From: Bacillota bacterium
GTDB lineage: Bacteria > Bacillota > Limnochordia > Limnochordales > DUMU01
Direction of reading: 5' to 3'
Assembly: GCA_012839805.1 (NCBI GenBank)
Contig: DUMU01000048.1
Span: forward strand, 1 to 64,000
DNA length: 64,000 nt
Below the pieces are notes generated by a model, which searched no databases, was not told the DNA's origin, and saw only the letters and a program-made list of their open reading frames with translations. Positions 1-64,000 of the stretch are shown piece after piece. Numbering within the stretch: the first letter of the stretch is position 1; each line of letters opens with the position of its first letter. The position numbers and the translations under genes are program-made.

Positions 1-434
1 CGCACGTCCTGTGAACTGGCTTCAAGGGACACCCGGGGGAAATCTGCTCCCGGATCAACCAATCCCGGATCAAGCAAACCGGCCGAGCCGGGCTGAGCCG
101 GAGCTCCAAGATTGGCGCTGCCTGCGGCGGCCGAACGGGCGACGTTCGCCTCGAAGCTCAAGCTCAGGCTTAAGCTTAAGAGGAAAAGGAGCGCACCGGG
201 TAAGGTCAAGATAGTGCTCCGGCTGCGTGGGCCCCGGCAGCGCCCTTTACCCCGCCCCAGGGCAGCTGCGAAGCTGTCTCGCAGGCCCGGCAAGCGCCAG
301 GGCCTCAGTGACGATGCCATCGCGGCCCGCAGGCGGCGCGAAACCGCTAAAGCCTCTCTACCAAGCGGGGGCCGGCAAGCCCCGGCGCAATTACTCGCCG
401 ACTCAGCGTTTCTTGACGGTGTCGTTATGCCCAT
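1..434 (-). CDS. Possible exported protein, N-terminal part, runs off window edge
   Basis: An open minus-strand frame runs without a stop from an ATG at 434 to base 1 (at least 144 codons). A strong Shine-Dalgarno GGAGG lies five bases before the ATG. The protein starts MGITTPSRNAES; after about 70 basic residues it has a hydrophobic stretch (ILTLPGALLFLLSLSLS) that could be a membrane anchor or a late signal peptide. A second ATG (about residue 39) would put this stretch nearer the N-terminus. I recognise no domain, and much of the sequence is low complexity, so this may be a chance open frame in GC-rich DNA. The ribosome site is the main support. Confidence 0.33.
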   Translation of the reverse strand, partial: MGITTPSRNAESASNCAGACRPPLGREALAVSRRLRAAMASSLRPWRLPGLRDSFAAALGRGKGRCRGPRSRSTILTLPGALLFLLSLSLSLSFEANVARSAAAGSANLGAPAQPGSAGLLDPGLVDPGADFPRVSLEASSQDV

Positions 435-741
435 TGAAACCTCCGCCTTGCAGGAATCCCTGCACAAACGAGGTTAATTAGGCTAAGCTGGGCTTGAGCA
501 CGGCCAAAAACGTCCGCATAAATGCGCTGCTAGAAGTCATAGCTGTTACAATGTTCTTATTCGACGAATACCTGCGACCTCCTCCTATGTCAATGCGAGA
601 TGCGAACGCAAAAACAGACTTTTAGCCGACACAAGGTGCAGTAGCATGCTGAGCTGCGCTATTGCCGCCCCGGAATTGCCAGGTTCGTTGCAGGAGGAGG
701 GAGTTTCGACTGGCATAGCCTTCCTCTAAGCGTGGTGGGGG
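435..741. other. Intergenic stretch without a supported gene
   Basis: No convincing coding frame. On the minus strand AGGAGGAGG is followed by GCAGGTATTCGTCGAATA (about 564-590) and a 20-codon ORF, and a similar GCAGG-NATTC stretch with a short inverted repeat (GCAGGAATCCCTGC, about 449-462) precedes the start at 434. The base composition is lower in GC than the genes downstream. Nothing here is assignable to a known element. Confidence 0.4.
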
Positions 742-1007
742 GTGGACCTCGGACGGCACTTAGATCACGTTCTAGGCCCGGTACTCGTCGGAGTTCTCAG
801 GCTCCACGCCCAGGTGGCATTCCGCCTCGAGGCGGGCCCTGAGCTCATCAAAGGCGTCGGAGATGTACTTGAGGAAGATCAGGCCAGGACCCCGTGCTTG
901 TACGCCACCCCGTCCATAGAGCCCTGCAAGGTATCCGCTACACGCCAAAGCTGGTCCCTCAACCTTAGGCTTGCGCTGACGTTGCCTGCCGCTTTTGTTA
1001 CAGCCAT
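742..1007 (-). pseudogene. hsdM: Decayed start of a type I restriction-modification methyltransferase (HsdM)
   Basis: Read on the minus strand from the ATG at 1007, which follows a GGGAG ribosome site, the first 41 codons give an HsdM-like N-terminus containing [17 protein letters not shown] and VAYKHGVL. Near 883-888 one base is missing and the frame continues one register over with [20 protein letters not shown], the best-conserved HsdM N-terminal block. The usual next block YRAENVFWVP survives as YRA-stop-NVI-stop-VPSEVH (stops at 772-774 and 760-762). The rest of hsdM, hsdS and hsdR are absent here. Two nonsense codons plus a frameshift make this a relic of a lost type I system, not a sequencing error. 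It would have encoded the N6-adenine methyltransferase subunit. Confidence 0.8.
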
Positions 1008-1204
1008 ACTCTCCCTTTTCTCTTACTTGAACAGCCTCCACAACACCCTGCCGGCGGCCTTTCTCGCGGCCCTACGCCCTATCTTGCTGGCCGTGGCTTT
1101 CGGTCCCTTGCTGACGGCCCAATGTCACCTCTCTCCGAATGCGAAAACCGGCGCAGGAGCGAGGCCGGTAGTTGCGAATCCTCTGCCAGGGGGAGTTTGA
1201 TCCC

Positions 1205-2992
1205 ATGCGCTGGCATACGGTGGGGGGCATGGCGGCCATCTCGGCCGCGATGCTGGCGGTGCTGACGGCCGCAGGAGTCTTTGAGCCGCTGGAGCTTGCT
1301 CTATACGACGCGCGCACCCTGCTACGTTTCCTCTGGCAAGAGCCACAGCTTTCCGACGACCAGATCGTGGTCGTAGCCATCGATGACCGGAGCCTGGCGG
1401 AGATCGGCCCCTGGCCCTGGCCGCCCGAACAATATGCCCGGCTGATCGATGCCCTGACCCGAGCCGGGGCTTCCGTCATCGGCTTTGACATCATCATCGA
1501 ACGAAGCAGCCCGGAACTGGTCGAAAGTGTCCGGCGGGCCGGCAACGTCATCCTGGCGGAAGCGTTCTCTCCCCGGGGTGAACCGATTACCTCCCCGTCT
1601 CCCCTCCGTGCCGCCGCCGCTGGCACCGGCCATATCCACGTGACCGTCGACCGGGACGGGGTGGTCCGGCGTCTCCCCCTTTACTTCCAATCCCGGCCGG
1701 CCTTCGCCCTGGCCGTCGCCGGCCGGCGTCGGAGCCCCGGGTCTCCCGTTGCTCCTCCCGTTCCTCCTCCGCCCCTCCGGGCAACGGACCTGCTTCTCTT
1801 CTTCCGGTCCTACCTGGCCTCCGGGGATCTCGTCAGTACCCGGCGCCTGCAACGAACGCTCTCGGCCGCCGACTTGCTTGCCGCAGAAGGGCGCCCCTTG
1901 CCCGACTCGCTACCTGACCTGCGGGGGTACGTGGCCCTGGTAGGGGTGAGCGCCCTGGGACTGCGGCGCGACGAGGCGCTGACCCCCCTTCGTGCCCTGG
2001 GCCCCGTTCCCGGAGTGTATCTGCAGGCGGCCGCCGTGCGCAGCCTCCTTTACTCGGATTTCCTGCGCCGCACCGGCCGGGTGGCCGCCCTCGCCCTGGT
2101 CGTCGCCGTGGTTTTCCTCGTCGCCCTTCCCTGGGTCTCGCCCGGGCCCTCCCTTGCCCGGCGCCTTGCCGAGCTCCTGCTTTTCGTGGTGGCTTACCTG
2201 GCCGTCACCCAGATGATCTTCCAGCACTTCAACCTGTGGGTGGATACCGCCGCTCCTCTGGGGGCGGCGCTTCTCACCGAAGCCGCCTTTGTGGTCGCGG
2301 CCCAGCGGGGCGTGGAAAGGCAAAACCGTTTCCTGCGGGAAACCTTTTCCCGCTATGTTCCCGATTCGGTGGTCCGTGAAATACTCCGCCATCCGGATCT
2401 CGTCCGGCTCGCCGGCGAAAAGCGGGAAGTGGCGGTGCTTTTCGCCGACGTGCGGGGCTTTACCGCCCTCGCCGAGTCCCTCCCGGCCGAGACGGTTTTT
2501 ACACTACTCAACCGATATCTAGAGGGGATGAGTGCCGCCGTCTTCGCCGAGCAGGGTACGGTGGACAAGTACCTGGGGGATGGAATCATGGCTTTGTTCG
2601 GGGCACCGGTGACCAGGCCCGACCATCGGGAGCGGGCCCTGGCGGCAGCTTGCGCCATGCGTTCCCGGATAGACCGGCTCCGTGGTGAACTGCTTGCCGG
2701 CCACCTCCTGCCGGAAGGCGTCGAAGCACCGCAGATCGGGATAGGAGTTCACGCGGGGGAGGCCATGGTGGGACATGTGGGCACGAGCCGGCGCCTCGAG
2801 TATACGGCGGTGGGGGATGTGGTAAACGTAGCCTCCCGCCTGGAATCCCTGGCCGCTCCCGGTCAGATCCTCGCCAGCGTCGAAGCGGTCCGGGGAACGA
2901 GCACGGCCGCCCGGTTGGAAGCCGAGGGGGTTGCTCCTCGTCCGGTCACAGTTAAGGGGCGAGCTTCACCGGTATGGGTCTATGAATTATAA
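1205..2992 (+). CDS. CHASE2-domain class III adenylate cyclase
   Basis: Membrane-bound cyclase of 595 residues making cAMP from ATP. An N-terminal hydrophobic segment leads into an extracytoplasmic CHASE2 sensor (about residues 35-285), followed by three membrane helices (about 290-385) and a C-terminal class III nucleotide cyclase domain (about 395-595). Both metal-binding aspartates are present: FADVRGF (Asp415) and GDGIMALFG (Asp459). Lys455 in DKYLGDG and Asp in YTAVGDVVNVASRLE are the residues expected for ATP rather than GTP. The start at 1205 is chosen because GGGGGAG precedes it; an in-frame ATG at 1172 lacks a site. It is followed by a FecR-domain protein and a Crp/Fnr regulator, so sensor, partner and cAMP effector are likely one module. 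Confidence 0.93.
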   Translation: MRWHTVGGMAAISAAMLAVLTAAGVFEPLELALYDARTLLRFLWQEPQLSDDQIVVVAIDDRSLAEIGPWPWPPEQYARLIDALTRAGASVIGFDIIIERSSPELVESVRRAGNVILAEAFSPRGEPITSPSPLRAAAAGTGHIHVTVDRDGVVRRLPLYFQSRPAFALAVAGRRRSPGSPVAPPVPPPPLRATDLLLFFRSYLASGDLVSTRRLQRTLSAADLLAAEGRPLPDSLPDLRGYVALVGVSALGLRRDEALTPLRALGPVPGVYLQAAAVRSLLYSDFLRRTGRVAALALVVAVVFLVALPWVSPGPSLARRLAELLLFVVAYLAVTQMIFQHFNLWVDTAAPLGAALLTEAAFVVAAQRGVERQNRFLRETFSRYVPDSVVREILRHPDLVRLAGEKREVAVLFADVRGFTALAESLPAETVFTLLNRYLEGMSAAVFAEQGTVDKYLGDGIMALFGAPVTRPDHRERALAAACAMRSRIDRLRGELLAGHLLPEGVEAPQIGIGVHAGEAMVGHVGTSRRLEYTAVGDVVNVASRLESLAAPGQILASVEAVRGTSTAARLEAEGVAPRPVTVKGRASPVWVYEL

Positions 2993-3061
2993 CCGTGATC
3001 GGCATCACTGCGGAGGCTTCCAGTCAACGTTCTGCTGGTATGGGAAGGAAGGGGACAGGTC

Positions 3062-4300
3062 ATGGGCGGCACAGATCGAGGTGAATTCCCCAAGCCGGTC
3101 AAGGTCAGCGCCCTCCTGCTGATGCTGGCGGTGGTACTTGTTTTGCCGGGAGTGGTAGTTCTTTCGCAGCGCGCCCTTTCCTCGGAGCCGGCATCGGCGC
3201 CGGGGGGAGAGGAAGGCGCAGCCGGACCTGCAGGTACTCCCGTCTATCTGACCGAGTTCGGGGGAGACGTCCAGGTCTTTCGCAAGGTCCAGGGACGCTG
3301 GGTCGCCGCCTTCCCGAATCTCCGCCTCGAACCGGAAGACGAAGTCCGGACCGGCAAGGGGTCTTTCGCGGTGATCGCTTTCGGTGAACGAGCCGAGGTC
3401 CGCCTGGAAGCGCAGACCCACGTGATCATCGGCCCGGGAGGCGGGAGGACCGGGGCGACGGCCGGCCTGATCGTTAAGTCATCGTCTCCTTCGCCTGCCC
3501 TCTCGATAAGGATAGGCACGATTTGGGTGCAGGTAAATAAGAGCCTGTCACGGGTTTTCGATTTCTCGGTGGAGACACCCACGGCCATCGTCGGTGTGCG
3601 GGGCACGGTCTTCCTGGTACGGGTCGCCCCGGACGGAACCACCACGGTCGCCGTCTACCGCGGTGCGGTGGAAGTGGCGGCGGCGGAAGGTTCAGTATTG
3701 GTTACCGGAGGAAGGGGCACGGTCGTCGCCCCGGGTTCACCGCCAGCGCTCCCCGGACCGGTGGACCGGCTGCTGGACCAAAACCGCGAGGCGGCCCTCC
3801 GCTGGCTCGAGCGCCGCCTGGACGCATTAAAACGCCAGCTGGATAAGCTAGACGAGTTCGACGACCACGGAAAGGACGGAAACCAGGGTAAGGGTAGTGA
3901 GGAGCAAGAGGGCCGCCGGGAACAGCTCGAAGAGACCGTTGACGAGTTGAACGACCTGCTCCATTCCCTCACCGATGGTCCGACCGATGGTCCGGGCGAC
4001 AACGCCCCTTCGGACGAGGGATCCCAGGGCGACCGGCCCGGCCCGCCCCCGGGCCATGGCCCTGATTCGAACGCCGGCCAAGGCAACGATCAGCCCGGAA
4101 ACGGGGGCGACGACCATGAGGGGAACGGCACCCGTGGCCACCCTCCGGGACGTGGATCGGGACGCCCGCCGGACGCCGGACCGGGGAATGATCCGGGCGA
4201 CCATAATGGGGACGGGGAAGACGAAGGAACGGCCGTAGCCGGCGACGAAGAGAGTTCACTGCAAGGCTTGCTCGCAGGTTTTGGTTTGCCACTTCCGTAA
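3062..4300 (+). CDS. FecR-domain surface protein with Gly/Asp-rich tail
   Basis: A 412-residue protein with an N-terminal signal or anchor (about residues 14-36, rich in Leu and Val), then a FecR-type beta domain (about 65-235) including VSVETPTAIVGVRGTVF-like sequence (here FSVETPTAIVGVRGTVFLV). FecR domains are extracytoplasmic and often accompany CHASE2 cyclases; the role is thought to be signal input or scaffold. Residues 245-300 are charged and probably coiled, and the last 100 residues are low complexity, rich in Gly, Asp, Asn and Pro (GDNAPSDEGSQGD type), suggesting an extended surface tail. AGGAAGG-GGACAGG precedes the ATG. It lies 69 bases after the cyclase and 18 bases before the Crp gene. 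Confidence 0.85.
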   Translation: MGGTDRGEFPKPVKVSALLLMLAVVLVLPGVVVLSQRALSSEPASAPGGEEGAAGPAGTPVYLTEFGGDVQVFRKVQGRWVAAFPNLRLEPEDEVRTGKGSFAVIAFGERAEVRLEAQTHVIIGPGGGRTGATAGLIVKSSSPSPALSIRIGTIWVQVNKSLSRVFDFSVETPTAIVGVRGTVFLVRVAPDGTTTVAVYRGAVEVAAAEGSVLVTGGRGTVVAPGSPPALPGPVDRLLDQNREAALRWLERRLDALKRQLDKLDEFDDHGKDGNQGKGSEEQEGRREQLEETVDELNDLLHSLTDGPTDGPGDNAPSDEGSQGDRPGPPPGHGPDSNAGQGNDQPGNGGDDHEGNGTRGHPPGRGSGRPPDAGPGNDPGDHNGDGEDEGTAVAGDEESSLQGLLAGFGLPLP

Positions 4301-4318
4301 CGGCCGGAGTAGCGGCCG

Positions 4319-5014
4319 GTGATAGGCACGGAACTGCCGGTTGCCACCTTGCGGAGAATCACCCTTTTCGCCGCGTTTACCGATGAGGAACTGCGGGCCA
4401 TTATACCCCTCATCGTAACCCGCTCCTGCGCCCGGGGAAGCGTGATCTTTCTCGAGAACGACCCCGGCGACGCCCTCTACCTCATCCAGTCCGGGCTGGT
4501 GCGGATTTCCTGCCTGGCCCAGGATGGCCGGGTGAAAACCCTGGCGGTGCTGTCCGATGGCGACTTCTTCGGCGAAATGGCCCTGGTCGACGACCAACCC
4601 CGTTCGGCTACCGCGGAGGCCCTCGACACCACCACGCTCCTGGTTCTTTACCGCCGCGATTTCGAGCGTCTCCTATCGGACCACCCGGGCCTGGCCCGCG
4701 CCGTGATCAAAGGGCTCAGCCGGCGCCTGCGGGCGACCAACGAACAGCTGCTGGACGCCGTTTTTCTCGATGTCCGTTCACGAGTGATCAAAACTTTGCT
4801 CGCCCTGGCCGGGAGCCACGGAAAGCCGCACCCGGCCGGCCTCCGGATCGACCTGAGGCTCACCCATCAAGAGCTAGCCCAAATGGTGGGCACCTCCCGG
4901 GAAACCGTCACCCGCGTGCTCGCCGACCTCCAGGACTCGGGCCTCATCGGCTGGGACGGGCGCCAGCTCGTATTGGCGCGGGGCTTTCCCGAAGAAGGCC
5001 GGAGAAACTCCTAG
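4319..5014 (+). CDS. Crp/Fnr-family transcription regulator
   Basis: A 231-residue regulator with an N-terminal cyclic-nucleotide-binding beta barrel (about 20-130; DGDFFGEMALVDDQPRSATA is the phosphate-binding-cassette region, with the Gly-Glu and Arg-Ser expected for cyclic nucleotide binding) and a C-terminal winged helix (about 150-225) with recognition helix in TSRETVTRVLADL. There is no N-terminal cysteine cluster, so it is not an Fe-S Fnr. The GTG start at 4319 lies 18 bases after the FecR gene; the ribosome site is weak. Position behind a membrane adenylate cyclase makes cAMP the likely ligand. Confidence 0.9.
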   Translation: MIGTELPVATLRRITLFAAFTDEELRAIIPLIVTRSCARGSVIFLENDPGDALYLIQSGLVRISCLAQDGRVKTLAVLSDGDFFGEMALVDDQPRSATAEALDTTTLLVLYRRDFERLLSDHPGLARAVIKGLSRRLRATNEQLLDAVFLDVRSRVIKTLLALAGSHGKPHPAGLRIDLRLTHQELAQMVGTSRETVTRVLADLQDSGLIGWDGRQLVLARGFPEEGRRNS

Positions 5015-5153
5015 ACGTGCTCATATACGTCCGGTGCCACGGCTCCCGGGAGAGAGCTCCGACCGGCAGCCGACAACGCAAGGGAAGAGACTGCTATCCC
5101 TGTGCCGGTCCAGCCGTTCCGAGTAACGCCCGGCTCCGCTTTAGTCCCTACCC

Positions 5154-5738
5154 TCAGTCGTCATCGTTTCCCTCGAGCTGGAGCCAGGAGGGGTTCTCGG
5201 ACGCCTGGGTACCGGAGCTCTTGTCCGGGTTCCAGGGCCGAGCATAAACCAGAACCCGGGCGTCGCCCACAACCTCCCCGGCCAGCGCCAACGTGACCGG
5301 AACCTTGACGGTGTAACCGTGACCGCGGCTCGTAACCGCCGCCCGCCCGCAGACCGGGTACTCGACGATCCGGGCCGACGCCTCCTCGTTCCGATAGGCT
5401 GCTCCCGCCAGGCCCTTTACGGGGATATCCTCGGCGAAATGGAGTGTCTTCTTTGTAACATAGGTGTCGCTAGCACCCTTGCACCACAGAAAGAGATCAA
5501 AGCTGCCGGTGACCTTGACTTTCTTGCCCCCCCCGCTGTCGGGGATAACGGCCACGTCGTTTACTACCGCGTTGGCAGTGTGGGTCCCCAGTACCTCTAC
5601 CAGCCCACCGGTAGGGTTCTGCACCTCAATCTCGTACACCCGTTCTACGGTCGCGCTGCCGCGACCATAAACAGCCCTTAAGACCGTCTCGACCAGAGCC
5701 GCTCCCGCAGGGTTTGCCGCCTTCTCCGCTTCATGCAT
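5154..5738 (-). CDS. cotE: Outer spore coat protein, CotE family
   Basis: About 195 residues, matching the CotE family in length and pattern. The core VKVTGSFDLFLWCKGASD followed by TYVTKKTLHFAEDIPV resembles the CotE segment in which a beta-rich repeat carries VxGSFDxxxW and a later V-x-Y-x-x-x-IPV. CotE is a morphogenetic protein that anchors the outer coat around the forespore. The acidic C-terminus (LEGNDDD) also fits the family. Start: ATG at 5738 with GGGG nine bases ahead; GTG at 5744 is the alternative. It lies beside two CotS-like genes, which supports a coat role. Assignment is by eye from pattern, so moderately sure. Confidence 0.72.
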   Translation of the reverse strand: MHEAEKAANPAGAALVETVLRAVYGRGSATVERVYEIEVQNPTGGLVEVLGTHTANAVVNDVAVIPDSGGGKKVKVTGSFDLFLWCKGASDTYVTKKTLHFAEDIPVKGLAGAAYRNEEASARIVEYPVCGRAAVTSRGHGYTVKVPVTLALAGEVVGDARVLVYARPWNPDKSSGTQASENPSWLQLEGNDDD

Positions 5739-5888
5739 CTGCACTACCCCATTTCCTCAGGGATGAAGGGCGAGGTTTTCAAACCTGCCTGATACTTCTG
5801 CTTCATGATATGCCGCAGCCGGGGAGAGGTTCTTCCTGATCTCCACCCCCCATCAGGCGGGCGGCGGCGATTGGCCGCCTCGACCTGC

Positions 5889-5918
5889 AAAAAAGACGGG
5901 GAGGGAACACCCCTCCCC
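5889..5918 (-). terminator. Intrinsic terminator of the amphi-Trp gene
   Basis: Perfect 8-bp stem GGGGAGGG / CCCTCCCC (5898-5905 with 5911-5918) with a five-base loop, followed on the minus strand by GTC and six T. It lies 23 bases past the stop of the gene at 5942-6184. Confidence 0.85.
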
Positions 5919-5941
5919 GCCACGGCTGGCGCCGGCAGGTG

Positions 5942-6184
5942 CTAATTCACCTTTTCCTCTTCCAGCTCGTCTTCTTCCGGTTCCTCGCCCCATTCGACTT
6001 TCAACGAGAGGGTACCTGCGGTCCCCTCCTCCTTGTACTTGAGCGTGTAGCGCAGGTCGCTCTCGGGAACCGGCACGTGCTGGTCCTCGACCGCCAGAGC
6101 TCCGGTCAGGAGCTTGCCGGCGAGAGCATTGAGATAACCAACCAATTCCTTGCGGGACCCGATGCCCTCCTCCTTCCACTTCAT
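5942..6184 (-). CDS. Small amphi-Trp domain protein
   Basis: An 80-residue acidic protein. The pattern RKELVGYLNALAGKLLTG, then a short hydrophobic strand (DQHVPVPES), then LRYTLKYKEE and TLSLKVEW, matches the amphi-Trp domain: one amphipathic helix followed by beta strands ending in a conserved Trp. The C-terminus is nearly all Glu/Asp (EEPEEDELEEEK). Function of the family is not established. A strong GGGGGG ribosome site precedes the ATG. It is a single-gene unit with its own terminator, placed between cotE and the divergent CotS operon, so a sporulation or coat role is possible but unproven. Confidence 0.75.
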   Translation of the reverse strand: MKWKEEGIGSRKELVGYLNALAGKLLTGALAVEDQHVPVPESDLRYTLKYKEEGTAGTLSLKVEWGEEPEEDELEEEKVN

Positions 6185-6331
6185 ACTCTTTAACCCCCCT
6201 TTCCTGCCAGGTTCCCGAGCAATCTATGCGACGAGATCGAGGCACGAAACAGGCCTGTAAGAGCATTCCTAAGCTGAGCACGGCCGATATCACCGGCATA
6301 CAATGCTATATCCAAGCAGGGAGGGGTCAGC

Positions 6332-7387
6332 GTGTCTCCGCCTTCCATTCTTCCCCCGCCCGCCGTGCTGGCAGCTTACGACCTGGCGGACGCCTCCGTG
6401 ACCGCGGAAAACTACAAAGAGAAAAAAGGCGTCTGGTACGTGAGCCACGCAGGCCAAACAAGGGTACTGAAAAAGCTCCCCTTGAGTCCCGGCCGGCTCC
6501 GGTTCGTGCTCGATGCCATCGCTCACCTGCGCAACCAAGGCATCCATATCCCCGGGGTCTTTACTACCGTCGATGGTCGTGAGTTCGTAGAGGCGGACGG
6601 CAGCACTTATATCCTGACTGAGTTCGTCAAGGGCAGAAACCCGGACTATGAAAAGGAAAGCGACCGCAGGCGGATCTTACAGGGCCTGGCCGCGTTCCAC
6701 CGGGCCTCTCGCGGCCTGCGCTGGTCCGCCCGGGCGCAAGCCCATGTCCAGCTGGGCAGTTGGCCGGAACAGTATGCCGATCATCTCGAAAGGATGGCCA
6801 AGGCAGAGCTCCGCGGGCCTTTCGGTAGCGAAGCTGCGAAATACCGGCCGCGCTTTCTCGAGATCGGCCATTTCGCCCGCCGGCGTCTGCTGCAGTCAGT
6901 GTACGCCCAATGGGTGGCGGAAGTGGAGCGGGAAGGCGGATTAGTTCACCAGGACTTTGCTCCGGGGAATCTCCTGATCGACCAGGCCGGGAGACTCCAT
7001 GTGCTGGACGTCGACTCGCTGAGTGTCGAGATCCCGGCCCGGGACCTGCGTAAGGTCCTGTTGAAGATGCTGAAAAAGAAGCCTGCCTGGGACCATCCTC
7101 AGGCCTGTGCTTTGCTTGGTCACTACCACCAGGTCTATCCTCTCCCCCGGCCCTACTATGAGGTGGTGGCGATTGACCTGATGTTCCCCCACCTCTACGC
7201 GGGCCTAGTAGACAAATACGTTCGGGAGCGGGCACCCGACTGGAGTGAACAGAAATTCCTGCGCAAGCTCTGGGAATTAGTCAGGTTCGAGGAGACCAAG
7301 GCGCAGGCACTCACTTCTCAGGAGCTACTCCCCTCTCTCCCCTTGCGTACCAGCAGGGCCAGTGAAGGAGGACTACCGGATGCGTAG
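6332..7387 (+). CDS. CotS-family spore coat kinase-like protein (first copy)
   Basis: A 351-residue protein of the CotS/YutH/YsxE family, which has the aminoglycoside-phosphotransferase kinase fold. Seen: VLKKLPLSPGRLRF near residue 48 (nucleotide Lys region), an intact catalytic loop GGLVHQDFAPGNLLID (about 205-220), and LDVDSLSVEIPARDLRKVLLK, the metal-binding strand plus the family's signature. Family members sit in the spore coat; their substrate is unknown, but the intact His-Gln-Asp suggests a working kinase. The GTG start at 6332 has GGGAGGGG five bases ahead. The stop overlaps the next gene by eight bases, so translation is coupled. Confidence 0.88.
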   Translation: MSPPSILPPPAVLAAYDLADASVTAENYKEKKGVWYVSHAGQTRVLKKLPLSPGRLRFVLDAIAHLRNQGIHIPGVFTTVDGREFVEADGSTYILTEFVKGRNPDYEKESDRRRILQGLAAFHRASRGLRWSARAQAHVQLGSWPEQYADHLERMAKAELRGPFGSEAAKYRPRFLEIGHFARRRLLQSVYAQWVAEVEREGGLVHQDFAPGNLLIDQAGRLHVLDVDSLSVEIPARDLRKVLLKMLKKKPAWDHPQACALLGHYHQVYPLPRPYYEVVAIDLMFPHLYAGLVDKYVRERAPDWSEQKFLRKLWELVRFEETKAQALTSQELLPSLPLRTSRASEGGLPDA

Positions 7388-8462
7388 ACCTGGCTCGTCG
7401 TCCCCGCCGCCGCCCCCGCGCCCGGCACCTCCGCTCCTCTCGCCGCACCTCCAGCTGCCGCACCGGCAGCAGCTACCGGACGTGCTGGGCAGGTACCAGT
7501 TCAAAACGCATCGGGTGATACCGGTCCAGGTCGAGGCAGACTCAGGCAAGGGTGTCTGGCAGGTCGAGACCGACCGCGGTACCGTCTGCCTGAAGCGAAC
7601 CGGGCAACCGGCCGACCGGATGGCCTTCAGCATTGCCGCCCAGCTTCACCTGGCCGCCCACGGTGCCCCGGTACCCAGGTTGATTCCCGCCCGGGACGGG
7701 ACCTTTGCCGTCGAGAGCGCCGGCCAGGTGTACGTGGTCTACCAGTGGATCTCTGGCCGCAGCGTCCGCTGGGAGAATCGGGACGACCTCCAGGCGAGTG
7801 TCGAGGCTCTGGCTCGTCTTCACGGCGCCTCCCGGGGGTTTACGGTCCCGGCGGGTGTAAAGGTTTTTACCAAACTGGGCCGCTGGCCGGACCATTATGC
7901 CGAGATGGAGGAGCGGCTGCAAAAATGGAAGGTACAAGCCGAGCAGCAGCCGGAGGTCAGGTTCCACGCCCATTTCCTGGCGGGAGTGGATACCGCTCTC
8001 GAGCTGGCCGCCCGGGCCCGGGCCGCGCTGGCGACTTCGCCCTATGACGTGCTCGTTCAGCGTACCTGGCCTGGTGATACCCTTGTCCATCAAGACTTCG
8101 GGCCAAGTAACATCATTATGACCGGCACTGGCCCGTATTTGCTGGATCTTGATACGGTTACCCTGGAGTTTCCCGCCCGGAACCTGCGCAAGCTCATGGG
8201 CGAGCTCATGCAAAGCAAGGGCGGCTGGAGAAGTGACATCATCGACGAAGTGCTGGGTTGGTATACCAAGATCAACCCGCTTGCAGCCGAGCATCTCCAT
8301 CTTCTTGGCATCGATCTTATGTTTCCTAATGTATTCCACGACTCTGCCAAGAACTGGTTTAAGAAGAACAAGCCTGAGAAACCCGACCGTATGGAACGTG
8401 CCTGCCGGTTCGAACGCGAAAAGGCCGACACTCTGACGGTTTGGCTACCAAAACTGAGGTGA
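7380..8462 (+). CDS. CotS-family spore coat kinase-like protein (second copy)
   Basis: A 360-residue paralogue of the preceding gene. It has a proline-rich N-terminus (about residues 5-22), VCLKRTGQPADRMAF (nucleotide Lys), the catalytic loop DTLVHQDFGPSNIIMTG, and YLLDLDTVTLEFPARNLRKLMG. The ATG at 7380 is preferred because AAGGAGG lies eight bases ahead and is embedded in the end of the upstream gene; an in-frame GTG at 7362 has no site. Two adjacent CotS genes are known in spore formers. The copies share motifs but differ through most of their length, so the duplication is old. Confidence 0.88.
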   Translation: MRRPGSSSPPPPPRPAPPLLSPHLQLPHRQQLPDVLGRYQFKTHRVIPVQVEADSGKGVWQVETDRGTVCLKRTGQPADRMAFSIAAQLHLAAHGAPVPRLIPARDGTFAVESAGQVYVVYQWISGRSVRWENRDDLQASVEALARLHGASRGFTVPAGVKVFTKLGRWPDHYAEMEERLQKWKVQAEQQPEVRFHAHFLAGVDTALELAARARAALATSPYDVLVQRTWPGDTLVHQDFGPSNIIMTGTGPYLLDLDTVTLEFPARNLRKLMGELMQSKGGWRSDIIDEVLGWYTKINPLAAEHLHLLGIDLMFPNVFHDSAKNWFKKNKPEKPDRMERACRFEREKADTLTVWLPKLR

Positions 8463-8467
8463 GTCGA

Positions 8468-9619
8468 GTGCGTATCGCGCTGGTACCTACGGAGAAGCTG
8501 CCCGTGCCCCCGGTGAGGGGTGGCGCCATCCAAATATACATCGACGGAATTATTCCTTTCCTAACCCGTTACCACGATATCACCGTGTACAGTGTCACCG
8601 ACCCTGAACTACCCGCCGAGTCGACGCTAGGCGGTGCGAAGGTGATCCGTCTGCCCGGCACCCGGTACCATCACAACGTAGCCCAGGCTCTGCGGGAGGC
8701 CGAGTTTGACGTGCTGCACATCTTCAACCGGCCCGCCTGGGTGGCCTCCTTCGCCGAGGCCCAACCGGGGGCACGGCTGATCTTGAGCCTGCACAACGAG
8801 ATGTTTCAACCCGACAAGATCTCGGCCGAAAACGCCACTACCTGCCTCGAGGCGGTTGATCGCCTGGTCACGGTCAGCCATTTCCTCGCCGGCAGTGTGG
8901 CCGCCCGGTATCCCCAGGCCGAGCAGAAGACCAGCGTAATCTATTCGGGAGTCGACCCCGATCTTTACCTGCCCCGCTGGCACCCCCGTGCCCGTTCCTT
9001 GCGAGCCAAGCTCGCCCGCCGGCTGGGGTTCGACCCTGACGCGCCGGTAATTCTCAATGTGGGCCGCCTGTCACCGAAAAAAGGAACTCACATTATTATC
9101 CAGGCGATGGAGACGGTTCATGAGAGGTTTCCCGATGCGGTACTGATCATCGTGGGTAGTAAGTGGTACGGGCAGACGGAGTGGGACGAGTATGGCCTGT
9201 ACCTGCTGAAGCTGGCGGCGCCGTACGGGGGACGGGTCATCCTGACCGGTTTCGTCCCGCCGGCGGAGGTCCCCATGTATTACAGTTCCGCCGACATTTT
9301 CGCCTGCGTCTCCCAGTGGGCGGAGCCCCTGGCTCGCGTCCACTACGAAGCGATGGCGGCGGGGCTACCCATCATCACCACCCGGCGGGGGGGAAACCCC
9401 GAGGTGGTCGAGGGGCTGGGTAACGGCTGGGTGATCGACGACTACGACGACCCCGTCGTCATCGGCACCCACCTGGCGCTGCTGCTGGAAAAGCAGGAGC
9501 TGGCCGATACGATGGGGCGATCCGGGAGAAAGCTCGTAGAAGAGCGGTTCAACTGGGAACGGGTCGCCGGTGAACTGCTGGCCATCTACGCCCAGCTCGA
9601 AGGGGAGGGGCAGCCATGA
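8468..9619 (+). CDS. cotSA: GT4 glycosyltransferase, CotSA type
   Basis: A 383-residue GT-B retaining glycosyltransferase of family GT4. The acceptor half opens with PVRGGAIQIYIDG and VLHIFNRPAWV; the donor half carries NVGRLSPKKGTHIIIQAM and the nucleotide-sugar E-x7-E motif in EPLARVHYEAMAAGLP. B. subtilis CotSA is a GT4 found with CotS, so a role in spore-coat glycan synthesis is likely. GTG at 8468 follows GAGGTGA and lies six bases after the CotS stop; TTG at 8441 in frame is less likely. The stop overlaps the next ATG by four bases (ATGA). Confidence 0.88.
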   Translation: MRIALVPTEKLPVPPVRGGAIQIYIDGIIPFLTRYHDITVYSVTDPELPAESTLGGAKVIRLPGTRYHHNVAQALREAEFDVLHIFNRPAWVASFAEAQPGARLILSLHNEMFQPDKISAENATTCLEAVDRLVTVSHFLAGSVAARYPQAEQKTSVIYSGVDPDLYLPRWHPRARSLRAKLARRLGFDPDAPVILNVGRLSPKKGTHIIIQAMETVHERFPDAVLIIVGSKWYGQTEWDEYGLYLLKLAAPYGGRVILTGFVPPAEVPMYYSSADIFACVSQWAEPLARVHYEAMAAGLPIITTRRGGNPEVVEGLGNGWVIDDYDDPVVIGTHLALLLEKQELADTMGRSGRKLVEERFNWERVAGELLAIYAQLEGEGQP

Positions 9620-11061
9620 CGGTACTGGTGGTAGGAGCAGGCCGGGTGGGGCTGGTCATGGCGGTGGCCCTAGCCCGTCTGGGGCATCGAGTGGTCGGTC
9701 TCGAAAAGGACGCCGAACGCGTAGAGCTCCTGCGCCGGGGGCGTTCACCCTTCTGGGAAGCAGGGCTGCAAGAAGCGCTGCCAGAAGAGATGGAAAGCGG
9801 GCGGTTGCAGTTCCTTCACCTGGATGAACAGGCCGGGATCACCGGCACCGCCGGCATGCCCGGCAGTTCGCAGATAGTGATGCTCTGCGTCGGTACACCT
9901 CCCGCTTCTGCCGGCGGCGTCGACCTGAGCCAGCTGGAAGAGGCGGTGGACTCCCTGCTTCCGTGGCTGCGGGGGACTAACAGAAAGGTTGTCCTCGTCA
10001 CCAAGAGTACGGTCCCCGTCGGTACGGCCCGGGCGCTGGCCGCCAGGATCGAAGCGTACGGGCTGTCGGATCGGGTGCTGGTCGCCAGCAACCCCGAGTT
10101 TCTGCGAGAAGGAACAGCGCTTGAAGATGCGCTCCATCCGCACCGCATCGTCATCGGCGTCCGGGAGCCCGAGGCGGCAGAGATCCTCAGGGAGTTGTAT
10201 GCACCGGTAGACGCACCCACCGTCGTCACCGACTGGCAGACGGCCGAGCTCAGCAAGTACGCGGCCAATGCCTTCCTGGCCACCCGGCTCTCCTTCCTGA
10301 ACGAACTGGCCGATCTGGCCGAGGCCATGGGGGCCGACGTCGTCCAGGTGGCCCACTGCCTGGGCCTTGACCCCCGGATCGGCCCGCACTACCTGAAGGC
10401 GGGCCTGGGGTACGGCGGTTCGTGCCTGCCCAAGGATGTGGCCGGGCTGCTCCACATGGCGGCCGACCTGGGTATAGCTCCCGTGCTTCTGGGGGCCGTG
10501 GCCGCAGTCAACGCCGCCCGCCCCGGTAAGGCGGTGGCCAGGCTGAGGCAGGCGCTGGGAGGCCGGCTGGCGGGCAGGGTGGTCGCGGTTCTGGGACTGA
10601 GCTTTAAGGGCGGAACCGACGACTTGCGCTCCTCGCCAGCCCTGGAGGTGGTACGGCAGCTGCTTCAGGCTGGAGCTCGGGTCCGGGCTTACGATCCGGC
10701 CCACGCTCCCGCACCTGACCTCGCCCGCGGGTTAGCCCGCGCACCGGCTCGCGAGCCGGCCCGCGAGCTGGCGATCGTGAAAGCCCGGGCGGCGATACCA
10801 GACCCGGGCGGCTCCCTCGCCATCTTCCCGGAAGCGTACGAAGCCGTTCGCGGGGCGCAAGCAGTGGCAGTGCTGACCGACTGGGCGGAATTCCCTCAGC
10901 TTGATTGGGCGCGCATCCGAGCACTCATGACCGGCCGCGTAGTGCTGGACGCCCGCCTGTGCCTGGATGAGGCCCGGCTGGCCGGTCTGGGCTTCACCTA
11001 CCTCGCCCCCGGGCGAGGGCAGTTTCCGGCGTCCCCGAGGGAGGCTGGCGAACATGGCTAA
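9616..11061 (+). CDS. ugd: UDP-glucose 6-dehydrogenase
   Basis: A 481-residue enzyme oxidising UDP-glucose to UDP-glucuronate with two NAD. The N-terminal Rossmann site is VLVVGAGRVGLVMAVAL; ASNPEFLREGTA and GYGGSCLPKD (catalytic Cys) are intact; the C-terminal domain has LGLSFKGGTDDLRSSP. Between about residues 365 and 395 there is an unusual Ala/Arg/Glu/Pro-rich insert (ARGLARAPAREPAREL); its DNA contains the perfect 16-bp palindrome CCGGCTCGCGAGCCGG at 10744-10759, suggesting a local expansion. The gene is coupled on both sides (four-base overlap with GT4, eight-base overlap with the epimerase). Confidence 0.95.
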   Translation: MTVLVVGAGRVGLVMAVALARLGHRVVGLEKDAERVELLRRGRSPFWEAGLQEALPEEMESGRLQFLHLDEQAGITGTAGMPGSSQIVMLCVGTPPASAGGVDLSQLEEAVDSLLPWLRGTNRKVVLVTKSTVPVGTARALAARIEAYGLSDRVLVASNPEFLREGTALEDALHPHRIVIGVREPEAAEILRELYAPVDAPTVVTDWQTAELSKYAANAFLATRLSFLNELADLAEAMGADVVQVAHCLGLDPRIGPHYLKAGLGYGGSCLPKDVAGLLHMAADLGIAPVLLGAVAAVNAARPGKAVARLRQALGGRLAGRVVAVLGLSFKGGTDDLRSSPALEVVRQLLQAGARVRAYDPAHAPAPDLARGLARAPAREPARELAIVKARAAIPDPGGSLAIFPEAYEAVRGAQAVAVLTDWAEFPQLDWARIRALMTGRVVLDARLCLDEARLAGLGFTYLAPGRGQFPASPREAGEHG

Positions 11062-12040
11062 AGCCATCGTGACCGGGGCAGCCGGGTTCATCGGGTCGAC
11101 CCTGGCCGAGAAGTTGCTCGAGCAAGGGCATGAAGTGGTTGGCATCGACGCTTTCTTACCCAACTACTGTATCCATCAAAAACAAGACAACTGGGACCGG
11201 CTGCGAGCTCGGGACGGGTTCACCGGGCTGCTGGGCGACCTGGTACGCCTGGACCTTGGACAGGTCGCAGCCGGTGCGGACGTGATCTTCCACCAGGCCG
11301 CGCTCGCGGGTGTGCGTGAGAGCTGGGGTGGAAACTTCCCGGCGTATCTGCACAACAACGTGCTGGCGACCCAGGTACTGCTGGGCCTGGCCGTCAGGCA
11401 TCAGATCAAGAAGTTTGTCTATGCCTCGTCCTCTTCGGTGTATGGCAAGCAGCCCACCCTTCCGCTCCATGAAGGAATGCTTCCCCGCCCCTACTCGCCT
11501 TACGGAGTAACCAAACTGGCCGGCGAACACCTGGTCCGGGCCTACCACGAAAACTTCGGCCTGGCGACGGTGAGCCTGCGCTATTTCACCGTCTACGGAC
11601 CCCGCCAACGCCGGGACATGGCCGTCTATAACTTTATCGATGCCATCGCCCACGGCCGCGAGGTCCGGGTGTACGGGGACGGCAACCAGACCCGTGACTT
11701 CACCTACGTAGATGACGTCGTCCAGGCCAATATCGCTGCCTGGCAGGCTCTGTCGAACGCCGGGTGCGGTTCTCGTCCTCCGGCCACGGCGAACGTGAAC
11801 GGCGAAGTCCTCAACGTAGGCAGCGGCACTTCGGTTACGATAAGAGAGCTCATCGAAGCCATCGGCCGGGTGGTCGGGCGCGCTCCCCGCATTGCCACCG
11901 CGCCGGCCGCCCCCGGCGACGTTAGTGCCACACTGGCCAACGTAGAGCGGACCAGGACCATGTTGGGGTGGCAACCGGTCACCCCCCTGCAGGAGGGCCT
12001 GCTCGCTCAGTACCGGTGGTATCAAGAGACGCAGCGGTAA
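11054..12040 (+). CDS. UDP-sugar epimerase/dehydratase (SDR), probably acting on UDP-glucuronate
   Basis: A 328-residue extended SDR. Rossmann motif TGAAGFIGSTLAEKLL at the N-terminus, catalytic Ser in SSSVYGK, the YSPYGVTKLAGEHL Tyr-x3-Lys, and the substrate-binding FTVYGPRQR and GDGNQTRDFTYVDDVV. Coming straight after UDP-glucose dehydrogenase it most likely converts UDP-glucuronate to UDP-galacturonate or decarboxylates it to UDP-xylose; the sequence alone does not decide. ATG at 11054 overlaps the ugd stop by eight bases. Last gene of the plus-strand coat-glycan operon; it ends seven bases before a convergent gene. Confidence 0.85.
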   Translation: MAKAIVTGAAGFIGSTLAEKLLEQGHEVVGIDAFLPNYCIHQKQDNWDRLRARDGFTGLLGDLVRLDLGQVAAGADVIFHQAALAGVRESWGGNFPAYLHNNVLATQVLLGLAVRHQIKKFVYASSSSVYGKQPTLPLHEGMLPRPYSPYGVTKLAGEHLVRAYHENFGLATVSLRYFTVYGPRQRRDMAVYNFIDAIAHGREVRVYGDGNQTRDFTYVDDVVQANIAAWQALSNAGCGSRPPATANVNGEVLNVGSGTSVTIRELIEAIGRVVGRAPRIATAPAAPGDVSATLANVERTRTMLGWQPVTPLQEGLLAQYRWYQETQR

Positions 12041-12047
12041 GACTGAC

Positions 12048-13034
12048 TCATACTCCTTTATCCTTGCGCCACCGGCGATAATCCGCCCAGAGCTTCTCAG
12101 CACCCTCGACCCGAGCCGGCGCCCGCGAGTCGGGGTCGTTCATGAGGCCAAAATACTGATAGCAGATAACCTTCTCGACATGCGGCGAGACGGCGGCAAT
12201 CTGCCGTTCCACCCGGGCAAAGGGAGCAGCGATGGGGGGATCGCGGTAGGGTTGACCGTGGTAGTCGAAGACCTCCACGTTGGCCCAGAGGGGAATCTGC
12301 GCCTGCCGGTGCGCGGCGGCCAGGCGCCGGAAGATGGCCGGCAATTCCTCTACCCGCGTCTTGCGCACCCCCACTTCGTCCTGGTAGGCCACGATGTCGA
12401 CGGCCAGTTCCCGCAACTGGCGGGTGTACTCCTCATCCCCTGCTGCCGAGCGGGTTCCGTAGGGTGAGATAAGTATCTGGCGAGAGCGGTCCAGCTGTTT
12501 GCAAATAGCGGCGAATTCCCGGGTGTATTCGATGTATACGGGAGCAAAGTAGCCGCTGATACCGCATTCGGCCGGCAGATACCAGCCGGCGAGCGACGGG
12601 TGGTGGCCGTACCGGTCCAGTAACTCGGCGGGAACGAGCCGCCGCAATTCCCGTTCGGCAGGCGTGGCCCGGTGGTCATCGGAGACATCGACTCCGAAAA
12701 AGCCGAGCCCCAGGAATACACGGGCTTCTCTCTCATCGGCCGCCGCCAGCACTGCCTCCACCGGGTCGGCCGCGGCCACGGGCCAGCGATCGGGTATTAC
12801 TCGGGACGGCCAGAACGCCTTCCCGTGCAGGCTGACACAGGAGGCAATCAGCGTATCCATGCCGGCGTCGACCATCTCCCAAACCTTGTAACGCCACTGG
12901 TCATCCGTGAAAGCGGCCGCCGCCTCACTCCAGGCCGCAATCGGGTTGCGATGGCGAAAGTCGAACCACGTCCCCGTGATCGGTCGGAGCGACGGGAAAG
13001 TCCCATCCGGTCGTGCCACACTGGAATAAGTCAT
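12048..13034 (-). CDS. DUF4434-type TIM-barrel protein, possible glycosidase
   Basis: A 328-residue protein with no signal peptide. It starts with PITGTWFDFRHRN and contains DAGMDTLIASCVS, LGLGFFGVD, GWYLPAECG, ILISPYGTRSA, VDIVAYQDEVGVRKT, LWANVEVFD and VICYQYFGLMNDPDS, spaced like the strands of a beta/alpha barrel. This matches the DUF4434 family, related in fold to glycosidases; acidic residues at strand ends (Glu in LPAECG, Glu in ANVEVF) are candidate catalytic groups. Substrate unknown. A GGAGG site lies ahead of the ATG at 13034. Its stop faces the epimerase stop; the gene 13126-13938 lies upstream on the same strand and may be co-transcribed. Confidence 0.75.
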   Translation of the reverse strand: MTYSSVARPDGTFPSLRPITGTWFDFRHRNPIAAWSEAAAAFTDDQWRYKVWEMVDAGMDTLIASCVSLHGKAFWPSRVIPDRWPVAAADPVEAVLAAADEREARVFLGLGFFGVDVSDDHRATPAERELRRLVPAELLDRYGHHPSLAGWYLPAECGISGYFAPVYIEYTREFAAICKQLDRSRQILISPYGTRSAAGDEEYTRQLRELAVDIVAYQDEVGVRKTRVEELPAIFRRLAAAHRQAQIPLWANVEVFDYHGQPYRDPPIAAPFARVERQIAAVSPHVEKVICYQYFGLMNDPDSRAPARVEGAEKLWADYRRWRKDKGV

Positions 13035-13125
13035 GGTGAACTACCTGCTCCTCCCAGCCGGCGTTTCGCTTCCCGGCCGGCTCCCGGCCGGCCGATTCCT
13101 GCAGGCCTCCCATAACCAATGTTCA

Positions 13126-13938
13126 TCACAGGGAATCCCGAACCTGCCGGAACCGGGGCAACTGCCGGCCGATCTCGGATACCGTTCGACCGATCACCAG
13201 CGGGCCGAGCAGAACTCCGGCCACCCCCACTGCTGCCAGCAACCGGAGGTCCTGGGGGCTGAAAACTAGCTGCGACGGAACTATCACCGGCAGTCGCGAA
13301 TCCTGACAGACCTGCGCGTATCTGACCAGGGTGGCTGCGGTCAAGGGGCGTCCCACTTCACCGGGCGCGGCCACGGCCGCCTCCACCAGGTCGATTCCGG
13401 GCAGTCGAGTCAAGCACGGTAGAAGTGGGGGCACGTGGTGCACGGGCAGGGCGTGGACGTGGTTAGGTGCCGGGCCGGCATTGGCCGGGTCGGCCACCAG
13501 GTAAGCAGTGGCCACCAGGTCGGCATGGGAGAGGGCCGCCATCACCGCGGGCCGGCCCTCCTGCAGGCTTCGCCTCAACGCCGCGCCGGGAAGAGCAAAC
13601 CAGGGTGCGTCAATAAAGTCCACTCCGGCTGCGGCCATCTCCTCGAAGGCACGCTCATCGGCCATCGCGTCACCCTGTCCGGGGACAACCCCGACCGGTA
13701 GGTCTACGGCGGCCAGCACCGCCAGAATGCCTTCCCTCTCTTCTTCCCAGCTACCGAAACGGCTGCCGGTGATCTCGTGAACGGTGTTCAAATGCAATTT
13801 TACCGCGTCTGCCCCGGCTTCCTGAGCCGCCCGGGCCAGCTCGGGATCGTTGGCCGCGAGGCTCACAATGAGAGGGAAACGCTTCTCGTACACCAGCGAC
13901 TTCAATCTGCTTCCTTGCATTTCATTCACAGGTCCCAT
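13126..13938 (-). CDS. TIM-barrel protein of unknown function
   Basis: A 270-residue soluble protein with a regular beta/alpha repeat: FPLIVSLAAND, AGADAVKLHLNTVHE, LPVGVVPGQGD, AGVDFIDAPWF, PAVMAALSHAD, GIDLVEAAV, LPVIVPSQLVFS and VGVAGVLLGPLVIGRT. The last strand with GPLVIG resembles the C-terminal phosphate-binding loop of NanE-like and related barrels, so a phosphosugar epimerase or aldolase is possible. I do not recognise a specific family. GGAAAGGAAAG precedes the ATG, and a candidate promoter lies about 50 bases further upstream. Likely the first gene of a two-gene unit with the DUF4434 protein. Confidence 0.6.
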   Translation of the reverse strand: MGPVNEMQGSRLKSLVYEKRFPLIVSLAANDPELARAAQEAGADAVKLHLNTVHEITGSRFGSWEEEREGILAVLAAVDLPVGVVPGQGDAMADERAFEEMAAAGVDFIDAPWFALPGAALRRSLQEGRPAVMAALSHADLVATAYLVADPANAGPAPNHVHALPVHHVPPLLPCLTRLPGIDLVEAAVAAPGEVGRPLTAATLVRYAQVCQDSRLPVIVPSQLVFSPQDLRLLAAVGVAGVLLGPLVIGRTVSEIGRQLPRFRQVRDSL

Positions 13939-13983
13939 TCACTTTCCTTTCCGGTTCACGCGTCGAGCAAACCTGTCGCAACC

Positions 13984-14012
13984 AATGTATACATAATCTG
14001 GCATCCGATCAA
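13984..14012 (-). promoter_or_regulatory. Candidate sigma-A-type promoter for the 13938 gene
   Basis: On the minus strand TTGATC and TACATT are separated by 17 bases. The expected start point is about 40 bases before the ATG at 13938. Both boxes deviate from consensus. Confidence 0.35.
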
Positions 14013-14197
14013 GGCCAAGGGCGGCGGCGCAGCCAAAGGCGTCACTTAACCGCCGTCTCTCGTTATTTCCCGCCCCGATCACCGGGCTGGATAGTGCTGG
14101 ACGCGATGCGCATACTTCTGGAGGTGATCCCGCCAGGCTGACTGCTCGATCGATTATTGCGGAGAGGAACTATCACCGAACCAAGGAGTGATACCCT

Positions 14198-14530
14198 TTG
14201 TCATCCGGCAAGAACATCAACCTGGACGCACCCACCCGCTACGACCGCCCCCGCTCGCAGCTCACACCCGAGTCGGGAACGGGACGTAACGACCGGGACC
14301 AGGATCTGGCCCGCAACCAGCGGCTCGGCCTTGACGAGAAAATCGAGGCCAAAGTGCGGGCCGTCCTGCCGAGCGACCGGGAGTTGCAGCAGTATGCCTT
14401 GCAGGCCGCCGTTCACGAGGGCGAGGTCAAGCTTGAGGGCACGGCACGTCAAGGTGATCACCGCCGCCGCGCTCGCCGGCCCGCCGGCCTTCGACCCAGC
14501 TCCAGGCCACCGGGATCACGAACAGGGTGA
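14198..14530 (+). pseudogene. BON-domain protein cut short at the RND gene end
   Basis: The TTG start at 14198 has an excellent AAGGAGTG site. After about 45 polar residues the protein shows the first half of a BON domain: LGLDEKIEAKVRAVLPSD, ELQQYALQAAV, EGEVKLEGTA. A BON domain should continue with a second helix and strand, but after TARQ the frame becomes Arg/Pro-rich nonsense (GDHRRRARRPAGL) that is antisense to the C-terminus of the RND transporter, over a 104-base convergent overlap. This looks like a deletion joining the two genes near 14445. The product, if made, lacks half its domain. Confidence 0.6.
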
Positions 14531-17500
14531 GGAACATTGCCACCGTCAGGCCTCCCATGATGGACAAAGCCAGGGGCCGGTCGATCTCCGCCCCCTCGCC
14601 CCGGCTGAAGGCCAACGGGATCAATCCCACGATCGTAGTGATCGACGTCATCAGCACCGGTCGCAGGCGCACCCGGCCCGCCTGCGCCGCCGCTTCCCGG
14701 GCCTCCATGCCCTGCCGCCGCAACTGATTGGCGAAGTCTACCAGAACAATCCCGTTGTTGACCGCAATGCCACCCAGCACAATGAGGCCGACCAGCGAAA
14801 TGATACTGATCGCCTGCCCTCCGGCCCAAGTGGCCAGGATCGCCCCGGCGGCGGCCAGGGGAACGGTCAGCATGATGACCAAAGGATGCCGGAGGGATTC
14901 GAACTGGGCCGCCATCACCATGTAGACCAGTATGACCGCCAGTACCAGAGCGAGCCGGAGGTCGGCAAAGGAGTTGCGCATGATCTCCGTGAGGCCTCCC
15001 AGCCTGACCGAAACCCCTGGCGGCAACGGCATCTCCCGCAGTGCCTTCTCCACCCGGTTGCTCGCTGCCCCGAGGTTACCGTCGACCGGGACCGCGGTGA
15101 CGGTGACCATTCTCTGCCCGTCCTGCCGCTCTACCGTCAACGGGCTTTGTACCTTCTTTTCCTCGACTACCGCCCTTACCCGCACGTAGCTCGGGACACC
15201 GCCCGGCGCCGCCGTGGCCTGAGCTGCACCGGCTCCACCGGCAGCGGTGGGGGGGGCCATACGCATGACGTTCATTCCGGGAATACCCAACCGGCCGACG
15301 GCGTCCACCGAGCGCTCCGGCAGGGCCGCCTTTACTACCACCGGCACCTCTTGTCCATCCAGCAAGACGCTTCCGACCTCCTGGCCCACCAGGGCTTCCC
15401 GTACCCCCAAGCCCAGCTGGGCAGCGGTCAGTCCGCCCAGCAAGAGCCTGGTCCGATTGGGATCAAGCACCACCATGGGCCGGGCTTCCTCCAGCGACGA
15501 GCTGACGTCCCGCAAACCGGGCAGCTGCCGCAGGCGTTTCACCACCTCTTGGCTGGTCTGCGCGATTGCGGCGGCATCTTCTCCCCGGATTTCCACCGTC
15601 ACCTGGCGGCTCAGGTAGCTGCTGAGCGCCCCGGCCACCATGGCCTCGTCGCTCACCCTGATCGTAGCCTGGGGATAGCGCTCCTGGACCGGCCTCAGCT
15701 CTTCACGCACCGCGGCCACGACCTCGGCCGCGGTGCGCCGGCGTTCGGCCTTGCGCTTCAAAACCACGGTGATGGTCCCCTGGTTTCCGGCCGTGCCCGT
15801 TACCTGGCTGATGAAGTCCGTGCCGCCTCCCGAACCCACCTGGGTGGAGAACGACTCCTTCTCGGGAAGCTTTTTCACCACTTCTTCGATCTCCCGTATT
15901 ACCCGATCAGTATCCCGGGCAGGGGTGCCCGGAGGTAGCTTAACCGTGATGCTGAACTCGCCCATGTCTATCGCCGGAATGAACTCCGTGGCCATGAACG
16001 GCACCACCGCGGCCGTAGCCAGCACCAGTACCGCCGCGCCGGCCATGATCCAGCCCCGATGGTGCAAGGACCACCTAAGCCCCTGGCCATATGCCTCCCG
16101 TAACCGGAGAAACCAGCCGACCCTGGAGCCGGGCCTCTCCCCGGTCGAACTTCCTCGTCGCAGCGACGCGAGGAGCGGAACGAAAGTGGCGGAGACGGCC
16201 AGGGAGGAGGCGAGGGCCATGGATACGGTAAGAGCCAGCTCCCGGAAGAGCTCCCCCGCGAGCCCCCCGACGAATACCACCGGCAGGAAGACCGCCAGCG
16301 TCGTCAACGTAGAGGCGGTGATGGCCAGGAGCACTTCTCCCGTGCCTCGCACGGCCGCCGTCGCCGGGTCCTCCCCCATTTCGCGATGACGGAAGATACT
16401 CTCGAGCACTACGATGGAGTTGTCTACCAGCATTCCAATACCGAGAGCCAGACCCCCCAAAGACATGAGGTTGAGGGTCAGACCGCCGAAGTACATGGCC
16501 ACTCCGGTAACCAGCACCGAGAAGGGGATCGCCAAGGCGATCACCAGCGTGCTCCATACATCGGCGAGGAAGAGAAAGAGGACCACTACGGCCAGGATGC
16601 CGCCAATCAGTGCACTTTGGCTTACATCCCGGATGGAAAGCCGGATGAAGTCGGACTGATCGAAGACCGTCACCAGCCGGAGCCGGGGTTCCTCTACGGC
16701 CAGCCGGCGCAGCGTGTCGTGAACGGCCCGGGCCGCAATCACCGTGTTCGTGCCTGATTCCTTGTCGATCGTGAGTAAAATGGCCGGCAAGCCGTTCACA
16801 CGGGTGTAGCCTTCGGTGCTTTCGTACGCCTCGCGTACCTCCGCTACGTCACCTACGGTGAGAAACTGGGGAACCATGAGCCCGAATAGTCCCAAACCGG
16901 GGGCTCCTCCGGTCATCACCGGAGTACCCTCGCCTCCCGCGCTTTCCGGCAGCCGCCGCTGCCCGATGACGAGCTCCCGCACCTGGTCCACCGAGGTGAA
17001 GCGGCTTCCCACCCGCGCCGGGTATTCCTTGCCATCCTGAACCACCGTGCCGATGGGAACTGACATGTTCTGATACTGGATCACCTGAGCCAGGGTGGCC
17101 GCACTCAATCCCTGCTCTTCAAGACGCTCCGGGTCATAGAGCACCTGGACTTCCCGGCGAGAAGCACCAACCGCCCTTACTTGCGCTACTCCGGGGGTTT
17201 GCTCGAGCCGCGGCATAACCCGTTCCTGTACCCGCCGGGTCAACTCGCCGGCGGGTAGATCGGCAGAAACCCCGACCATCATCATGGGGAGCTGCGCCGG
17301 ATCGAGCCGCAGGATCAGCGGGTCCTCCACTGACTCCGGCAGCCGGAGCCTCACCTGGCGGAGTCGATCGCCAAGCTCCTGAACGGCGGCGTCGAGGCTC
17401 GTTCCCCAGTGGAACTCGGCTATAGTGATGGAAACGTTCTCGGCCGCCACGGAGGTGACCCGGTTCAAGCCGCCGATGGTACGCACGACTCCCTCGATAG

Positions 17501-17696
17501 GACGCGACACTGACTCTTCTACGGTGTTCGGGTCGGCATTCGGGTAGACGGTTAGAATGGCGAGCACCGGGAGCTGCAATCTGGGAAGTAGATCCAATCC
17601 AAGCCGGGGCACGGCCACCACGCTGAAGACGACCACCGCGAGGCCGACCATCAGCATGAGCGTCGGCCGGTTGATCGCAAGGCGCGCCAGTCCCAC
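14427..17696 (-). CDS. RND-superfamily exporter permease (AcrB/HAE1 type)
   Basis: A 1089-residue inner-membrane transporter with the AcrB layout: TM1 (residues 10-30), large periplasmic loop, TM2-6, TM7, second periplasmic loop, TM8-12. Seen: AINRPTLMLMVGLAVVVFS, VYPNADPNTVEESVSRPIE, and GIGMLVDNSIVVLESI (TM4 aspartate retained, second position Asn, common outside Proteobacteria), and LIVLGGIAVNNGIVLVDFAN. It would use the proton gradient to export lipophilic compounds or lipids. GTG at 17696 has AGGAGG about nine bases ahead. No HlyD-type adaptor is nearby; the upstream partner is a LolA-fold protein, with 61 bases between them. The C-terminus overlaps the truncated BON gene. Confidence 0.93.
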   Translation of the reverse strand: MGLARLAINRPTLMLMVGLAVVVFSVVAVPRLGLDLLPRLQLPVLAILTVYPNADPNTVEESVSRPIEGVVRTIGGLNRVTSVAAENVSITIAEFHWGTSLDAAVQELGDRLRQVRLRLPESVEDPLILRLDPAQLPMMMVGVSADLPAGELTRRVQERVMPRLEQTPGVAQVRAVGASRREVQVLYDPERLEEQGLSAATLAQVIQYQNMSVPIGTVVQDGKEYPARVGSRFTSVDQVRELVIGQRRLPESAGGEGTPVMTGGAPGLGLFGLMVPQFLTVGDVAEVREAYESTEGYTRVNGLPAILLTIDKESGTNTVIAARAVHDTLRRLAVEEPRLRLVTVFDQSDFIRLSIRDVSQSALIGGILAVVVLFLFLADVWSTLVIALAIPFSVLVTGVAMYFGGLTLNLMSLGGLALGIGMLVDNSIVVLESIFRHREMGEDPATAAVRGTGEVLLAITASTLTTLAVFLPVVFVGGLAGELFRELALTVSMALASSLAVSATFVPLLASLRRGSSTGERPGSRVGWFLRLREAYGQGLRWSLHHRGWIMAGAAVLVLATAAVVPFMATEFIPAIDMGEFSITVKLPPGTPARDTDRVIREIEEVVKKLPEKESFSTQVGSGGGTDFISQVTGTAGNQGTITVVLKRKAERRRTAAEVVAAVREELRPVQERYPQATIRVSDEAMVAGALSSYLSRQVTVEIRGEDAAAIAQTSQEVVKRLRQLPGLRDVSSSLEEARPMVVLDPNRTRLLLGGLTAAQLGLGVREALVGQEVGSVLLDGQEVPVVVKAALPERSVDAVGRLGIPGMNVMRMAPPTAAGGAGAAQATAAPGGVPSYVRVRAVVEEKKVQSPLTVERQDGQRMVTVTAVPVDGNLGAASNRVEKALREMPLPPGVSVRLGGLTEIMRNSFADLRLALVLAVILVYMVMAAQFESLRHPLVIMLTVPLAAAGAILATWAGGQAISIISLVGLIVLGGIAVNNGIVLVDFANQLRRQGMEAREAAAQAGRVRLRPVLMTSITTIVGLIPLAFSRGEGAEIDRPLALSIMGGLTVAMFLTLFVIPVAWSWVEGRRAGERGGGDHLDVPCPQA

Positions 17697-17757
17697 AACG
17701 GCTGCCTCCTACTCTTACTCTGTGGTTGCAGTTCTGCCGGACTCCCCGGACTGCCGG

Positions 17758-18576
17758 CTACTGAACTATGCGGGCCCCTTTGGGAAGCTGCAGCAATTGC
17801 TCGGCCCGCAAGCCGAGGTTTTTCTGGAAGGAATCCAGCACCACCCGGACCATCAACCGGTCCTGCTCATCGTAGGTTTCGACCTGAACGACTTGCCCGC
17901 TCTCCTGCAGGATCCATAACCGCTGCTTACCCAGGGGGAAGGCGGTGGAAAAGACGTCGACCACGGCGGCGCTTTCAGCGCTCCTCCACTTCTCGTAGCG
18001 TACGAGCCGGGCAGTGTACGCGAGCTCCCCGGGCTTCCCTGCCCCCTCCTTGGGTACTATGCCGAGCAGGCCCTCCACACCGAAGCCACCCGCGCCGCTC
18101 CCCGCCCCCGTCCCCGGCATCGCCGGCAGTCCCAGCTGGCGCGCGGCCATCGCTACCGATTGGACCACCACTTCCTCGGTTACGGGAGAGTATAAATAGG
18201 CCCGGTCCTTCTCCCCGTCCAGGATCACCAGCTGTCCCTCGAGCGCGGCCGGTTCCAGGAAGAGCACCCGCACCACCGGCGGCTTGGCCGTTACCTGGAC
18301 CTGGCTTTTCATCCGTCCTACCTCGCGCCCGGACTTGGGGTCGAACTGGACGACCGTTACCGTCACGCTGGCATCCCTGGCCTCCTCCAGAAACGCCACC
18401 GCCTTCTCTACCAGCTTGCCGGCGGCATCGCTGGATGCGGGAGTAGCCCGGGCCACCGGTATCACCGGTATGGTGAAGGGCACGACCGCCCGGCCCCCGG
18501 TGACCACCCCGACTGCTACCAGCAGTACAAGGATAGTCATGATGAACCGCCTGCGCCCTGCGTTGCGTGCTTTCAT
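17758..18576 (-). CDS. LolA-fold lipoprotein-sorting-like protein
   Basis: A 272-residue exported protein: N-terminal signal or anchor (residues 12-34), then the half-barrel pattern of outer-membrane lipoprotein-sorting proteins, including VEKAVAFLEEARDASVTVTV, KPPVVRVLFLEP, LVILDGEKDRAYLYSPVTEEVV, QRLWILQESGQVVQVETYDE and MVRVVLDSFQKNLGL. In proteobacteria LolA ferries lipoproteins; in Firmicutes LolA-fold proteins are often beside RND or MMPL exporters. Here it is directly upstream of the RND gene on the same strand, so the two probably export a lipid or lipoprotein together. A Gly/Ala stretch (about 165-175) looks like a loop. No lipobox cysteine is seen. Confidence 0.78.
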   Translation of the reverse strand: MKARNAGRRRFIMTILVLLVAVGVVTGGRAVVPFTIPVIPVARATPASSDAAGKLVEKAVAFLEEARDASVTVTVVQFDPKSGREVGRMKSQVQVTAKPPVVRVLFLEPAALEGQLVILDGEKDRAYLYSPVTEEVVVQSVAMAARQLGLPAMPGTGAGSGAGGFGVEGLLGIVPKEGAGKPGELAYTARLVRYEKWRSAESAAVVDVFSTAFPLGKQRLWILQESGQVVQVETYDEQDRLMVRVVLDSFQKNLGLRAEQLLQLPKGARIVQ

Positions 18577-18617
18577 GCCGCCACCCGCCTTTTCGTAGAC
18601 GTACTGAACTCATTCTT

Positions 18618-18656
18618 CCCGCCGGCGGGAACTCCTTCCCTGCGTCCCGCCGGCGG
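18618..18656. promoter_or_regulatory. Perfect 12-bp inverted repeat between divergent genes
   Basis: CCGGCGGGA-type arms: CCGCCGGCGGGA at 18619-18630 and its exact complement TCCCGCCGGCGG at 18645-18656, with a 14-base centre. Each arm itself contains the palindrome CCGCCGGCGG. It sits between the divergent LolA-like and amidase genes, 42 bases from the LolA-like start, a natural place for an operator. Confidence 0.5.
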
Positions 18657-18715
18657 CCAATTACAGGCTAATTTTTCAGAAGGATAAGCGTATATTGTGA
18701 AGAACTTTGTTCAAC

Positions 18716-19450
18716 ATGCTGAACAACTGGCTCTCTCTCCTGCTGGCCGTGTTTCTTCTGCTCGGCGCACCCGGGGGAAGGGGCGCCGGCCCGGGATCAG
18801 GCGAATGGAGTGTACCCCCATCCACCGGGGTCATCGAACCGGCGGCCGAGTTGCCACCGCTCGGCGCGCTCCCGCCCCGGGACCTCTCGGTCCTGGCCGG
18901 CAGGATCATTGCGGTCGACCCGGGCCACGGCGGCGCGAACCCCGGCGCCCACGGGCCGTCGGGCACGGCCGAGGCGGATAATACCTTAGCCATCGCCCGC
19001 TACCTGCAAGCGGAATTAGAAAAAGCCGGAGCGCACGTAGTGATGACCCGCACCGGATGGCAGGCACCGGGTATCGGCGAACTCGACCAGCTGAAGGCGC
19101 GGGTTTGGCTTGCCAATCGGAGCCGCGCCGACGTATTCGTCAGCATCCACAACGACAGTAACCCGGACCGGACCAAGACCGGCCCGACCACATACTACTA
19201 CGGCCTGGGCAACTCGAGACGCCTGGCCCGGGATGTCCAGGCCGAACTCGTTCAGAGCCTGGGGGCCGTGGACAACGGCACCGTCCGGCGTTCATTCTAC
19301 GTCCTGCGCCATACCCGCATGCCGGCGGTGCTGGTGGAAGCCGGGTTCATCACCACCCCGGCCGACGATGCCCGCTTGCGTGACCCCGTCTACCAGCGCC
19401 GCATCGCCCTCGGCATCGCTCGGGGCCTGGCCCGCTACTTCGGTGGCTGA
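18716..19450 (+). CDS. N-acetylmuramoyl-L-alanine amidase (Amidase_3)
   Basis: A zinc amidase of about 244 residues that cleaves the amide between MurNAc and L-Ala in peptidoglycan. Signal peptide at residues 1-22 (LSLLLAVFLLLGAPGG), short linker, then the catalytic domain: IIAVDPGHGGANPGAHG (zinc His), EADNTLAIARYLQAEL (zinc Glu), VFVSIHNDSNPD (zinc His) and MPAVLVEAGFITTPADD (catalytic Glu). Length and layout resemble CwlD-like sporulation amidases, but a general autolysin is equally possible. ATG at 18716 or TTG at 18707 could start it; no clear ribosome site separates them. Confidence 0.88.
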   Translation: MLNNWLSLLLAVFLLLGAPGGRGAGPGSGEWSVPPSTGVIEPAAELPPLGALPPRDLSVLAGRIIAVDPGHGGANPGAHGPSGTAEADNTLAIARYLQAELEKAGAHVVMTRTGWQAPGIGELDQLKARVWLANRSRADVFVSIHNDSNPDRTKTGPTTYYYGLGNSRRLARDVQAELVQSLGAVDNGTVRRSFYVLRHTRMPAVLVEAGFITTPADDARLRDPVYQRRIALGIARGLARYFGG

Positions 19451-19533
19451 CGCCCGGCCGGGCCGTCAATCTCTCCCGCCGGGTCGCCGGGCCTGCCGGA
19501 CCTGCGGGTGGATGAGGTCCCCTCCCCGGGCGG

Positions 19534-20304
19534 TCAATCTTCCCTGGCTTCACCGGGCGGTTTGGGACGATCCCGGTGGAGCAGAGCCTGCCACAGCGGC
19601 CGTACCAGCGGCATCCGTTTTTGCACGTGTAATTGCCCCTGGGTGTCCAGGGAAGCAAAGAAAACGTCCTCGACCCGGGCGATCCCCTGGGCGGCCAGCG
19701 CTCCCTTCAGCCACCCCAGGTCCAGGTTGGCCCGCTTGAGGCTCTCGTAAAGGATCTGGCCATCCACCACCAGCGGGAGGGGTAGCCCTTCGTACTGGGT
19801 GGGCACCCCCACGTCCGCCGGCTGTAACGGGCGTTTTTGGGCCACCGGGAAGACGGAGAGTTCACCGGAGGTTTCCAGGATCGCGAATTCCACGTCCCGA
19901 ACGTTCGCATACCCCTTACCACGTAGCTGGGCCAGGAGATCGTTGACGTTATAGTTGAGCTTGCGAAGCTCGTCTTCGATTATCTCGCCGTTACGCACCA
20001 CCACGCTGGGATGGCCCGCCACCCAGGTTCGTACCTTAAGGCTCTTGATCGAAGCCCAGGAAAGAAGGATCTCGAGCCCGATCAGGGTAGCGATCAACAG
20101 CACGCCATCCCAGACCGGAAGCCGGAGGTTGGATATGGTCATCACCGACCCTTCGGCCACCATGATGGCGACCACCAGGTCCATGGGCGAAAGCTTCCCC
20201 ACCTCCCGCTTCCCGCTGATCCGCAAGCCCGCGAGGAGTAGAAAGTAGAAAAAGATGCTCCGGCCGACCACGGTCGCGGCCCGCAGCCAGAAAGATCCAT
20301 CCAT
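19534..20304 (-). CDS. DUF421 (YetF/YdfS-type) membrane protein
   Basis: A 256-residue protein with three N-terminal membrane helices (about 8-28, 38-58, 63-80) containing LAGLRISGKREVGKLSPMDLVVAIMVAEGSV, then a cytoplasmic region with two copies of the YetF motif: NVNDLLAQLRGKGYANVRDVEFAILETSGELSV and LGWLKGALAAQGIARVEDVFFASLDTQGQLHV. DUF421 proteins are common in spore formers, and some take part in spore membrane or germination functions. The ATG at 20304 starts MDGSFWLRA. It is divergent from the DUF441 gene. Confidence 0.88.
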   Translation of the reverse strand: MDGSFWLRAATVVGRSIFFYFLLLAGLRISGKREVGKLSPMDLVVAIMVAEGSVMTISNLRLPVWDGVLLIATLIGLEILLSWASIKSLKVRTWVAGHPSVVVRNGEIIEDELRKLNYNVNDLLAQLRGKGYANVRDVEFAILETSGELSVFPVAQKRPLQPADVGVPTQYEGLPLPLVVDGQILYESLKRANLDLGWLKGALAAQGIARVEDVFFASLDTQGQLHVQKRMPLVRPLWQALLHRDRPKPPGEARED

Positions 20305-20441
20305 TCAGGCTTGTCCTCCTCGGTCCTTAACTTCGATGGCCTCTCACTCGACGGCCTCTCCCTCGACCCGTTCCCTCATCCGACACCCTCCGCTTCTTCC
20401 CCGGCGCCTCGCCCGCATATCCATCCCCCGGAGGTGGGCCC

Positions 20442-20888
20442 GTGTTTTCCGGCTTCCTAGTACTAGTAGCCCTGGTACTGGTTGGCCTCGCGATTCGCCA
20501 CCAACCGCTGGCGGCGGCGGCCTTGCTACTGCTGGCGGTTCACCTGGGGGGCTTCCGGCGGGCCGGTGAACTGCTGGCCCAACATAGTGTGCAGCTGGGT
20601 GTGTTCTTCCTGCTCGTGGCCGTACTCGCCCCGTTCACCCAGGGAGCCATCACGTGGGGTCATCTTTATCGTTCCCTCACTTCGCCCCCCGGTTTCCTGG
20701 TCGTGGGCGTGGGAGCGGTGGCAAGCTACCTCGCGGCCCGCGGCGTCCGCCTGCTCCAGGGCGAGCCCACCGTCATGATCCCCCTCGTGGTCGGTTCGGT
20801 CCTGGGCGTGTCGCTTCTCGGCGGGGTGCCGGCCGGACCGCTAGTGGCCGCCGGGCTGGCCGCCCTGCTGCTGGAGGGCTGGCGGTAA
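20442..20888 (+). CDS. DUF441 (YeaL-type) small membrane protein
   Basis: A 148-residue four-helix membrane protein. GSVLGVSLLGGVPAGPLVAAG and GVFFLLVAVLAPFTQGAI match the DUF441 family of uncharacterised integral membrane proteins. GTG at 20442 has GGAGGTG seven bases ahead. The last 48 bases overlap the 3' end of the convergent MFS gene. Confidence 0.85.
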   Translation: MFSGFLVLVALVLVGLAIRHQPLAAAALLLLAVHLGGFRRAGELLAQHSVQLGVFFLLVAVLAPFTQGAITWGHLYRSLTSPPGFLVVGVGAVASYLAARGVRLLQGEPTVMIPLVVGSVLGVSLLGGVPAGPLVAAGLAALLLEGWR

Positions 20889-22118
20889 CAGTACCTCGTG
20901 GCGGACCACCACTACTTGCAGCCAAGCCAAGAGCACCAGTAACCCTACTGCGAGGAAGAGCAGGGCCGTCCGGCCATGATCCGAAGCCAGGCCGAACAGG
21001 GGCGGGCCGGCGGCCACCCCGAAGAAACGCATGCTGCCGTAGATCCCGGTAACGATTCCTCGCTCGGTCCGGGAGGCGGTGCTCGTCACCAGCACGTTGA
21101 CGGAGGGAAGGGTGAGGCCGGTTCCCAGGCCGACACCCGCGCTCACCGCGGCCAGACGGGCTCCCCAGGAGTCGAAAAGGAGTAAGGCTGCGAGGCCGGC
21201 GGCCGAAAGCAGAAGACCGGCAGGCACGGTCCAGCGGACCCAGCGAACCAAATGGGCTTGGGCGGCGGTTCCGATCGTGTAGGCCACGATGGCCATGACG
21301 AGGACCGGAATGGCCAGCAGGAGGCCACGGGTAAAGACTCCCAGGCCGTGCTCCCGCTCCAGCAGGTCAGAAACGAAGCTGAGGGAGCCAAAGAGGTTGC
21401 CGAGTACGAAAAACCCCGCGAAGCCGGTGATTAGAAAGGAGGTGCCCTTCTTCCGGCCTATGCTGCCTAGCGTCTGCCAGTACCGGCCGAGGGAAGAGCG
21501 CTGCGGCGGCTCGGGAGGCTCTTTGGCCCCCCACCAGACCAGGGCGGCGGCGGGCAGCGCCAGAAGGCCATAGAGGAAGAACGGAGCGTACCAGGTAATC
21601 AATGCCACGGCCGCCCCGGCGAGGGGCGCCACCACTTTGCCCAGGCCGTTGGCGGCTTCGAGAAGGCCCAGGGCACTCGAACGGTCGGGACCGGGGTAGA
21701 GGTCGCCGGCCATCGCCATGGCCAGCTGGTACGTCCCCCCGGCGCCTATGCCCTGGAGCACCCGTCCGGCCAGTATCCACGGCCAGGGGTGGGGCGCCAG
21801 CACCGAAGCGAGGCCGGCCACGATGCCCCCGCTCCCGTACAGGATCAGAGCCGGGACCATGACCGCCTTGCGTCCCACGCGATCGGAGAGCATGCCAGAA
21901 AAAGGAATCACCAGGCCGGCCGGCACCGAAAAGAGCGTGATGAGGATGCCGATCCTGGCCAGCCTCACCTCGAGCGCCTTCTGGAGTTCGGGCAGTACCG
22001 GGATGAGCAGGGAGTTCCCGAGGACCATAATGAAAGGCACCACGCACAAAGCGAGCAGGGTGGCACGATGAGGCCGACCCTTTGGCGTCTGCGAATTCTC
22101 CGCCTTTCCTGCCGGCAT
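20841..22118 (-). CDS. MFS transporter, multidrug-efflux type
   Basis: A 425-residue transporter with 12 predicted helices. The loop 2-3 motif A is GMLSDRVGRKAVMVPA, and motif C-like GRVLQGIGAGGTYQLAMAMAGDL follows, both typical of drug/proton antiporters. The start at 22118 (ATG, GGGGAGGG ahead) is preferred; an in-frame ATG at 22214 would add 32 polar residues with no ribosome site. The substrate cannot be inferred. The C-terminus (QQQGGQPGGH) overlaps the DUF441 gene on the other strand. Confidence 0.88.
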   Translation of the reverse strand: MPAGKAENSQTPKGRPHRATLLALCVVPFIMVLGNSLLIPVLPELQKALEVRLARIGILITLFSVPAGLVIPFSGMLSDRVGRKAVMVPALILYGSGGIVAGLASVLAPHPWPWILAGRVLQGIGAGGTYQLAMAMAGDLYPGPDRSSALGLLEAANGLGKVVAPLAGAAVALITWYAPFFLYGLLALPAAALVWWGAKEPPEPPQRSSLGRYWQTLGSIGRKKGTSFLITGFAGFFVLGNLFGSLSFVSDLLEREHGLGVFTRGLLLAIPVLVMAIVAYTIGTAAQAHLVRWVRWTVPAGLLLSAAGLAALLLFDSWGARLAAVSAGVGLGTGLTLPSVNVLVTSTASRTERGIVTGIYGSMRFFGVAAGPPLFGLASDHGRTALLFLAVGLLVLLAWLQVVVVRHEVLLPPALQQQGGQPGGH

Positions 22119-22272
22119 ACGCAAGCCCTCCCCGGGGCAAGGATTCGCCGATTCACCCTGGTAGTATGGGGTAGTATGGGCTGTCGCGACGCGATCGGTG
22201 CGGAAATGGCTCATGGATGTTACCCAGTGGAGATACCGCGGCGCGTGGTAGACTCCAAAGAGCAGCGCACCA

Positions 22273-22318
22273 GGCGCCAGGAAACACTAGTCAGGTGCCA
22301 GGGGATGAGCCTGGCGCC
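22273..22318. repeat. Inverted repeat with a third partial copy in the loop
   Basis: GGCGCCAGG (22273-22281) and its exact complement CCTGGCGCC (22310-22318) flank a loop that contains a further CAGGTGCCAGG (22292-22302). More CACCAGGCG copies lie at 22268-22276 and about 22368. The 330 bases between the MFS start and the gene at 22449 hold only these repeats; no gene is seen. Confidence 0.55.
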
Positions 22319-22448
22319 GGCCGGGAAAAGCCAGGCATGACTCCTGCACCGGGCGGGCATGCACCAGGCGACTGCACGCCCTCCGGTCCGCATCCGCGCG
22401 GCGCCCGCCAGGCGCAGGCCACACGTTCGCCGACGATAAGCGTGGCGT

Positions 22449-23411
22449 ATGAAAGGAGGAGGCGACATCGCCGTTCGAGCTATCCGTTGGCTAATCCCTC
22501 TGGCCGTTCTCGGTCTGATCGCCTGGGGAGGCTGGCATACGGCCACGGTTACCGGTCGTCCCGCCCTCCATCTCGCTCTAGAGGCCTTCCTCGACGCCCG
22601 GTTGCGCCGTGACGAGCCGGCCGCCCGGCGCTTCCTTGCGGCCGGCGCGCGCCGGCAATTCACCGATGCCGGGGAGCCTCTGGCCGGCGTCTCCAACCCT
22701 CACTGGACATACTTCGCTACCCGGGGCTGGAGCGGCCCGGTGGTGACGGTGGTAGCCCATCAGGGCTACACCGGCCAACCGTTTGCCAGCTACCGTGAAG
22801 AATATCTCACCTGGGGACGGGTTGGAGGTGAATGGCGGATAACCGGCGCTCGCTTCGGCCCGCGGTACATACTGGAGGCGACCAGAGACGGTACCGCGCT
22901 CGAATATAACTACCCCAACGGCTCGCCCACGGGTTCACCGCCGGGCTCCCCGCAGCCGGTGCTACGACTCACGGACTTGCCGGCCGAGTTCACGCCGGCC
23001 GGGGCCGCGCCGGAGATCCGGTTCGGGGTGGGACCTGACCGCTTCGGCCCGCTTGCCATCTCCCCCACCGACCCTCGTCTTTTCGCTTTCGCTACCGGCG
23101 GTGTACACGGATTCCTGGGTCTCGCCGACGTAACGGGGAAGGTGCGTGGTCTCGATCTCTATTTCGAAGGCGATGCGCTGGAGATCCGCTGGAGCGCGGA
23201 CGGTCGCTACCTCCTCACCGACATACTCTTCCCCTCCGGCGACGTCCGGACCGTCGTGTACGACGTCGCCTCCGGCGCTCGCCTCCCGGTGGAACGGCTC
23301 AGGGCTTACCCGCTTCCCCTGGCCCCCTCGCCCTTGATCCTGGGCTCCGGGAACGGCCGGCATTCGACGAGAGCCGGTCGCTCCTACTCTTCAGACGGCT
23401 TGACAGTCTGA
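22449..23411 (+). CDS. Membrane-anchored protein of unknown function, 3' end probably frameshifted
   Basis: About 320 residues. One N-terminal membrane anchor (about 9-28) is followed by an NTF2-like region (FLDARLRRDEPAARRFLAAGA, WRITGARFGPRYILEA) and a TolB-like beta region (ISPTDPRLFAFATGG, IRWSADGRYLLTDI, SGDVRTVVYDVASGA). The frame ends in composition unlike the rest; one register over, the DNA reads FDESRSLLLFRRLDSLTSL and continues to a stop at 23456, which fits the beta pattern better. A single base seems lost near 23355-23375. A strong AAAGGAGGAGG lies inside the first codons, so the true start may be a rare codon after it; ATG 22449 has no upstream site. Function unknown. Confidence 0.6.
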   Translation: MKGGGDIAVRAIRWLIPLAVLGLIAWGGWHTATVTGRPALHLALEAFLDARLRRDEPAARRFLAAGARRQFTDAGEPLAGVSNPHWTYFATRGWSGPVVTVVAHQGYTGQPFASYREEYLTWGRVGGEWRITGARFGPRYILEATRDGTALEYNYPNGSPTGSPPGSPQPVLRLTDLPAEFTPAGAAPEIRFGVGPDRFGPLAISPTDPRLFAFATGGVHGFLGLADVTGKVRGLDLYFEGDALEIRWSADGRYLLTDILFPSGDVRTVVYDVASGARLPVERLRAYPLPLAPSPLILGSGNGRHSTRAGRSYSSDGLTV

Positions 23412-23523
23412 CCTCCCTGAGCTACAGCCCCCTTCTAGCCGGGCCCTTTCGTTCATAACGTTCAGAAGAACTGGCCCCGGAAACCACAAGACCCAACTCG
23501 CTCGCCCGGGGGTGGCGTATCTT

Positions 23524-24300
23524 ATGCTCTTCGTCCGCGCCCGTACGGTGGTGGGAGCGATCCTCATCCTGGTAGTTGCTGCTGCCGCCGGCCTGGCGGC
23601 AAATGCCTACCGCCACTGGGAATGGCCGGTAGAAGAGTTCGACAACTACATCCCGGCCGTCGCCCATACCCAGTGGCCGGTCTTCTACGTCAAGACCGAT
23701 CAAAAGAAGGTCGCCCTCACCTTCGACATCAGCTGGGGAAGGAACACCGTCCCCAGGGTGCTCGATATCCTGAAACAAGAAGGGGTGCGTGCCACCTTCT
23801 TCCTCTCCGGCCCCTGGGCCCGTCGCCACCCCGATCTCGTACACCGCATCGTAGACGACGGCCACGAGATCGGCAGCCACGGCGACCGTCACGTCAACCT
23901 GAGCCGCCACAGCCGGGCCGAAGTCGCCCGCAACATCCAGAAGGCCGATACCGACCTCAGGGCCGTCTCCGGCCAGGAGCCCCGCTTCTTTCGCCCCCCC
24001 AACGGCGATTATGATGACGTCGTGATCGAGACCGCCCGGAGTCTGGGCTATGAAACCGTGCTATGGGCTATTGACACTTTGGATTGGAAGAACCCGGGGC
24101 CTGACTACATGGTGCGGCGGGTGATGCAACAGGTCTTCAACGGCGCGATCATCCTGATGCATGCCAGCGACTCCTCCCGCCAGATCCACCTGGCCTTGCG
24201 GGAGATCATCCAAAAGCTACGTGCCGAGGGCTATGAACTCCTGACCGTCGGTGAACTGCTACTTGCCGGTACGCCCGGCCGTAACGACCCGCGCCGCTAG
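23524..24300 (+). CDS. pdaB: Polysaccharide deacetylase, PdaB sporulation type
   Basis: A 258-residue enzyme: one N-terminal membrane anchor (about 7-27), then a NodB-type deacetylase domain. Motif 1 is KKVALTFDISWG (the TFDD of the family appears as TFDI-SWG, as in PdaB), metal motif 2 is EIGSHGDRHVNLS, motif 3 is FFRPPNGDYDDVV, and motif 5 is GAIILMHASDS. PdaB-type proteins act late in sporulation and are needed for stable spore cortex, probably by modifying peptidoglycan. The ATG at 23524 has a GGGGGTGG site; GTG at 23512 is in frame. Confidence 0.85.
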   Translation: MLFVRARTVVGAILILVVAAAAGLAANAYRHWEWPVEEFDNYIPAVAHTQWPVFYVKTDQKKVALTFDISWGRNTVPRVLDILKQEGVRATFFLSGPWARRHPDLVHRIVDDGHEIGSHGDRHVNLSRHSRAEVARNIQKADTDLRAVSGQEPRFFRPPNGDYDDVVIETARSLGYETVLWAIDTLDWKNPGPDYMVRRVMQQVFNGAIILMHASDSSRQIHLALREIIQKLRAEGYELLTVGELLLAGTPGRNDPRR

Positions 24301-24345
24301 CACCGGCCGGTGTCGCGCTCCGGAAGCGCTCCTTGCGAGCCGTCT

Positions 24346-24948
24346 TCAGTTGGAGGCGGCGATGAAGACCAGCGTGAACTGCCAGGTCCCTTCACTGAGC
24401 TGCCACAGGTTACTTACTTTGACGTCCACCGTGACCGGGTAGATACCCCACTTATTACAGCGCCACAGCGGCACGTCGCCGGTCAAAGGCTGATAGTCCC
24501 GGACCAGAGAGCCGGCGGTCGACGACTTGACTGCCACCTGGTCGCGCGAGATCCCCGGGGGCGAACCGGGCTCTCCCTTCACGAACAGAGTCATGCCCTC
24601 CCGATCCAGCGTAAGTGCCCAAAGGTGAATGCCGGACTCGCCCTCGGCGGCCACCCAGTCCCGCTCCATGTCGGCCTGCGTCGGAGTCAACGTGATCTCA
24701 GGGTTCACCACCCAGATGAAAGAGTAGCTACGGGCAACCAGAACGATAGTGGCGTTTCCGGTAGCGGCCGCTTCCACGCGCCAGCAAACCGCCGGCCAGG
24801 GCATCGCCGCCAGCAGGGTAGCAACCAGAGCCACCAGCAGCAAAGCACCAGTCACCCGTGCGACGGCACCGGCCGCGCCGCCTGCCCGCTTGGTCCATCG
24901 CCCCGGGATCGCCGGAGCGGTCCGCCAGGAGCCCCTGTCTACACGCAT
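24346..24948 (-). CDS. Exported protein of unknown function
   Basis: A 200-residue protein with a late hydrophobic segment (ARVTGALLLVALVATLLAAM, about residues 30-50) after a basic N-terminus, then a secreted part with beta character: ATIVLVARSYSFIWVVNPEITLTPTQADM, GIHLWALTLDREGMTLFVKGEPG, YPVTVDVKVSNLWQLSEGTWQFTLVFIAA. ATG at 24948 has GGGGGAGG ahead; an ATG at 24969 lacks one. No family recognised. The even beta pattern suggests a single sandwich domain on the cell surface. Confidence 0.65.
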   Translation of the reverse strand: MRVDRGSWRTAPAIPGRWTKRAGGAAGAVARVTGALLLVALVATLLAAMPWPAVCWRVEAAATGNATIVLVARSYSFIWVVNPEITLTPTQADMERDWVAAEGESGIHLWALTLDREGMTLFVKGEPGSPPGISRDQVAVKSSTAGSLVRDYQPLTGDVPLWRCNKWGIYPVTVDVKVSNLWQLSEGTWQFTLVFIAASN

Positions 24949-25007
24949 AGTGCCTCCCCCGGCCGCCAAACGATCCGCCAGGTAACAATGCGTGCCACGA
25001 TAGACAA

Positions 25008-25859
25008 CTATTGGTATGGTAACCCGTTCGCCCCCTCCCCGTCAACGTTGAAGATGAGATCCAGCATTTGCTGGGCGTTCCGGACCGCGTAATCGCCGAA
25101 GTTGTTGTTCATCAACAAGTGAACAGCCTCCGCCTCCTCCGCCAGCTCGCGCGCTTTCTCAGCCCAAGGACGCAGTTCATCTTCTGAGTAGAGGTACTTG
25201 AAGCGGTCGCCGCTGGTGGCGAGCCCCCGGGCATACCAGGTTTCTCGATTCCGGCCGTGGAAACGGATGACGGCAAGACGCGGGTTGGTTACGGCAACCA
25301 CCGAGGGTATACTCCCGGATCCGATCTGGGGTTCGTCCACGATCGTGTGGGCGAACTCCTGATCTCGAAGGAAGGCCAGAGTCTCACCGCTCACCGCGGC
25401 ACTCTGGAACCAGCTGCGATGACGAAACTCGATCGCTACCAGGTAAGAGGCAAACTGCTCCCGTATCCAACCCAGGTAGGCCAGGTTTTCGGATCGCCGC
25501 ACGAACCAGGGCGGGAACTGGAAATGGAGCGCGGTCAGTTTCCCGCTCTCCACCAGGGGCATAATACTCTTACGAAACCGGTCGGCGACCTCGCCCAGAT
25601 CTTCTTCGCCCGGTTTGGGAATCCGATCGTGGCGGGTAAGCGCCCGGTAAGCCTTGACGTGGAACCGGAAGCCGGGCGGAGTAACTTCGGCCCAGAGCCG
25701 GAAGTTACGGGGCGGTTGCAGAGCGTAAAACGACGAATCCACCTCCACCAGATTGAAGTGCCTCGCGTAAAAGGGAAGCCGTTCCCGCGGCTTCAACTCC
25801 GGCGGGTAAAAATTGGCATGATCCGCCCACGCGCACGTACCCACCCGGATCGTTCCCAT
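25008..25859 (-). CDS. DUF72 TIM-barrel protein
   Basis: A 283-residue protein with the full DUF72 pattern: IRVGTCAWADHANFYP at the start, YARHFNLVEVDSSFYALQPP, FRFHVKAYRALTRHD, LHFQFPPWFVRRSENLAYL, YLVAIEFRHRSWF, IVDEPQIGSG, AVIRFHGRN-ETWY and VHLLMNNNFGDYAVRNAQQML. Family members are widespread; the structure is a barrel with an unassigned, possibly hydrolytic site. It is a single-gene unit on the minus strand, divergent from ychF. Confidence 0.9.
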   Translation of the reverse strand: MGTIRVGTCAWADHANFYPPELKPRERLPFYARHFNLVEVDSSFYALQPPRNFRLWAEVTPPGFRFHVKAYRALTRHDRIPKPGEEDLGEVADRFRKSIMPLVESGKLTALHFQFPPWFVRRSENLAYLGWIREQFASYLVAIEFRHRSWFQSAAVSGETLAFLRDQEFAHTIVDEPQIGSGSIPSVVAVTNPRLAVIRFHGRNRETWYARGLATSGDRFKYLYSEDELRPWAEKARELAEEAEAVHLLMNNNFGDYAVRNAQQMLDLIFNVDGEGANGLPYQ

Positions 25860-25943
25860 GGATCTTCCCCCTTTCCGGTGCGAACCTCGCCCCCGGGCGG
25901 CGCTAGCGCCTCCCGTAGCTAGGGCCGTCGCTGGAGATTGCCC

Positions 25944-25971
25944 TTTATCCGTCGCTCTTCAGAACTATAAT
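25944..25971 (+). promoter_or_regulatory. Promoter of ychF, possibly leaderless
   Basis: A perfect TATAAT at 25966-25971 with TTTATC 16 bases upstream (25944-25949). The predicted start point (six or seven bases downstream) falls on or next to the ATG at 25979, and no ribosome site can be present. Confidence 0.6.
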
Positions 25972-25978
25972 AGTGCAC

Positions 25979-27067
25979 ATGAAGATCGGCATCATTGGAT
26001 TGCCTCTGGTTGGCAAGAGCACCGTATTCCAGGCCTTGACAGGTAGTGCGGGGAAGATCGGGGTCGCGCTCGTTCCTGATGAACGGGTAGACAAGCTAAG
26101 TTCTCTCTTCCGCCCCCGCAAAACTACCTACGCCCAGCTCGAACTGGTCGACCTCGACCCCTACCCGCTCCCCGGAATCAACGGCAGCCAGCCTCCTCCC
26201 ACTCCGGCCGACCGTCGCACCTTTTTCGAGAGAGTTAGGGACGTCGATGCCCTGATCCAGGTGGTTCGCGCGTTCCGCAACCCGGCGGTTCCCCCGCCCT
26301 TGGACGAGATCGATCCCGCTCGCGAGCTGTCCCTGCTCCAGGAGGAGTTCCAACTCTCCGACTATCAGGTGCTGCAAAGCCGGCTGGAACGGCTCGCGAA
26401 GACGGGTAAGCCGCGAGCGGCGGCCGCGGCCAACCCTTCCCTGGCGACGGAAGCGGCCCTGCTCTCCCGGTGTAGCGCCTGTCTGGAACAAGGAAGGCCG
26501 CTGCGCACCCTGAGCCTGCAGGAAGACGAGGAACGTCTCCTGCGCAGCTTTGATTTTTTCACCTTCCGCCCGGTGATCGCCGTTCCCAACCTGGACGAAG
26601 ACGAGTGGCGCACCGGTGAATACCCCGGTCAAGCTGAACTGGCCAAGAAATCCGCCGAGTACGGCTTCCCTCTCCTGCCCATCGCCGGGCTACTGGAGAA
26701 GGAGATCAGCGAGCTACCTCCGCGGGATCGCGCGGCCTTCGCCGCCGAACTCGGGATCGAAGAGACCGGCGCCGATCGCCTCGCCCGGACCACCTACGCC
26801 CATCTTGGCCTGATCTCTTTCTTCACCGTGGGTGAGGATGAAGTAAGAGCCTGGACCATCCGGCGGGGAACAACCGCTCGCGCCGCCGCCGGCAAGATTC
26901 ACAGCGACATTGCTCGCGGCTTTATACGCGCCGAGGTCATTGCCTATCCTGACCTGCTGGCCGCGGGGACTTTGGCCAACGCCCGCTCCCACGGCCGGCT
27001 CCGGTTGGAGGGCAAGGATTATGTCGTGCAGGACGGGGACATCATCAACTTCCGCTTCCACGTCTGA
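25979..27067 (+). CDS. ychF: YchF/OLA1-type P-loop ATPase
   Basis: A 362-residue Obg-related NTPase. Seen: P-loop GLPLVGKSTVFQALTG (GxxNVGKST with Leu for Asn), a short switch region, a long coiled helical insertion (about 130-190), NLDEDEW where GTPases have NKxD (the change that makes YchF prefer ATP), and a C-terminal TGS domain ending DYVVQDGDIINFRFHV. YchF binds ribosomes and affects stress and translation. ATG at 25979 is chosen over GTG 25973 because of the promoter position. The stop overlaps birA on the other strand by 23 bases. Confidence 0.92.
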   Translation: MKIGIIGLPLVGKSTVFQALTGSAGKIGVALVPDERVDKLSSLFRPRKTTYAQLELVDLDPYPLPGINGSQPPPTPADRRTFFERVRDVDALIQVVRAFRNPAVPPPLDEIDPARELSLLQEEFQLSDYQVLQSRLERLAKTGKPRAAAAANPSLATEAALLSRCSACLEQGRPLRTLSLQEDEERLLRSFDFFTFRPVIAVPNLDEDEWRTGEYPGQAELAKKSAEYGFPLLPIAGLLEKEISELPPRDRAAFAAELGIEETGADRLARTTYAHLGLISFFTVGEDEVRAWTIRRGTTARAAAGKIHSDIARGFIRAEVIAYPDLLAAGTLANARSHGRLRLEGKDYVVQDGDIINFRFHV

Positions 27068-27878
27068 TTCCTTTTCCACGCGGGATTCCCGCGATGCCGC
27101 TACCGTCCCCGCACGGCCCGTGCCCGGGTGGAGGAACCGGAAAGAGAAGATGGGCCTTCGCCGGGTCAAAGGCAACGCTTCTGCCAAGCGTCGCCAGGAC
27201 CAGTCTCCCTTCGTCATCTATGCCGGCGAAGTATCCCTCGTAACGTGAACCCTCAGCCTCGACCATTGCCGGCTGCCCTAGGAATTCCAGGTACTGCCGT
27301 ACTTCCTCAGCCACCAGCCGGTATGCTCCCGACCGGAGCAGAGAGATCATGGGCTGGAGAGTTCGGTCGAGGACGGGAAGCAGGGCCCGGGGCGAGAACT
27401 TCTCCCCGGTCTCCTCCAGCAGGCTGGTGGCGGTGGGACGCACGTTCTCCGGTAGACTCGACACCGGCACTTCCGCATCAAGCCCCACCCCGATTACTGC
27501 CACCCGGGTCTCGCCTGCGATCCCCCGGGTTTCGGCCAGCACGCCCGCCAGCTTGCGGCCCCGGACGACCACGTCGTTCGGCCACTTCACCCGGGCCGCG
27601 ACGCGGGCCACCCTCTCTACCGTCCTTACCACCGCCAGCGCGGTCACCAGCCCCAACCAGGCCGAGGGGCGCGGTGCGAGGGGTGGTGAGAACGGCAATA
27701 GAAGGCTGGCCCAAAGCCCCCCCGGAGGTGACGCCCAGGGGGTCCCCCGGCGCCCGACCCCGGCTTCTTGCCGGCGTGCTGCCACCCAGAGCCTCTCCCG
27801 GCAACCTCCTTCCCAGAGACGCCAGGCCACCCGGTTGGTCGAGTCTACCGTCTCGAGCCAGATCTGGCGCGTTCCCAT
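27045..27878 (-). CDS. birA: Biotin--[acetyl-CoA-carboxylase] ligase, no DNA-binding domain
   Basis: A 277-residue class I biotin protein ligase; it adenylates biotin and attaches it to the carboxylase carrier protein. WLETVDSTNRVAWRLW, the biotin loop AGVGRRGTPWASPPGGLWAS, VKWPNDVVVRGRKLAGVLAE and a C-terminal SH3-like segment (VEAEGSRYEGYFAGIDDEGRLVL) are present. There is no N-terminal winged helix, so it should not repress biotin genes. The last 25 residues are Gly/Pro/Arg-rich and run antisense into the end of ychF; they may be a recent extension. Confidence 0.9.
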   Translation of the reverse strand: MGTRQIWLETVDSTNRVAWRLWEGGCRERLWVAARRQEAGVGRRGTPWASPPGGLWASLLLPFSPPLAPRPSAWLGLVTALAVVRTVERVARVAARVKWPNDVVVRGRKLAGVLAETRGIAGETRVAVIGVGLDAEVPVSSLPENVRPTATSLLEETGEKFSPRALLPVLDRTLQPMISLLRSGAYRLVAEEVRQYLEFLGQPAMVEAEGSRYEGYFAGIDDEGRLVLATLGRSVAFDPAKAHLLFPVPPPGHGPCGDGSGIAGIPRGKGIRRGSGS

Positions 27879-27893
27879 CGTTGCCCCAGCCGG

Positions 27894-27902
27894 TGGTATA
27901 AT
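27894..27902 (+). promoter_or_regulatory. Extended -10 promoter of the protease-like gene
   Basis: TGGTATAAT at 27894-27902: a consensus -10 with the TG extension. No good -35 is seen. The ATG within it (27901) belongs to the promoter, supporting the later GTG start at 27979. Confidence 0.5.
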
Positions 27903-27978
27903 GGCAAAAGAAAGAGAGGCAGACGCCGATAAGTGGAAAAGGGCCGCATCACGAAAGGCAGGGAAGGAGGCCGGCCTG

Positions 27979-29067
27979 GTGTTCCGTACTCGCTCTTGCG
28001 CATGCCGTCACCGGCCCTCCTCCGTGGTTGCTGCCGCAACCCACCTGGCCCGGGCGCTCTTACCGGTCCCCTCTGCCAGCGGCCACCGGGGGAGGCCGTC
28101 TCCCGCCGGCGTTGGCACGGTCATCGTCGCCGCTCTCCTTGGTATGGTTGAGGGCATTGGCCATGCCGCCTCTGCCAACCCGTTCCCTTTCATAGTCGCC
28201 ATCACCGCCGACTTCCCTGCCGTCTCTCCCGAACCCGTCTTCCCTCGTTCTCCCACCGACGCCTTTTTTGCCGAAGATTGGGTCCGTACGCCTTGGGCGT
28301 ATCCTCGCAAGCCGCGAGTGTTGCATCGCGAAGGACTCGGACTCCTGGTCGATCCGCGCGGCTACGTCCTCACCACTCAACACCTCGTAGGCTTCTTCGG
28401 AGATCAGCAGCGGATCACCGTGAGGATTAGTTCCAGCACCGGCCGGGCCGGGACTCCCGAGGGCGTATACTCGGCCCGGCTGATGGCCGTCGATCCCCTT
28501 CACGATCTGGCCTTGCTGGCCTTGGAGACCCGACCGGCCGCCGGCGCCGCCGGCTCCCCGGCGGTCCCGGAGGCTGCCAGCATTCTTCCCGCCTTGGACT
28601 TGTGGGAGGCGGCACCGACTGAACCGCCCCCCGACACGAACTGGCCGGTCAAGGTGCTGGTTCCTCTGCCCGGGGGCAGGATTGACTCCGCTACCCTCCA
28701 AGAGCTCCCGGCGCTGGTGACATCTCACCTGCCCGCTGCCGGCCCCCCCTCTCCCGACCGGTCGAACTCCTCCCGCGAACCGCTGTTGCTTTTTGACCCC
28801 ATCCTGGAGGAGTTACGTCCCTCCGGCGGGCTCATACCGCTGCGCCTCGCGCCGGCCAGCTCCGGCCAGCCCGCTACCGACCTCCCGGGCTTCCTACCTC
28901 CGGGCGCTCCGGTCCTTCACGAGGACGGCCGGCTTTTTGGATTGGCCACCGGCCTGCTCCCTCCCGACCGAAACCCCGGGCTGACCTTCGTAGCATCCTT
29001 ACAGGCCGGACGCGAACTGCTGGAAGGTTTCCTCGAGCAGACCCGACGTACTGGAACCGGAACCTGA
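27979..29067 (+). CDS. Trypsin-fold protein with the catalytic serine missing
   Basis: A 362-residue protein: membrane anchor (about 45-65), then an HtrA-like trypsin fold. GLLVDPRGYVLTTQHLVGF carries the catalytic His (about 135) and MAVDPLHDLALLALE the Asp (about 176). The usual GNSGGP site is replaced by LPPGAPVLHEDGRLFGLATG, with Pro (about 308) in the Ser position. The protein thus keeps two triad members but should not be a serine protease; it may bind peptides or have another role. No PDZ domain is seen. GTG at 27979 has GGAAGGAGG eight bases ahead, much better than the ATG at 27901. Confidence 0.7.
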   Translation: MFRTRSCACRHRPSSVVAAATHLARALLPVPSASGHRGRPSPAGVGTVIVAALLGMVEGIGHAASANPFPFIVAITADFPAVSPEPVFPRSPTDAFFAEDWVRTPWAYPRKPRVLHREGLGLLVDPRGYVLTTQHLVGFFGDQQRITVRISSSTGRAGTPEGVYSARLMAVDPLHDLALLALETRPAAGAAGSPAVPEAASILPALDLWEAAPTEPPPDTNWPVKVLVPLPGGRIDSATLQELPALVTSHLPAAGPPSPDRSNSSREPLLLFDPILEELRPSGGLIPLRLAPASSGQPATDLPGFLPPGAPVLHEDGRLFGLATGLLPPDRNPGLTFVASLQAGRELLEGFLEQTRRTGTGT

Positions 29068-29083
29068 AGGTTCGCTTCCCGCC

Positions 29084-29467
29084 CTACTGGCTCGCTTCTT
29101 TCTCGACCGGCCGGTTGATCTCTACCTCGACGTGATCCAGAACCCCCGGCAGGGGCACCTGCGGTTTACGGACGCGGACCGTCAGCTTCTCGAGCCCCGT
29201 TGCTCCCAGCTCGTTCCTGAGCGCCCGGGCAATCGCCTCCGCCAGTGCCTCCACCAGGTGGAAGCGTCTTTCTTCGACCTGTTCCCGGACAAGCTCGTAC
29301 ACGCGCCGGTAATCCAGTGCCCGTCCCAGGTCGTCGGTCTCCCCGGCCGCCTGCAGATTCAGGAAAAGGTCCACATCCACCTCAAAAAGGTGCGCAACCT
29401 CCTGTTCGGCGGGGAGCACCCCGTGGCGGCCGCGGAAGACCATGTTCCTCAACGTGAGCCGATCCAC
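29084..29467 (-). CDS. folB: Dihydroneopterin aldolase
   Basis: A 127-residue enzyme of folate synthesis that releases glycolaldehyde from dihydroneopterin. Starting at the GTG at 29467 it reads VDRLTLRNMVFRGRHGVLPAEQ, the normal FolB N-terminus; HLVEALAEAIARAL and VRVRKPQVPLPGVLDHVEVEI (with the catalytic Lys) follow. AAGGGG lies ten bases ahead of this start; longer in-frame starts overlap ftsH. It follows ftsH on the same strand with a 28-base gap. No other fol gene is in the window. Confidence 0.92.
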   Translation of the reverse strand: MDRLTLRNMVFRGRHGVLPAEQEVAHLFEVDVDLFLNLQAAGETDDLGRALDYRRVYELVREQVEERRFHLVEALAEAIARALRNELGATGLEKLTVRVRKPQVPLPGVLDHVEVEINRPVEKEASQ

Positions 29468-29495
29468 CCTGCCCAGCCCCTTGGAGTCGAGCACC

Positions 29496-31445
29496 TTACT
29501 GGAGCCCCACCGCCGGTTTCGGCTTGGCCCCCGCGCCCAGCGGTAGTCCCACCTCGGCGCCGCGCTCCTTCTCCCGGCCTTCGCCCACCGCCTCTCCGGC
29601 TCGCTCCGGGGCAACCGCCTGAGCTTCGTGACCGGCTGCTTCGACCAACGCTTCGCCCCGCATCAGCGCCGCAAACTCCTCGCGGCTTAACGTCTCGCGT
29701 TCCAGGAGGGCCTCCGCCACCCGCGAGAGCTCCGCCCGATGCTCCTCCAGAATGGCCTTGGCCCGGGCGTGGGCCGTCTCTACCAGCCGGCGCACTTCCT
29801 TGTCGATGGCCGCCGCTACCTTTTCACTGTAGTTCCGGTCCCGGGCGATGTCACGCCCGAGGAAAATCAGGTCTTCGTTTTGGCGTCCGAAGGTGAGCGG
29901 CCCCAGCTCTTCGCTCATCCCGTACTCGGTCACCATCCGCCGGGCTACCTTGGTTGCCTGTTCAAGATCGTTGTGAGCCCCGGTGCTAACCTCGCCCAGG
30001 GCGAGCTCCTCCGCCGCCCGGCCTCCCAGCATTTGGGCAAGTCTTTCCTCCAACTCCGTACGGGTCTCGTACCAGCGGTCCTCTTCCGGCAGGGTCAAGG
30101 TATACCCACCCGCCAGCCCCCGTCCCACAATGGTCACCTTGTGAACCGGATCCGCATGCGGCAGGAAGTACGCCACCACGGCATGTCCCGCCTCGTGGAA
30201 GGCAGTCAGCCTCTTTTCCCGCTCCGTCATCACCCGGCGTTTGCGCTCCGGTCCGATCAACACCCGGTCTACGGCTTCCTCGATCTCCGCCATAGTTATT
30301 CGCTTCTTGCCCCAGCGAGCGGCCAGGATGGCAGCCTCGTTCATCAGATTCTCAAGGTCGGCTCCGACGAACCCCGGGGTCATGCGGGCTACGGTCTTGA
30401 GGTCTACGTCGGCGGCCAGAGGCTTGTTGCGGGCGTGAATGCGCAGGATTTCCTCCCGGCCTACCACATCCGGCCGGTCCACCACGACCCGCCGGTCGAA
30501 GCGCCCCGGGCGCAGGAGCGCCGGGTCGAGCACGTCCGGCCGGTTGGTGGCCGCCATAACGATCACTCCGGTATTGGCCTCGAAACCGTCCATCTCCACC
30601 AGGAGCTGGTTGAGGGTCTGCTCCCGTTCGTCGTGGCCGCCGCCGAGCCCCGCCCCCCGGTGCCGGCCCACCGCGTCCAGCTCGTCGATGAACACTATGC
30701 AAGGGCTATTCTTCTTCGCAGTATCGAACAGGTCCCGGACCCGGGCGGCGCCCACCCCGACGAACATCTCGACGAAGTCGGAACCGCTGATGCTAAAGAA
30801 AGGTACCCCGGCTTCCCCCGCCACCGCCTTGGCCAGGAGCGTCTTTCCCGTTCCCGGCGGCCCCACCAATAGCACGCCCTTCGGGATCTTCGCCCCCATC
30901 TCCATGAACCGCTTGGGATGCTTGAGGAACTCGACGATCTCACCCAGCTCCTGCTTGGCCTCGTCCACCCCGGCGACGTCGTCGAAGGTTACCTTCGCCT
31001 TCTCTTCCGAATAAAGGTGGGCCCGGGCTTTGGCGAAGGAGAGAGCCCGGTTGTTGCCCCCTTGCATCTGGTTGAGTATGAAAAGGAAGAATCCGGCAAA
31101 GATCACGAGCCCGATGACGGAGGGCAGCACCGCCACCCACCAGGGCTGTTTGACCTCTTGCGGGTCGACCGCGACTCCCCGGCTTGCCAGCTCCAGGGAG
31201 AGCTGTCCCGCCAGGCCGGGCGGAATGACGGTCTGAAAGTGCTGCCCATTACGCAGCTGACCCACCACGGTCTGTTCGCCAATGATTCGTACCCGGCTGA
31301 CTTCACCCTTATTCACATACTCCATGAATTGGGTGAAGTTGGGACGCTCCACCGCAGGCTCTTTCGACATTAACATCCGGCCCACCGATAGAGCCAGGAT
31401 GGCGATGAGCATATACAGGCTGAGGTTGCGCGCCAGCTTGTTCAA
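29496..31445 (-). CDS. ftsH: ATP-dependent zinc metalloprotease FtsH
   Basis: A 649-residue hexameric membrane AAA+ protease. TM1 ([16 protein letters not shown]), a small extracytoplasmic domain, TM2 (about residues 105-125), then the AAA module with Walker A GPPGTGKT, Walker [14 protein letters not shown], the SRH region [18 protein letters not shown], and protease site [14 protein letters not shown] (HExxH). The TTG at 31445 gives the standard start [11 protein letters not shown] and has GGGGAGG eight bases ahead; the ATG at 31517 lies in a -10 box. The C-terminal 45 residues are rich in Ala, Glu and Gly. Degrades misfolded membrane proteins and regulators including those acting in sporulation. 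Confidence 0.96.
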
Positions 31446-31515
31446 ATAAGGACCTCCCCTCGCGGGCCCACTTCCGTCCACGGCTCCACGCGAGTACTTC
31501 TTCACAATCGCTTCC

Positions 31516-31524
31516 ATTATAGCA
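31516..31524 (-). promoter_or_regulatory. Extended -10 promoter of ftsH
   Basis: On the minus strand TGCTATAAT is a perfect extended -10. It overlaps the ATG at 31517, leaving about 65 bases of leader to the TTG start at 31445. No strong -35 at 17 bases. Confidence 0.55.
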
Positions 31525-31545
31525 TGCGATGTTCTCCCGTGCCCC

Positions 31546-33066
31546 TCAACCTTCCCGCAGGGGGAGATACCGGGTGGGCACGTCCCCCTGCGGTCCCGAC
31601 CAGCGGAGCCGGACCACCCGCCGGCTCCCGGGCATAGCCACCACCCTCCGGTCGACGGCCAGACCGGGAACCCAGACGATCCCCACCTCGTCTACCACCA
31701 CCGGCCAGTTCGACCGCCACTCCCGGGGAATCTTGGCGTCGACGAACAGATCCTGCAGCTTCTTATGTCCCGCCATCCCCGGCGGTGCCACCCGATCGCC
31801 CGGCCGCCAGGAACGTACCCGGAGTCCTCCGGCTACCAGGTCGGCGTCGAGCAGGGCTTCCCAGCGTCCCCGCGGCGGCAGGCCCGCCGTTTGACCACCG
31901 GAGCCGCTTCCGGTCGCTTCGACCCCTTCGAGGGAGGCTCGTATGATCGTTTCACCCCTCACTCCCCAGGAAACGCTTCCCGGAACCGGAAGATCAAGTG
32001 CCTCCTCTCCCACCTGGCCCTCTTCCTCCCGGGCCACCCGCCACAGCCTGACCCGCTCTCCCTTGAGTTCCCACCTGAGCCCTCCCGGAAGGTCGCCGCG
32101 AAGGTAAGCGATACCGTCCTCACCATCGCCCCGATCTCTGACGACGGCGTCACCTGCAACTGGCGCGAGCAGGGCAAGACGCCAGCGTTCCGTCGTGGTA
32201 AAGCCCCAGTCCCGCGGCATCCTTCCCTCCAGGAGACGCCGGACCAGCTGGCGAAGGACCCGGCGCTGCAAAGCTACCGGTAGTTCCGCGAAGGGCAGGA
32301 GCCGCCACGAGACGGCGCCGGGGTCAGGGGCCGGCCGGCCTTCGCAGCTAACCTCCAACCGGGTAAGAGCGTGCCGAGCGGTGGCTTCCAGAAACTCGTC
32401 CTCTTCCCTGGCGACTTCAGCAAGACGCACCAGGTTCACCCGGATCGCCGGGCTATACTCTTGCTCCAGTAGCGGCAGCAACTCCTGGCGTATCCGGTTG
32501 CGCAACCAGGTCACCTCGGTATTGGATCGGTCCCTTGCCGGTTCCCATCCCCAGGCCGCCAGGTAATCTTCGATCTCCTGGCGTCGCGTGGAGAGGAGTG
32601 GCCGGACGTACCGGTTCTCTCGCAGCCAGCTCATCCCGGTCAAACCCCTTAGACCTGTACCTTGCAGCAGGTGAAGAAGGATCGTCTCGGCCTGGTCGTC
32701 CAGGTGGTGGCCCAGGGCTACCCGATCGCAACCGAGCCGGGTGGCCAGTTGATCAAAGAACCGGTAACGCGCGAGCCTCCCGGCCGCCTCCAACGAGATA
32801 CCGCGCTCCCGGGCCAGGGCTGCCACCTCGACCCTTTCCACATAAAAGGGAACTGCTAGTGTTTCGGCCAACCGGCGCGCCTTCTCCTCGTCGGCTCTGG
32901 CCTCCTCCCCCCGCAAGCAGTGATTGAGATGGGCCGAGGCCAGTTCCCATTGCCATTCCTCTTCTCGAGCCAGGCGCCAAAGGAGGTGGAGGAGAACAGA
33001 AGAATCCGGCCCCCCTGAGAGGGCAACCAATACTCTCTGTCGCGGCAGGATAAGCTTTCGGGTCAC
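31546..33066 (-). CDS. tilS: tRNA(Ile)-lysidine synthase
   Basis: A protein of at least 506 residues that changes C34 of the AUA-reading tRNA to lysidine. The PP-loop is [18 protein letters not shown], followed by [45 protein letters not shown] and [28 protein letters not shown]; the C-terminal TilS domain follows. The normal N-terminus seems to begin further upstream: codons before 33066 read [17 protein letters not shown] in frame, but no ATG/GTG/TTG opens it, so the true start may be a CTG near 33110 or the GTG used here. Essential in bacteria. It sits between spoIIE and ftsH as in many spore formers. Confidence 0.93.
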
Positions 33067-33214
33067 GATCTCTGATCGTACCCGCGCGAAGAGCTCGGCC
33101 AGAATGTCTGCCAGCCCTCTTTCCCCCTTCCCATCTATCCAACTGTCCTCTGACCACTGGTCTTGCGCCGACTCGCCCCTGACTACTGCCTTCCGAAGAC
33201 TATCCGAAGACTAC

Positions 33215-33240
33215 GAAAAGCCTCCCCGTGACCGGGGAGG
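33215..33240 (-). terminator. Intrinsic terminator upstream of tilS
   Basis: Perfect 8-bp stem CCTCCCCG / CGGGGAGG (33221-33228 with 33233-33240), loop TGAC, followed on the minus strand by CTTTTC. It ends transcripts from the SPW gene or from a short leader starting near 33370. Confidence 0.75.
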
Positions 33241-33374
33241 CGGGAGGCAGGTGTCACCGGGCGGGCTGGTAATCGTAGGGGCATCGTCCCCAACCAGGAT
33301 CAATCGCGCCTCACACCCACGAAGACCAGGCTGGCCCACGAGTCGGGGCCTCGAGTCCAGCTAACGAGTCCGAT

Positions 33375-33380
33375 ATTATA
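33375..33380 (-). promoter_or_regulatory. Isolated TATAAT downstream of the SPW gene
   Basis: A perfect TATAAT on the minus strand, 18 bases past the SPW stop and about 140 bases before a terminator. No -35 at the usual distance, so it is weak evidence of a short transcript. Confidence 0.3.
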
Positions 33381-33397
33381 CTCAACCGAGCCTGACA

Positions 33398-33565
33398 CTA
33401 CGACTTGTTCTGCTGCGTGCTCTGCAGGTAGGAAAGGATGGCCACCACGATTCCAACGATGATACTGTTCCACATCGGCGTCGACTGATCGCTGAACTTC
33501 AGTACCCACGGCGATACGATCAGCCAGAGGCCGAGGATGATGTTGACCCACGCCTGCCACGTCAT
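33398..33565 (-). CDS. Small SPW-repeat membrane protein
   Basis: A 55-residue protein with two membrane helices: MTWQAWVNIILGLWLIVSPWVLKF and WNSIIVGIVVAILSYLQS. The LIVSPW motif defines the SPW family, whose function is unknown. ATG at 33565 has AAAGGAG ten bases ahead; longer in-frame starts lack it. It is followed by a candidate terminator. SPW proteins usually have two such repeats and four helices, so this is a half-size member. Confidence 0.8.
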   Translation of the reverse strand: MTWQAWVNIILGLWLIVSPWVLKFSDQSTPMWNSIIVGIVVAILSYLQSTQQNKS

Positions 33566-33615
33566 CACGGGTCCGCTCCTTTCGCCTTCCCGGTGACACC
33601 TGCAGGACTCCCGCT

Positions 33616-36411
33616 TCATATTATGCTAATTTGGGATTCTAGTCCATCCTTTCCCTCGCTGCCGATGGGCGGCAAAACTTGCGCCGGCAACCGGACGTAT
33701 TCGCGTGCCTCCGTCCCCCATCCCGGCGGGGTGCCGTTGGAACGCGAGGAGCGTCCTTCCTCCAGCATGATGACTACCACCGTGGTATCATCGGGAAATT
33801 CACCCCCCGCTGAACTCAAAGCAGCCGAAAAGAGTTCATCCGCCAACCGCCGGGGCTCCCGAATACCGCCCGCAAGGGCACGGGTGATCCAATCCGTCAC
33901 CGTGGCGACCTCTTGGCCGGTATGCGCCCCGGCCTCCAGCACCCCGTCGGTACAAAGCACCAGGAGATCGCCGGGGAGAAGGCGGAGCCGCTGCGGTTCC
34001 ACGGGAATACCAGCCAGTATCCCCACGGGAAGAGTGGACGAACTTACGGTGCTGATCTTGTTACGTCGCACCAGGAAGCTGGGGGGCGATCCGATCTTGA
34101 TGAGTTCGGCCATCCCGCGATGCAAATCCAGCGTGACGAGATCGAGAGCGGCAAACCTCTCTTCGGACCGGAGCAAGAGAGCCGCATTGAGGGTACGGAC
34201 GGCAAACTCGGGGCTGAAGCCGGCGATCAGCAGCCGGCGCAGCATCTCCATGGCGGTCTGGCTCTCGTCGGCCGCGGGAGAACCGCTTCCCATGCCGTCG
34301 ATGAGCGCGATTACCTCTTGCTCGTCTCCGAGGGGGAAGCGGATGACGGCGTCGCCCGAGATCGCCGCCCCGGTCTTGGCGGTCGCGGCCACCCCCCAGC
34401 GGACCCGGAATTCCTGCGCGGGCAGGAGACGATAGACCGCCCGGAATGGGAGGCACCCGCTTCCCGCGGGAGGAAAGGGCGGCGGAAGGTCGGCGGCGGC
34501 CGCCCCGGGGGTGGGAGAGGAAGATAGCGTCACCCGCAGCAGTTCACCATCGAGACGGCGGCCGACCGCCCCGGACATCACCTCCGCCAGCCGCTCCGCC
34601 CAGCCCTCGGCCTCCTCCCGCCTCGCGAGCCAAAGGGTGATCTCGACCTGATATCGGTTAGAATCGGTCTCACCTGCTCCCAGCATAAGCACGGTAACCC
34701 GGGCGGGGGGAAACCCTCTCCCCAGGAGTTCAGCCTCCAGCCGGGCTGACAGGCCAGAGTTGACCTGCACCTCCGCCTGCATCTCGGCGGCCAGGACCTC
34801 CATCAGCTGAGCAAGCCCCCGCAACTCACCCCCCACCAGGCGCCGGCTCTCCCATACCTTTCGGCGCCAGTGGGCTAGAAGGCGCGAAACCCGCAGGAAC
34901 CGGTTGATGGCAGCCACCAGCCGGCGCGCCCGCAGACAACGCCGCCGCAACGAAAGGGGCATGTCCTCGAACCGTACCTGCTCTCCCCGTTCGCCGGAGG
35001 CAAGGAGGTCCACCAACGCCCAGTACGTTTCCTGGGACTTTTCCTGCCAACACGATCGCCGGGCAGGGCACCCCCGGCAGCAGTCCTCGTCGACCTCTCG
35101 CAAGAAGAGGGCCATGCCTGCGACCGGGTTGCGGAGTAAACGGGAAAGATCGACGGGTACGCCGGCCGGGCTGCCGGCCGGGGCCTGTTCGAAGACGGCC
35201 GCCACTTGTTCCAGCACTTCCCGCACCCCGATTAACCGCGCGGTCATCTGGTGACGCAGGTGGAAGGCTTCCACCTCGTCGGAGGTGGCATCGTCACGGG
35301 GTTGGAAGAGCAAGCGAACCCACTCGACCCAGAAGGCGGGACCCGCGACGAAGGCAAGGGCAGCTACCAGGAACGATGCTGCATAGGCCATGGGGAAAAC
35401 CTCATCCCCGAGATTCATCCCTTCCCCGGCCAGCAGGGCTGTAGCAGCCGCGGCCATACCCATTGCATACCAGGCCACGATTCCCATCCGCCTCCGAGCA
35501 GGAAAAAGGCCGGCAAAAAGTGCCCCGGTGGTGCAGATGACTACCGAGGCCGCTTGATGGGAAACCGCGCTTTCGGCGAGACCCAGGGCGGCCGCGGCCG
35601 CGGTGGCCGCGCCGGCACCCCCGGCCGCAGCCGCGAGGAGACTGGTACCAAAGGCCAGAACCAGGGAAATCCGAACTGGCCCCAGTTCCAGTCCCAGTTG
35701 GGCAGAAGCACTAACGGCCAACGCCGCGACCAGGAGAAAGCCGGCCTGCTCGGAGCGATCCAACCGGGCGGGATAAAACCCGTTTTTGCGATACCAGAGC
35801 ACTCGCCAGACAGGCCGCAACAGAAGGGTCCCGGAAAAGGCCAAGGAACCGCTGATTGCCAGAAGAGGCGCTGCAAAAGCCAAGCTGCCCCGGGCGGCCG
35901 CCACCGCCCCGTGGCTTAGAACCAACAAGAAGCTGGCCACCCCCGACATGACAACCATTCGGGCCTCCGTCCGCCCGCCGGGCTGCTCTCCCCGGCGCCG
36001 GAAAAGGAGGAGGTTTCGACCGAACCAGATGGCAGAGCCAGCCAAAAGCGTGGCTATCATGAAGGCACCGCCCATCCGGAGATGGCCGAGGGAGGCGCCG
36101 ACCAACGCCATGGCGGGCAGCAGGGTGTCTCCCGCTGCCCGTCCGGGCAACGCCGGACCCGAGGCCGTGCGGGCGGCAAAGGGCGCGGTTAAAAAACTCG
36201 CGACATACCAAGCATAACCAAAGGGAGCCACCCGATCCCAATGGGCGAGGGAAAGGAGCCAGCCGGTGAGACCGGCGGCCAGGACGGAAAGGCCCCGCAC
36301 CAGGTTAGACCACGGCCTCCCCCGGGCTTCCAGGAGACTCCGCCTCGGGGGAGAACCGCCTCGCGGCAAAGGACGAACCCGGTGGTAGCTTGGAAGCTCG
36401 AGGGAGGCCAT
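33616..36411 (-). CDS. spoIIE: Stage II sporulation protein E, PP2C phosphatase
   Basis: A 931-residue membrane phosphatase. Residues 35-330 hold about ten membrane helices, the middle (about 345-620) is the FtsZ-interacting and regulatory region with a Cys-rich stretch (CCRGCPARRSC), and the last 220 residues are a PP2C domain: EVIALIDGMGSGSPAADESQ, FAALDLVTLDLHRGMAELIKIGSPPSFLVRR, GDLLVLCTDGVLEAG and PDDTTVVVIML. SpoIIE dephosphorylates SpoIIAA, freeing sigma-F in the forespore, and helps polar division. Its presence shows endospore formation. ATG at 36411 is chosen; GTG at 36423 is in frame. The length exceeds the usual 800-830, mainly in the N-terminus and middle. Confidence 0.95.
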   Translation of the reverse strand: MASLELPSYHRVRPLPRGGSPPRRSLLEARGRPWSNLVRGLSVLAAGLTGWLLSLAHWDRVAPFGYAWYVASFLTAPFAARTASGPALPGRAAGDTLLPAMALVGASLGHLRMGGAFMIATLLAGSAIWFGRNLLLFRRRGEQPGGRTEARMVVMSGVASFLLVLSHGAVAAARGSLAFAAPLLAISGSLAFSGTLLLRPVWRVLWYRKNGFYPARLDRSEQAGFLLVAALAVSASAQLGLELGPVRISLVLAFGTSLLAAAAGGAGAATAAAAALGLAESAVSHQAASVVICTTGALFAGLFPARRRMGIVAWYAMGMAAAATALLAGEGMNLGDEVFPMAYAASFLVAALAFVAGPAFWVEWVRLLFQPRDDATSDEVEAFHLRHQMTARLIGVREVLEQVAAVFEQAPAGSPAGVPVDLSRLLRNPVAGMALFLREVDEDCCRGCPARRSCWQEKSQETYWALVDLLASGERGEQVRFEDMPLSLRRRCLRARRLVAAINRFLRVSRLLAHWRRKVWESRRLVGGELRGLAQLMEVLAAEMQAEVQVNSGLSARLEAELLGRGFPPARVTVLMLGAGETDSNRYQVEITLWLARREEAEGWAERLAEVMSGAVGRRLDGELLRVTLSSSPTPGAAAADLPPPFPPAGSGCLPFRAVYRLLPAQEFRVRWGVAATAKTGAAISGDAVIRFPLGDEQEVIALIDGMGSGSPAADESQTAMEMLRRLLIAGFSPEFAVRTLNAALLLRSEERFAALDLVTLDLHRGMAELIKIGSPPSFLVRRNKISTVSSSTLPVGILAGIPVEPQRLRLLPGDLLVLCTDGVLEAGAHTGQEVATVTDWITRALAGGIREPRRLADELFSAALSSAGGEFPDDTTVVVIMLEEGRSSRSNGTPPGWGTEAREYVRLPAQVLPPIGSEGKDGLESQISII

Positions 36412-36490
36412 GGTCTTACTCACTCCTGGCTCGCCGGCGTCTCGGGGCCCGGTGTGCGTTTACCAGCAGCTGTACCGTCACTCTACCACC

Positions 36491-36529
36491 GCCCGCATGG
36501 GGAGTCTGTCGATCTGAATAGATGCGGGC
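36491..36529. repeat. 8-bp inverted repeat upstream of spoIIE
   Basis: GCCCGCAT (36491-36498) and ATGCGGGC (36522-36529) are exact complements with a 23-base centre. They lie about 80 bases before the spoIIE start, between divergent genes. The remaining 290 bases to 36698 show no gene. Confidence 0.35.
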
Positions 36530-36698
36530 CCTAGACAATCTTCACGGCCCCTACATGAACCCAGAGTCCTCGGACTGGCTCGACCTCCCCTCCGAATTCC
36601 GACGCATGCCCTGGGTCTTGTCATTCCAGACTACACGTTGGTGATCGATCCGCCGGTCTTCTTGAGCCTCGCGGGTCGAACCGAATACTTCCAACGGA

Positions 36699-36986
36699 AT
36701 GGGGATGGTGGCTTTGCCGCAGGTAAAGTGCACGGTAAGCAACTGTGTCTTTTGGAAGAATGACTATTGCAACGCCTCTACCATCGAGGTCGCAGTACAG
36801 GGGGTCGACACCCTACCCTACGGGAAAGGGGACATGGAGGCCGGAACGGAGCCGGGCACTACCGCTACGGCGGGTACCCGTCGCCATGCCCGGAACACCA
36901 ATGATACTTGTTGCGTCACCTTTCGGCCCAAGGATGCCGGTGGGGAAGCGACGTACGAGCCCGGGGGCAGAGAAGGTAAAGGATAA
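36699..36986 (+). CDS. Small DUF1540 cysteine protein
   Basis: A 95-residue protein starting MGMVALPQ then VKCTVSNCVFWKNDYCNA and STIEVAVQG, the DUF1540 signature (Cys-x4-Cys-x6-Cys with an aromatic centre), and ending TNDTCCVTFRPKD, which matches the C-terminal half of the domain. Between lies a Gly/Thr/Glu-rich linker of about 35 residues. DUF1540 proteins are small, probably metal-binding, and frequent in spore formers. In-frame starts at 36699, 36705 and 36708 are close; GGAATGGGG lies among them. Confidence 0.8.
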   Translation: MGMVALPQVKCTVSNCVFWKNDYCNASTIEVAVQGVDTLPYGKGDMEAGTEPGTTATAGTRRHARNTNDTCCVTFRPKDAGGEATYEPGGREGKG

Positions 36987-37018
36987 CAAGGGGACCGGCA
37001 ATCCCGAACGTTACCCGG

Positions 37019-37402
37019 TCAGCGGCCCTGCCCGCGCCCGCGCCAAAGGTACCATGCCAGCAGGCCCACGAGGAAATCGTCGAGCCAACCGAGGACCGGG
37101 ATCAGATCGGGCCGCAGGTCGAACGGCATGAGGATGTAGGCCACGGCCAGCGCGGCAAGGAGGTTGCGCCAGAACGATCGCCCCGGCCGGTCACGCCGCC
37201 CCGGCCCGGCGGAACTGCCGCCGTCGCGGGGCCGGCCATCGTTTCGGCTCTGCTTTCCCCGGAAGGTTGCCTGCCAGGTGGAACGCCGGTCCCGGCGAGA
37301 ACCGGCCGTGGCGGCGGCGCTGCCAACCCGGGGCAGGAGAGTTCCGCAATACGGACAGCGCTCGAGCCAGCCAGCCTCCTGGCCGCAGCCGGGGCAACGC
37401 AT
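37019..37402 (-). CDS. Zinc-ribbon plus DUF1232 (YkvA-like) membrane protein
   Basis: A 127-residue protein. The first 25 residues form a zinc ribbon (MRCPGCGQEAGWLERCPYCG: Cys-x2-Cys, x9, Cys-x2-Cys). An Arg/Ser/Gly-rich linker follows, then a DUF1232 segment: NLLAALAVAYILMPFDLRPD and LIPVLGWLDDFLVGLLAWYL, with the family's D-x-x-P-D-x-x-P spacing. Function unknown. ATG at 37402 has AAGGAGG eight bases ahead. The much longer minus-strand frame beyond it is antisense to the next gene and is not used. Confidence 0.85.
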   Translation of the reverse strand: MRCPGCGQEAGWLERCPYCGTLLPRVGSAAATAGSRRDRRSTWQATFRGKQSRNDGRPRDGGSSAGPGRRDRPGRSFWRNLLAALAVAYILMPFDLRPDLIPVLGWLDDFLVGLLAWYLWRGRGQGR

Positions 37403-37513
37403 GGTTGCACCTCCTTCGCAAGTTTGCAAGGAGGAATTCCTCGCCCGGAAACGAACTCCCTTCCGCAAGACGCCTGGCGCTGGGGGAGCGAAGGCTGGTT
37501 GGCAAAAGGCAAG

Positions 37514-38314
37514 GTGTTGGGACTCCAGCGTCGAAGCAGGATCCATCCGACGGCTCAGGTGAGCCCGCTGGCTCGCCTTGCCCCCGACGTCGAGGTCGGT
37601 CCTTACGCGGTGATCGGGCCCGAAGTGGTCATTCGCGAAGGGTGCCGCATCGGCCCCCATGCGACGGTGACCGGCAAGACGTTCATCGGGCCCCACACCC
37701 GTATTTACGCCGGTGCCGTGGTCGGCGTGGCCGAGCCGGCCGAATTCGATACCCCGGACCAGCCGCAAGCTGGAGAACTCAGAATCGGCGCGGGTAACAT
37801 CATCCGTGAATATGCTCTCTTGCGTCCCGGTCGCGACCCGAACCGGCCGACCTGTCTGGGCGATCGTAATTTCATCATGGGCTACGTTCAGGTCGGCGCC
37901 GGTTGCCAGATCGGAAACGGTGTCGTGATCACCCACGCCACCCACCTGAGCGACGGGGTTACCGTGGAGGACGACGCCGTCATCAGCGGGCTCACCGAGA
38001 TCGGCCCGGGGGTCCGCATTGGCCGGCTGGCCATGGTAGGAGCCCTGACCGGCATCTTTGCCGACGTCCCGCCCTATCTCATGGTGGCCGGCAACCCGCC
38101 GCAAGTCCACGGGATCAACGTGGTCGGCCTGCGCCGGCACGATGTATCCCCCGAAGACCGGGCCACCCTCAAGCGTGCCTTCAAGGTCCTCTACCGCAGT
38201 GATCGCCCCCTGGCCGAAAGCATCGACGAGCTGGCGGCGGAATTCTCTGGTTCGCCGCTGGTTCAACATTTGATTGCCTTTTTACGTCAGTCGGAACGGG
38301 GTATAGTCCAGTAG
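37514..38314 (+). CDS. LpxA-type acyltransferase homologue lacking the catalytic histidines
   Basis: About 266 residues; left-handed beta-helix hexapeptide repeats (IGPHATV, IGPHTRIYAGAVV) and the LpxA C-terminal helical domain (INVVGLRRHDVSPEDRATLKRAFKVLYRSD, ending FLRQSERGIVQ). LpxA transfers a hydroxyacyl chain to UDP-GlcNAc in lipid A synthesis. Aligned to E. coli LpxA from memory with no gaps from MINAHIAHDC (here MGYVQVGAGC) through VPPY, His122, His125, His144 and His160 become Gln, Ala, Gly and Gly. So the classical base is gone; it may acylate another nucleotide sugar, or be inactive. No other lpx gene is nearby. The next gene is a sugar aminotransferase. Start uncertain: GTG 37514 or TTG 37517. 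Confidence 0.82.
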   Translation: MLGLQRRSRIHPTAQVSPLARLAPDVEVGPYAVIGPEVVIREGCRIGPHATVTGKTFIGPHTRIYAGAVVGVAEPAEFDTPDQPQAGELRIGAGNIIREYALLRPGRDPNRPTCLGDRNFIMGYVQVGAGCQIGNGVVITHATHLSDGVTVEDDAVISGLTEIGPGVRIGRLAMVGALTGIFADVPPYLMVAGNPPQVHGINVVGLRRHDVSPEDRATLKRAFKVLYRSDRPLAESIDELAAEFSGSPLVQHLIAFLRQSERGIVQ

Positions 38315-38426
38315 GGGGCGGGTGGGAGTAGAATGCAGCCCGGGTTCAGCAGGGGCCAGTAGCGGTCCGTCCCAGGCCGATGGGTGAAGCGACGACCACG
38401 ATGGGCGCAAAGCAAGGAGAATGCTC

Positions 38427-39605
38427 GTGAAGAAGGAAGCTCTCGCACAAGAATACGCACACTTTGCCGAAGAGATCCAGGCCGCCGTTGCCCGCGTACT
38501 CGCTTCCGGACGCTACATACTCGCGAGCGAGGTCGAGGCATTCGAAGCCGAAGCCGCTGCCTACCTGGGGGTCCGGTATGCCATCGGCTGTAACAGCGGC
38601 ACGGATGCTTTGCTTCTTTCCCTGCTCGCTTGCGAAATCGGGCCCGGGGACGAGGTGATCACTTCTCCTTTTAGCTTTTTCGCCACGGCGGCCACCATCA
38701 GCCGGGTGGGCGCGACGCCGGTCTTTGCCGACATCGATCCCCGTACCTTCAACCTGGATCCGGCCCGGGTGGCCGAACTCATCACCTCACGTACGCGTGC
38801 CATTATCCCCGTGCACCTCTTTGGCCAGGCGGCAGACATGACCGAGTTCCGCCGGCTGGCGGACGAGCACGGGCTGCTTCTGATCGAGGACGCTGCCCAG
38901 GCTTTCGCCGCCCGCTGGGCGGGGCAGCCGGTGGGTACGTTCGGGGACCTGGCCGCCTTCAGCTTTTACCCGACTAAGAATCTGGGGGCTTGCGGCGATG
39001 CCGGCCTGGTGACTACGAACCATCCGGAGCTGGCCAGAAGGGTCCGCATCCTGCGCCAGCAGGGTGTTGATGGGCTGCGCTACCATCACGAACTGATGGG
39101 CATCAATAGCCGCCTGGACGAACTGCAGGCCGCGATCCTTCGCGTCAAACTCCCGCATCTTGCCGACTTGAACGCGAAGCGCCACCTCGTGGCAGCCATC
39201 TACGACGCCGGCCTGGCCGCGGTGGCCGGGGTTTGCCCACCTTATGTTCACCCGCAGGCTACCCACATTTACCATCAGTACACGATCCGCACCCCGTACC
39301 GGGACGAGCTACGCCGCTTCCTGGCCGACTGCGGAGTGGAAACCGATGTCTACTACCCGGTCCTGCTCCCCGACCAGCCAGCCTACCGGAACGCCAGGTA
39401 TCCCTTCCGGACCGGCCCGCTCCCCGAAGCCCGCCGCGCCACCCGGGAGGTTCTCTCCTTGCCTATTTCGCCATATCTTCCCCACGACCAGGCGGAAATG
39501 GTAGCGGAAAGAATCAAGACCTTCTTGACCACGAGAAATGGTGCGGTTCCGCTGGTCGCCCCCAATGGTAAGCAGGAAAGTGCCCTGAGCGTGGCTAAGT
39601 CTTAG
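38427..39605 (+). CDS. DegT/DnrJ/EryC1-family sugar aminotransferase
   Basis: A 392-residue PLP-dependent enzyme of the fold-I nucleotide-sugar aminotransferases. Seen: YAIGCNSGTDALLLSLLA, GDEVITSPFSFFATAATIS, VFADIDPRTFNLDP, AIIPVHLFGQAADM, LLIEDAAQAFAARW, the PLP-Lys region AAFSFYPTKNLGACGDAG, and GINSRLDELQAAILRVKL. It would aminate a keto-sugar nucleotide. GTG at 38427 with AAGGAG seven bases ahead is preferred to ATG 38421. Coming after an LpxA homologue it recalls GnnB, which makes UDP-GlcNAc3N for N-linked lipid A chains, but the dehydrogenase partner (GnnA) is absent here. Confidence 0.9.
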   Translation: MKKEALAQEYAHFAEEIQAAVARVLASGRYILASEVEAFEAEAAAYLGVRYAIGCNSGTDALLLSLLACEIGPGDEVITSPFSFFATAATISRVGATPVFADIDPRTFNLDPARVAELITSRTRAIIPVHLFGQAADMTEFRRLADEHGLLLIEDAAQAFAARWAGQPVGTFGDLAAFSFYPTKNLGACGDAGLVTTNHPELARRVRILRQQGVDGLRYHHELMGINSRLDELQAAILRVKLPHLADLNAKRHLVAAIYDAGLAAVAGVCPPYVHPQATHIYHQYTIRTPYRDELRRFLADCGVETDVYYPVLLPDQPAYRNARYPFRTGPLPEARRATREVLSLPISPYLPHDQAEMVAERIKTFLTTRNGAVPLVAPNGKQESALSVAKS

Positions 39606-39625
39606 CGGATTTCCTGCGGAGATGG

Positions 39626-40615
39626 GTGGGGCATTTGGAGCGGGACAAACCGAAGTGGCTTTTCATCCTCAACCCTATCGCCGGTGGCGGCCGGGCGCTG
39701 CGTTCCTGGCCGGCGGTGGCGGCGGAACTGCAAACCCAGGGCGTGAAGTATGACGTCGTCCACACCGAGAGGCCGGGGCATGCGCTGGAACTGGCCGCGG
39801 CCTACTGCCGCTCCTACGGACGGATAGTGGCCGTGGGCGGCGACGGTACCTGTCAAGAGGTGGTTCGGGGCCTGGTTCAGGCAGGGGCCCAGGCCGACAC
39901 GGCCCTCGGCGTTCTGCCCCTGGGCACGGGCAACGACTTCGCCCGGGGTCTCGGTCTACCCACCGAACCGCGGCAGGCGCTGCGGGCCTTGCTGGCCGCG
40001 GAGGTTCACCAGGTGGATCTCGCCCGGGTCAATGGCAGGCCCTTCATCAATGTGGCCGGTATCGGCTTCGATGCCGAGGTAGCTGCGCTGTTGAACCGGA
40101 ACCGTGACCGCATCCCGTTCCGGGTCCCCGGGCCGGCCCTTTACCTCGCCGGCATCTTGTATGAACTTATCCGCTATCGAAACGCCCCCCTCTCGCTCAC
40201 CTGGGAGACCGGCGAGCTCGCGCAGAAAGCGTTGCTGGTGGCGGTCGGCAACGGGCGCTGCTATGCAGGCGGGCTCCAGATGTGCCCGCACGCGGAAATG
40301 GACGACGGGGCGTTCGACGTGGTGGTGGCAGGCGACCTCCACCGGCTGCACGTCCTCCGGCTCTTGCCGACCCTCTTTTCGGGAGAACACCTCAAGGACC
40401 CCCAAGTAAAGCTCTTTCGCTGCCGGCATCTGCGGGTCGAAGGCCCACCCCACCTGAGTATCCACGCTGACGGCGAGGTGATCGGGCAACTGCCGGCCGA
40501 GTTCACCCTGGAAAAGTCCGCCCTGGCCGTACTCCGGCCGGTGGTGTGGGCAGCTCGGAGCACGACGGTGGGAACCGCAGAAACCCGTTCACAGGTTTCG
40601 TTGTTTTGCCTGTAG
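39626..40615 (+). CDS. Diacylglycerol-kinase-family lipid kinase
   Basis: A 329-residue soluble lipid kinase of the DgkB/YegS type. KWLFILNPIAGGG and VAVGGDGTCQEVVRGL form the ATP site (GGDGT), followed by GVLPLGTGNDFARGLGLP, FINVAGIGFDAEVA, and a C-terminal beta domain (DDGAFDVVVAGDLHR, HLSIHADGEVIGQLPAEF). It phosphorylates diacylglycerol or a related lipid. GTG at 39626; GCGGAG lies about five bases ahead. It lies 20 bases behind the aminotransferase and is probably co-transcribed with it. Confidence 0.9.
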   Translation: MGHLERDKPKWLFILNPIAGGGRALRSWPAVAAELQTQGVKYDVVHTERPGHALELAAAYCRSYGRIVAVGGDGTCQEVVRGLVQAGAQADTALGVLPLGTGNDFARGLGLPTEPRQALRALLAAEVHQVDLARVNGRPFINVAGIGFDAEVAALLNRNRDRIPFRVPGPALYLAGILYELIRYRNAPLSLTWETGELAQKALLVAVGNGRCYAGGLQMCPHAEMDDGAFDVVVAGDLHRLHVLRLLPTLFSGEHLKDPQVKLFRCRHLRVEGPPHLSIHADGEVIGQLPAEFTLEKSALAVLRPVVWAARSTTVGTAETRSQVSLFCL

Positions 40616-40670
40616 CTCGCCCCGTCGGGCCCTTTCCTCCCCATGCGCCGGTGGGAGACGTTTCCACAGC

Positions 40671-40700
40671 TTGACATAACCCGGCCCGGACGGGTATGAG
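40671..40700 (+). promoter_or_regulatory. Sigma-A-type promoter of the HAD gene
   Basis: Perfect TTGACA (40671-40676), 18-base spacer, TATGAG (40695-40700). The expected start point is within a few bases of the ATG at 40710, leaving little or no leader. Confidence 0.6.
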
Positions 40701-40709
40701 AGAAGAGTC

Positions 40710-41435
40710 ATGCAGCTCGACGCGGTTGAATCATCAAAATGCTCGAAATCGTCAAAGCGCTCGCCGCAAGCCGCGGTCCTCTTCGACATGGATGGGGTGC
40801 TCGTGCTGAGTAACCCCGCGCACCTCGAGGCCTGGCAGCTCTTTGCCCGGGAAAAGCTGGGGGTTGAGATCACCGCGGAGATGTTCTTCCGATCGATTTC
40901 GGGCCGCAAGAACGAGGAGGCCCTCGCCGAGCTCTTCCCCGGGCGCTTCAGCAAAGAAGAGTTAGCGCGGGTAGGAGCAGAAAAAGAAGCTTTTTATCGT
41001 GAACGGTTCGCCCCCCACCTCCCGCCCGTCCCCGGCGTGCTGGAGTTGATTCACGAGCTCTCCTCCCCGCCCCTCTCGGAGCTGGTCGCCCTGGCCCTCG
41101 TTACCTCCGGCCCGCCGGAGAACGCTCGCTTTATCATCGGCCGCTTCCAGCTAGAAGAAGCCTTCGCCGCCGTGGTGACGGGGGCCGACGTCGCCCGGGC
41201 CAAGCCCGATCCCACCATCTATCTGATGGCGGCCGAACGGCTGGGGGTACCGCCGGCACGCTGTATCGTCCTGGAGGATGCCTGTGCAGGGGTACAGGCA
41301 GCAAAGCGCGCCGGCATGCGCTGCTTGGCGGTGGCCACCAGTGAACCGCCCGCGAAGCTCACCGCTGCCGGCGCCGATCTCGTGCGCCCCGACTTCCGGG
41401 GGGTCAGCTGGGCCCTTCTGCAGTCGCTGCTATAG
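40710..41435 (+). CDS. HAD hydrolase, beta-phosphoglucomutase-like
   Basis: A 241-residue HAD phosphatase or phosphomutase. The nucleophile motif is VLFDMDGVLVLSNPAHLEAW, a four-helix cap follows, then VTSGPPENARFII (motif II), AKPDPTIYLMAAERLGV (motif III Lys) and CIVLEDACAGVQAAKRAGM (motif IV). The pattern is that of the subfamily with beta-phosphoglucomutase and sugar-phosphate phosphatases; no specific substrate is inferable. The first 20 residues are polar and Ser/Lys-rich. No ribosome site; see the promoter just upstream. Near a carbohydrate-use region, so a sugar phosphate is a reasonable guess. Confidence 0.88.
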   Translation: MQLDAVESSKCSKSSKRSPQAAVLFDMDGVLVLSNPAHLEAWQLFAREKLGVEITAEMFFRSISGRKNEEALAELFPGRFSKEELARVGAEKEAFYRERFAPHLPPVPGVLELIHELSSPPLSELVALALVTSGPPENARFIIGRFQLEEAFAAVVTGADVARAKPDPTIYLMAAERLGVPPARCIVLEDACAGVQAAKRAGMRCLAVATSEPPAKLTAAGADLVRPDFRGVSWALLQSLL

Positions 41436-41534
41436 ACCCCGCCCGGACCGCCTCCTCAAACTGGGACTCGGCCTGGGCGAGCGGCCGATAAGGCCGTGGC
41501 AGCCCGGGCCCTCTGACTTTGGTTAAGCGGCCCC

Positions 41535-42971
41535 TTACCCCTTTTGGAACCCCGGCAACAGGTCAATCTCGGCGTTGATGAGCTCCTCTGTCATCTGTTT
41601 GATCTCGGCCGGCGATAACACCGCGGCCGTCAGCGGGTCGAGCATCAGAGCGTGGGCAGCCGCCTCCCGGCTACTCTCCAGCGCGGCGATCACCCCCAAC
41701 TCGAACATGGCCATGTTGCTCCGGCAGATGGCGGCCATGTGGGGAGGCAGTTCACCAAAGCGGCACGGGTTGAACCCGTTTCCGTCCACTACGACGGCCA
41801 CCTCCACGCACTGGCCCTGGGGCAAGTTGTCGATAAGGCCGTGGTTGATCACGTTGCCGTGGATGACGAAGGGCACGTTCGTCTGATGCGCTTCGATGAT
41901 CCAGCTCGCATACTCCCAGCTTCGCTCCGTCTTGATCTCCACCTCGCCGCGGATAACCTTGCGCCGGTGTTCGTCGGTACCACGGCGCCACTCCGGCCAG
42001 TTGCGGGCATAAAAGCCGCTCTCGCCCCGGTAGCCGCTGCGGATGTACTTCTCCATGAGGTCCTTGCGTTTGCGGTAGTACGGCAAGTACTCGCTGAGGT
42101 GGCCGCTGGATTCGGTGACAAACGCCCCGAAATGGAGCATTATATCACAGCGTACGGGGTCGCCCTGGTAGAACTCGCTACTATGGTCACGGGCTTTTTC
42201 GAACAAGATCGGGTAGAGGTCACGCCCATGGTGGGTAAGCTCCGTGAACCAGGCCAGGTGGTTGATCCCCGCACACTTCCACTGCATTTCGTTATAGGGA
42301 ACTCCGGCGTGACGGGCCAGCAGACGACTCGTTCCCTGGACGCTGTGACAAAGACCGACTACCTGCAGCTTCCGGGTAACCTTCGACGCGGCCAGGCACA
42401 TCATGCTCATGGGGTTGGTGTAGTTGAGAACCAGCGCCTGCGGGCAAAGCTCCTCCGCGTCCTCCAGCACTTTCACCCAGGTAGGAATGGTACGCAGCGC
42501 CTTCATCAGCCCGCCCGGTCCGATGGTGTCGCCGATACACTGGTCTACCCCGTACTTGAGCGGAATCTCGTAGTCAAATCGAACTGCCTTCGTGCCCGAG
42601 ACTTCTATGCAGTTGATCAGGTAGTCGGCGTCCGGAAAAGCGCGGCGCCGGTCGGTGGTGGCCGTTACCGACCACTTACCGGTCTTCCCCATTACCTCGA
42701 TGAGCTTGTCGACCAGCTGGTGGGCAAGTTCCAGCCGTTCCTCGTCGATGTCGACCAGGGCAATCTCGCCGCCGGGAATTGACGGGATGTTGAGGATGTC
42801 GGTAACCAGCGGTTGGGTGAACCCGCTGCCCGCCCCCAGCATTACCACTTTGATGCGGCGGCCTTCCCGCTGCCCGGGCACGAGCCGCGCGGCCTTGGTA
42901 TGGGCCCGATGTCCCTGTTCCTCGTCTGCCCGCCGGTCTACTGCACTCTCTGATTCCACCGTTTCTGCCAT
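41535..42971 (-). CDS. GH4 glycosidase, alpha-galactosidase/galacturonidase type
   Basis: A 478-residue NAD- and Mn-dependent glycosidase of family GH4. After a 38-residue charged N-terminal extension comes the Rossmann site VVMLGAGSGFTQPLVTDIL, then VDIDEERLELAHQLVDKL, DADYLINCIEVSG, GVDQCIGDTIGPGGLMKALR, NYTNPMSMMCLAASK, CHSVQGTSRLLA (metal Cys) and CAGINHLAWFTEL (metal His). This combination is typical of MelA-like alpha-galactosidases and LplD-like alpha-galacturonidases. ATG 42971 has AAGGAGG ten bases ahead. It diverges from a LacI regulator over a perfect palindrome, so it is probably controlled by it. Confidence 0.9.
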   Translation of the reverse strand: MAETVESESAVDRRADEEQGHRAHTKAARLVPGQREGRRIKVVMLGAGSGFTQPLVTDILNIPSIPGGEIALVDIDEERLELAHQLVDKLIEVMGKTGKWSVTATTDRRRAFPDADYLINCIEVSGTKAVRFDYEIPLKYGVDQCIGDTIGPGGLMKALRTIPTWVKVLEDAEELCPQALVLNYTNPMSMMCLAASKVTRKLQVVGLCHSVQGTSRLLARHAGVPYNEMQWKCAGINHLAWFTELTHHGRDLYPILFEKARDHSSEFYQGDPVRCDIMLHFGAFVTESSGHLSEYLPYYRKRKDLMEKYIRSGYRGESGFYARNWPEWRRGTDEHRRKVIRGEVEIKTERSWEYASWIIEAHQTNVPFVIHGNVINHGLIDNLPQGQCVEVAVVVDGNGFNPCRFGELPPHMAAICRSNMAMFELGVIAALESSREAAAHALMLDPLTAAVLSPAEIKQMTEELINAEIDLLPGFQKG

Positions 42972-43131
42972 TAACTATCGGCCTCCTTAGTCCATGAACT
43001 AGCTCCATGAACTGCCCCGAGAAAGCGCTCACCAGCAGTTTCTCACGGTTTCCCCAGCCTGGCAAGGCAGGGAACAAAGGGTTTCTGGGTGGAAGGGATT
43101 TTGGCTCCGGTAGCGAATACCTCAACGTTAT

Positions 43132-43145
43132 CGTTAACGTTAACG
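43132..43145. promoter_or_regulatory. LacI-type operator candidate
   Basis: CGTTAACGTTAACG is a perfect 14-bp palindrome with the central CG typical of LacI-family operators. A further partial copy AACGTTATCGTT adjoins it (43124-43135) and GGTAACG follows at 43151. It lies between the GH4 gene and its divergent LacI regulator. Confidence 0.7.
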
Positions 43146-43228
43146 TGACCGGTAACGACCCCGCAGATCGCTCGGGAATCCGGCTACCCGCCGCGTCCTG
43201 TGCGATCGGATCAACACGTGGAGGCCGG

Positions 43229-44281
43229 GTGAAGAGCATGAGCGCCAGGAAGGTAACCATTCGCGACATTGCCCAGCGGGCCGGAGTCTCGGCGAACACC
43301 GTCTCTCGTGCCCTGGCCGAGAGAGGCGAAATCCGGCCGGAGACCCGGGAAAAAATCCTGGCCATTGCCCGCGAACTCCACTACGTTCCCAACTCGCTGG
43401 CGCGGGGGCTTGTTTCCCGCCGTTCCGACACGTTCGGGGTCATCGTTCCCGACAGCCACAACCCCTTTCATGCCGCGGTGATCTCGGAAATCCAGGAGCG
43501 CCTCCGGGCGAAGGGGATCGGCGTTCTCGTGGTGAACAGCCACCGCACTCCCGGGGCCGACGCGTCCGCCGCTCAACTGCTGATCAAAAACCAGGTAGAC
43601 GGTGTGCTGATCTTCCCCCGGGAGACCAGCGACAGCTACCTGGCGATCCTATCCGAACACCACATACCGTTCGTTCTGGTCGGCACCGAAGTCTCCGACC
43701 CTACCGTGCCTTCCATCATGTGCCAGGACGACCTGGGCGGGTACCTCGCCACCCGGCATCTTCTCGAACAGGGATGTCGTCATGTCGTCATGCTCGCCCC
43801 CGCCGTTTACAGTCTTCCTGCAAGGCTGCGAGCACGCGGATACGAGCGGGCGCTTCAGGAGTTCGGAAGAGGCCGTCCCCGCATCATCCGCCAGCGGGCG
43901 ACTGCGGGTGACCTCGAACTGGGCTATACGCTTGCCCGATCGCTTCCGTTCGAAGAAGAAGGGATCGACGGGATATTCGCTTTCAACGATTTGATGGCGA
44001 TCGGAGCCCTGCGGGCCCTGGCGGAAAGACGGATCTCGGTACCCGGCGACGTCGCGGTAGTTGGCTATGACAACGTCGAGATGGGCTCATACGTGACCCC
44101 CAGCCTGACATCGGTGGACCTGCCCGCGGTCGAGCTCGGCAAAGAGGCCTGTGACCTGTTACTCCGGATGCTCGCGGAGGAGGATTCCCCGGGCGAAAAG
44201 CCGGTCGCCCACTTAAAGCTCAAACCGGAGTTGGTGGTAAGAGAAAGCAGTCTTCGGGGCGTGGCAAGTCGAGGAGCTTGA
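43229..44281 (+). CDS. LacI-family transcription regulator
   Basis: A 350-residue repressor. N-terminal helix-turn-helix VTIRDIAQRAGVSANTVSRAL, hinge helix YVPNSLARGLVSRRS, then a periplasmic-binding-protein-like sensor domain (TFGVIVPDSHNPFHAAVI, VDGVLIFPRE, GYLATRHLLEQGCRHVVML, DGIFAFNDLMAIGALRAL, VAVVGYDNVEMGSYVTPSLTSVDLP). GTG at 43229 (GAGG four bases ahead) or ATG 43238 starts it. The candidate operator is 84 bases upstream. It likely controls the divergent GH4 gene and perhaps the binding-protein gene that follows. Confidence 0.9.
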   Translation: MKSMSARKVTIRDIAQRAGVSANTVSRALAERGEIRPETREKILAIARELHYVPNSLARGLVSRRSDTFGVIVPDSHNPFHAAVISEIQERLRAKGIGVLVVNSHRTPGADASAAQLLIKNQVDGVLIFPRETSDSYLAILSEHHIPFVLVGTEVSDPTVPSIMCQDDLGGYLATRHLLEQGCRHVVMLAPAVYSLPARLRARGYERALQEFGRGRPRIIRQRATAGDLELGYTLARSLPFEEEGIDGIFAFNDLMAIGALRALAERRISVPGDVAVVGYDNVEMGSYVTPSLTSVDLPAVELGKEACDLLLRMLAEEDSPGEKPVAHLKLKPELVVRESSLRGVASRGA

Positions 44282-44302
44282 GAGTTTCGGCCGGCCGGGG
44301 GG

Positions 44303-44344
44303 GAGGCGGACGAGGGGGGAGAGAGACGAGGGGGGGAGAGAGGT
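44303..44344 (+). repeat. Purine tract with two copies of a GACGAG-G6-AGAGAG unit
   Basis: Between the LacI gene and the binding protein the plus strand is almost all G and A. Copy one is 44310-44326 and copy two 44326-44343, differing by one G. Runs of six and seven G could form a quadruplex. The unit lies about 85 bases before the ATG at 44430. Confidence 0.6.
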
Positions 44345-44429
44345 GATCTAACTAACTCCGATGGGTCGTCAAGCCGGGAATGGCACCAGGTTGCTCGCCA
44401 CGGGTATCTCACATGAGGAGGGTTCGGCA

Positions 44430-45767
44430 ATGTTGGCAGCTAGATTAGTAAAGATGGTCAAGACGGCTCCGGTCGCCGCCGCGCTCACGCTGATCCTCGT
44501 ACTCGCTGCCGGTCAAGCGCAGGCGGCCACCAAGCTGGTTTTCATGGGTTGGAGCGGTCATCTCGAACGCGAGATCTACGAAAGTGTCATCCAGCAGTTC
44601 GAACGGGAGCATCCCGGCGTGGAAGTGGATGTCCAATACGTCGATCCCGCCGATTTCACGAACCGGCTGGTCTCCATGATCGCGGCCGGCACCGCTCCTG
44701 ATGTCTTCTACGTGCCGCTCGACCGTTTCGCCGACTGGGCCGCGGCGGGTGGCGTGCTGTTGGATCTGGTTCCGTATGCAGAAAAGGATCGGGAGTTACC
44801 TCTGAAGACTATCTGGCCGATGGGCATCAACCTTTACCGTTTCGACGGCCAGCGGGTAGGGCGCGGCAACCAGCTCCTGGCCATGCCCAAGGATCTGGGG
44901 CCGTGGGCCATGGTCTACAACGCGGATCTCTACGACGAGGCCGGAGTCAAGGCCCCGCCTGCGGATAAGCCCTTGCTGTGGCCAGAAGCAGTCTCACTTT
45001 GGAGGAAACTGACGCGAGACAAAAATGGTGATGGCACACCGGACGTCTGGGGCATGGCCGGCTGGCCACTGGGCTTCCCGGTCGAAGGAGCCATCTGGTC
45101 GAACGGGGCTGACTACCTTAGCCCCGACCTGACCCGGGTGACCGTGGACACCCCGGAGTTCACCGAAGCCGTACAATGGGTCGCCAACCTCTCGCTGGTA
45201 GAGAAAGTAGCTACGCCGCCGCTTTCCGACAACTGGAATTGGTGGCTGCAAGGTAAGATCGCCACGTTCTACATGGGTCCCTGGGATCAAGCCTTCTTCT
45301 GGAACAACCTCAAATTCCGTTGGGACATCGCCCCCTGGCCCGCCAGTCCCCGTACCAAGGAGTCCCGTACGTGGCTGGGTTCGATGGGAATAGGGGTCGC
45401 GGCCAACACCAAGAACCCCCAGTTGGCCTACGAACTCGTCAAGTACCTGACGATGGATAAAGAAGCCCAAGCCAAGCTGTACGAACTCGGGCAAATGGTC
45501 CCGAATCGGATCGACCTTCTGCCGGAGTTCGTCAAGATGAACAAGCCGCCGTTCAACCGGAAGGTCTTTATCGACATCATCACCACGTACGGGCGGGTGC
45601 ACCCATGGTACTACACGACCGACGATACGTGGTGGAACGTACTCACCCAAGAAATACTCCCAGACATCTATACGGGCAAAGCCCTGGCAGCCCAGGTGCT
45701 ACCCGGCCAGATCAAGCGCTTGCAGAGCCTTTTCGCCAAGAACCTGGGCCAGTCGACCGGACGGTAG
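44430..45767 (+). CDS. ABC sugar-binding protein, family 1, no lipobox
   Basis: A 445-residue extracytoplasmic solute-binding protein. Signal peptide with a type I site (VLAAGQAQAATKLVF), then the MalE-like two-domain fold: FEREHPGVEVDVQYVD, SMIAAGTAPDVFYV, LDLVPYAEKD, GPWAMVYNADLYDEAG, GTPDVWGMAG, GKIATFYMGPWDQAFF, GSMGIGVAANTKNPQLAYELVKYL. There is no cysteine at the cleavage site, so it would be a free periplasmic protein. GAGGAGG precedes the ATG. A large hairpin follows the gene. No permease or ATPase gene is adjacent. Confidence 0.92.
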   Translation: MLAARLVKMVKTAPVAAALTLILVLAAGQAQAATKLVFMGWSGHLEREIYESVIQQFEREHPGVEVDVQYVDPADFTNRLVSMIAAGTAPDVFYVPLDRFADWAAAGGVLLDLVPYAEKDRELPLKTIWPMGINLYRFDGQRVGRGNQLLAMPKDLGPWAMVYNADLYDEAGVKAPPADKPLLWPEAVSLWRKLTRDKNGDGTPDVWGMAGWPLGFPVEGAIWSNGADYLSPDLTRVTVDTPEFTEAVQWVANLSLVEKVATPPLSDNWNWWLQGKIATFYMGPWDQAFFWNNLKFRWDIAPWPASPRTKESRTWLGSMGIGVAANTKNPQLAYELVKYLTMDKEAQAKLYELGQMVPNRIDLLPEFVKMNKPPFNRKVFIDIITTYGRVHPWYYTTDDTWWNVLTQEILPDIYTGKALAAQVLPGQIKRLQSLFAKNLGQSTGR

Positions 45768-45780
45768 CAACGAGCAACGG

Positions 45781-45827
45781 GTAGGGGGCGCAAGGGGGCT
45801 GCCGGGAGCGGCGCCCCTTCCCCCTAC
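45781..45827 (+). terminator. Long hairpin after the binding-protein gene
   Basis: GTAGGGGG (45781-45788) pairs exactly with CCCCCTAC (45820-45827), and inside it AAGGGG with CCCCTT and GCCG with CGGC. There is no T run, so it may stabilise the upstream message or dampen read-through rather than end it. Confidence 0.55.
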
Positions 45828-45870
45828 CTGCCACCTAAAAACTATGGCTTATGGGAGGCTCAACTGACCC

Positions 45871-46995
45871 GTGCCACGTTACTTCTTGGATCACTCGGCC
45901 ACCGTCGTCCTCCTTCTTGCGCTGACCACTGCGGCACTACCTGGCCTGGCCGCTTCCCCGGAGGGCATGGTCGCGTGGGAGGACGGCATGTCAACCATCG
46001 TCCAGGCTCCCCCCGGGCGGGGGGCGTGGTACCCGCGGCTCCTCATCCTGCCGGACGGCCGGTGGCTTGCCGCTTACGACACGAACATCGGAGCAGCCCA
46101 CGGCCACACTCTGATCCAGGTCGCGGAGAGCAATGATCAAGGGCACAGCTGGCGGCCGCTCGCGGTGGCTTCCTTCGGCCACGAGGTGGCCGATGCCGCC
46201 AATCCCTCCCTGGCCCTCGGCCCCGATGGATCGGTGTTCCTCGCTTACCGGCTGGTCCGCCCGGGGCACTACGAAATCAAGCTCTCCGTAAGCCGCGACG
46301 GGGGCCGGAGCTTCCGCCCTTTGTCCACGGTGGCCACCGGCACCCGTGGCCTCTGGGAACCGGCTATTGGCTGGGTGAAGGACGAGCTATGGGTGTTTTA
46401 TAGTAGCGAAGAGCGGGCCCCGCTGTACCCTCAAGCCATCTGCCTGCGACGCTCACGAGATGGCGGCGTGAACTGGGAGCCCGAAGAACTGGTAACCCGG
46501 AATCCTCGTTCGCGGGATGGTATGGCCGCCTGGGCGGTGGTTGGCGAAAGTGTCTACCTCGCCTATGAAGCAACGGATCAGGGTAACCCATTCGCCATAC
46601 GGATGATCCATTCTAATGACGGCGGCCTTACGTGGTCAGAACCACATCTGGTCTACCGCCCGGCGGACTCCCGCAAGCGGGCCAGTGCCCCCGCACTGGT
46701 GGCCCTGGCCGGTCCTGACGGGCCTTCTATCCTCGTAGTCGCCTTCCAAACCGACGAGGACAACCGGCTGGCGTCGGGCGACCAGTTCACGGACGTGAAG
46801 TACGTATACAGTCTCGACGGTGGCCTCTCATGGAGCTCCGCTTTCCCGGTCCTGGCCACGGTGTGGCCGGACCAATGGGCAGGACTCGTCCTCTCCGACC
46901 CCGCCCATGGTGAGATCGCCCTGACCGTGACGGCCGGAAACCGCTTGGTGGTCCGCCGCGGTCGCATACCTCCGCCGCCAGATTCGAACTCTTGA
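45871..46995 (+). CDS. Secreted sialidase-fold (BNR repeat) protein
   Basis: A 374-residue exported protein: signal peptide to about residue 28 (LALTTAALPGLAA), then a six-bladed propeller suggested by repeated Asp-boxes, SNDQGHSW, SRDGGRSF, SRDGGVNW, SNDGGLTW and SLDGGLSW. An early Arg lies in WYPRLLILPDGRW. The sialidase fold occurs in exo-sialidases and in other glycan-binding or hydrolysing enzymes; the full sialidase triad of Arg is not evident, so substrate is open. GTG at 45871, GGGAGG about 14 bases ahead. Follows the binding protein by about 100 bases. Confidence 0.8.
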   Translation: MPRYFLDHSATVVLLLALTTAALPGLAASPEGMVAWEDGMSTIVQAPPGRGAWYPRLLILPDGRWLAAYDTNIGAAHGHTLIQVAESNDQGHSWRPLAVASFGHEVADAANPSLALGPDGSVFLAYRLVRPGHYEIKLSVSRDGGRSFRPLSTVATGTRGLWEPAIGWVKDELWVFYSSEERAPLYPQAICLRRSRDGGVNWEPEELVTRNPRSRDGMAAWAVVGESVYLAYEATDQGNPFAIRMIHSNDGGLTWSEPHLVYRPADSRKRASAPALVALAGPDGPSILVVAFQTDEDNRLASGDQFTDVKYVYSLDGGLSWSSAFPVLATVWPDQWAGLVLSDPAHGEIALTVTAGNRLVVRRGRIPPPPDSNS

Positions 46996-47044
46996 GAACA
47001 CGCCAGCGGGGACAGACAAAACTTGAGGAGGAAAACTCTGAAGT

Positions 47045-49303
47045 ATGCTTCGTTCTTTGCGGCCCGAGCACGGCGTACCCCCTCGACCTGACTTTTCCCA
47101 CCGGACCTGGTTATCGCTGGATGGATGGTGGGACTTCCTTCCCCTCGACGCTCCCCTGGCCGCTTCTCCCGCCGCCTTCCTTTCCGGCGGGTCGATGGCC
47201 GGGCGCAAGTGGGAGCGCATCCGGGTACCTTACCCGTGGCCGGCGCCGGCTTCGGGCCAGCGCGATCCCGGCCTCGAATACGCTCTATACCGGCGCCGGG
47301 TCACCGTCCCAACCGGCTGGCGAGACCGCATGGTGACGCTCTGGTTTGGCGGGGTGATCGAATCCGCCCGGGTGTGGGTCAACGGAGTCGACTTGGGAGA
47401 GCACGTAGGGGGCTACGAGCCCTTCTGCTTCATCCTGCCGGCCCCCGCGCTCACGGCCGGGGAGCCGGTCGCCCCCGAGCTCGAGATTCTGGTTGCCGTC
47501 ACGGCGCCGGCGGACCGGCGGCATCTCCTCCATGGAAAGCAGCGCAGTTGCCCCCCTGCCTTCCCCTACGACGACTGCGCCTTCACCCGGTGCGGCGGCA
47601 TCTGGCAACCGGTATGGCTCGAGGCTACCGGCCGATCCCGCCTCGACCGTTGCCGGTTTTTCTGGAATCCGCAAGACCGGACGATCACGGCCCGGGTTTA
47701 CGGGCGGCTGTTCGCGCCTCCCGACCCGCAGGCTCATACCGAGACCGGCAACGCCGAGATCGGCGACCTTGAAGTAACGATGGTGATTCACGATCCCCGT
47801 TCACCGGAAGCACCCGGCTGGCGAGCCACCGCCGGCTGCGAACCCGCTTCCCCATCACTGTGCACCGGTGAACGGGTGTTCGTTGCCGCGGTTACGGTTG
47901 AACTACCGGCTGAGGTGATCAGTTTATGGTCCCCGGAAAATCCCCATCTTTACCCGGTCGAGTTCATCCTGCGGGATGCCGGCCTACCCTCGGACGACCG
48001 GCAGGATGGCCGGGTTGTCGATCACGTGGACTCGTACATCGGCCTTCGAACCGTATCGGTTTCCGGCCGTCGTGTCCTGTTGAACGGTGAACCGATCTTC
48101 CTGAAGGGTGTGCTCGACCAAGGGTTCTGGCCGGAAACCTTGTATGCTCCGCCGGATGACGCGGCCATACGCCGCGATCTTCTCACTGCCAAACGCCTTG
48201 GGTTTAACCTGGTTCGTAAACACCTGAAGCTCGAGGACCCCCGCTTTCTCTACTGGGCCGACCGGCTCGGAATGCTGGTCTGGGAGGAGCTCCCGTCGGC
48301 TTCTTCCTATGCCCCGCAGGTCATCGCCGGCACGCGCCACCTGCTCAACACCATGGTAGAACGGGACGCCAACCACCCCTCCATTGTGATCTGGGGTATC
48401 TTCAACGAAGAGTGGGGCCTGAATGAACCGGAGCTACGGGGTGCAGCCTCCCAAAGACTTCACCAGCAACCCGACCGGCAACAAATCGTAAGAGAACTTT
48501 ACACCCTGGCCAGGTCTTGGGATGGGACGCGCCCGGTAGTGGACAACTCCGGCTGGAATCACGTACAGACCGATATTGCGGATTATCACTTGTATGAGGG
48601 TGCCCCGGAACGCTTCGTCCAGCTTCACACCGCCCTGGGGCAAGGACAACCCCTACCCCTTTACGACGGCCGGCGCACGCTCTTCGTCCCCGGCGAGGAG
48701 TATTCAGGACAACCGGTACTGTGCAGCGAGTTCGGGGTAGGAACGACCGCCCCGGAACGGGCCTGGCAGTTCCTCTGGCAAGCCAACGCCATCCGGCTTT
48801 CCGGGGCCGCCGGGTATGTCGTCACCGAACTCTATGACATCGAGCAGGAACTCGCCGGCCTTTATCACTACGATCGCTCACCCAAACCCGGCCTCGATCG
48901 GGTCCGCGAAGCAAACCAGGACCTTTTCCTGGCCCTCGCCGTCGTCCCGGTGTCCCCAGGCGTGGACATGATGGTGCATGCCGGTGAACGACTGGAGATC
49001 CCGGTGACGATCACGGGCAGAATCCCGACCCGGATCAGAACGAGCGGCGAGACCGGCGTATCCTCGTCCACCCTCGTATGCCGGTGGTATCAGGCTATCA
49101 ACCCCTCCGGCAAGGGCCGGAAGCCGGTGGCCTCCTTGCCGGCCTCACGTATCTCCCTGCCGGTGCCGCTTGGTAACTCCAGTAACATCGTTGTTACCGC
49201 GACCGCCCCCCTCTGCCCGGGCCGGTATCGTCTATACCTAGCCATGGTGTCCGGAGGGGTCACCTGGAGCTACCGGCGGCTCGACGTGGAAGTGATCCCG
49301 TAA
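47045..49303 (+). CDS. GH2 family glycosidase
   Basis: A 752-residue intracellular enzyme (no signal peptide) with the GH2 layout: jelly-roll sugar-binding domain (RTWLSLDGWWDF, RVTVPTGWRDRMVTLWFGGV, ARVWVNGVDLGEHVGGYEPF), Ig-like domain, TIM barrel (LLNGEPIFLKGVLDQGFWPE, LGFNLVRKHLKLEDPRFLYWADRLGMLVWEEL) and a C-terminal beta domain. The acid/base Glu is in IWGIFNEEWGL (about residue 453) and the nucleophile Glu in VLCSEFGVGT (about 562). Close to beta-glucuronidase/galactosidase-like subgroups. Substrate unknown. ATG 47045 follows GAGGA eight to ten bases ahead. Confidence 0.92.
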   Translation: MLRSLRPEHGVPPRPDFSHRTWLSLDGWWDFLPLDAPLAASPAAFLSGGSMAGRKWERIRVPYPWPAPASGQRDPGLEYALYRRRVTVPTGWRDRMVTLWFGGVIESARVWVNGVDLGEHVGGYEPFCFILPAPALTAGEPVAPELEILVAVTAPADRRHLLHGKQRSCPPAFPYDDCAFTRCGGIWQPVWLEATGRSRLDRCRFFWNPQDRTITARVYGRLFAPPDPQAHTETGNAEIGDLEVTMVIHDPRSPEAPGWRATAGCEPASPSLCTGERVFVAAVTVELPAEVISLWSPENPHLYPVEFILRDAGLPSDDRQDGRVVDHVDSYIGLRTVSVSGRRVLLNGEPIFLKGVLDQGFWPETLYAPPDDAAIRRDLLTAKRLGFNLVRKHLKLEDPRFLYWADRLGMLVWEELPSASSYAPQVIAGTRHLLNTMVERDANHPSIVIWGIFNEEWGLNEPELRGAASQRLHQQPDRQQIVRELYTLARSWDGTRPVVDNSGWNHVQTDIADYHLYEGAPERFVQLHTALGQGQPLPLYDGRRTLFVPGEEYSGQPVLCSEFGVGTTAPERAWQFLWQANAIRLSGAAGYVVTELYDIEQELAGLYHYDRSPKPGLDRVREANQDLFLALAVVPVSPGVDMMVHAGERLEIPVTITGRIPTRIRTSGETGVSSSTLVCRWYQAINPSGKGRKPVASLPASRISLPVPLGNSSNIVVTATAPLCPGRYRLYLAMVSGGVTWSYRRLDVEVIP

Positions 49304-49329
49304 GGCTTCCTGCTCTAGGCCTTCCAATC

Positions 49330-50598
49330 TTACTCCAGCGGGGCGATCAGAACGGGGACGATGGCACACGAGCCGGCCGGCGGAAATGTCTCTAACACGA
49401 TCTCCTGCGGCTGAACCTGGTTCGCCGGCGATCCCGCCGTTGCCGTAGTGGCCGCCGCGGTGGTCACCGTAGGCGGGATCACCGCCACCAGTACCCCGTC
49501 GTCCGGCGACTCCACCCGACTTCCCTTCTGCCTTGGCAGCCGTTCCAGCGCTTGATATGGAGAAACCACCCGCGCCACCGTCGCCAGCCCGCTGGTCGGC
49601 ACCGGCGAGAAGTAAATGCCCACCGGCCGTTCGGTGGCGGCGGTAATCGTGAAGTGCAACCGGTAGAGCATCCCGTAGTTGCCGTCGTCGACGGTGCGCC
49701 AGCCCGTCATTTCGTCCACCCCGATCAACGGCGGATCAAGCCAGCGCTGCGCCGGGTGAAACTGATCCGCCGCGATCAGCACTCTTGCCGGCAGGCGATC
49801 GATAACGAAGTGCATTTCCCGCTCCGAGGCCGGGAACGTCCCCCGGAGGTCGAGCAGCTGAACTCCCTCCAGCTCTTTTGGCCCTTCCGGCTTCAGCCGC
49901 GTAAGCGCAGCCACCTCGGTCGTCGGCCGGTGAACCGCTTCCACGTAGAACGTGACCGGCTGGTCGGTCTCCACCTCCAGGTAGAGAACCGACACCCACC
50001 CCTTGTAGAGCCACCGCCGGTTGAGCTCCGGCACCACAAACTCCCGCCCCCCCGGCGGGATCACCACCGGGCGCGTAGCAGGCGTACCCGCAAGGTACTG
50101 GTAGAGCGCCTCCTGGCCGGCCAGCTCCGAGTCGGCACCGTACATGTATCCTACCCGGTTCACCTGCACCCGGGCCGGCTGCATGCCCCGGTTTTCCCCC
50201 ACCAGCGTCACGTATAGCGGGCCGCCCGCGGGAGGCGTGTGGTTCACGATGAACCAGAAGAAGCGAGCCTTCCCGGTGAACGTGGCCAGCGAATGTAGCC
50301 CCGGCTCTTTAATCCACTCGGGGTTGTCGGCCATGAGAAACGGCGGGCCGCCGGTGGTCACCTCTACCGGGCACTCTATCGGTATCTGGTTCGGGTTAAG
50401 AGGGCGCAGGTCCCGGATCGATCCGATCGCATCGAACGCCCCTGCCATAACGGCATCCGACGAGGAGGAGGCCGGCGCGCCCGCTTCCGCGACGCCGAAC
50501 CGCACTAGCCCGCTCAACGTGGCTAAGCTCAGAAAAGCCGTCAAGGTCACGAGAATCGCCCCGCTCACGGGGGCCGCGCTCCGGACGTAGATTGGCAA
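49330..50598 (-). CDS. Exported protein of unknown function
   Basis: A 422-residue secreted protein starting with TTG (GAGGGTG ahead). Signal peptide to about residue 40 (LVTLTAFLSLATLSGLVRFGVAEAG). The mature part is beta-rich: FFWFIVNHTPPAGGPLYVTLVGENRG, WVSVLYLEVETDQPVTFYVEAV, REMHFVIDRLPARVLIAADQF, YRLHFTITAATERPVGIYFSP. The pattern resembles proteins that add coat-like or surface beta domains, but I recognise no family. It faces GH2 convergently (26-base gap) and lies downstream of a binding-protein gene on the same strand. No catalytic motif seen. Confidence 0.65.
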   Translation of the reverse strand: MPIYVRSAAPVSGAILVTLTAFLSLATLSGLVRFGVAEAGAPASSSSDAVMAGAFDAIGSIRDLRPLNPNQIPIECPVEVTTGGPPFLMADNPEWIKEPGLHSLATFTGKARFFWFIVNHTPPAGGPLYVTLVGENRGMQPARVQVNRVGYMYGADSELAGQEALYQYLAGTPATRPVVIPPGGREFVVPELNRRWLYKGWVSVLYLEVETDQPVTFYVEAVHRPTTEVAALTRLKPEGPKELEGVQLLDLRGTFPASEREMHFVIDRLPARVLIAADQFHPAQRWLDPPLIGVDEMTGWRTVDDGNYGMLYRLHFTITAATERPVGIYFSPVPTSGLATVARVVSPYQALERLPRQKGSRVESPDDGVLVAVIPPTVTTAAATTATAGSPANQVQPQEIVLETFPPAGSCAIVPVLIAPLE

Positions 50599-50666
50599 TG
50601 TTCACACCCTCTTTGCCGGTCTTTTCGAGGTACCCATTCACCGGCCGCTACGTGCTACGACACGTG

Positions 50667-52007
50667 CTACTCCTTTTTTTCGGCCCTCGAAAGAGCGGCT
50701 TTGATCATGGCGTTGATGTCGTCCTCCGCCTCTTTTAGAGCCTTCTCTACGCCTACCTTGCCGTCAAGGATATCCGTCATAGCAGCATCGATTCTGGCTT
50801 CGAAACCGGCTCCTATGTACCGGTTAACCGGTAGCAGATGACCGTAAGCCGCAGCACGCGCGAAGGCGGCTTGGTTGGCAGGTAAGACACCGGGTTTGAA
50901 GTACGACATGACCGCGTCGAGGTGGGACGGGATCACCGTGCCGGTCGTCCCCAGCACCAGTGCGGCTTCCTTCGACCCCAGGAACTTGACAAAGTCTACC
51001 GCCGCCTCCACGTTCTTGCTACGAGCGTTGACCGAGTTTGCCAACCCGTTCAGACTGCTGCCGCGCGTTTTGGTGTGCGGTGAGAGCGGAAGTTCTGCCA
51101 CATCCCACTTAAACTTGATCTGCTGGCGGTACAACCTCATGATCCAGCTACCATTAGTTTCCATGGCCGACTTGCCGGTAGGTATATACGCCCCGGAGGC
51201 GACACGCAGCTTTAGCTGCAAATCCGCCAGCCACTGAACGGCCTGCACCACGGCGGGACTGCTGAGAGTACAGCGCTTGCCGTCCTCAGAGAAGATTTCA
51301 CCTTTGTTTGACCAGATCGGATTGTAATATATTCCCTGCGCCCAGACCGCCAACATGTATCCGGCCCGGACCATCTGATCCCCTTTCCACTTGGTAAGCT
51401 TTTGAGCGTAGGTCGCGAAGGTGTTCCAGTCCCAGGTCGCTTCGACTTTGGCCGGAGCCTCAAGACCGGCTTCTTCCACCGCATCGGCGTTGTAGACGAC
51501 GGCAATAGTATCAAAGTCGCGGGGTATCGCATAAACACGATCATCAAAGGTGTATAACCTCTGCAGGAGAGGGAGCATCCTGCGGAAATTGGCCATCGCA
51601 TCCGGGTCTTGATTCAGGAAGGGAGTTAAGTCAAGTAACGCGCCTTGCATTACCAACGAAGCGTAGTTGTTCGGGTTAACCCAAAAGACGTCTGGACCCG
51701 CGTCGCCGGCCAAAGCGACGGGCAGCTTGTTCCAGTACTCCCCGTATGGTATAACCTCGAGCCGCACCTGGATGTCCGTGTGGGCCTTGTGATACATCTG
51801 GATCAATTGTTCAGTAGCCGGCTTCTGATTCAGGTCCCATATCCAGTAAACGATGGTTGTCTTCGCACTCGTGATCCCGCAGAGGAGCCAGAGCAGAAGA
51901 AACAGGATCATACCGGTCCCGAAACACAAAACCGGCGAGCTAAACCTTGAAAACCTAGAGAACGACCGGCGGAGACCTTGCTTGGGCAAAGCCACAAGCC
52001 CTTTCAT
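50667..52007 (-). CDS. ABC sugar-binding protein, family 1
   Basis: A 446-residue solute-binding protein with a long hydrophobic leader (about 27-48, LLWLLCGITSA) that has a Cys but no lipobox (Leu, not Gly/Ala/Ser, at -1). The mature part is MalE-like: YHKAHTDIQVRLEVIPYGEYWNKL, GDAGPDVFWVNPNNYASL, DFDTIAVVYNADAVEEAGL, WDWNTFATYAQKLTKWKG, LNGLANSVNARSKNVEAAVDFVKFLGS. GGGAGG lies ahead of the ATG. Base composition looks lower in GC than its neighbours, as with the next gene, suggesting joint transfer. No transport partners nearby. Confidence 0.9.
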   Translation of the reverse strand: MKGLVALPKQGLRRSFSRFSRFSSPVLCFGTGMILFLLLWLLCGITSAKTTIVYWIWDLNQKPATEQLIQMYHKAHTDIQVRLEVIPYGEYWNKLPVALAGDAGPDVFWVNPNNYASLVMQGALLDLTPFLNQDPDAMANFRRMLPLLQRLYTFDDRVYAIPRDFDTIAVVYNADAVEEAGLEAPAKVEATWDWNTFATYAQKLTKWKGDQMVRAGYMLAVWAQGIYYNPIWSNKGEIFSEDGKRCTLSSPAVVQAVQWLADLQLKLRVASGAYIPTGKSAMETNGSWIMRLYRQQIKFKWDVAELPLSPHTKTRGSSLNGLANSVNARSKNVEAAVDFVKFLGSKEAALVLGTTGTVIPSHLDAVMSYFKPGVLPANQAAFARAAAYGHLLPVNRYIGAGFEARIDAAMTDILDGKVGVEKALKEAEDDINAMIKAALSRAEKKE

Positions 52008-52127
52008 GACCCAACGCCTCCCTTGCGTTTCTTACCAGGTGGCGCCGTTGCTTTTCGGCAGCTTTGGCCTCCGGAGAGCGACGCTACCTATGAACGACTC
52101 CTGCACCCAAAAGCCAACTTGCCGCCT

Positions 52128-53414
52128 TCAACGATTCCAGAGCTGCTGGATGGCCTTTGCCATCTGCTTAACTTCGCTGTCCACGTTCGCATTGGGATTG
52201 CTCAGCATGGCGGCTATGCGCTTGTCTGCCTCTACCAAGATGTCGGTCATATTGGGGTTCAGGAAAAGCCGTTGGATCTGCGCACAGTCAGGAGCAGCTA
52301 AGAGCGTTTGCAGGTCCAGGTTGGGCTTCATGCGAATCAACTCGCTCACATAAGACGGCACGAGTCTGCGAACCGGAGGTAGCTGATGAATAACGTTTGT
52401 GGCGAAATACCTCAGGTTTTCGTCATCGAAGACAATAAACTTGACCCACCTCCAACTGGCTTCTTTCTTCTTGGTATCAAACAGGATGAAACCGTCCGGA
52501 TACGATGGGATGGCATACCCGCCGTCCTCAGGAAGACTTGTACCAATAGGCATCGCGGCAATGTTCCAGTCAAACCCTTTGATGGAGCGGACAAAGGTAG
52601 GAACGTTCCAGGTACCGATTGAGCTCATTGCTACTCGTCCAGTTTCGATTCCGCCCATTCGGTCAAGAGTTGGTGACACGCGAAGACCATAGATGAGGTC
52701 ATGTACGAATTGGAATGACCGAATGCCGGCGGGTTCATCGACAATGATGCGCGAAAGGTCCCTTGATACCCAGCCGCTCCCAAACATCCAAGGGATGTCG
52801 ATCAACCGTTGTGGGTAGGGCGTACCACCATACAGATCCGGCTGGCCGTCGGAATTCGTGTCTTTCGTCATCTTTTGGGCATAGATAGCATAGCGCTCCC
52901 AAGTCCAGCTATCATCTCCCCATTTCCCCGGACGCACCAGGCCGGCTTCGCTTACCCTATCTGCGTTATAGGAAAGCAAAGTAGTATTCATTGAATAGGG
53001 GATGCCGTACAGTATATCTTGGTAGCGTCCCGCTTTCACCGCGGGCCCGTAGAAGTCCTTCAGATCAACGTTCTCTTTCTTTAGAAAGGGCGTAAAGTCA
53101 CCGAGAACTCCCATAGAAGCAAGATCCCAAACATACAGGCCACCAGCATAGAGATCCGGTGGTGTACCACCAGCAATCATAACGCGGATCTTAGTAAACA
53201 CTTCAGAGGACGAGACGTTTATCAGGTCTACTCTGATGCCAGTCTCTTTATAGAACCGCTCAGTCAGTGACTTCAATGCCTTAACCCCTTGGGGATCAAG
53301 ATACGAGATACAAGTGATCGTCTCAGCCGATGCCTTCCCTGTTGCATTGAGCGCAGCGGCAAAGAAAACTGCACCGGTTAGGACTGCCAACCACGCAAAA
53401 GACTTTGCCCGCAT
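52128..53414 (-). CDS. ABC sugar-binding protein, family 1
   Basis: A 428-residue binding protein with a type I signal peptide (LAVLTGAVFFAAALNATGKASA) and no lipobox. Mature part: SLTERFYKETGIRVDLINVSS, MIAGGTPPDLYAGGLYVWDL, YQDILYGIPYSMNTTLLSYNAD, WTWERYAIYAQKMTKDTNSDG, GFDWNIAAMPIGTSLPEDGG. ATG 53414 has GGAGGGAGG ahead. In the same frame a GTG at 53522 also has a strong site (AAGGAGGG), so a 36-residue longer form may exist. Low GC: 29 of 60 in 52441-52500. A sequence relative of the upstream gene 50667-52007, divergent enough to bind another sugar. Confidence 0.9.
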   Translation of the reverse strand: MRAKSFAWLAVLTGAVFFAAALNATGKASAETITCISYLDPQGVKALKSLTERFYKETGIRVDLINVSSSEVFTKIRVMIAGGTPPDLYAGGLYVWDLASMGVLGDFTPFLKKENVDLKDFYGPAVKAGRYQDILYGIPYSMNTTLLSYNADRVSEAGLVRPGKWGDDSWTWERYAIYAQKMTKDTNSDGQPDLYGGTPYPQRLIDIPWMFGSGWVSRDLSRIIVDEPAGIRSFQFVHDLIYGLRVSPTLDRMGGIETGRVAMSSIGTWNVPTFVRSIKGFDWNIAAMPIGTSLPEDGGYAIPSYPDGFILFDTKKKEASWRWVKFIVFDDENLRYFATNVIHQLPPVRRLVPSYVSELIRMKPNLDLQTLLAAPDCAQIQRLFLNPNMTDILVEADKRIAAMLSNPNANVDSEVKQMAKAIQQLWNR

Positions 53415-53606
53415 GTTCGTGCCTCCCTCCTGGTTATCTCTGTGGGCACCGTGTGGTACCGGCCACGCAGGCGCGAGCCTGCCCACCAGGTGAGGGTGCC
53501 CGGGGCGAAAAACTCCTTTCACGAGATATCCCTCCTTAAACGTCCCTGGCTGCCAACGGGGTTAGGGCTGTTACGAGCAACCTGTCAACGCGTGCTAGCG
53601 CCATGC

Positions 53607-54827
53607 TCACGTAGACCCCCGAACCAGCAACCGAGGCTCCAGCCGGGGGGCGTCCTTTCCCGTCTTGCTCCCCCCCTCTCCGTGAAGTTGACATGCATGA
53701 CGCCGGGCAGACGCCGGGTCTTCTCGGTCCGGACCGCCTTGGCCCTCGTCGCTACTACCGCTCCGCCGGCCGTCCCTGCCGGCCTGCAGGAAGGTCAACA
53801 ACCGGTCGACGGCCTCGTGAGCGACCGCTTCCACGTCCAGCGAAATGGAGGTCAGAGGCGGAGAGACCATCTGGCCCAGCTGGGTACCATTGGTTCCAAC
53901 AACGCCGGCTTCTCCCGGGACCGGTATCTGAGATTCGTGTAGTGCCCGTAGAACTTGTACAGCGGCCACGTCGTTGGCCGCGTAGAAACCCACCCGCTCG
54001 GGTCGAGCCGAAGTCCACCAGTCGGATTGGATGAGAGCTCGAGCAGATCGATAGCCGGGGAGGTCATCGATGCTATGTCCGACCGCCCGGTCCGGCTCCA
54101 CGATAGGAGCCACCCGGATGGCATCGGCACTCACTCCGAGCTTGTGCAATTCGTCGCAAAAGCCGAACTCGCGATGCCCTGGCGTGAGCTGAGGCGGGAA
54201 GCCCTGCGGCACGTACACAAAGCGGCGAAATCCCCGTTCGCAAAGGTGACGGGCCGCAAGACGCCCTGCCTTTTCTGTCTGAAGAAGCAACACGTGGTCA
54301 CTGAAGGGCAGGTGCCATTCCGCCACCCATTCTTCTCCTGCTACCATGACCGTGGGCACGGGGCTGGCCGCCGGATCCGTGACCTTGCCCCCGGGATGCC
54401 ACGGGGAACGGCGCGTGTCTACCAGAACGACGCCGTCCACGCTGCTCTTGCCCAGACCCTGGTCCGCTTCGGACTCCACCCAATCGGGCAAATCGGTCAG
54501 GAACATTCCATATCCCCGGGCGCGGCACGCTCGGCCAAAGGCCGCGCAGAACTCCGGGTAAAACGGATCTTGCAGCCAGGAGACCGCCAGTCCGATCAGC
54601 CTGGTTGCCCCGCTGCGCAGGCTTCGCGCCGAGTGGTGCGGCCGGTAATTTAGCTTCTGTGCCGCTTGCCGCACTCGCTCGGCCGTCTCCTCGGAAATGC
54701 GCAATTCCCGCAGGCGGCCGTTCAGTACCACCGACACGGTGGTCGGTGATACCCCGGCGGTGCGGGCGATGTCTCGAATGGTAGGGAGACCGGGCCGGAC
54801 GGCTGTGCTAAATCGATTCTTCTTCAT
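53607..54827 (-). CDS. LacI-family transcription regulator
   Basis: A 406-residue regulator. Helix-turn-helix PTIRDIARTAGVSPTTVSVVL, hinge YRPHHSARSLRSGATRLIGL, and effector domain (VDGVVLVDTRRSPW, GRLAARHLCERGFRRFVYV, GFYAANDVAAVQVLRAL, EAGVVGTNGTQLGQMVSPPLTSISLD). The C-terminus has an odd 45-residue Gly/Ser/Arg/Asp-rich insertion (about 350-395) before a normal ending LEPRLLVRGST. ATG at 54827 with GGGAG ahead. It lies upstream of the two binding-protein genes on the same strand and probably controls them. Confidence 0.88.
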   Translation of the reverse strand: MKKNRFSTAVRPGLPTIRDIARTAGVSPTTVSVVLNGRLRELRISEETAERVRQAAQKLNYRPHHSARSLRSGATRLIGLAVSWLQDPFYPEFCAAFGRACRARGYGMFLTDLPDWVESEADQGLGKSSVDGVVLVDTRRSPWHPGGKVTDPAASPVPTVMVAGEEWVAEWHLPFSDHVLLLQTEKAGRLAARHLCERGFRRFVYVPQGFPPQLTPGHREFGFCDELHKLGVSADAIRVAPIVEPDRAVGHSIDDLPGYRSARALIQSDWWTSARPERVGFYAANDVAAVQVLRALHESQIPVPGEAGVVGTNGTQLGQMVSPPLTSISLDVEAVAHEAVDRLLTFLQAGRDGRRSGSSDEGQGGPDREDPASARRHACQLHGEGGSKTGKDAPRLEPRLLVRGST

Positions 54828-54954
54828 GAGGCCATCGTACTCCCGTAGCCGGCCCCTGTCAAGCAAGAGAGTAACTAAGGACGATGAGGCCAGACTCTGA
54901 CCGGTGAACGCAGGAAATCCAGGCGGGAAGAGGCCGTGCCGTCACCCCGAGCAC

Positions 54955-56799
54955 TTAGAAACCGAGCTGTCTCACCTCGTAAGTACCCCGGATATACTGG
55001 TAGACCAACTCGTAGTAGAGGCGGCGGGTTCCGGGATCGGAGGTTGCAGCCCGCCCGAAGTCCTTGAAACCTTGATAGTAACCGTTTACCGCGTTGATGT
55101 AGCCGTATTTCACGCCGCCGTTCAGGTAGTCGAACCACTTGCGAAGCTCCGGTAGACCCTCGTTCCAGTGTTTCTCGATCTCGACTCCCATACCGAGAGC
55201 TTGAGCAATATCGGCTGTAATGCGAAGTCTAACTTCCTCCGACTCAGAGAACATGTAGTTCGGTTGCAGCAATGCCACGTCGAATCCGTACCGGTACCAG
55301 TCATATGATCCTGCGGCGCCAAAGTACGGTATCCAGAAAAACTTCAGTCCCCGCTCGTGAACCATCTTCGCCACTTCTTGCACGAAAAGTTCATCATCGG
55401 GGCTGTCGGCAAACCCGATGCTTTCCGGGTGCCAGTAAAAGCCAATGAGCTCCAGGTGCTGGTAACCCCGTTCTTGCCAGCGCCGCCAAAACTCGTTGAA
55501 AAGCCACTTCTCGGCCGCCAGCCGGTGGGCGAGCGCCTGCTCGCGGCCTACCTGCCGGTAATCGAAACTTTCGGGCTGCCCATCCCCATTGACATCCCCG
55601 AACTGGCGCTGGATCGGCGGGGCGTTCACCAGCGTCAGGATCACCTTGACCCGGTAGCCGGGGGCGTTCAACGCTTCTTTGGCTTGACCGGCAGCCTCCT
55701 CCAGCGCATCCAGCTGGTAGCCCGGGCGGAAGGCCTCGTTCAAATACCACTCCCAATCCGCCCGGTCCGCCGCCTTACCCGGGCTGTTGGAACTCAAGAC
55801 GTGCCCGCTGGGGGTGGCACTCTGCGGGCAGAGGAGAATCGTGTCGAACATCCAGTCGAGCGGCTTCCCATCTTCAGAAACGTAGGCTACGTAGGGCAGG
55901 TAGTCCTGAGCAGTCCATTCGCCCCGTTCCGGCTCGGGCGGATAACCGAAAGGAAGGAGAACGATATGGCGTGCCCCGGCCGCCGCCGCCGAACCGGCCG
56001 CCAGGTACCCGGGCCGGTCGTGGCTCCCCGCGGTCAAGACGGGTGGAGCCTCGTATTCATTCAAGCGCTGAGCGCCCGCCTCGACCCCCACCACCCCTTC
56101 GACTTCGACCTCATCCATCATGACCAGGACATCGACGGGAAACTCGAGGCGGACGTACCGGGCCACGTGCCGCAGGCCGTCGATCCGAAATTCCTCCGGC
56201 TTGATCGACACGTTCCACGGGCCGACCTGAGTGGCCACCTGCCCTACGGGTACCCATTCCCGGCCATCCTCCGACAGGGAAAAGCGTACCCAGCGGGGTA
56301 CGTACACGCCGACGCTACGAGACTGCAGGAACCGGCCCATCACCGACGTAACGGTGCACTCTTCCCCCAGGTCCACGTCGATGCGCCGCGCGCCCTGGCG
56401 GGTGAACACCTGCCAGCCGCTGTCCGCATAAGAAGAGCTGGCTTTCTTTCCGTCGGTCAACTCACGGCCATCCGTATCCGGATACGCCAGCTGTTGCTTG
56501 GCAAAAAGAGGATCGGGCCAGGTCGCGACAACCGTGTACGGTTTGCCCAGGGCCAGGTTGACGATGGCCCCCGGCGTTGCCCCCGCCGCCGGCGTCCCCG
56601 TTCCCGGCGTCGTTCCTGCGGGCGCTGCTGCCCCTGCTGCCCCTGCTGCCCCTGCCGACCCTGCCGGTTCCCCCGCTACCGCTGTCTTTGCCAAGGCCAT
56701 CACCACCATCGTCGCCATGACGACGAATCCCGCTTTGAACGCTGTGAACTTCCCTGCACTGGGCGCGTAGTTTACCGGAGAACGGGTGAAGCCGGCCAT
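54955..56799 (-). CDS. Secreted DUF4855 protein with discoidin-like domain
   Basis: A 614-residue exported protein. Signal peptide (GFVVMATMVVMALAKTAVAGE), an Ala/Gly/Pro/Thr linker (about 45-75), an F5/8-type-C-like domain (about 80-230; NLALGKPYTVVATWPDP, YADSGWQVFTRQGARRIDVDLGE, RWVRFSLSEDGREWVPV, ARYVRLEFPVDVLVMMDEVEV), then DUF4855 (about 260-610), which includes GDVNGDGQPESFDYRQV, HLELIGFYWHPESIGFAD, FFWIPYFGAAGSYDWYRYGFDVALLQPNYMF and GVEIEKHWN. DUF4855 is found in surface carbohydrate-active proteins and has a TIM-barrel look; activity is unproven. GGAGGGG lies ahead of the ATG. Confidence 0.85.
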   Translation of the reverse strand: MAGFTRSPVNYAPSAGKFTAFKAGFVVMATMVVMALAKTAVAGEPAGSAGAAGAAGAAAPAGTTPGTGTPAAGATPGAIVNLALGKPYTVVATWPDPLFAKQQLAYPDTDGRELTDGKKASSSYADSGWQVFTRQGARRIDVDLGEECTVTSVMGRFLQSRSVGVYVPRWVRFSLSEDGREWVPVGQVATQVGPWNVSIKPEEFRIDGLRHVARYVRLEFPVDVLVMMDEVEVEGVVGVEAGAQRLNEYEAPPVLTAGSHDRPGYLAAGSAAAAGARHIVLLPFGYPPEPERGEWTAQDYLPYVAYVSEDGKPLDWMFDTILLCPQSATPSGHVLSSNSPGKAADRADWEWYLNEAFRPGYQLDALEEAAGQAKEALNAPGYRVKVILTLVNAPPIQRQFGDVNGDGQPESFDYRQVGREQALAHRLAAEKWLFNEFWRRWQERGYQHLELIGFYWHPESIGFADSPDDELFVQEVAKMVHERGLKFFWIPYFGAAGSYDWYRYGFDVALLQPNYMFSESEEVRLRITADIAQALGMGVEIEKHWNEGLPELRKWFDYLNGGVKYGYINAVNGYYQGFKDFGRAATSDPGTRRLYYELVYQYIRGTYEVRQLGF

Positions 56800-56946
56800 T
56801 CTCGCTCCCCTCCGCGTGCCAGGGTGACCCTGGAGGTTCGTCTCCCTGAACGCGGTTCATGTTCCACGCGTGTCAGGAGATTCCTTCCTTGCCGCGGTTT
56901 GAGATAGTAATTCAGCACCGACCCCGAGTGCCGGTTACTTGCGGCT

Positions 56947-57012
56947 GCCAACGCCAACGCCAACGTCAATGCCAGTGCCAATGCGAATACGAATGCGAGT
57001 ACGAATGCGAAC
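56947..57012. repeat. Hexanucleotide array, 11 degenerate units
   Basis: Eleven consecutive 6-base units read GCCAAC x3, GTCAAT, GCCAGT, GCCAAT, GCGAAT, ACGAAT, GCGAGT, ACGAAT, GCGAAC. The consensus is RYSARY-like. It lies between the stop of the six-hairpin gene and the start of the DUF4855 gene. Confidence 0.85.
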
Positions 57013-57035
57013 CGGCCCTCGACCGGTAGCTACCA

Positions 57036-58259
57036 TCAGGGCCGTGACGCCGCCGGCGACGGCCCGCCCCCCGGCCACTGCCCCGATGCTACTGCTTGCC
57101 GGAGCTCGGCGAGGGTCAGCACGTAAAAGCTGGCTTCGGACGGATGCCACGGCCAGGAGCGGCGACCGGCTTCGACGTAGTGGGCCCGTACCGCCCGCAC
57201 GTATTGATCGGCCCGGTCGTAGTCCCCCATCACGGCAGCAGCATACCCCATCGTGGCCCACGGGAAGGGGTCATCTTTCTCCAGCCGGACCCACCCCGGC
57301 TGTTCCTGGTTGAACCGCTGGTAGACCTGCCGGGCCCGGTCGCTTTGCGGGTCAATTACCCCCAGCCAGATGGGGAAGAGCTGGGAGGTGGCATCCGGAT
57401 ACCACTTCTTGCCATCCCACGGGAACGCCTGCCCGCGGTCGTCTATAGCCATGGCGTAGTGGTCGCCCTTCCACAGGTAGCGCTCGATGCCGCGCCGGAC
57501 CTGATCGGCCTTGGCCTGGTAGCGATCGGCCAGCGCCGCATCGCCCAGCACCTCCCGGCACAGGAAGGCGAGATCGGCGAGTCCCCGATAGACTTCGCTA
57601 TTATCCATCAGGTATTTGACGCGGTAATTGGGTTTGGCCCACGTCAAGCCGTCCCGCTGCTGGGTGGCCAGTACCGCTCCCGCTATCTCCTCGAGCTCGG
57701 CCCGGTGCTTTTGAACGAACTCCCGGTCCCCGGTGATCTCGTAGTAGCGCCGCAGCGCCGAGAAGAACGTAGCTCCGTACGAGTCCGATGAATCGTAGTC
57801 GCCCGTGGGGCGCAATACTCCGTCCCACGACAGCTCATAGTCGTATACCGTTCCCCGGATTCCGAGGTAGTCCGGCCGCTCGAGATGGGCGAGATACCAC
57901 TCGAGGTGCCTGCGAACCGCCGCTCCGTAAGCCGGCCCGTCGCCCTCGTCCACCAGGAGCCCGAAAGTAGCAAAGTTAGCAAAGTACGGAACTACCCTTC
58001 GGCCGGTAGGAAACGGTCCCTGGGGTAATTGCGTCCATGCGATCCATTCCTGCTCTTCTTCGATCCACTGCGTGTACTGTTGGATTAGCTGCATGCGCGT
58101 GTCTCCTTTCGCCGGCGAAGCGCCGCCGGCGGTCGTGTCCGGTGCCGTTGCCACCGCCAGTCCGAACAAGCTCACATGCGTCAGGCCGGCCGTGGAGAGC
58201 GCCAACAGGCCAAAAGAGAAAACGAACAGCAGTATGAGTCTGCGCCGGTTCAACGACAT
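57036..58259 (-). CDS. Secreted six-hairpin glycosidase-like protein
   Basis: A 407-residue exported protein. Signal anchor (RRRLILLFVFSFGLLALSTAG), then alternating helices with the (alpha/alpha)6 pattern: VVPYFANFATFGLLVDEGDG, YLGIRGTVYDYELSWDGVLRPTGDYDSSDSYGATFFSALRRYYEITGD, LTWAKPNYRVKYLMDNSEVYRGLADLAFL, HYAMAIDDRGQAFPWDGKKWYPDATSQLFPIWLG, WATMGYAAAVMGDYDRADQYVRAVRAHY. Conserved acidic pairs (DSSDS, DNSEVY) are typical of enzymes with this barrel, such as GH8/GH15/GH88-like families; I cannot name one. ATG 58259 has GGAGGTGG ahead. Probably one transcript with the DUF4855 gene. Confidence 0.75.
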   Translation of the reverse strand: MSLNRRRLILLFVFSFGLLALSTAGLTHVSLFGLAVATAPDTTAGGASPAKGDTRMQLIQQYTQWIEEEQEWIAWTQLPQGPFPTGRRVVPYFANFATFGLLVDEGDGPAYGAAVRRHLEWYLAHLERPDYLGIRGTVYDYELSWDGVLRPTGDYDSSDSYGATFFSALRRYYEITGDREFVQKHRAELEEIAGAVLATQQRDGLTWAKPNYRVKYLMDNSEVYRGLADLAFLCREVLGDAALADRYQAKADQVRRGIERYLWKGDHYAMAIDDRGQAFPWDGKKWYPDATSQLFPIWLGVIDPQSDRARQVYQRFNQEQPGWVRLEKDDPFPWATMGYAAAVMGDYDRADQYVRAVRAHYVEAGRRSWPWHPSEASFYVLTLAELRQAVASGQWPGGGPSPAASRP

Positions 58260-58445
58260 AAGCGCCACCTCCGCACCTGGTCTCCGTGCCTCTACGGGTC
58301 GAAGCTGACACGCCTGCCGGGTGCTCCCGGCAAAGCCCTGCCACGGCGCCGCTATCATTTCGCCTGGACCCCATCCCCAACCTCGATCCCCTTTTTTCTT
58401 TGCTTCTCGCTCTTTTCTGCGATTCCTGCGTCATCCTCGCGTTTA

Positions 58446-58758
58446 CTCGCGGCGCAGCTTCCCGAGGCCAGCGTCGCAATTCAGGTGAGCGGGACGTTCA
58501 GTTTCACGGCAGGAGGAAGCGCAACGCCCGGGGAGGATTCTGCGGCCCAAGACGTCCGGCCGCCAGGCCTCGTTCTATAGGCTGGTAACTCGAGAAACCG
58601 AAGAGCAACAGTTTGCCCTGCGGCGGCAACTACTCCTGGCGAAACAAGGTTACCGGTATCGCATCGGGAATGCGGACGAGACCGTCAGGGGCATCACCGG
58701 TGTCGTGGGAGAACCGGGGCGGGCGGGCCCGGTGGGGCGGCAGCAGACTGGAGTATAA
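58446..58758 (+). pseudogene. Decayed 3' end of an XPB/Rad25-type DNA helicase
   Basis: In one frame (from 58458) the DNA reads LPEASVAIQVSGTF, then one register over (from 58504) SRQEEAQRPGRILRPKTSGR and QASFYRLVTRETEEQQFALR, RQLLLAKQGYRYRIGNAD, with a stop at 58756. This is the C-terminal motif VI region of 3'-to-5' superfamily 2 helicases like XPB (normally VAIQVSGTFGSRQEEAQRLGRILRPK). One extra base at 58500-58503 breaks it, and everything upstream of the last 100 residues is missing. It sits between divergent glycosidase genes and probably marks an old deletion or insertion boundary. No start codon or ribosome site is seen. Confidence 0.75.
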
Positions 58759-58830
58759 GAGATGGGGGAAAAGAGAGGCGGGAAAGTCAATTCCCGCTGT
58801 CGAATTCCAGGACCGGGAGGCGATGAAGCC

Positions 58831-60891
58831 ATGGTTAGGACCAAATTACGTGTAGACTTCAATGTTCTTCCCGAAGAATTGCGGGCGGGGCTCCTCGAGA
58901 TAGTCGCCGATCGGCCTGAGCTCTTCTGCCTCGCCGGCTGCTGCGACGGTGGCGACGGCGACGGCGGCGACGAGGAAGGCAAGCGCGGGGAGGCCGACGG
59001 CGGCAACTGCGACCGCAAAGACTGCAATTGCGGCGATGAGAAGTGCGCCCATATCAACGTCACCTTTGCGCACGACGAAGCGCTTGGAAACAAATTGGCA
59101 CTGGCAGTTCATGTGGACGAGGGCGGTCGGGAGGTTCGGATTTCCTACGGACAAAAGGCGGCGGCGTTCCGGGCGCTCGGGAGGCTACTCGGTCAGCTCA
59201 GTACTGGGAATGGTGGTACAGTCTCCATCTCGCCGTTCAGTGAAGCTTCCAGCTTTCAGATGCTGGGCATCATGATCGATGCCTCCCGCAACGGAGTGCT
59301 ACGGGTGGATGCTGCCAAACAGTTCTTGCGTCACGTGGCTCTGATGGGTATCAATACATGCATGCTCTACACGGAGGACACCTACGAGGTCCCGGGGCTG
59401 CCCTTCTTCGGTTACCTGCGCGGCCTCTACACCCGGGATGAACTGAAGGAGCTCGACGATTACGCTTTCAACCTCGGAATCGAGATGATCCCGTGCATCC
59501 AGACGTTGGCCCACCTGGAGCAGATTCTCCAGTGGCCGGCCTTCGCCGAATACCGGGACACGGCCGGCGTGCTGCTGGCCGAAGACGAGAAGACATATGA
59601 ACTGCTCGAGAAGATGATCGTCGCTGCCAGCAGCCCCTCCCGCACCAAGCGCATTCACGTGGGGATGGACGAGGCGTTCGGGATCGGCGCCGGTCGTTAC
59701 AAGGAGCTCCACGGCGAGAAGCGGCCCTTTGACATCCTCAACGCCCACCTGGCCAAGGTCCGGGAGATCTGCCAGCGGCACGGGCTGCGGCCGATGATCT
59801 GGAGTGACATGTACTTCCGGCTCGGTTCCAAGAACCACGAATACTACGACAAGAACACCGTCATTCCCGAGGACGTGAAGCAGGCCATCCCCAAAGACGT
59901 CGATCTTGTCTACTGGGACTATTACCACCTGGACAGCGACTTCTACGCCGAGTGGATCGAACGCCATCGGGAGCTCGGGTCGGAGCCGGTAATGGCCGGC
60001 GGCGTCTGGACCTGGGATCGGTTCTGGGCATCGCTGCCGTTCTCATTTACGACCACGGACGCCTGCATGCGAGCCTGCAAGCAAAAGGGCCTGCGGGAGG
60101 CGTTCGTCACCATGTGGGGCGACGACGGCATGGAGTGCGACGTCTTCAGCGCCCTGCCCGGGATACAGTTCTTCGCCGAGCACGGTTATGCGGCCGGCGA
60201 AACCGTCGATCAGCAGTTGCTGCGGATCAACTTCCGGGGGGCGTGCGGAGCCGATGCCGATTTCGACGACTGGGTGAAGGCCAGTGCGGTGGACGCCCCA
60301 CCCGGTGTTGACGATCCCGGCAGGTGCCACGGCAATCCGGGCAAATGGCTGCTCTGGCAGGATCCGTTGCTGGCGATCATGGATCCGCTGGTTGAAGGCC
60401 TTCCCTTGCGTGAACATTACGAGAAGCTGGCGCCAGCACTGTTTGCGGCAGCGGAAAAGGCAAACCGCGGCGGCCGGTGGGGGCGACGGCTTCTTTTCCC
60501 CGCCTATCTCGCCCATACCCTGGCACTGAAGAGCGAGTTGCGCCGGCGCCTGGCCGCAGCTTACGAGCAAGGAGACCGGGCCGCCCTGCGGCAGATGCTG
60601 GCTGCCGATATCCCGGCGCTGCAAGCGGCCGTCGAGGATCTGTGGCAGATCCATCGCGACATCTGGATGTCCACATACAAGCCGTTCGGTTGGGAAGTGA
60701 TAGAGGGACGGTACGGCGGCCTGTTGGCCAGGCTGGCGACCCTGGCTGACGTCCTCGCCGCCTATCTTGACGGTGAAGTGGAGGAGATCCCCGAGCTCAC
60801 GGTCAAGCTGGAGAAGCCCATGTGGACGGCTCCGGGCATGCTACCCGAAGTGCATTATGCAAGGGTAGCAACACCGAGCATGATCAAATGA
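58831..60891 (+). CDS. GH20-like beta-N-acetylhexosaminidase with Cys-rich insertion
   Basis: A 686-residue cytoplasmic enzyme (no signal peptide). The N-terminal GH20b-like domain (about 1-140) carries an odd insertion at 37-72, nearly all Gly, Asp, Glu and Cys (seven Cys between 33 and 72). The barrel follows: GIMIDASRNGVLRVDAAKQFLRH, GINTCMLYTEDTYEVPG, LGIEMIPCIQTLAHLEQIL, KRIHVGMDEAFGIGAGRYK (Asp-Glu pair, general acid), LRPMIWSDMYFRLG, VYWDYYHLDSDFYAEWIERH and VMAGGVWTWDRFW. Helical C-terminal third. This subgroup removes terminal N-acetylhexosamines. ATG 58831 has GGGAGG ahead. Precedes a 20-bp palindrome. Confidence 0.88.
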   Translation: MVRTKLRVDFNVLPEELRAGLLEIVADRPELFCLAGCCDGGDGDGGDEEGKRGEADGGNCDRKDCNCGDEKCAHINVTFAHDEALGNKLALAVHVDEGGREVRISYGQKAAAFRALGRLLGQLSTGNGGTVSISPFSEASSFQMLGIMIDASRNGVLRVDAAKQFLRHVALMGINTCMLYTEDTYEVPGLPFFGYLRGLYTRDELKELDDYAFNLGIEMIPCIQTLAHLEQILQWPAFAEYRDTAGVLLAEDEKTYELLEKMIVAASSPSRTKRIHVGMDEAFGIGAGRYKELHGEKRPFDILNAHLAKVREICQRHGLRPMIWSDMYFRLGSKNHEYYDKNTVIPEDVKQAIPKDVDLVYWDYYHLDSDFYAEWIERHRELGSEPVMAGGVWTWDRFWASLPFSFTTTDACMRACKQKGLREAFVTMWGDDGMECDVFSALPGIQFFAEHGYAAGETVDQQLLRINFRGACGADADFDDWVKASAVDAPPGVDDPGRCHGNPGKWLLWQDPLLAIMDPLVEGLPLREHYEKLAPALFAAAEKANRGGRWGRRLLFPAYLAHTLALKSELRRRLAAAYEQGDRAALRQMLAADIPALQAAVEDLWQIHRDIWMSTYKPFGWEVIEGRYGGLLARLATLADVLAAYLDGEVEEIPELTVKLEKPMWTAPGMLPEVHYARVATPSMIK

Positions 60892-60920
60892 GTGACTGTG
60901 AAAGTGAGTCCCTGCGACCC

Positions 60921-60940
60921 GCCCGGGCAGCTGCCCGGGC
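60921..60940 (+). terminator. Perfect 20-bp palindrome after the GH20 gene
   Basis: GCCCGGGCAGCTGCCCGGGC equals its own complement; it starts 29 bases past the GH20 stop and is followed by CCTTAT rather than a T run. It could fold into a GC-rich hairpin with a small loop and end or shield the transcript. Confidence 0.5.
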
Positions 60941-61001
60941 CTTATCATATGTTTAGCGCCACCCCGCCTTGCCGCTTTGCCCGATCTCCCGGAGCAATAC
61001 G

Positions 61002-61057
61002 GAGGCAGCAGTGCGGAAACAGCAGTGCCGAGGCAGCAGTGCCGAGGCAGCAACGCG
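61002..61057. repeat. Four tandem copies of a 14-bp unit
   Basis: GAGGCAGCAGTGCG, GAAACAGCAGTGCC, GAGGCAGCAGTGCC and GAGGCAGCAACGCG follow each other without gaps. No coding frame is supported across them. Confidence 0.85.
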
Positions 61058-61122
61058 CAGGTATCGGCCCAGGGAAGTCCCTCGGCAGGCTGTACCCGGC
61101 TTAGGCCGTGCCGAGCTTTGTT

Positions 61123-61805
61123 GGTGCATTCTTGCTCCCACTCGGCTTGAGCGACTGGTGCGCTCTTGTACCATCCGGACTGCGGGACGCCCGGAACCCG
61201 GTTCGCCGAACCCGTGGGGTCCACAGGAGCCGAGACCCTACCCGGCCTTGAGCTGGGGTTTAGTTCAGCATTAGCCTGGTCTTACCGGTCCGTCCCCGCC
61301 AGTTCTCCCCCTTCACCCCGCCCCACCGCCCTGGTTGGTGCAGTTTTGCTCCCTTTTCCCGCCTGCTGATGGTGCAAGAGTGCACCATCTAGCCAGTCCG
61401 CCAATCTCTAACGCCCGCCTGCTACGGCGTCCTCTCCCAGTGCTTCCCTGGTGATGCGGGCATTCTGTGCTGCCGGTTATTGAAGTGTGCTGCTCACGAG
61501 ATCAGCGGGGGCTGAGGGGGGCCGTAGCCCGATGGCCGCCTTCGCTCCCCGCCGTCCTGAGCTGGCACGCCTTTGTCCCAACTTGACGCCGGTGAGTGGC
61601 GTAATCTTGTCCCATATGGGCTGTCAACCGGCCCGAACCCCCCTCGGCCCGCCCCGGGAACGCTGGGGGCCCCGGCTTTGGCCCTGGCTCTAGCTGCCCG
61701 CTTCTTCGCTTCTTCCCGCCTCGCATACGCCGGCTCCAGATTCTACATGCAATATGGCCCAATTTCGTCTCTCTTCCTCATCCTCCGGTGGTGCAAGACT
61801 GCGCC
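61123..61805. repeat. Six scattered copies of a 16-nt motif, possible IS21-like end relics
   Basis: Consensus GGYGYANTYTTGYNCC. Plus-strand copies: 61123-61138, 61157-61172, 61337-61352, 61598-61613. Minus-strand copies: 61371-61386 and 61790-61805. The two at 61123 and 61157 are spaced 34 bases apart. The copy at 61371 lies inside a perfect 22-base hairpin (61368-61389, arms GATGGTGCA). IS21-family elements carry such multiple direct repeats at each end, inverted between ends. No istA or istB sequence is seen, so these would be empty relics or internally deleted elements. The whole region 60892-61892 has no supported gene. Confidence 0.6.
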
Positions 61806-61892
61806 TTCTAACCTGAGCAGGAATTCCCTCGCTAAGCAGTGAAGCAACATTAGGTGGCCCAACCAATGAACTGAGTGAAAGGGGGGAACCAG

Positions 61893-62789
61893 ATGGCGGC
61901 ACCAGTAACAGGAAGACAGGTGGGAGTGCTCGAGCGGGTTGATCATGCCTGGGCGATATACCGCCGGCATCTGGGAGCATTTGTTGCGATCGGGCTGGTA
62001 ACCGACGGCCTAGTTTTGCTGCTTGCCCTTCTGTTTGCCGGTAGTGCTGCTTATTACGAAGAGGCAATCTCCGGCGGACGACCGCTCCCGCCGTTCGTAT
62101 ACGCGCAAGTACCAATCCTTTGGTTTGTGGGCCCTCTTTGTGCTGCCTGGGGAGTAGCTAGCCTGCTGTCATATACTCGTTTGGCATACACGGGACAACC
62201 TGCGCCCGTGCGTCAAGTCCTGCGAGTGGGCCTCAGGGACATTTGGCGAACTTTGCTCGTTATACTGGCTATAGCTGTGATATTAATCGGTGTCAGCTTG
62301 ATCGGTGCTTTCCTCGCTCTGCTACCTATAATCAGGATACTCGCCGCACCGGCACTGTTCCCCTTTCTTTTCTACGTACTCGCCAGGTACTCGCTGGCAC
62401 TGCCCGCGCACTTGTTCGAACGTTTACCACTACGGAGTTCGTTGCAACGGGGCTGGGATCTCGCCGGGACAAGAGTTTGGCACGTGTTGGGCTTCTATAT
62501 TATCGTCTACTTGATCACATTCGGTCTCACACTGCTTATGTCACTAGCAGGCGCCCCTCTTATGGCGCTGGTACCGGATAAGACCGTTACACCTATCTGG
62601 CTGGCGGTGCTACTGTACCTACTGGTCTTTGCGCCGCTTTATATAACAACTAGCAATTGGATGATAGTATCGTGCGGTCTGCTGTTCCTCGAGCTACGTG
62701 ACGAGCAAGAGGGCTACGATATATGGCAAAGGCTCAGAGCAATAGAGGAAAGCCGGGGTTTCCCGGCGTCGCCAAGCCAGCCTTCCTAA
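61893..62789 (+). CDS. Multi-pass membrane protein of unknown function
   Basis: A 298-residue membrane protein with about six helices: AFVAIGLVTDGLVLLLALLF, PILWFVGPLCAAWGVASLL, TLLVILAIAVILIGVSLIGAFLALL, LFPFLFYVLARYSLALPAHLF, WHVLGFYIIVYLITFGLTLLM and WLAVLLYLLVFAPLYITTSNW. The layout recalls membrane domains of the glycerophosphodiester-phosphodiesterase-associated type found in front of DUF4129 genes. The DNA is lower in GC than its neighbours (27 of 60 in 62281-62340). ATG at 61893 has AAAGGGGGG ahead. Its 3' end overlaps the DUF4129 gene by 67 bases. Confidence 0.72.
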   Translation: MAAPVTGRQVGVLERVDHAWAIYRRHLGAFVAIGLVTDGLVLLLALLFAGSAAYYEEAISGGRPLPPFVYAQVPILWFVGPLCAAWGVASLLSYTRLAYTGQPAPVRQVLRVGLRDIWRTLLVILAIAVILIGVSLIGAFLALLPIIRILAAPALFPFLFYVLARYSLALPAHLFERLPLRSSLQRGWDLAGTRVWHVLGFYIIVYLITFGLTLLMSLAGAPLMALVPDKTVTPIWLAVLLYLLVFAPLYITTSNWMIVSCGLLFLELRDEQEGYDIWQRLRAIEESRGFPASPSQPS

Positions 62790-63736
62790 CCGGCTTCGAG
62801 AGAACCGTGACCGGCGGGCCACCGGCGGGCATCGTTCTACTGGTCGTAGCAGTCCTACTGGCGGTAACGACTCGGGCGGTAGCGGTTCTCCTGACGGGAA
62901 CAGCTCTGCTAGCAACCGCTGTTCCCGTGGCAGCAGTCGTAGCCGGGGCAGAAGCAAGGGGCATAACGACGACCCCCAACACGGTAGCAGCGGAGGAAAA
63001 CACGGTCGCCCCGCCGTGGCCGGAGCTGCCATCACCCGAGGAGATCCAACGGCGCGCGGCCGAGATCTTGGCCGGGCCCAAGTATGCACCGCCCCGGTGG
63101 CAAACGTGGGTGCGCCAGGCGCGCGAGTCTTGGAGCGGCCTGTGGGCACGACTACGGGCACGACTAGGGACGCGAGAAGACAGGCAGGAAGATGGTTCCG
63201 CTTCAGCCAGCTCCGCTTCCGCATCACGCTGGAGAAACCGTATCGAGCTAGTCGCAGTGGCGGCGGGTGCCCTTGTGGTGCTGATTCTGGGCTATTGGGT
63301 GGCAAGACGGTATCGCGTCTCTCTCTTGGGTCTCGCGCGTATCCGGACCCCGGATTCCGGGCCGCCCAACTCACCGCAGTCCAGGGCCGGGGCCAGAGGC
63401 GGGCCGGGCCGGTCAAAAGAGGCTAGTCCCTGGCCCGCAGCCGACCGGTTGGCAGCCGACGGCGATTACCTAGAGGCGTTGCGCTTGATTTATAAGGAAT
63501 TGCTTGCTGCCTGGGAGAAACGACGTCTGGTGGCAGATCACCAGTACCGCACGGACCGGCAGGTCGGCGAGTTGATTTGCCAGTTCGCACCCAAACTCTA
63601 CCCCGAGTTCATGTCGCTGAGCCGGATCTACGCGAGTTGCTGGTATGGCAGAGTACCGGCCTCACCGGAGATCTTTGCCGAGTTTCGCCGCCGGGCCCAA
63701 CGCCTGATGGAAGGGAGCAATTCCCTGCCGCGATGA
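62723..63736 (+). CDS. DUF4129-domain membrane protein
   Basis: A 337-residue protein. Two N-terminal membrane helices (about 36-80), a polar region with PSPEEIQRRAAEILAGPKYAPPRWQ, another helix (about 175-195, LVAVAAGALVVLILGYWVARR), a Pro/Gly/Ser linker, then the DUF4129 segment ADGDYLEALRLIYKELLAAWEKRRLV, YRTDRQVGELICQF, SLSRIYASCWYGRVPASPEIFAEFRRRAQ. DUF4129 genes usually sit with DUF4350, MoxR and DUF58 genes; function unknown. ATG at 62723 overlaps the previous gene; ATGA overlap with the next gene shows translation coupling. Confidence 0.82.
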   Translation: MAKAQSNRGKPGFPGVAKPAFLTGFERTVTGGPPAGIVLLVVAVLLAVTTRAVAVLLTGTALLATAVPVAAVVAGAEARGITTTPNTVAAEENTVAPPWPELPSPEEIQRRAAEILAGPKYAPPRWQTWVRQARESWSGLWARLRARLGTREDRQEDGSASASSASASRWRNRIELVAVAAGALVVLILGYWVARRYRVSLLGLARIRTPDSGPPNSPQSRAGARGGPGRSKEASPWPAADRLAADGDYLEALRLIYKELLAAWEKRRLVADHQYRTDRQVGELICQFAPKLYPEFMSLSRIYASCWYGRVPASPEIFAEFRRRAQRLMEGSNSLPR

Positions 63737-64000
63737 GGAGCAGGTACGAAAGGTCCATGAAGCATGAAAGCCGCGAAAAGCCCGAGAGACCCATGAGGCC
63801 CACCAGGCCCGCGAGACGCGAGAGGCTCTTCACCGCGGCGATAGTATTGGCCGGCCTGCTGCTTCTCGTGACCCCGTTGGCCAACTGGCTCCTGAACTAC
63901 GAGCCGCAACGGTTCCGCTGGGACGGCCGCGGCCCGCGGGGCATGGGTGCTGCCCGGCAACTGCTAGAAGAGCTCGGCTTCGTGGTGGTGGAGGTTCACC
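63733..64000 (+). CDS. DUF4350-type membrane protein, truncated by window end
   Basis: The first 89 codons of a gene that starts ATGA over the stop of the DUF4129 gene. A basic N-terminus (RSRYERSMKHESREKPERP) precedes one membrane helix (LFTAAIVLAGLLLLVTPLANWLL), then GPRGMGAARQLLEELGFVVVEV, the usual start of a DUF4350 domain. Together with the two genes before it, this is the front of the operon type that normally continues with MoxR ATPase and DUF58 genes. Confidence 0.75.
   Translation, partial: MRSRYERSMKHESREKPERPMRPTRPARRERLFTAAIVLAGLLLLVTPLANWLLNYEPQRFRWDGRGPRGMGAARQLLEELGFVVVEVH

Follow-up and report, generated by a model that had tools for sequence, protein, structure and literature searches.

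The available portion of Scheeff et al. 2009 (PMC2860764) describes a cotS/ytaA-cotSA-ytcA-ytcB cluster in Bacillus, whose kinases were suggested to bind or phosphorylate a reactant of a sugar pathway; in B. subtilis, cotS and ytaA are controlled by sigma-K and GerE, and packaging is CotE-dependent. The cluster was thus already described in 2009, and the link between CotS kinases and sugar chemistry, which the initial annotation of the present locus had proposed, already suggested; that interpretation is plausible without being new. No uronic acid is among the sugars that the available part of PMC7439481 names for the B. subtilis spore surface. Searches of a library of open-access papers returned none combining UDP-galacturonic acid, Bacillus cereus and sporulation and, from 2010, none combining spore kinase, CotS and glycosyltransferase.

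Judging from its sequence, the stretch of 64,000 nucleotides analysed here (the window) probably carries the spore-coat glycan cluster cotS-cotI(ytaA)-cotSA-ytcA-ytcB in a Limnochordales form, divergent from cotE and an amphi-Trp gene. A spore-coat module that is known, though biochemically unsolved, is thereby placed in a deep Bacillota lineage.

Gene arrangement and the CotS-family kinases

Pfam and NCBIfam searches identified five plus-strand genes at 6332-12040, for two CotS kinases, a CotSA/YtcC-like GT4 glycosyltransferase, a UDP-glucose dehydrogenase and an SDR epimerase, with cotE on the opposite strand, confirming the gene content of the initial annotation. Its named genes all stand, but it had overlooked the amphi-Trp gene between cotE and the operon (5942..6184, minus strand; 80 amino acids with an acidic tail; TIGR04354, 33.4 bits, cut-off 31). 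The operon had also been described as overlapping stop to start, which the junction sequences bear out at three of the four junctions: 8 bp between the two kinase genes, where the second most likely starts at ATG 7380 (the listed frame starts at 7362); 4 bp between the GT4 and dehydrogenase genes (dehydrogenase ATG 9616); and 8 bp between the dehydrogenase and epimerase genes (epimerase ATG 11054). An epimerase start at 10967, an in-frame start within the dehydrogenase gene, was dropped for 11054. The junction between the second kinase and GT4 genes is tight but without overlap, the likeliest GT4 start being GTG 8468, 5 bp past the kinase stop and after GAGGTGA, which was favoured over the listed TTG 8441.

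The entire block, with order and strands unchanged, is also present in two other genomes (G001 and G002). Eighty related loci, chosen by resemblance to the second kinase in a search that favoured the HxD motif, include 60 with a tandem kinase pair and 19 split Bacillales loci; the exact order CotS-CotS-GT4-dehydrogenase-epimerase occurs in 15 of the 80, two of these being G001 and G002. Because the whole block recurs in those two genomes and the five-gene order in 15 loci, the arrangement is more than chance.

The first kinase, CotSa (351 amino acids; 6332..7387, plus strand), and the second, CotSb (360 amino acids; 7380..8462, plus strand), scored 230.4 and 242.9 bits, respectively, against TIGR02906 (cut-off 172.7). 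In a tree of 67 rows, CotSa grouped with Bacillus CotS (94/80, drawn open) and CotSb with the CotI/YtaA group (97/89 with YtaA), and the best solved match of CotSb was YtaA (2q83, E 2.3e-55). The six checked catalytic residues (equivalents of YtaA H237, D239, N244 and DxD) read KHDNDD in both proteins, as in YtaA, which lends no support to a pseudokinase reading of either.

It is possible, if somewhat doubtful, that the kinase-fold proteins act as scaffolds rather than enzymes, the sugar enzymes needing no phosphorylation to work. In all 19 split Bacillales loci, three or more of the six checked residues are no longer present in the opposite-strand CotS, and the available portion of PMC2860764 reports that B. 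subtilis CotSA requires CotS for assembly and that, as of 2009, no bacterial spore kinase (BSK) had been assayed; against a scaffold role, all six residues are kept in both window kinases and in 137 of 158 scored kinase rows, a proportion to be read with the preference of the locus search for the HxD motif. Versions of the cluster with two intact kinases may make the substrate question of the 2009 paper easier to answer.

Sugar enzymes and the predicted epimerase substrate

The GT4 glycosyltransferase (8468..9619, plus strand; PF00534, E 3e-36) shares 42-43% identity with both GT4s of the B. spizizenii locus, and the YtcA-type UDP-glucose 6-dehydrogenase (9616..11061, plus strand; TIGR03026, 388 bits, cut-off 189.8) has top solved matches that bear the name UDP-glucose dehydrogenase. 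For the epimerase (11054..12040, plus strand; PF01370, E 4e-55), the top three solved structures were 6zl6, 6zlj and MoeE5, the best being 6zl6 (E 4.4e-71, 41% identity), which we take to be the B. cereus UDP-glucuronic acid 4-epimerase BcUGAepi. At positions 126-128, 149, 153, 178 and 185 the window protein reads SSSYKTR as against TSSYKTR in 6zl6, the sole and conservative difference being T126 to Ser; Y149 and K153 are presumably the catalytic residues.

The 6zl6 numbering agrees with the residues given in the available portions of two papers: Thr126, Ser127, Ser128 and Thr178 bind the carboxylate in the UDP-GlcA epimerase, from which decarboxylases differ by Glu for Ser128 (PMC7984243), and Arg185 is also named (PMC12338863). 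Identity as a UDP-xylose synthase was rejected, the decarboxylase Glu position being Ser in the window epimerase. The protein is accordingly best described as a predicted UDP-glucuronate 4-epimerase of YtcB type, with UDP-galacturonate as its predicted product. It is improbable that it instead uses UDP-glucose or a UDP-GlcNAc-type sugar and makes no galacturonate. Such a specificity would be nearer the label in Table II of Scheeff et al. 2009 (PMC2860764, available portion), where ytcB is entered as a UDP-glucose epimerase, and would fit the substitution at T126 and the NCBIfam result, in which galE scored highest, yet below its cut-off (159.7 vs 262.3); it is opposed by the three top structural matches, by a signature otherwise retained and including R185, and by the reported inability of BcUGAepi to use UDP-Glc or UDP-Gal (PMC12338863, available portion). 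The UDP-glucuronate 4-epimerase signature was found in 50 of 57 SDR matches at the 80 related loci, including the one at the ytcB position of Bacillus spizizenii, and offers an assayable correction: YtcB-type enzymes as UDP-glucuronate 4-epimerases, hence sources of UDP-galacturonate.

The dehydrogenase and epimerase are both present at 44 of the 80 loci, contig ends cutting some of the others. The locus of a further genome, G004, has the kinases, GT4, amphi-Trp and cotE and lacks both sugar-nucleotide enzymes, and uronic acid is therefore not obligatory; of the uronic-acid spore glycan first proposed, the route from UDP-glucose through UDP-glucuronate to UDP-galacturonate is upheld by sequence, but not as a fixed part of the module. 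Since dehydrogenase/epimerase-like pairs also occur away from the locus (a second pair, C32, in the window's own genome, G000, and the sole pair of G004), UDP-uronates may serve other polymers too.

Upstream boxes, cotE and the amphi-Trp gene

No CotE-family match besides the cotE homologue (196 amino acids; 5154..5744, minus strand; outer coat morphogenetic protein family, PF10628, 38.9 bits, cut-off 25) was found in the genome. A box 69 bp ahead of the cotE start, GCATATCATG (5804..5813, minus strand), fits the sigma-K-like pattern AC-N16-CATAnnnTG; the same ten bases stand in G001 and G002, and CCATAGGATG in G004. The boxes upstream of amphi-Trp, GCATAGATTG (6220..6229, minus strand), and of the CotS operon, GCATACAATG (6296..6305, plus strand), both fall under GCATAnnnTG, also found in G001, G002 and G004. 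CATAnnnTG precedes cotE, amphi-Trp and the operon at 12 of 12 sites in the four genomes with the window layout (G000, G001, G002 and G004), the motif having been picked after looking and the promoter signal being shown for these four only. The cotE upstream region fits AC-N16/17-CATAnnnTG in 4/4 genomes, and the CotSa box is found in 4/4 without a consistent -35. Boxes of this type would be expected for mother-cell sigma factors.

Among 57 named tandem loci there was no strand-specific excess of CATAnnnT (forward 19, reverse 25, Markov mean 10.2). As controls, CATAnnnTG was found upstream of spoIIIAA in G000 and G001, only at -295 in G002, and not in G003 or G004, and upstream of spoIVA in none of five genomes; a sigma-70 promoter scan was uninformative (2 found, 1.2 expected). 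SpoIVA, SpoIIIAA and sigma-K family members scored above cut-off in all five genomes queried.

That the product of the operon is a uronic polymer of the vegetative envelope or capsule, its kinases being moonlighting or misnamed small-molecule kinases, is unlikely: capsule loci do carry sets of dehydrogenase, epimerase and GT4, and a Pfam scan placed FecR and Crp genes, to our knowledge not among known sporulation genes, next to cotE, but the kinases group with the coat proteins CotS and CotI, cotE and the operon have mother-cell-type boxes in common, and the second dehydrogenase/epimerase-like pair of the genome could supply the envelope.

We know of no function for the amphi-Trp family (TIGR04354), and a search of a library of open-access papers returned none joining it with the spore. 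It is present at 52 of the 60 tandem-pair loci and at 0 of the 19 split Bacillales loci, absences called with TIGR04354 being soft, as the model performs weakly on this group (at E 0.001 it matched 38 of the 53 members aligned). Pfam matched none of the 53, and a fold search of the amphi-Trp model (pLDDT 83.2) against the PDB returned 57 matches when E values up to 10 were allowed but no match at E 0.001. Among 30 carrier genomes searched, 29 had one copy and one had two, every copy at the locus. Of 149 genomes drawn from the phylum, 18 had a CotS match above the cut-off, and amphi-Trp was found in only two, the window's own genome and G122 (E 6.6e-6), in the latter far away from the CotS matches; it is absent from many other genomes with the CotS family. 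The link is therefore with the CotSb-like tandem pair and not with CotS proteins at large. The amphi-Trp protein may be an overlooked spore-coat component, and we lean towards seeing in it the missing component of the tandem CotS/CotI-CotSA glycan machine, a mother-cell-made, acidic-tailed coat protein on which the kinases and glycosyltransferase would rely as adaptor or acceptor; the split form (Bacillus, Sporolactobacillus and kin), in which CotS would have become a pseudokinase, lacks it. This would give the family its first testable spore role.

On the preferred reading of the locus as a spore-coat glycan cluster, the mother cell would transcribe cotE, amphi-Trp and the five genes, as an operon, from the CATAnnnTG promoters late in sporulation. 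The dehydrogenase would convert UDP-glucose to UDP-glucuronate, the epimerase would convert this to UDP-galacturonate, and the CotSA-like GT4 would transfer one of these sugars, or another, to an acceptor in the spore coat; the two kinase-fold proteins, acting in the same machine, may phosphorylate a small molecule, a sugar or glycan intermediate, or the acceptor.

Comparison with described clusters

Compared with the Bacillus cluster cotS/ytaA(cotI)-cotSA-ytcC-ytcA-ytcB-ytdA, as given in the available portion of PMC2860764, the window shares the CotS and CotI/YtaA kinases, the CotSA/YtcC-like GT4, the YtcA-like dehydrogenase, the YtcB-like epimerase and a link to CotE. Whereas the Bacillus genes lie in split units with two GT4s, the window has a compact tandem operon with a single GT4 and two intact kinases, next to cotE and amphi-Trp; of the ten proteins scanned at 3062-13034, none is ytdA-like. 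The B. cereus UDP-glucuronic acid 4-epimerase differs from the window enzyme in its signature by T126 only, the activity of the latter being predicted. Sixty of the 80 loci, from Clostridia, Acetivibrio, Desulfotomaculaceae and others, resemble the window in having CotS and CotI kinases in tandem, a GT4 and an adjoining amphi-Trp gene (at 52 of the 60); dehydrogenase and epimerase are often present, and clustering found a CotE-like open reading frame in 20 of the 60. At distances of up to 400 bp from CotS, amphi-Trp is on the same strand in 38 loci and on the opposite strand, the arrangement of the window, in nine.

Operon structure and close relatives

Pfam and NCBIfam searches bore out the gene list of the initial annotation: cotE (5154-5744, minus strand) lies opposite a plus-strand operon (6332-12040) encoding two CotS-family kinases (CotSa, then CotSb), a GT4, a nucleotide-sugar dehydrogenase and an SDR epimerase. 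That list omitted an 80-aa amphi-Trp gene (5942-6184, minus strand; TIGR04354, 33.4 bits against a cut-off of 31), which separates cotE from the operon. The stop-to-start overlap that had been claimed was seen in the junction sequences of CotSa/CotSb (8 bp, CotSb most likely starting at ATG 7380), of GT4/dehydrogenase (4 bp) and of dehydrogenase/epimerase (8 bp, the epimerase starting at ATG 11054), but not of CotSb/GT4, where the probable GT4 start is GTG 8468 and the CotSb stop lies 5 bp earlier.

Convergent with the operon is a DUF4434 protein gene (12048-13034, minus strand) that had no tblastn match in 20-kb stretches of the related genomes G001, G002 and G004. Beyond cotE, genes for a CHASE2-adenylate/guanylate cyclase (1172-2992), a FecR-domain protein (3062-4300) and a Crp-type regulator (4319-5014) follow one another on the plus strand; this row adjoining spore genes is a possible cyclic-nucleotide signalling set. 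Judged by gene content, the host lineage likely sporulates: SpoIVA, SpoIIIAA and a sigma-K family member were each above cut-off in all five genomes (the window genome G000 and relatives G001-G004), and the window itself holds a SpoIIE gene (33616-36423, minus strand). On that strand also lie an ftsH-like (29496-31517) and a tilS-like gene (31546-33066).

A CotS match above cut-off was present in 13 of 41 genomes (the window's own and 40 relatives). No gene of the layout cotE-amphiTrp / CotSa-CotSb-GT4-dehydrogenase-epimerase has changed place or strand in G001 (same genus) or G002 (same family), at identities of 60-79%; their loci L055 and L054 are the closest named ones to the window among the best 80 of 320 loci described below. 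G004 has cotE-amphiTrp / CotSa-CotSb-GT4 and then a second cotE, with no dehydrogenase or epimerase at the locus, and in G003 the order differs, a single CotS lying amid three GT4s, a dehydrogenase and an epimerase. The two cotE genes of G004 (locus L039, 7240-7881 and 11644-12222, both minus strand) flank its CotS-CotS-GT4 operon, the downstream copy being nearer to the window cotE (56% over 156 aa vs 37% over 190 aa).

The amphi-Trp gene as a candidate partner of the tandem CotS pair

A profile of CotSb and its relatives, run against genome contigs, gave 320 confirmed loci, the best 80 of which were analysed; because one of the two search motifs was the kinase HxD motif, intact kinases are favoured among these. 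With a profile built from nine amphi-Trp rows, amphi-Trp was detected in 52 of the best 80 of 320 loci and lay no more than 400 bp from a CotS gene in 47 (38 on the same strand, 9 on the opposite one). By layout, it was present in 52 of 60 loci with an adjoining (tandem) CotS pair, in none of 19 with the split, Bacillales form and not in the one remaining; three of the eight tandem loci without it end at a contig edge, and in 49 of the 60 it precedes the first CotS by no more than 1.3 kb. When all ORFs of the 60 tandem loci were clustered blind to known genes, amphi-Trp ranked third (42), after the kinases (60) and GT4 (52) and ahead of the epimerase (38), the dehydrogenase (34) and a CotE-like cluster (20), so named, by clustering and not by Pfam, because it contains cotE of L055.

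For 35 of the 80 loci the whole genome was searched, 30 of them picked for having the gene at the locus and five for not having it; 29 contained one copy, one contained two and five none, all 31 places being the locus copies. Amphi-Trp was found in four of 41 genomes (G000, G001, G002 and G004), always beside the CotS pair. Counting against the link, a draw of 149 genomes from the phylum included 18 with CotS above cut-off but only two with amphi-Trp, the window's own and G122, and in G122 it is distant from CotS. TIGR04354 matched 38 of 53 aligned members at E 0.001, and Pfam families none of the 53. The AlphaFold model (pLDDT 83.2), which matched no solved fold at E 0.001, consists of one helix, a pair of long strands and an acidic tail modelled with low confidence. 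Amphi-Trp together with spores was not found in the open-access literature searched, and that it so regularly accompanies the tandem CotS/CotI pair may be new.

Several loci vary in copy number or form. In a Clostridia MAG (L083) the CotS genes are surrounded by four copies of amphi-Trp (4522-5815 and 15320-15568), and the CotS locus of Geosporobacter ferrireducens (L112) has two (1862-2104 and 8497-8748). Both forms occur in Bacillus litorisediminis: its split locus (L101) lacks amphi-Trp, and in its tandem locus (L133) the gene lies downstream of the second CotS.

The expected -10 of sigma-E/sigma-K is CATAnnnTG, with AC-N16/17-CATAnnnTG as the sigma-K spacing. CATAnnnTG, a motif picked after looking, precedes CotSa, amphi-Trp and cotE in all four genomes with the window layout (12 of 12; for cotE of G002 and G004, distance counts from where the alignment begins). 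Both strands of the 64-kb window contain 11 occurrences (0.086 per kb per strand), and three of the five GCATAnnnTG are the CotSa, amphi-Trp and cotE boxes. The sigma-K spacing fits cotE in 4/4 genomes and also the second cotE of G004. For control genes, whose upstream regions were measured from the family match, CATAnnnTG was upstream of spoIIIAA in G000 and G001, only at -295 in G002 and absent in G003 and G004, and was upstream of spoIVA in none of five genomes (147 bp searched in G003). No strand-specific excess of the box was found in 57 named tandem loci from the best 80 of 320.

Kinases, sugar enzymes and the cotS/ytaA cluster

By tblastn with the window proteins, at least two CotS were scored in 79 of the best 80 of 320 loci, GT4 in 79, the dehydrogenase in 54, the epimerase (at least 30% identity) in 52 and the last two together in 44; the five-gene order is identical in 15, G001 and G002 included. 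Bacillus spizizenii (L123) is among the same 80, and the protein at its YtaA position shares 96% identity with the chain of the YtaA structure. The locus is the cotS/ytaA cluster, which, with its nucleotide-sugar link, was already published in 2009 (Scheeff et al., PMC2860764). The operon is real and its sugar chemistry plausible.

In a 67-row kinase tree (28 of the 80 loci, the window, relatives and YtaA), first and second kinases separate with few exceptions (5 label changes vs a shuffled mean of 24.1). CotSa groups with first-position kinases and Bacillus CotS (support 94/80, group drawn open) and CotSb with YtaA (97/89); L085, L096, L100 and L103 have the two kinases in reversed order. All six catalytic residues checked are present in CotSa and CotSb, and likewise in 137 of the 158 rows scored from the best 80 of 320 loci, a set favouring HxD by its search and leaving out L054, L055 and matches under 181 aligned residues. 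In all 19 split loci among those 80 (Bacillus, Sutcliffiella, Rossellomorea, Pseudalkalibacillus and Sporolactobacillus), the opposite-strand CotS is without at least three of the six. Such loss in CotS, and three non-Bacillaceae species without it, are already noted by Scheeff et al. (PMC2860764).

The best solved matches were UDP-glucose dehydrogenases for the dehydrogenase, and 6zl6/6zlj and MoeE5 for the epimerase. We take 6zl6/6zlj to be B. cereus UGAepi, and the structure numbering agrees with the residues named in papers. At positions 126-128, 149, 153, 178 and 185 the window epimerase reads SSSYKTR and 6zl6 TSSYKTR. According to published work, Thr126, Ser127, Ser128 and Thr178 bind the carboxylate, Ser128 being replaced by Glu in decarboxylases (PMC7984243), and Arg185 is assigned for product (PMC12338863). 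Among SDR matches of more than 150 aligned residues in the best 80 of 320 loci (L102 and L110, with short matches only, being unscored), 50 of 57, spread over 50 loci, carry [ST]SSYKTR; none of the remaining seven exceeds 28% identity to 6zl6.

Membership of the dehydrogenase and epimerase is optional: the G004 locus has neither, and both are seen in 44 of the best 80 of 320. Because of this, and because the PMC7439481 passage on spore sugars of B. subtilis names no uronic acid, the uronic glycan proposed for the spores is still a prediction. The window genome has another dehydrogenase/epimerase-like pair elsewhere (G000:C32:28335-30766; 48% and 40% identity), which possibly serves an envelope polymer.

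In 15 split loci, the enzyme at the ytcB position shares 56-64% identity with 6zl6. From the solved matches, the signature and these identities, the YtcB-type enzymes of the cluster are therefore predicted to be UDP-glucuronate 4-epimerases, not the UDP-glucose epimerase that Table II of Scheeff et al. gives for YtcB (PMC2860764), a reassignment that may be new.
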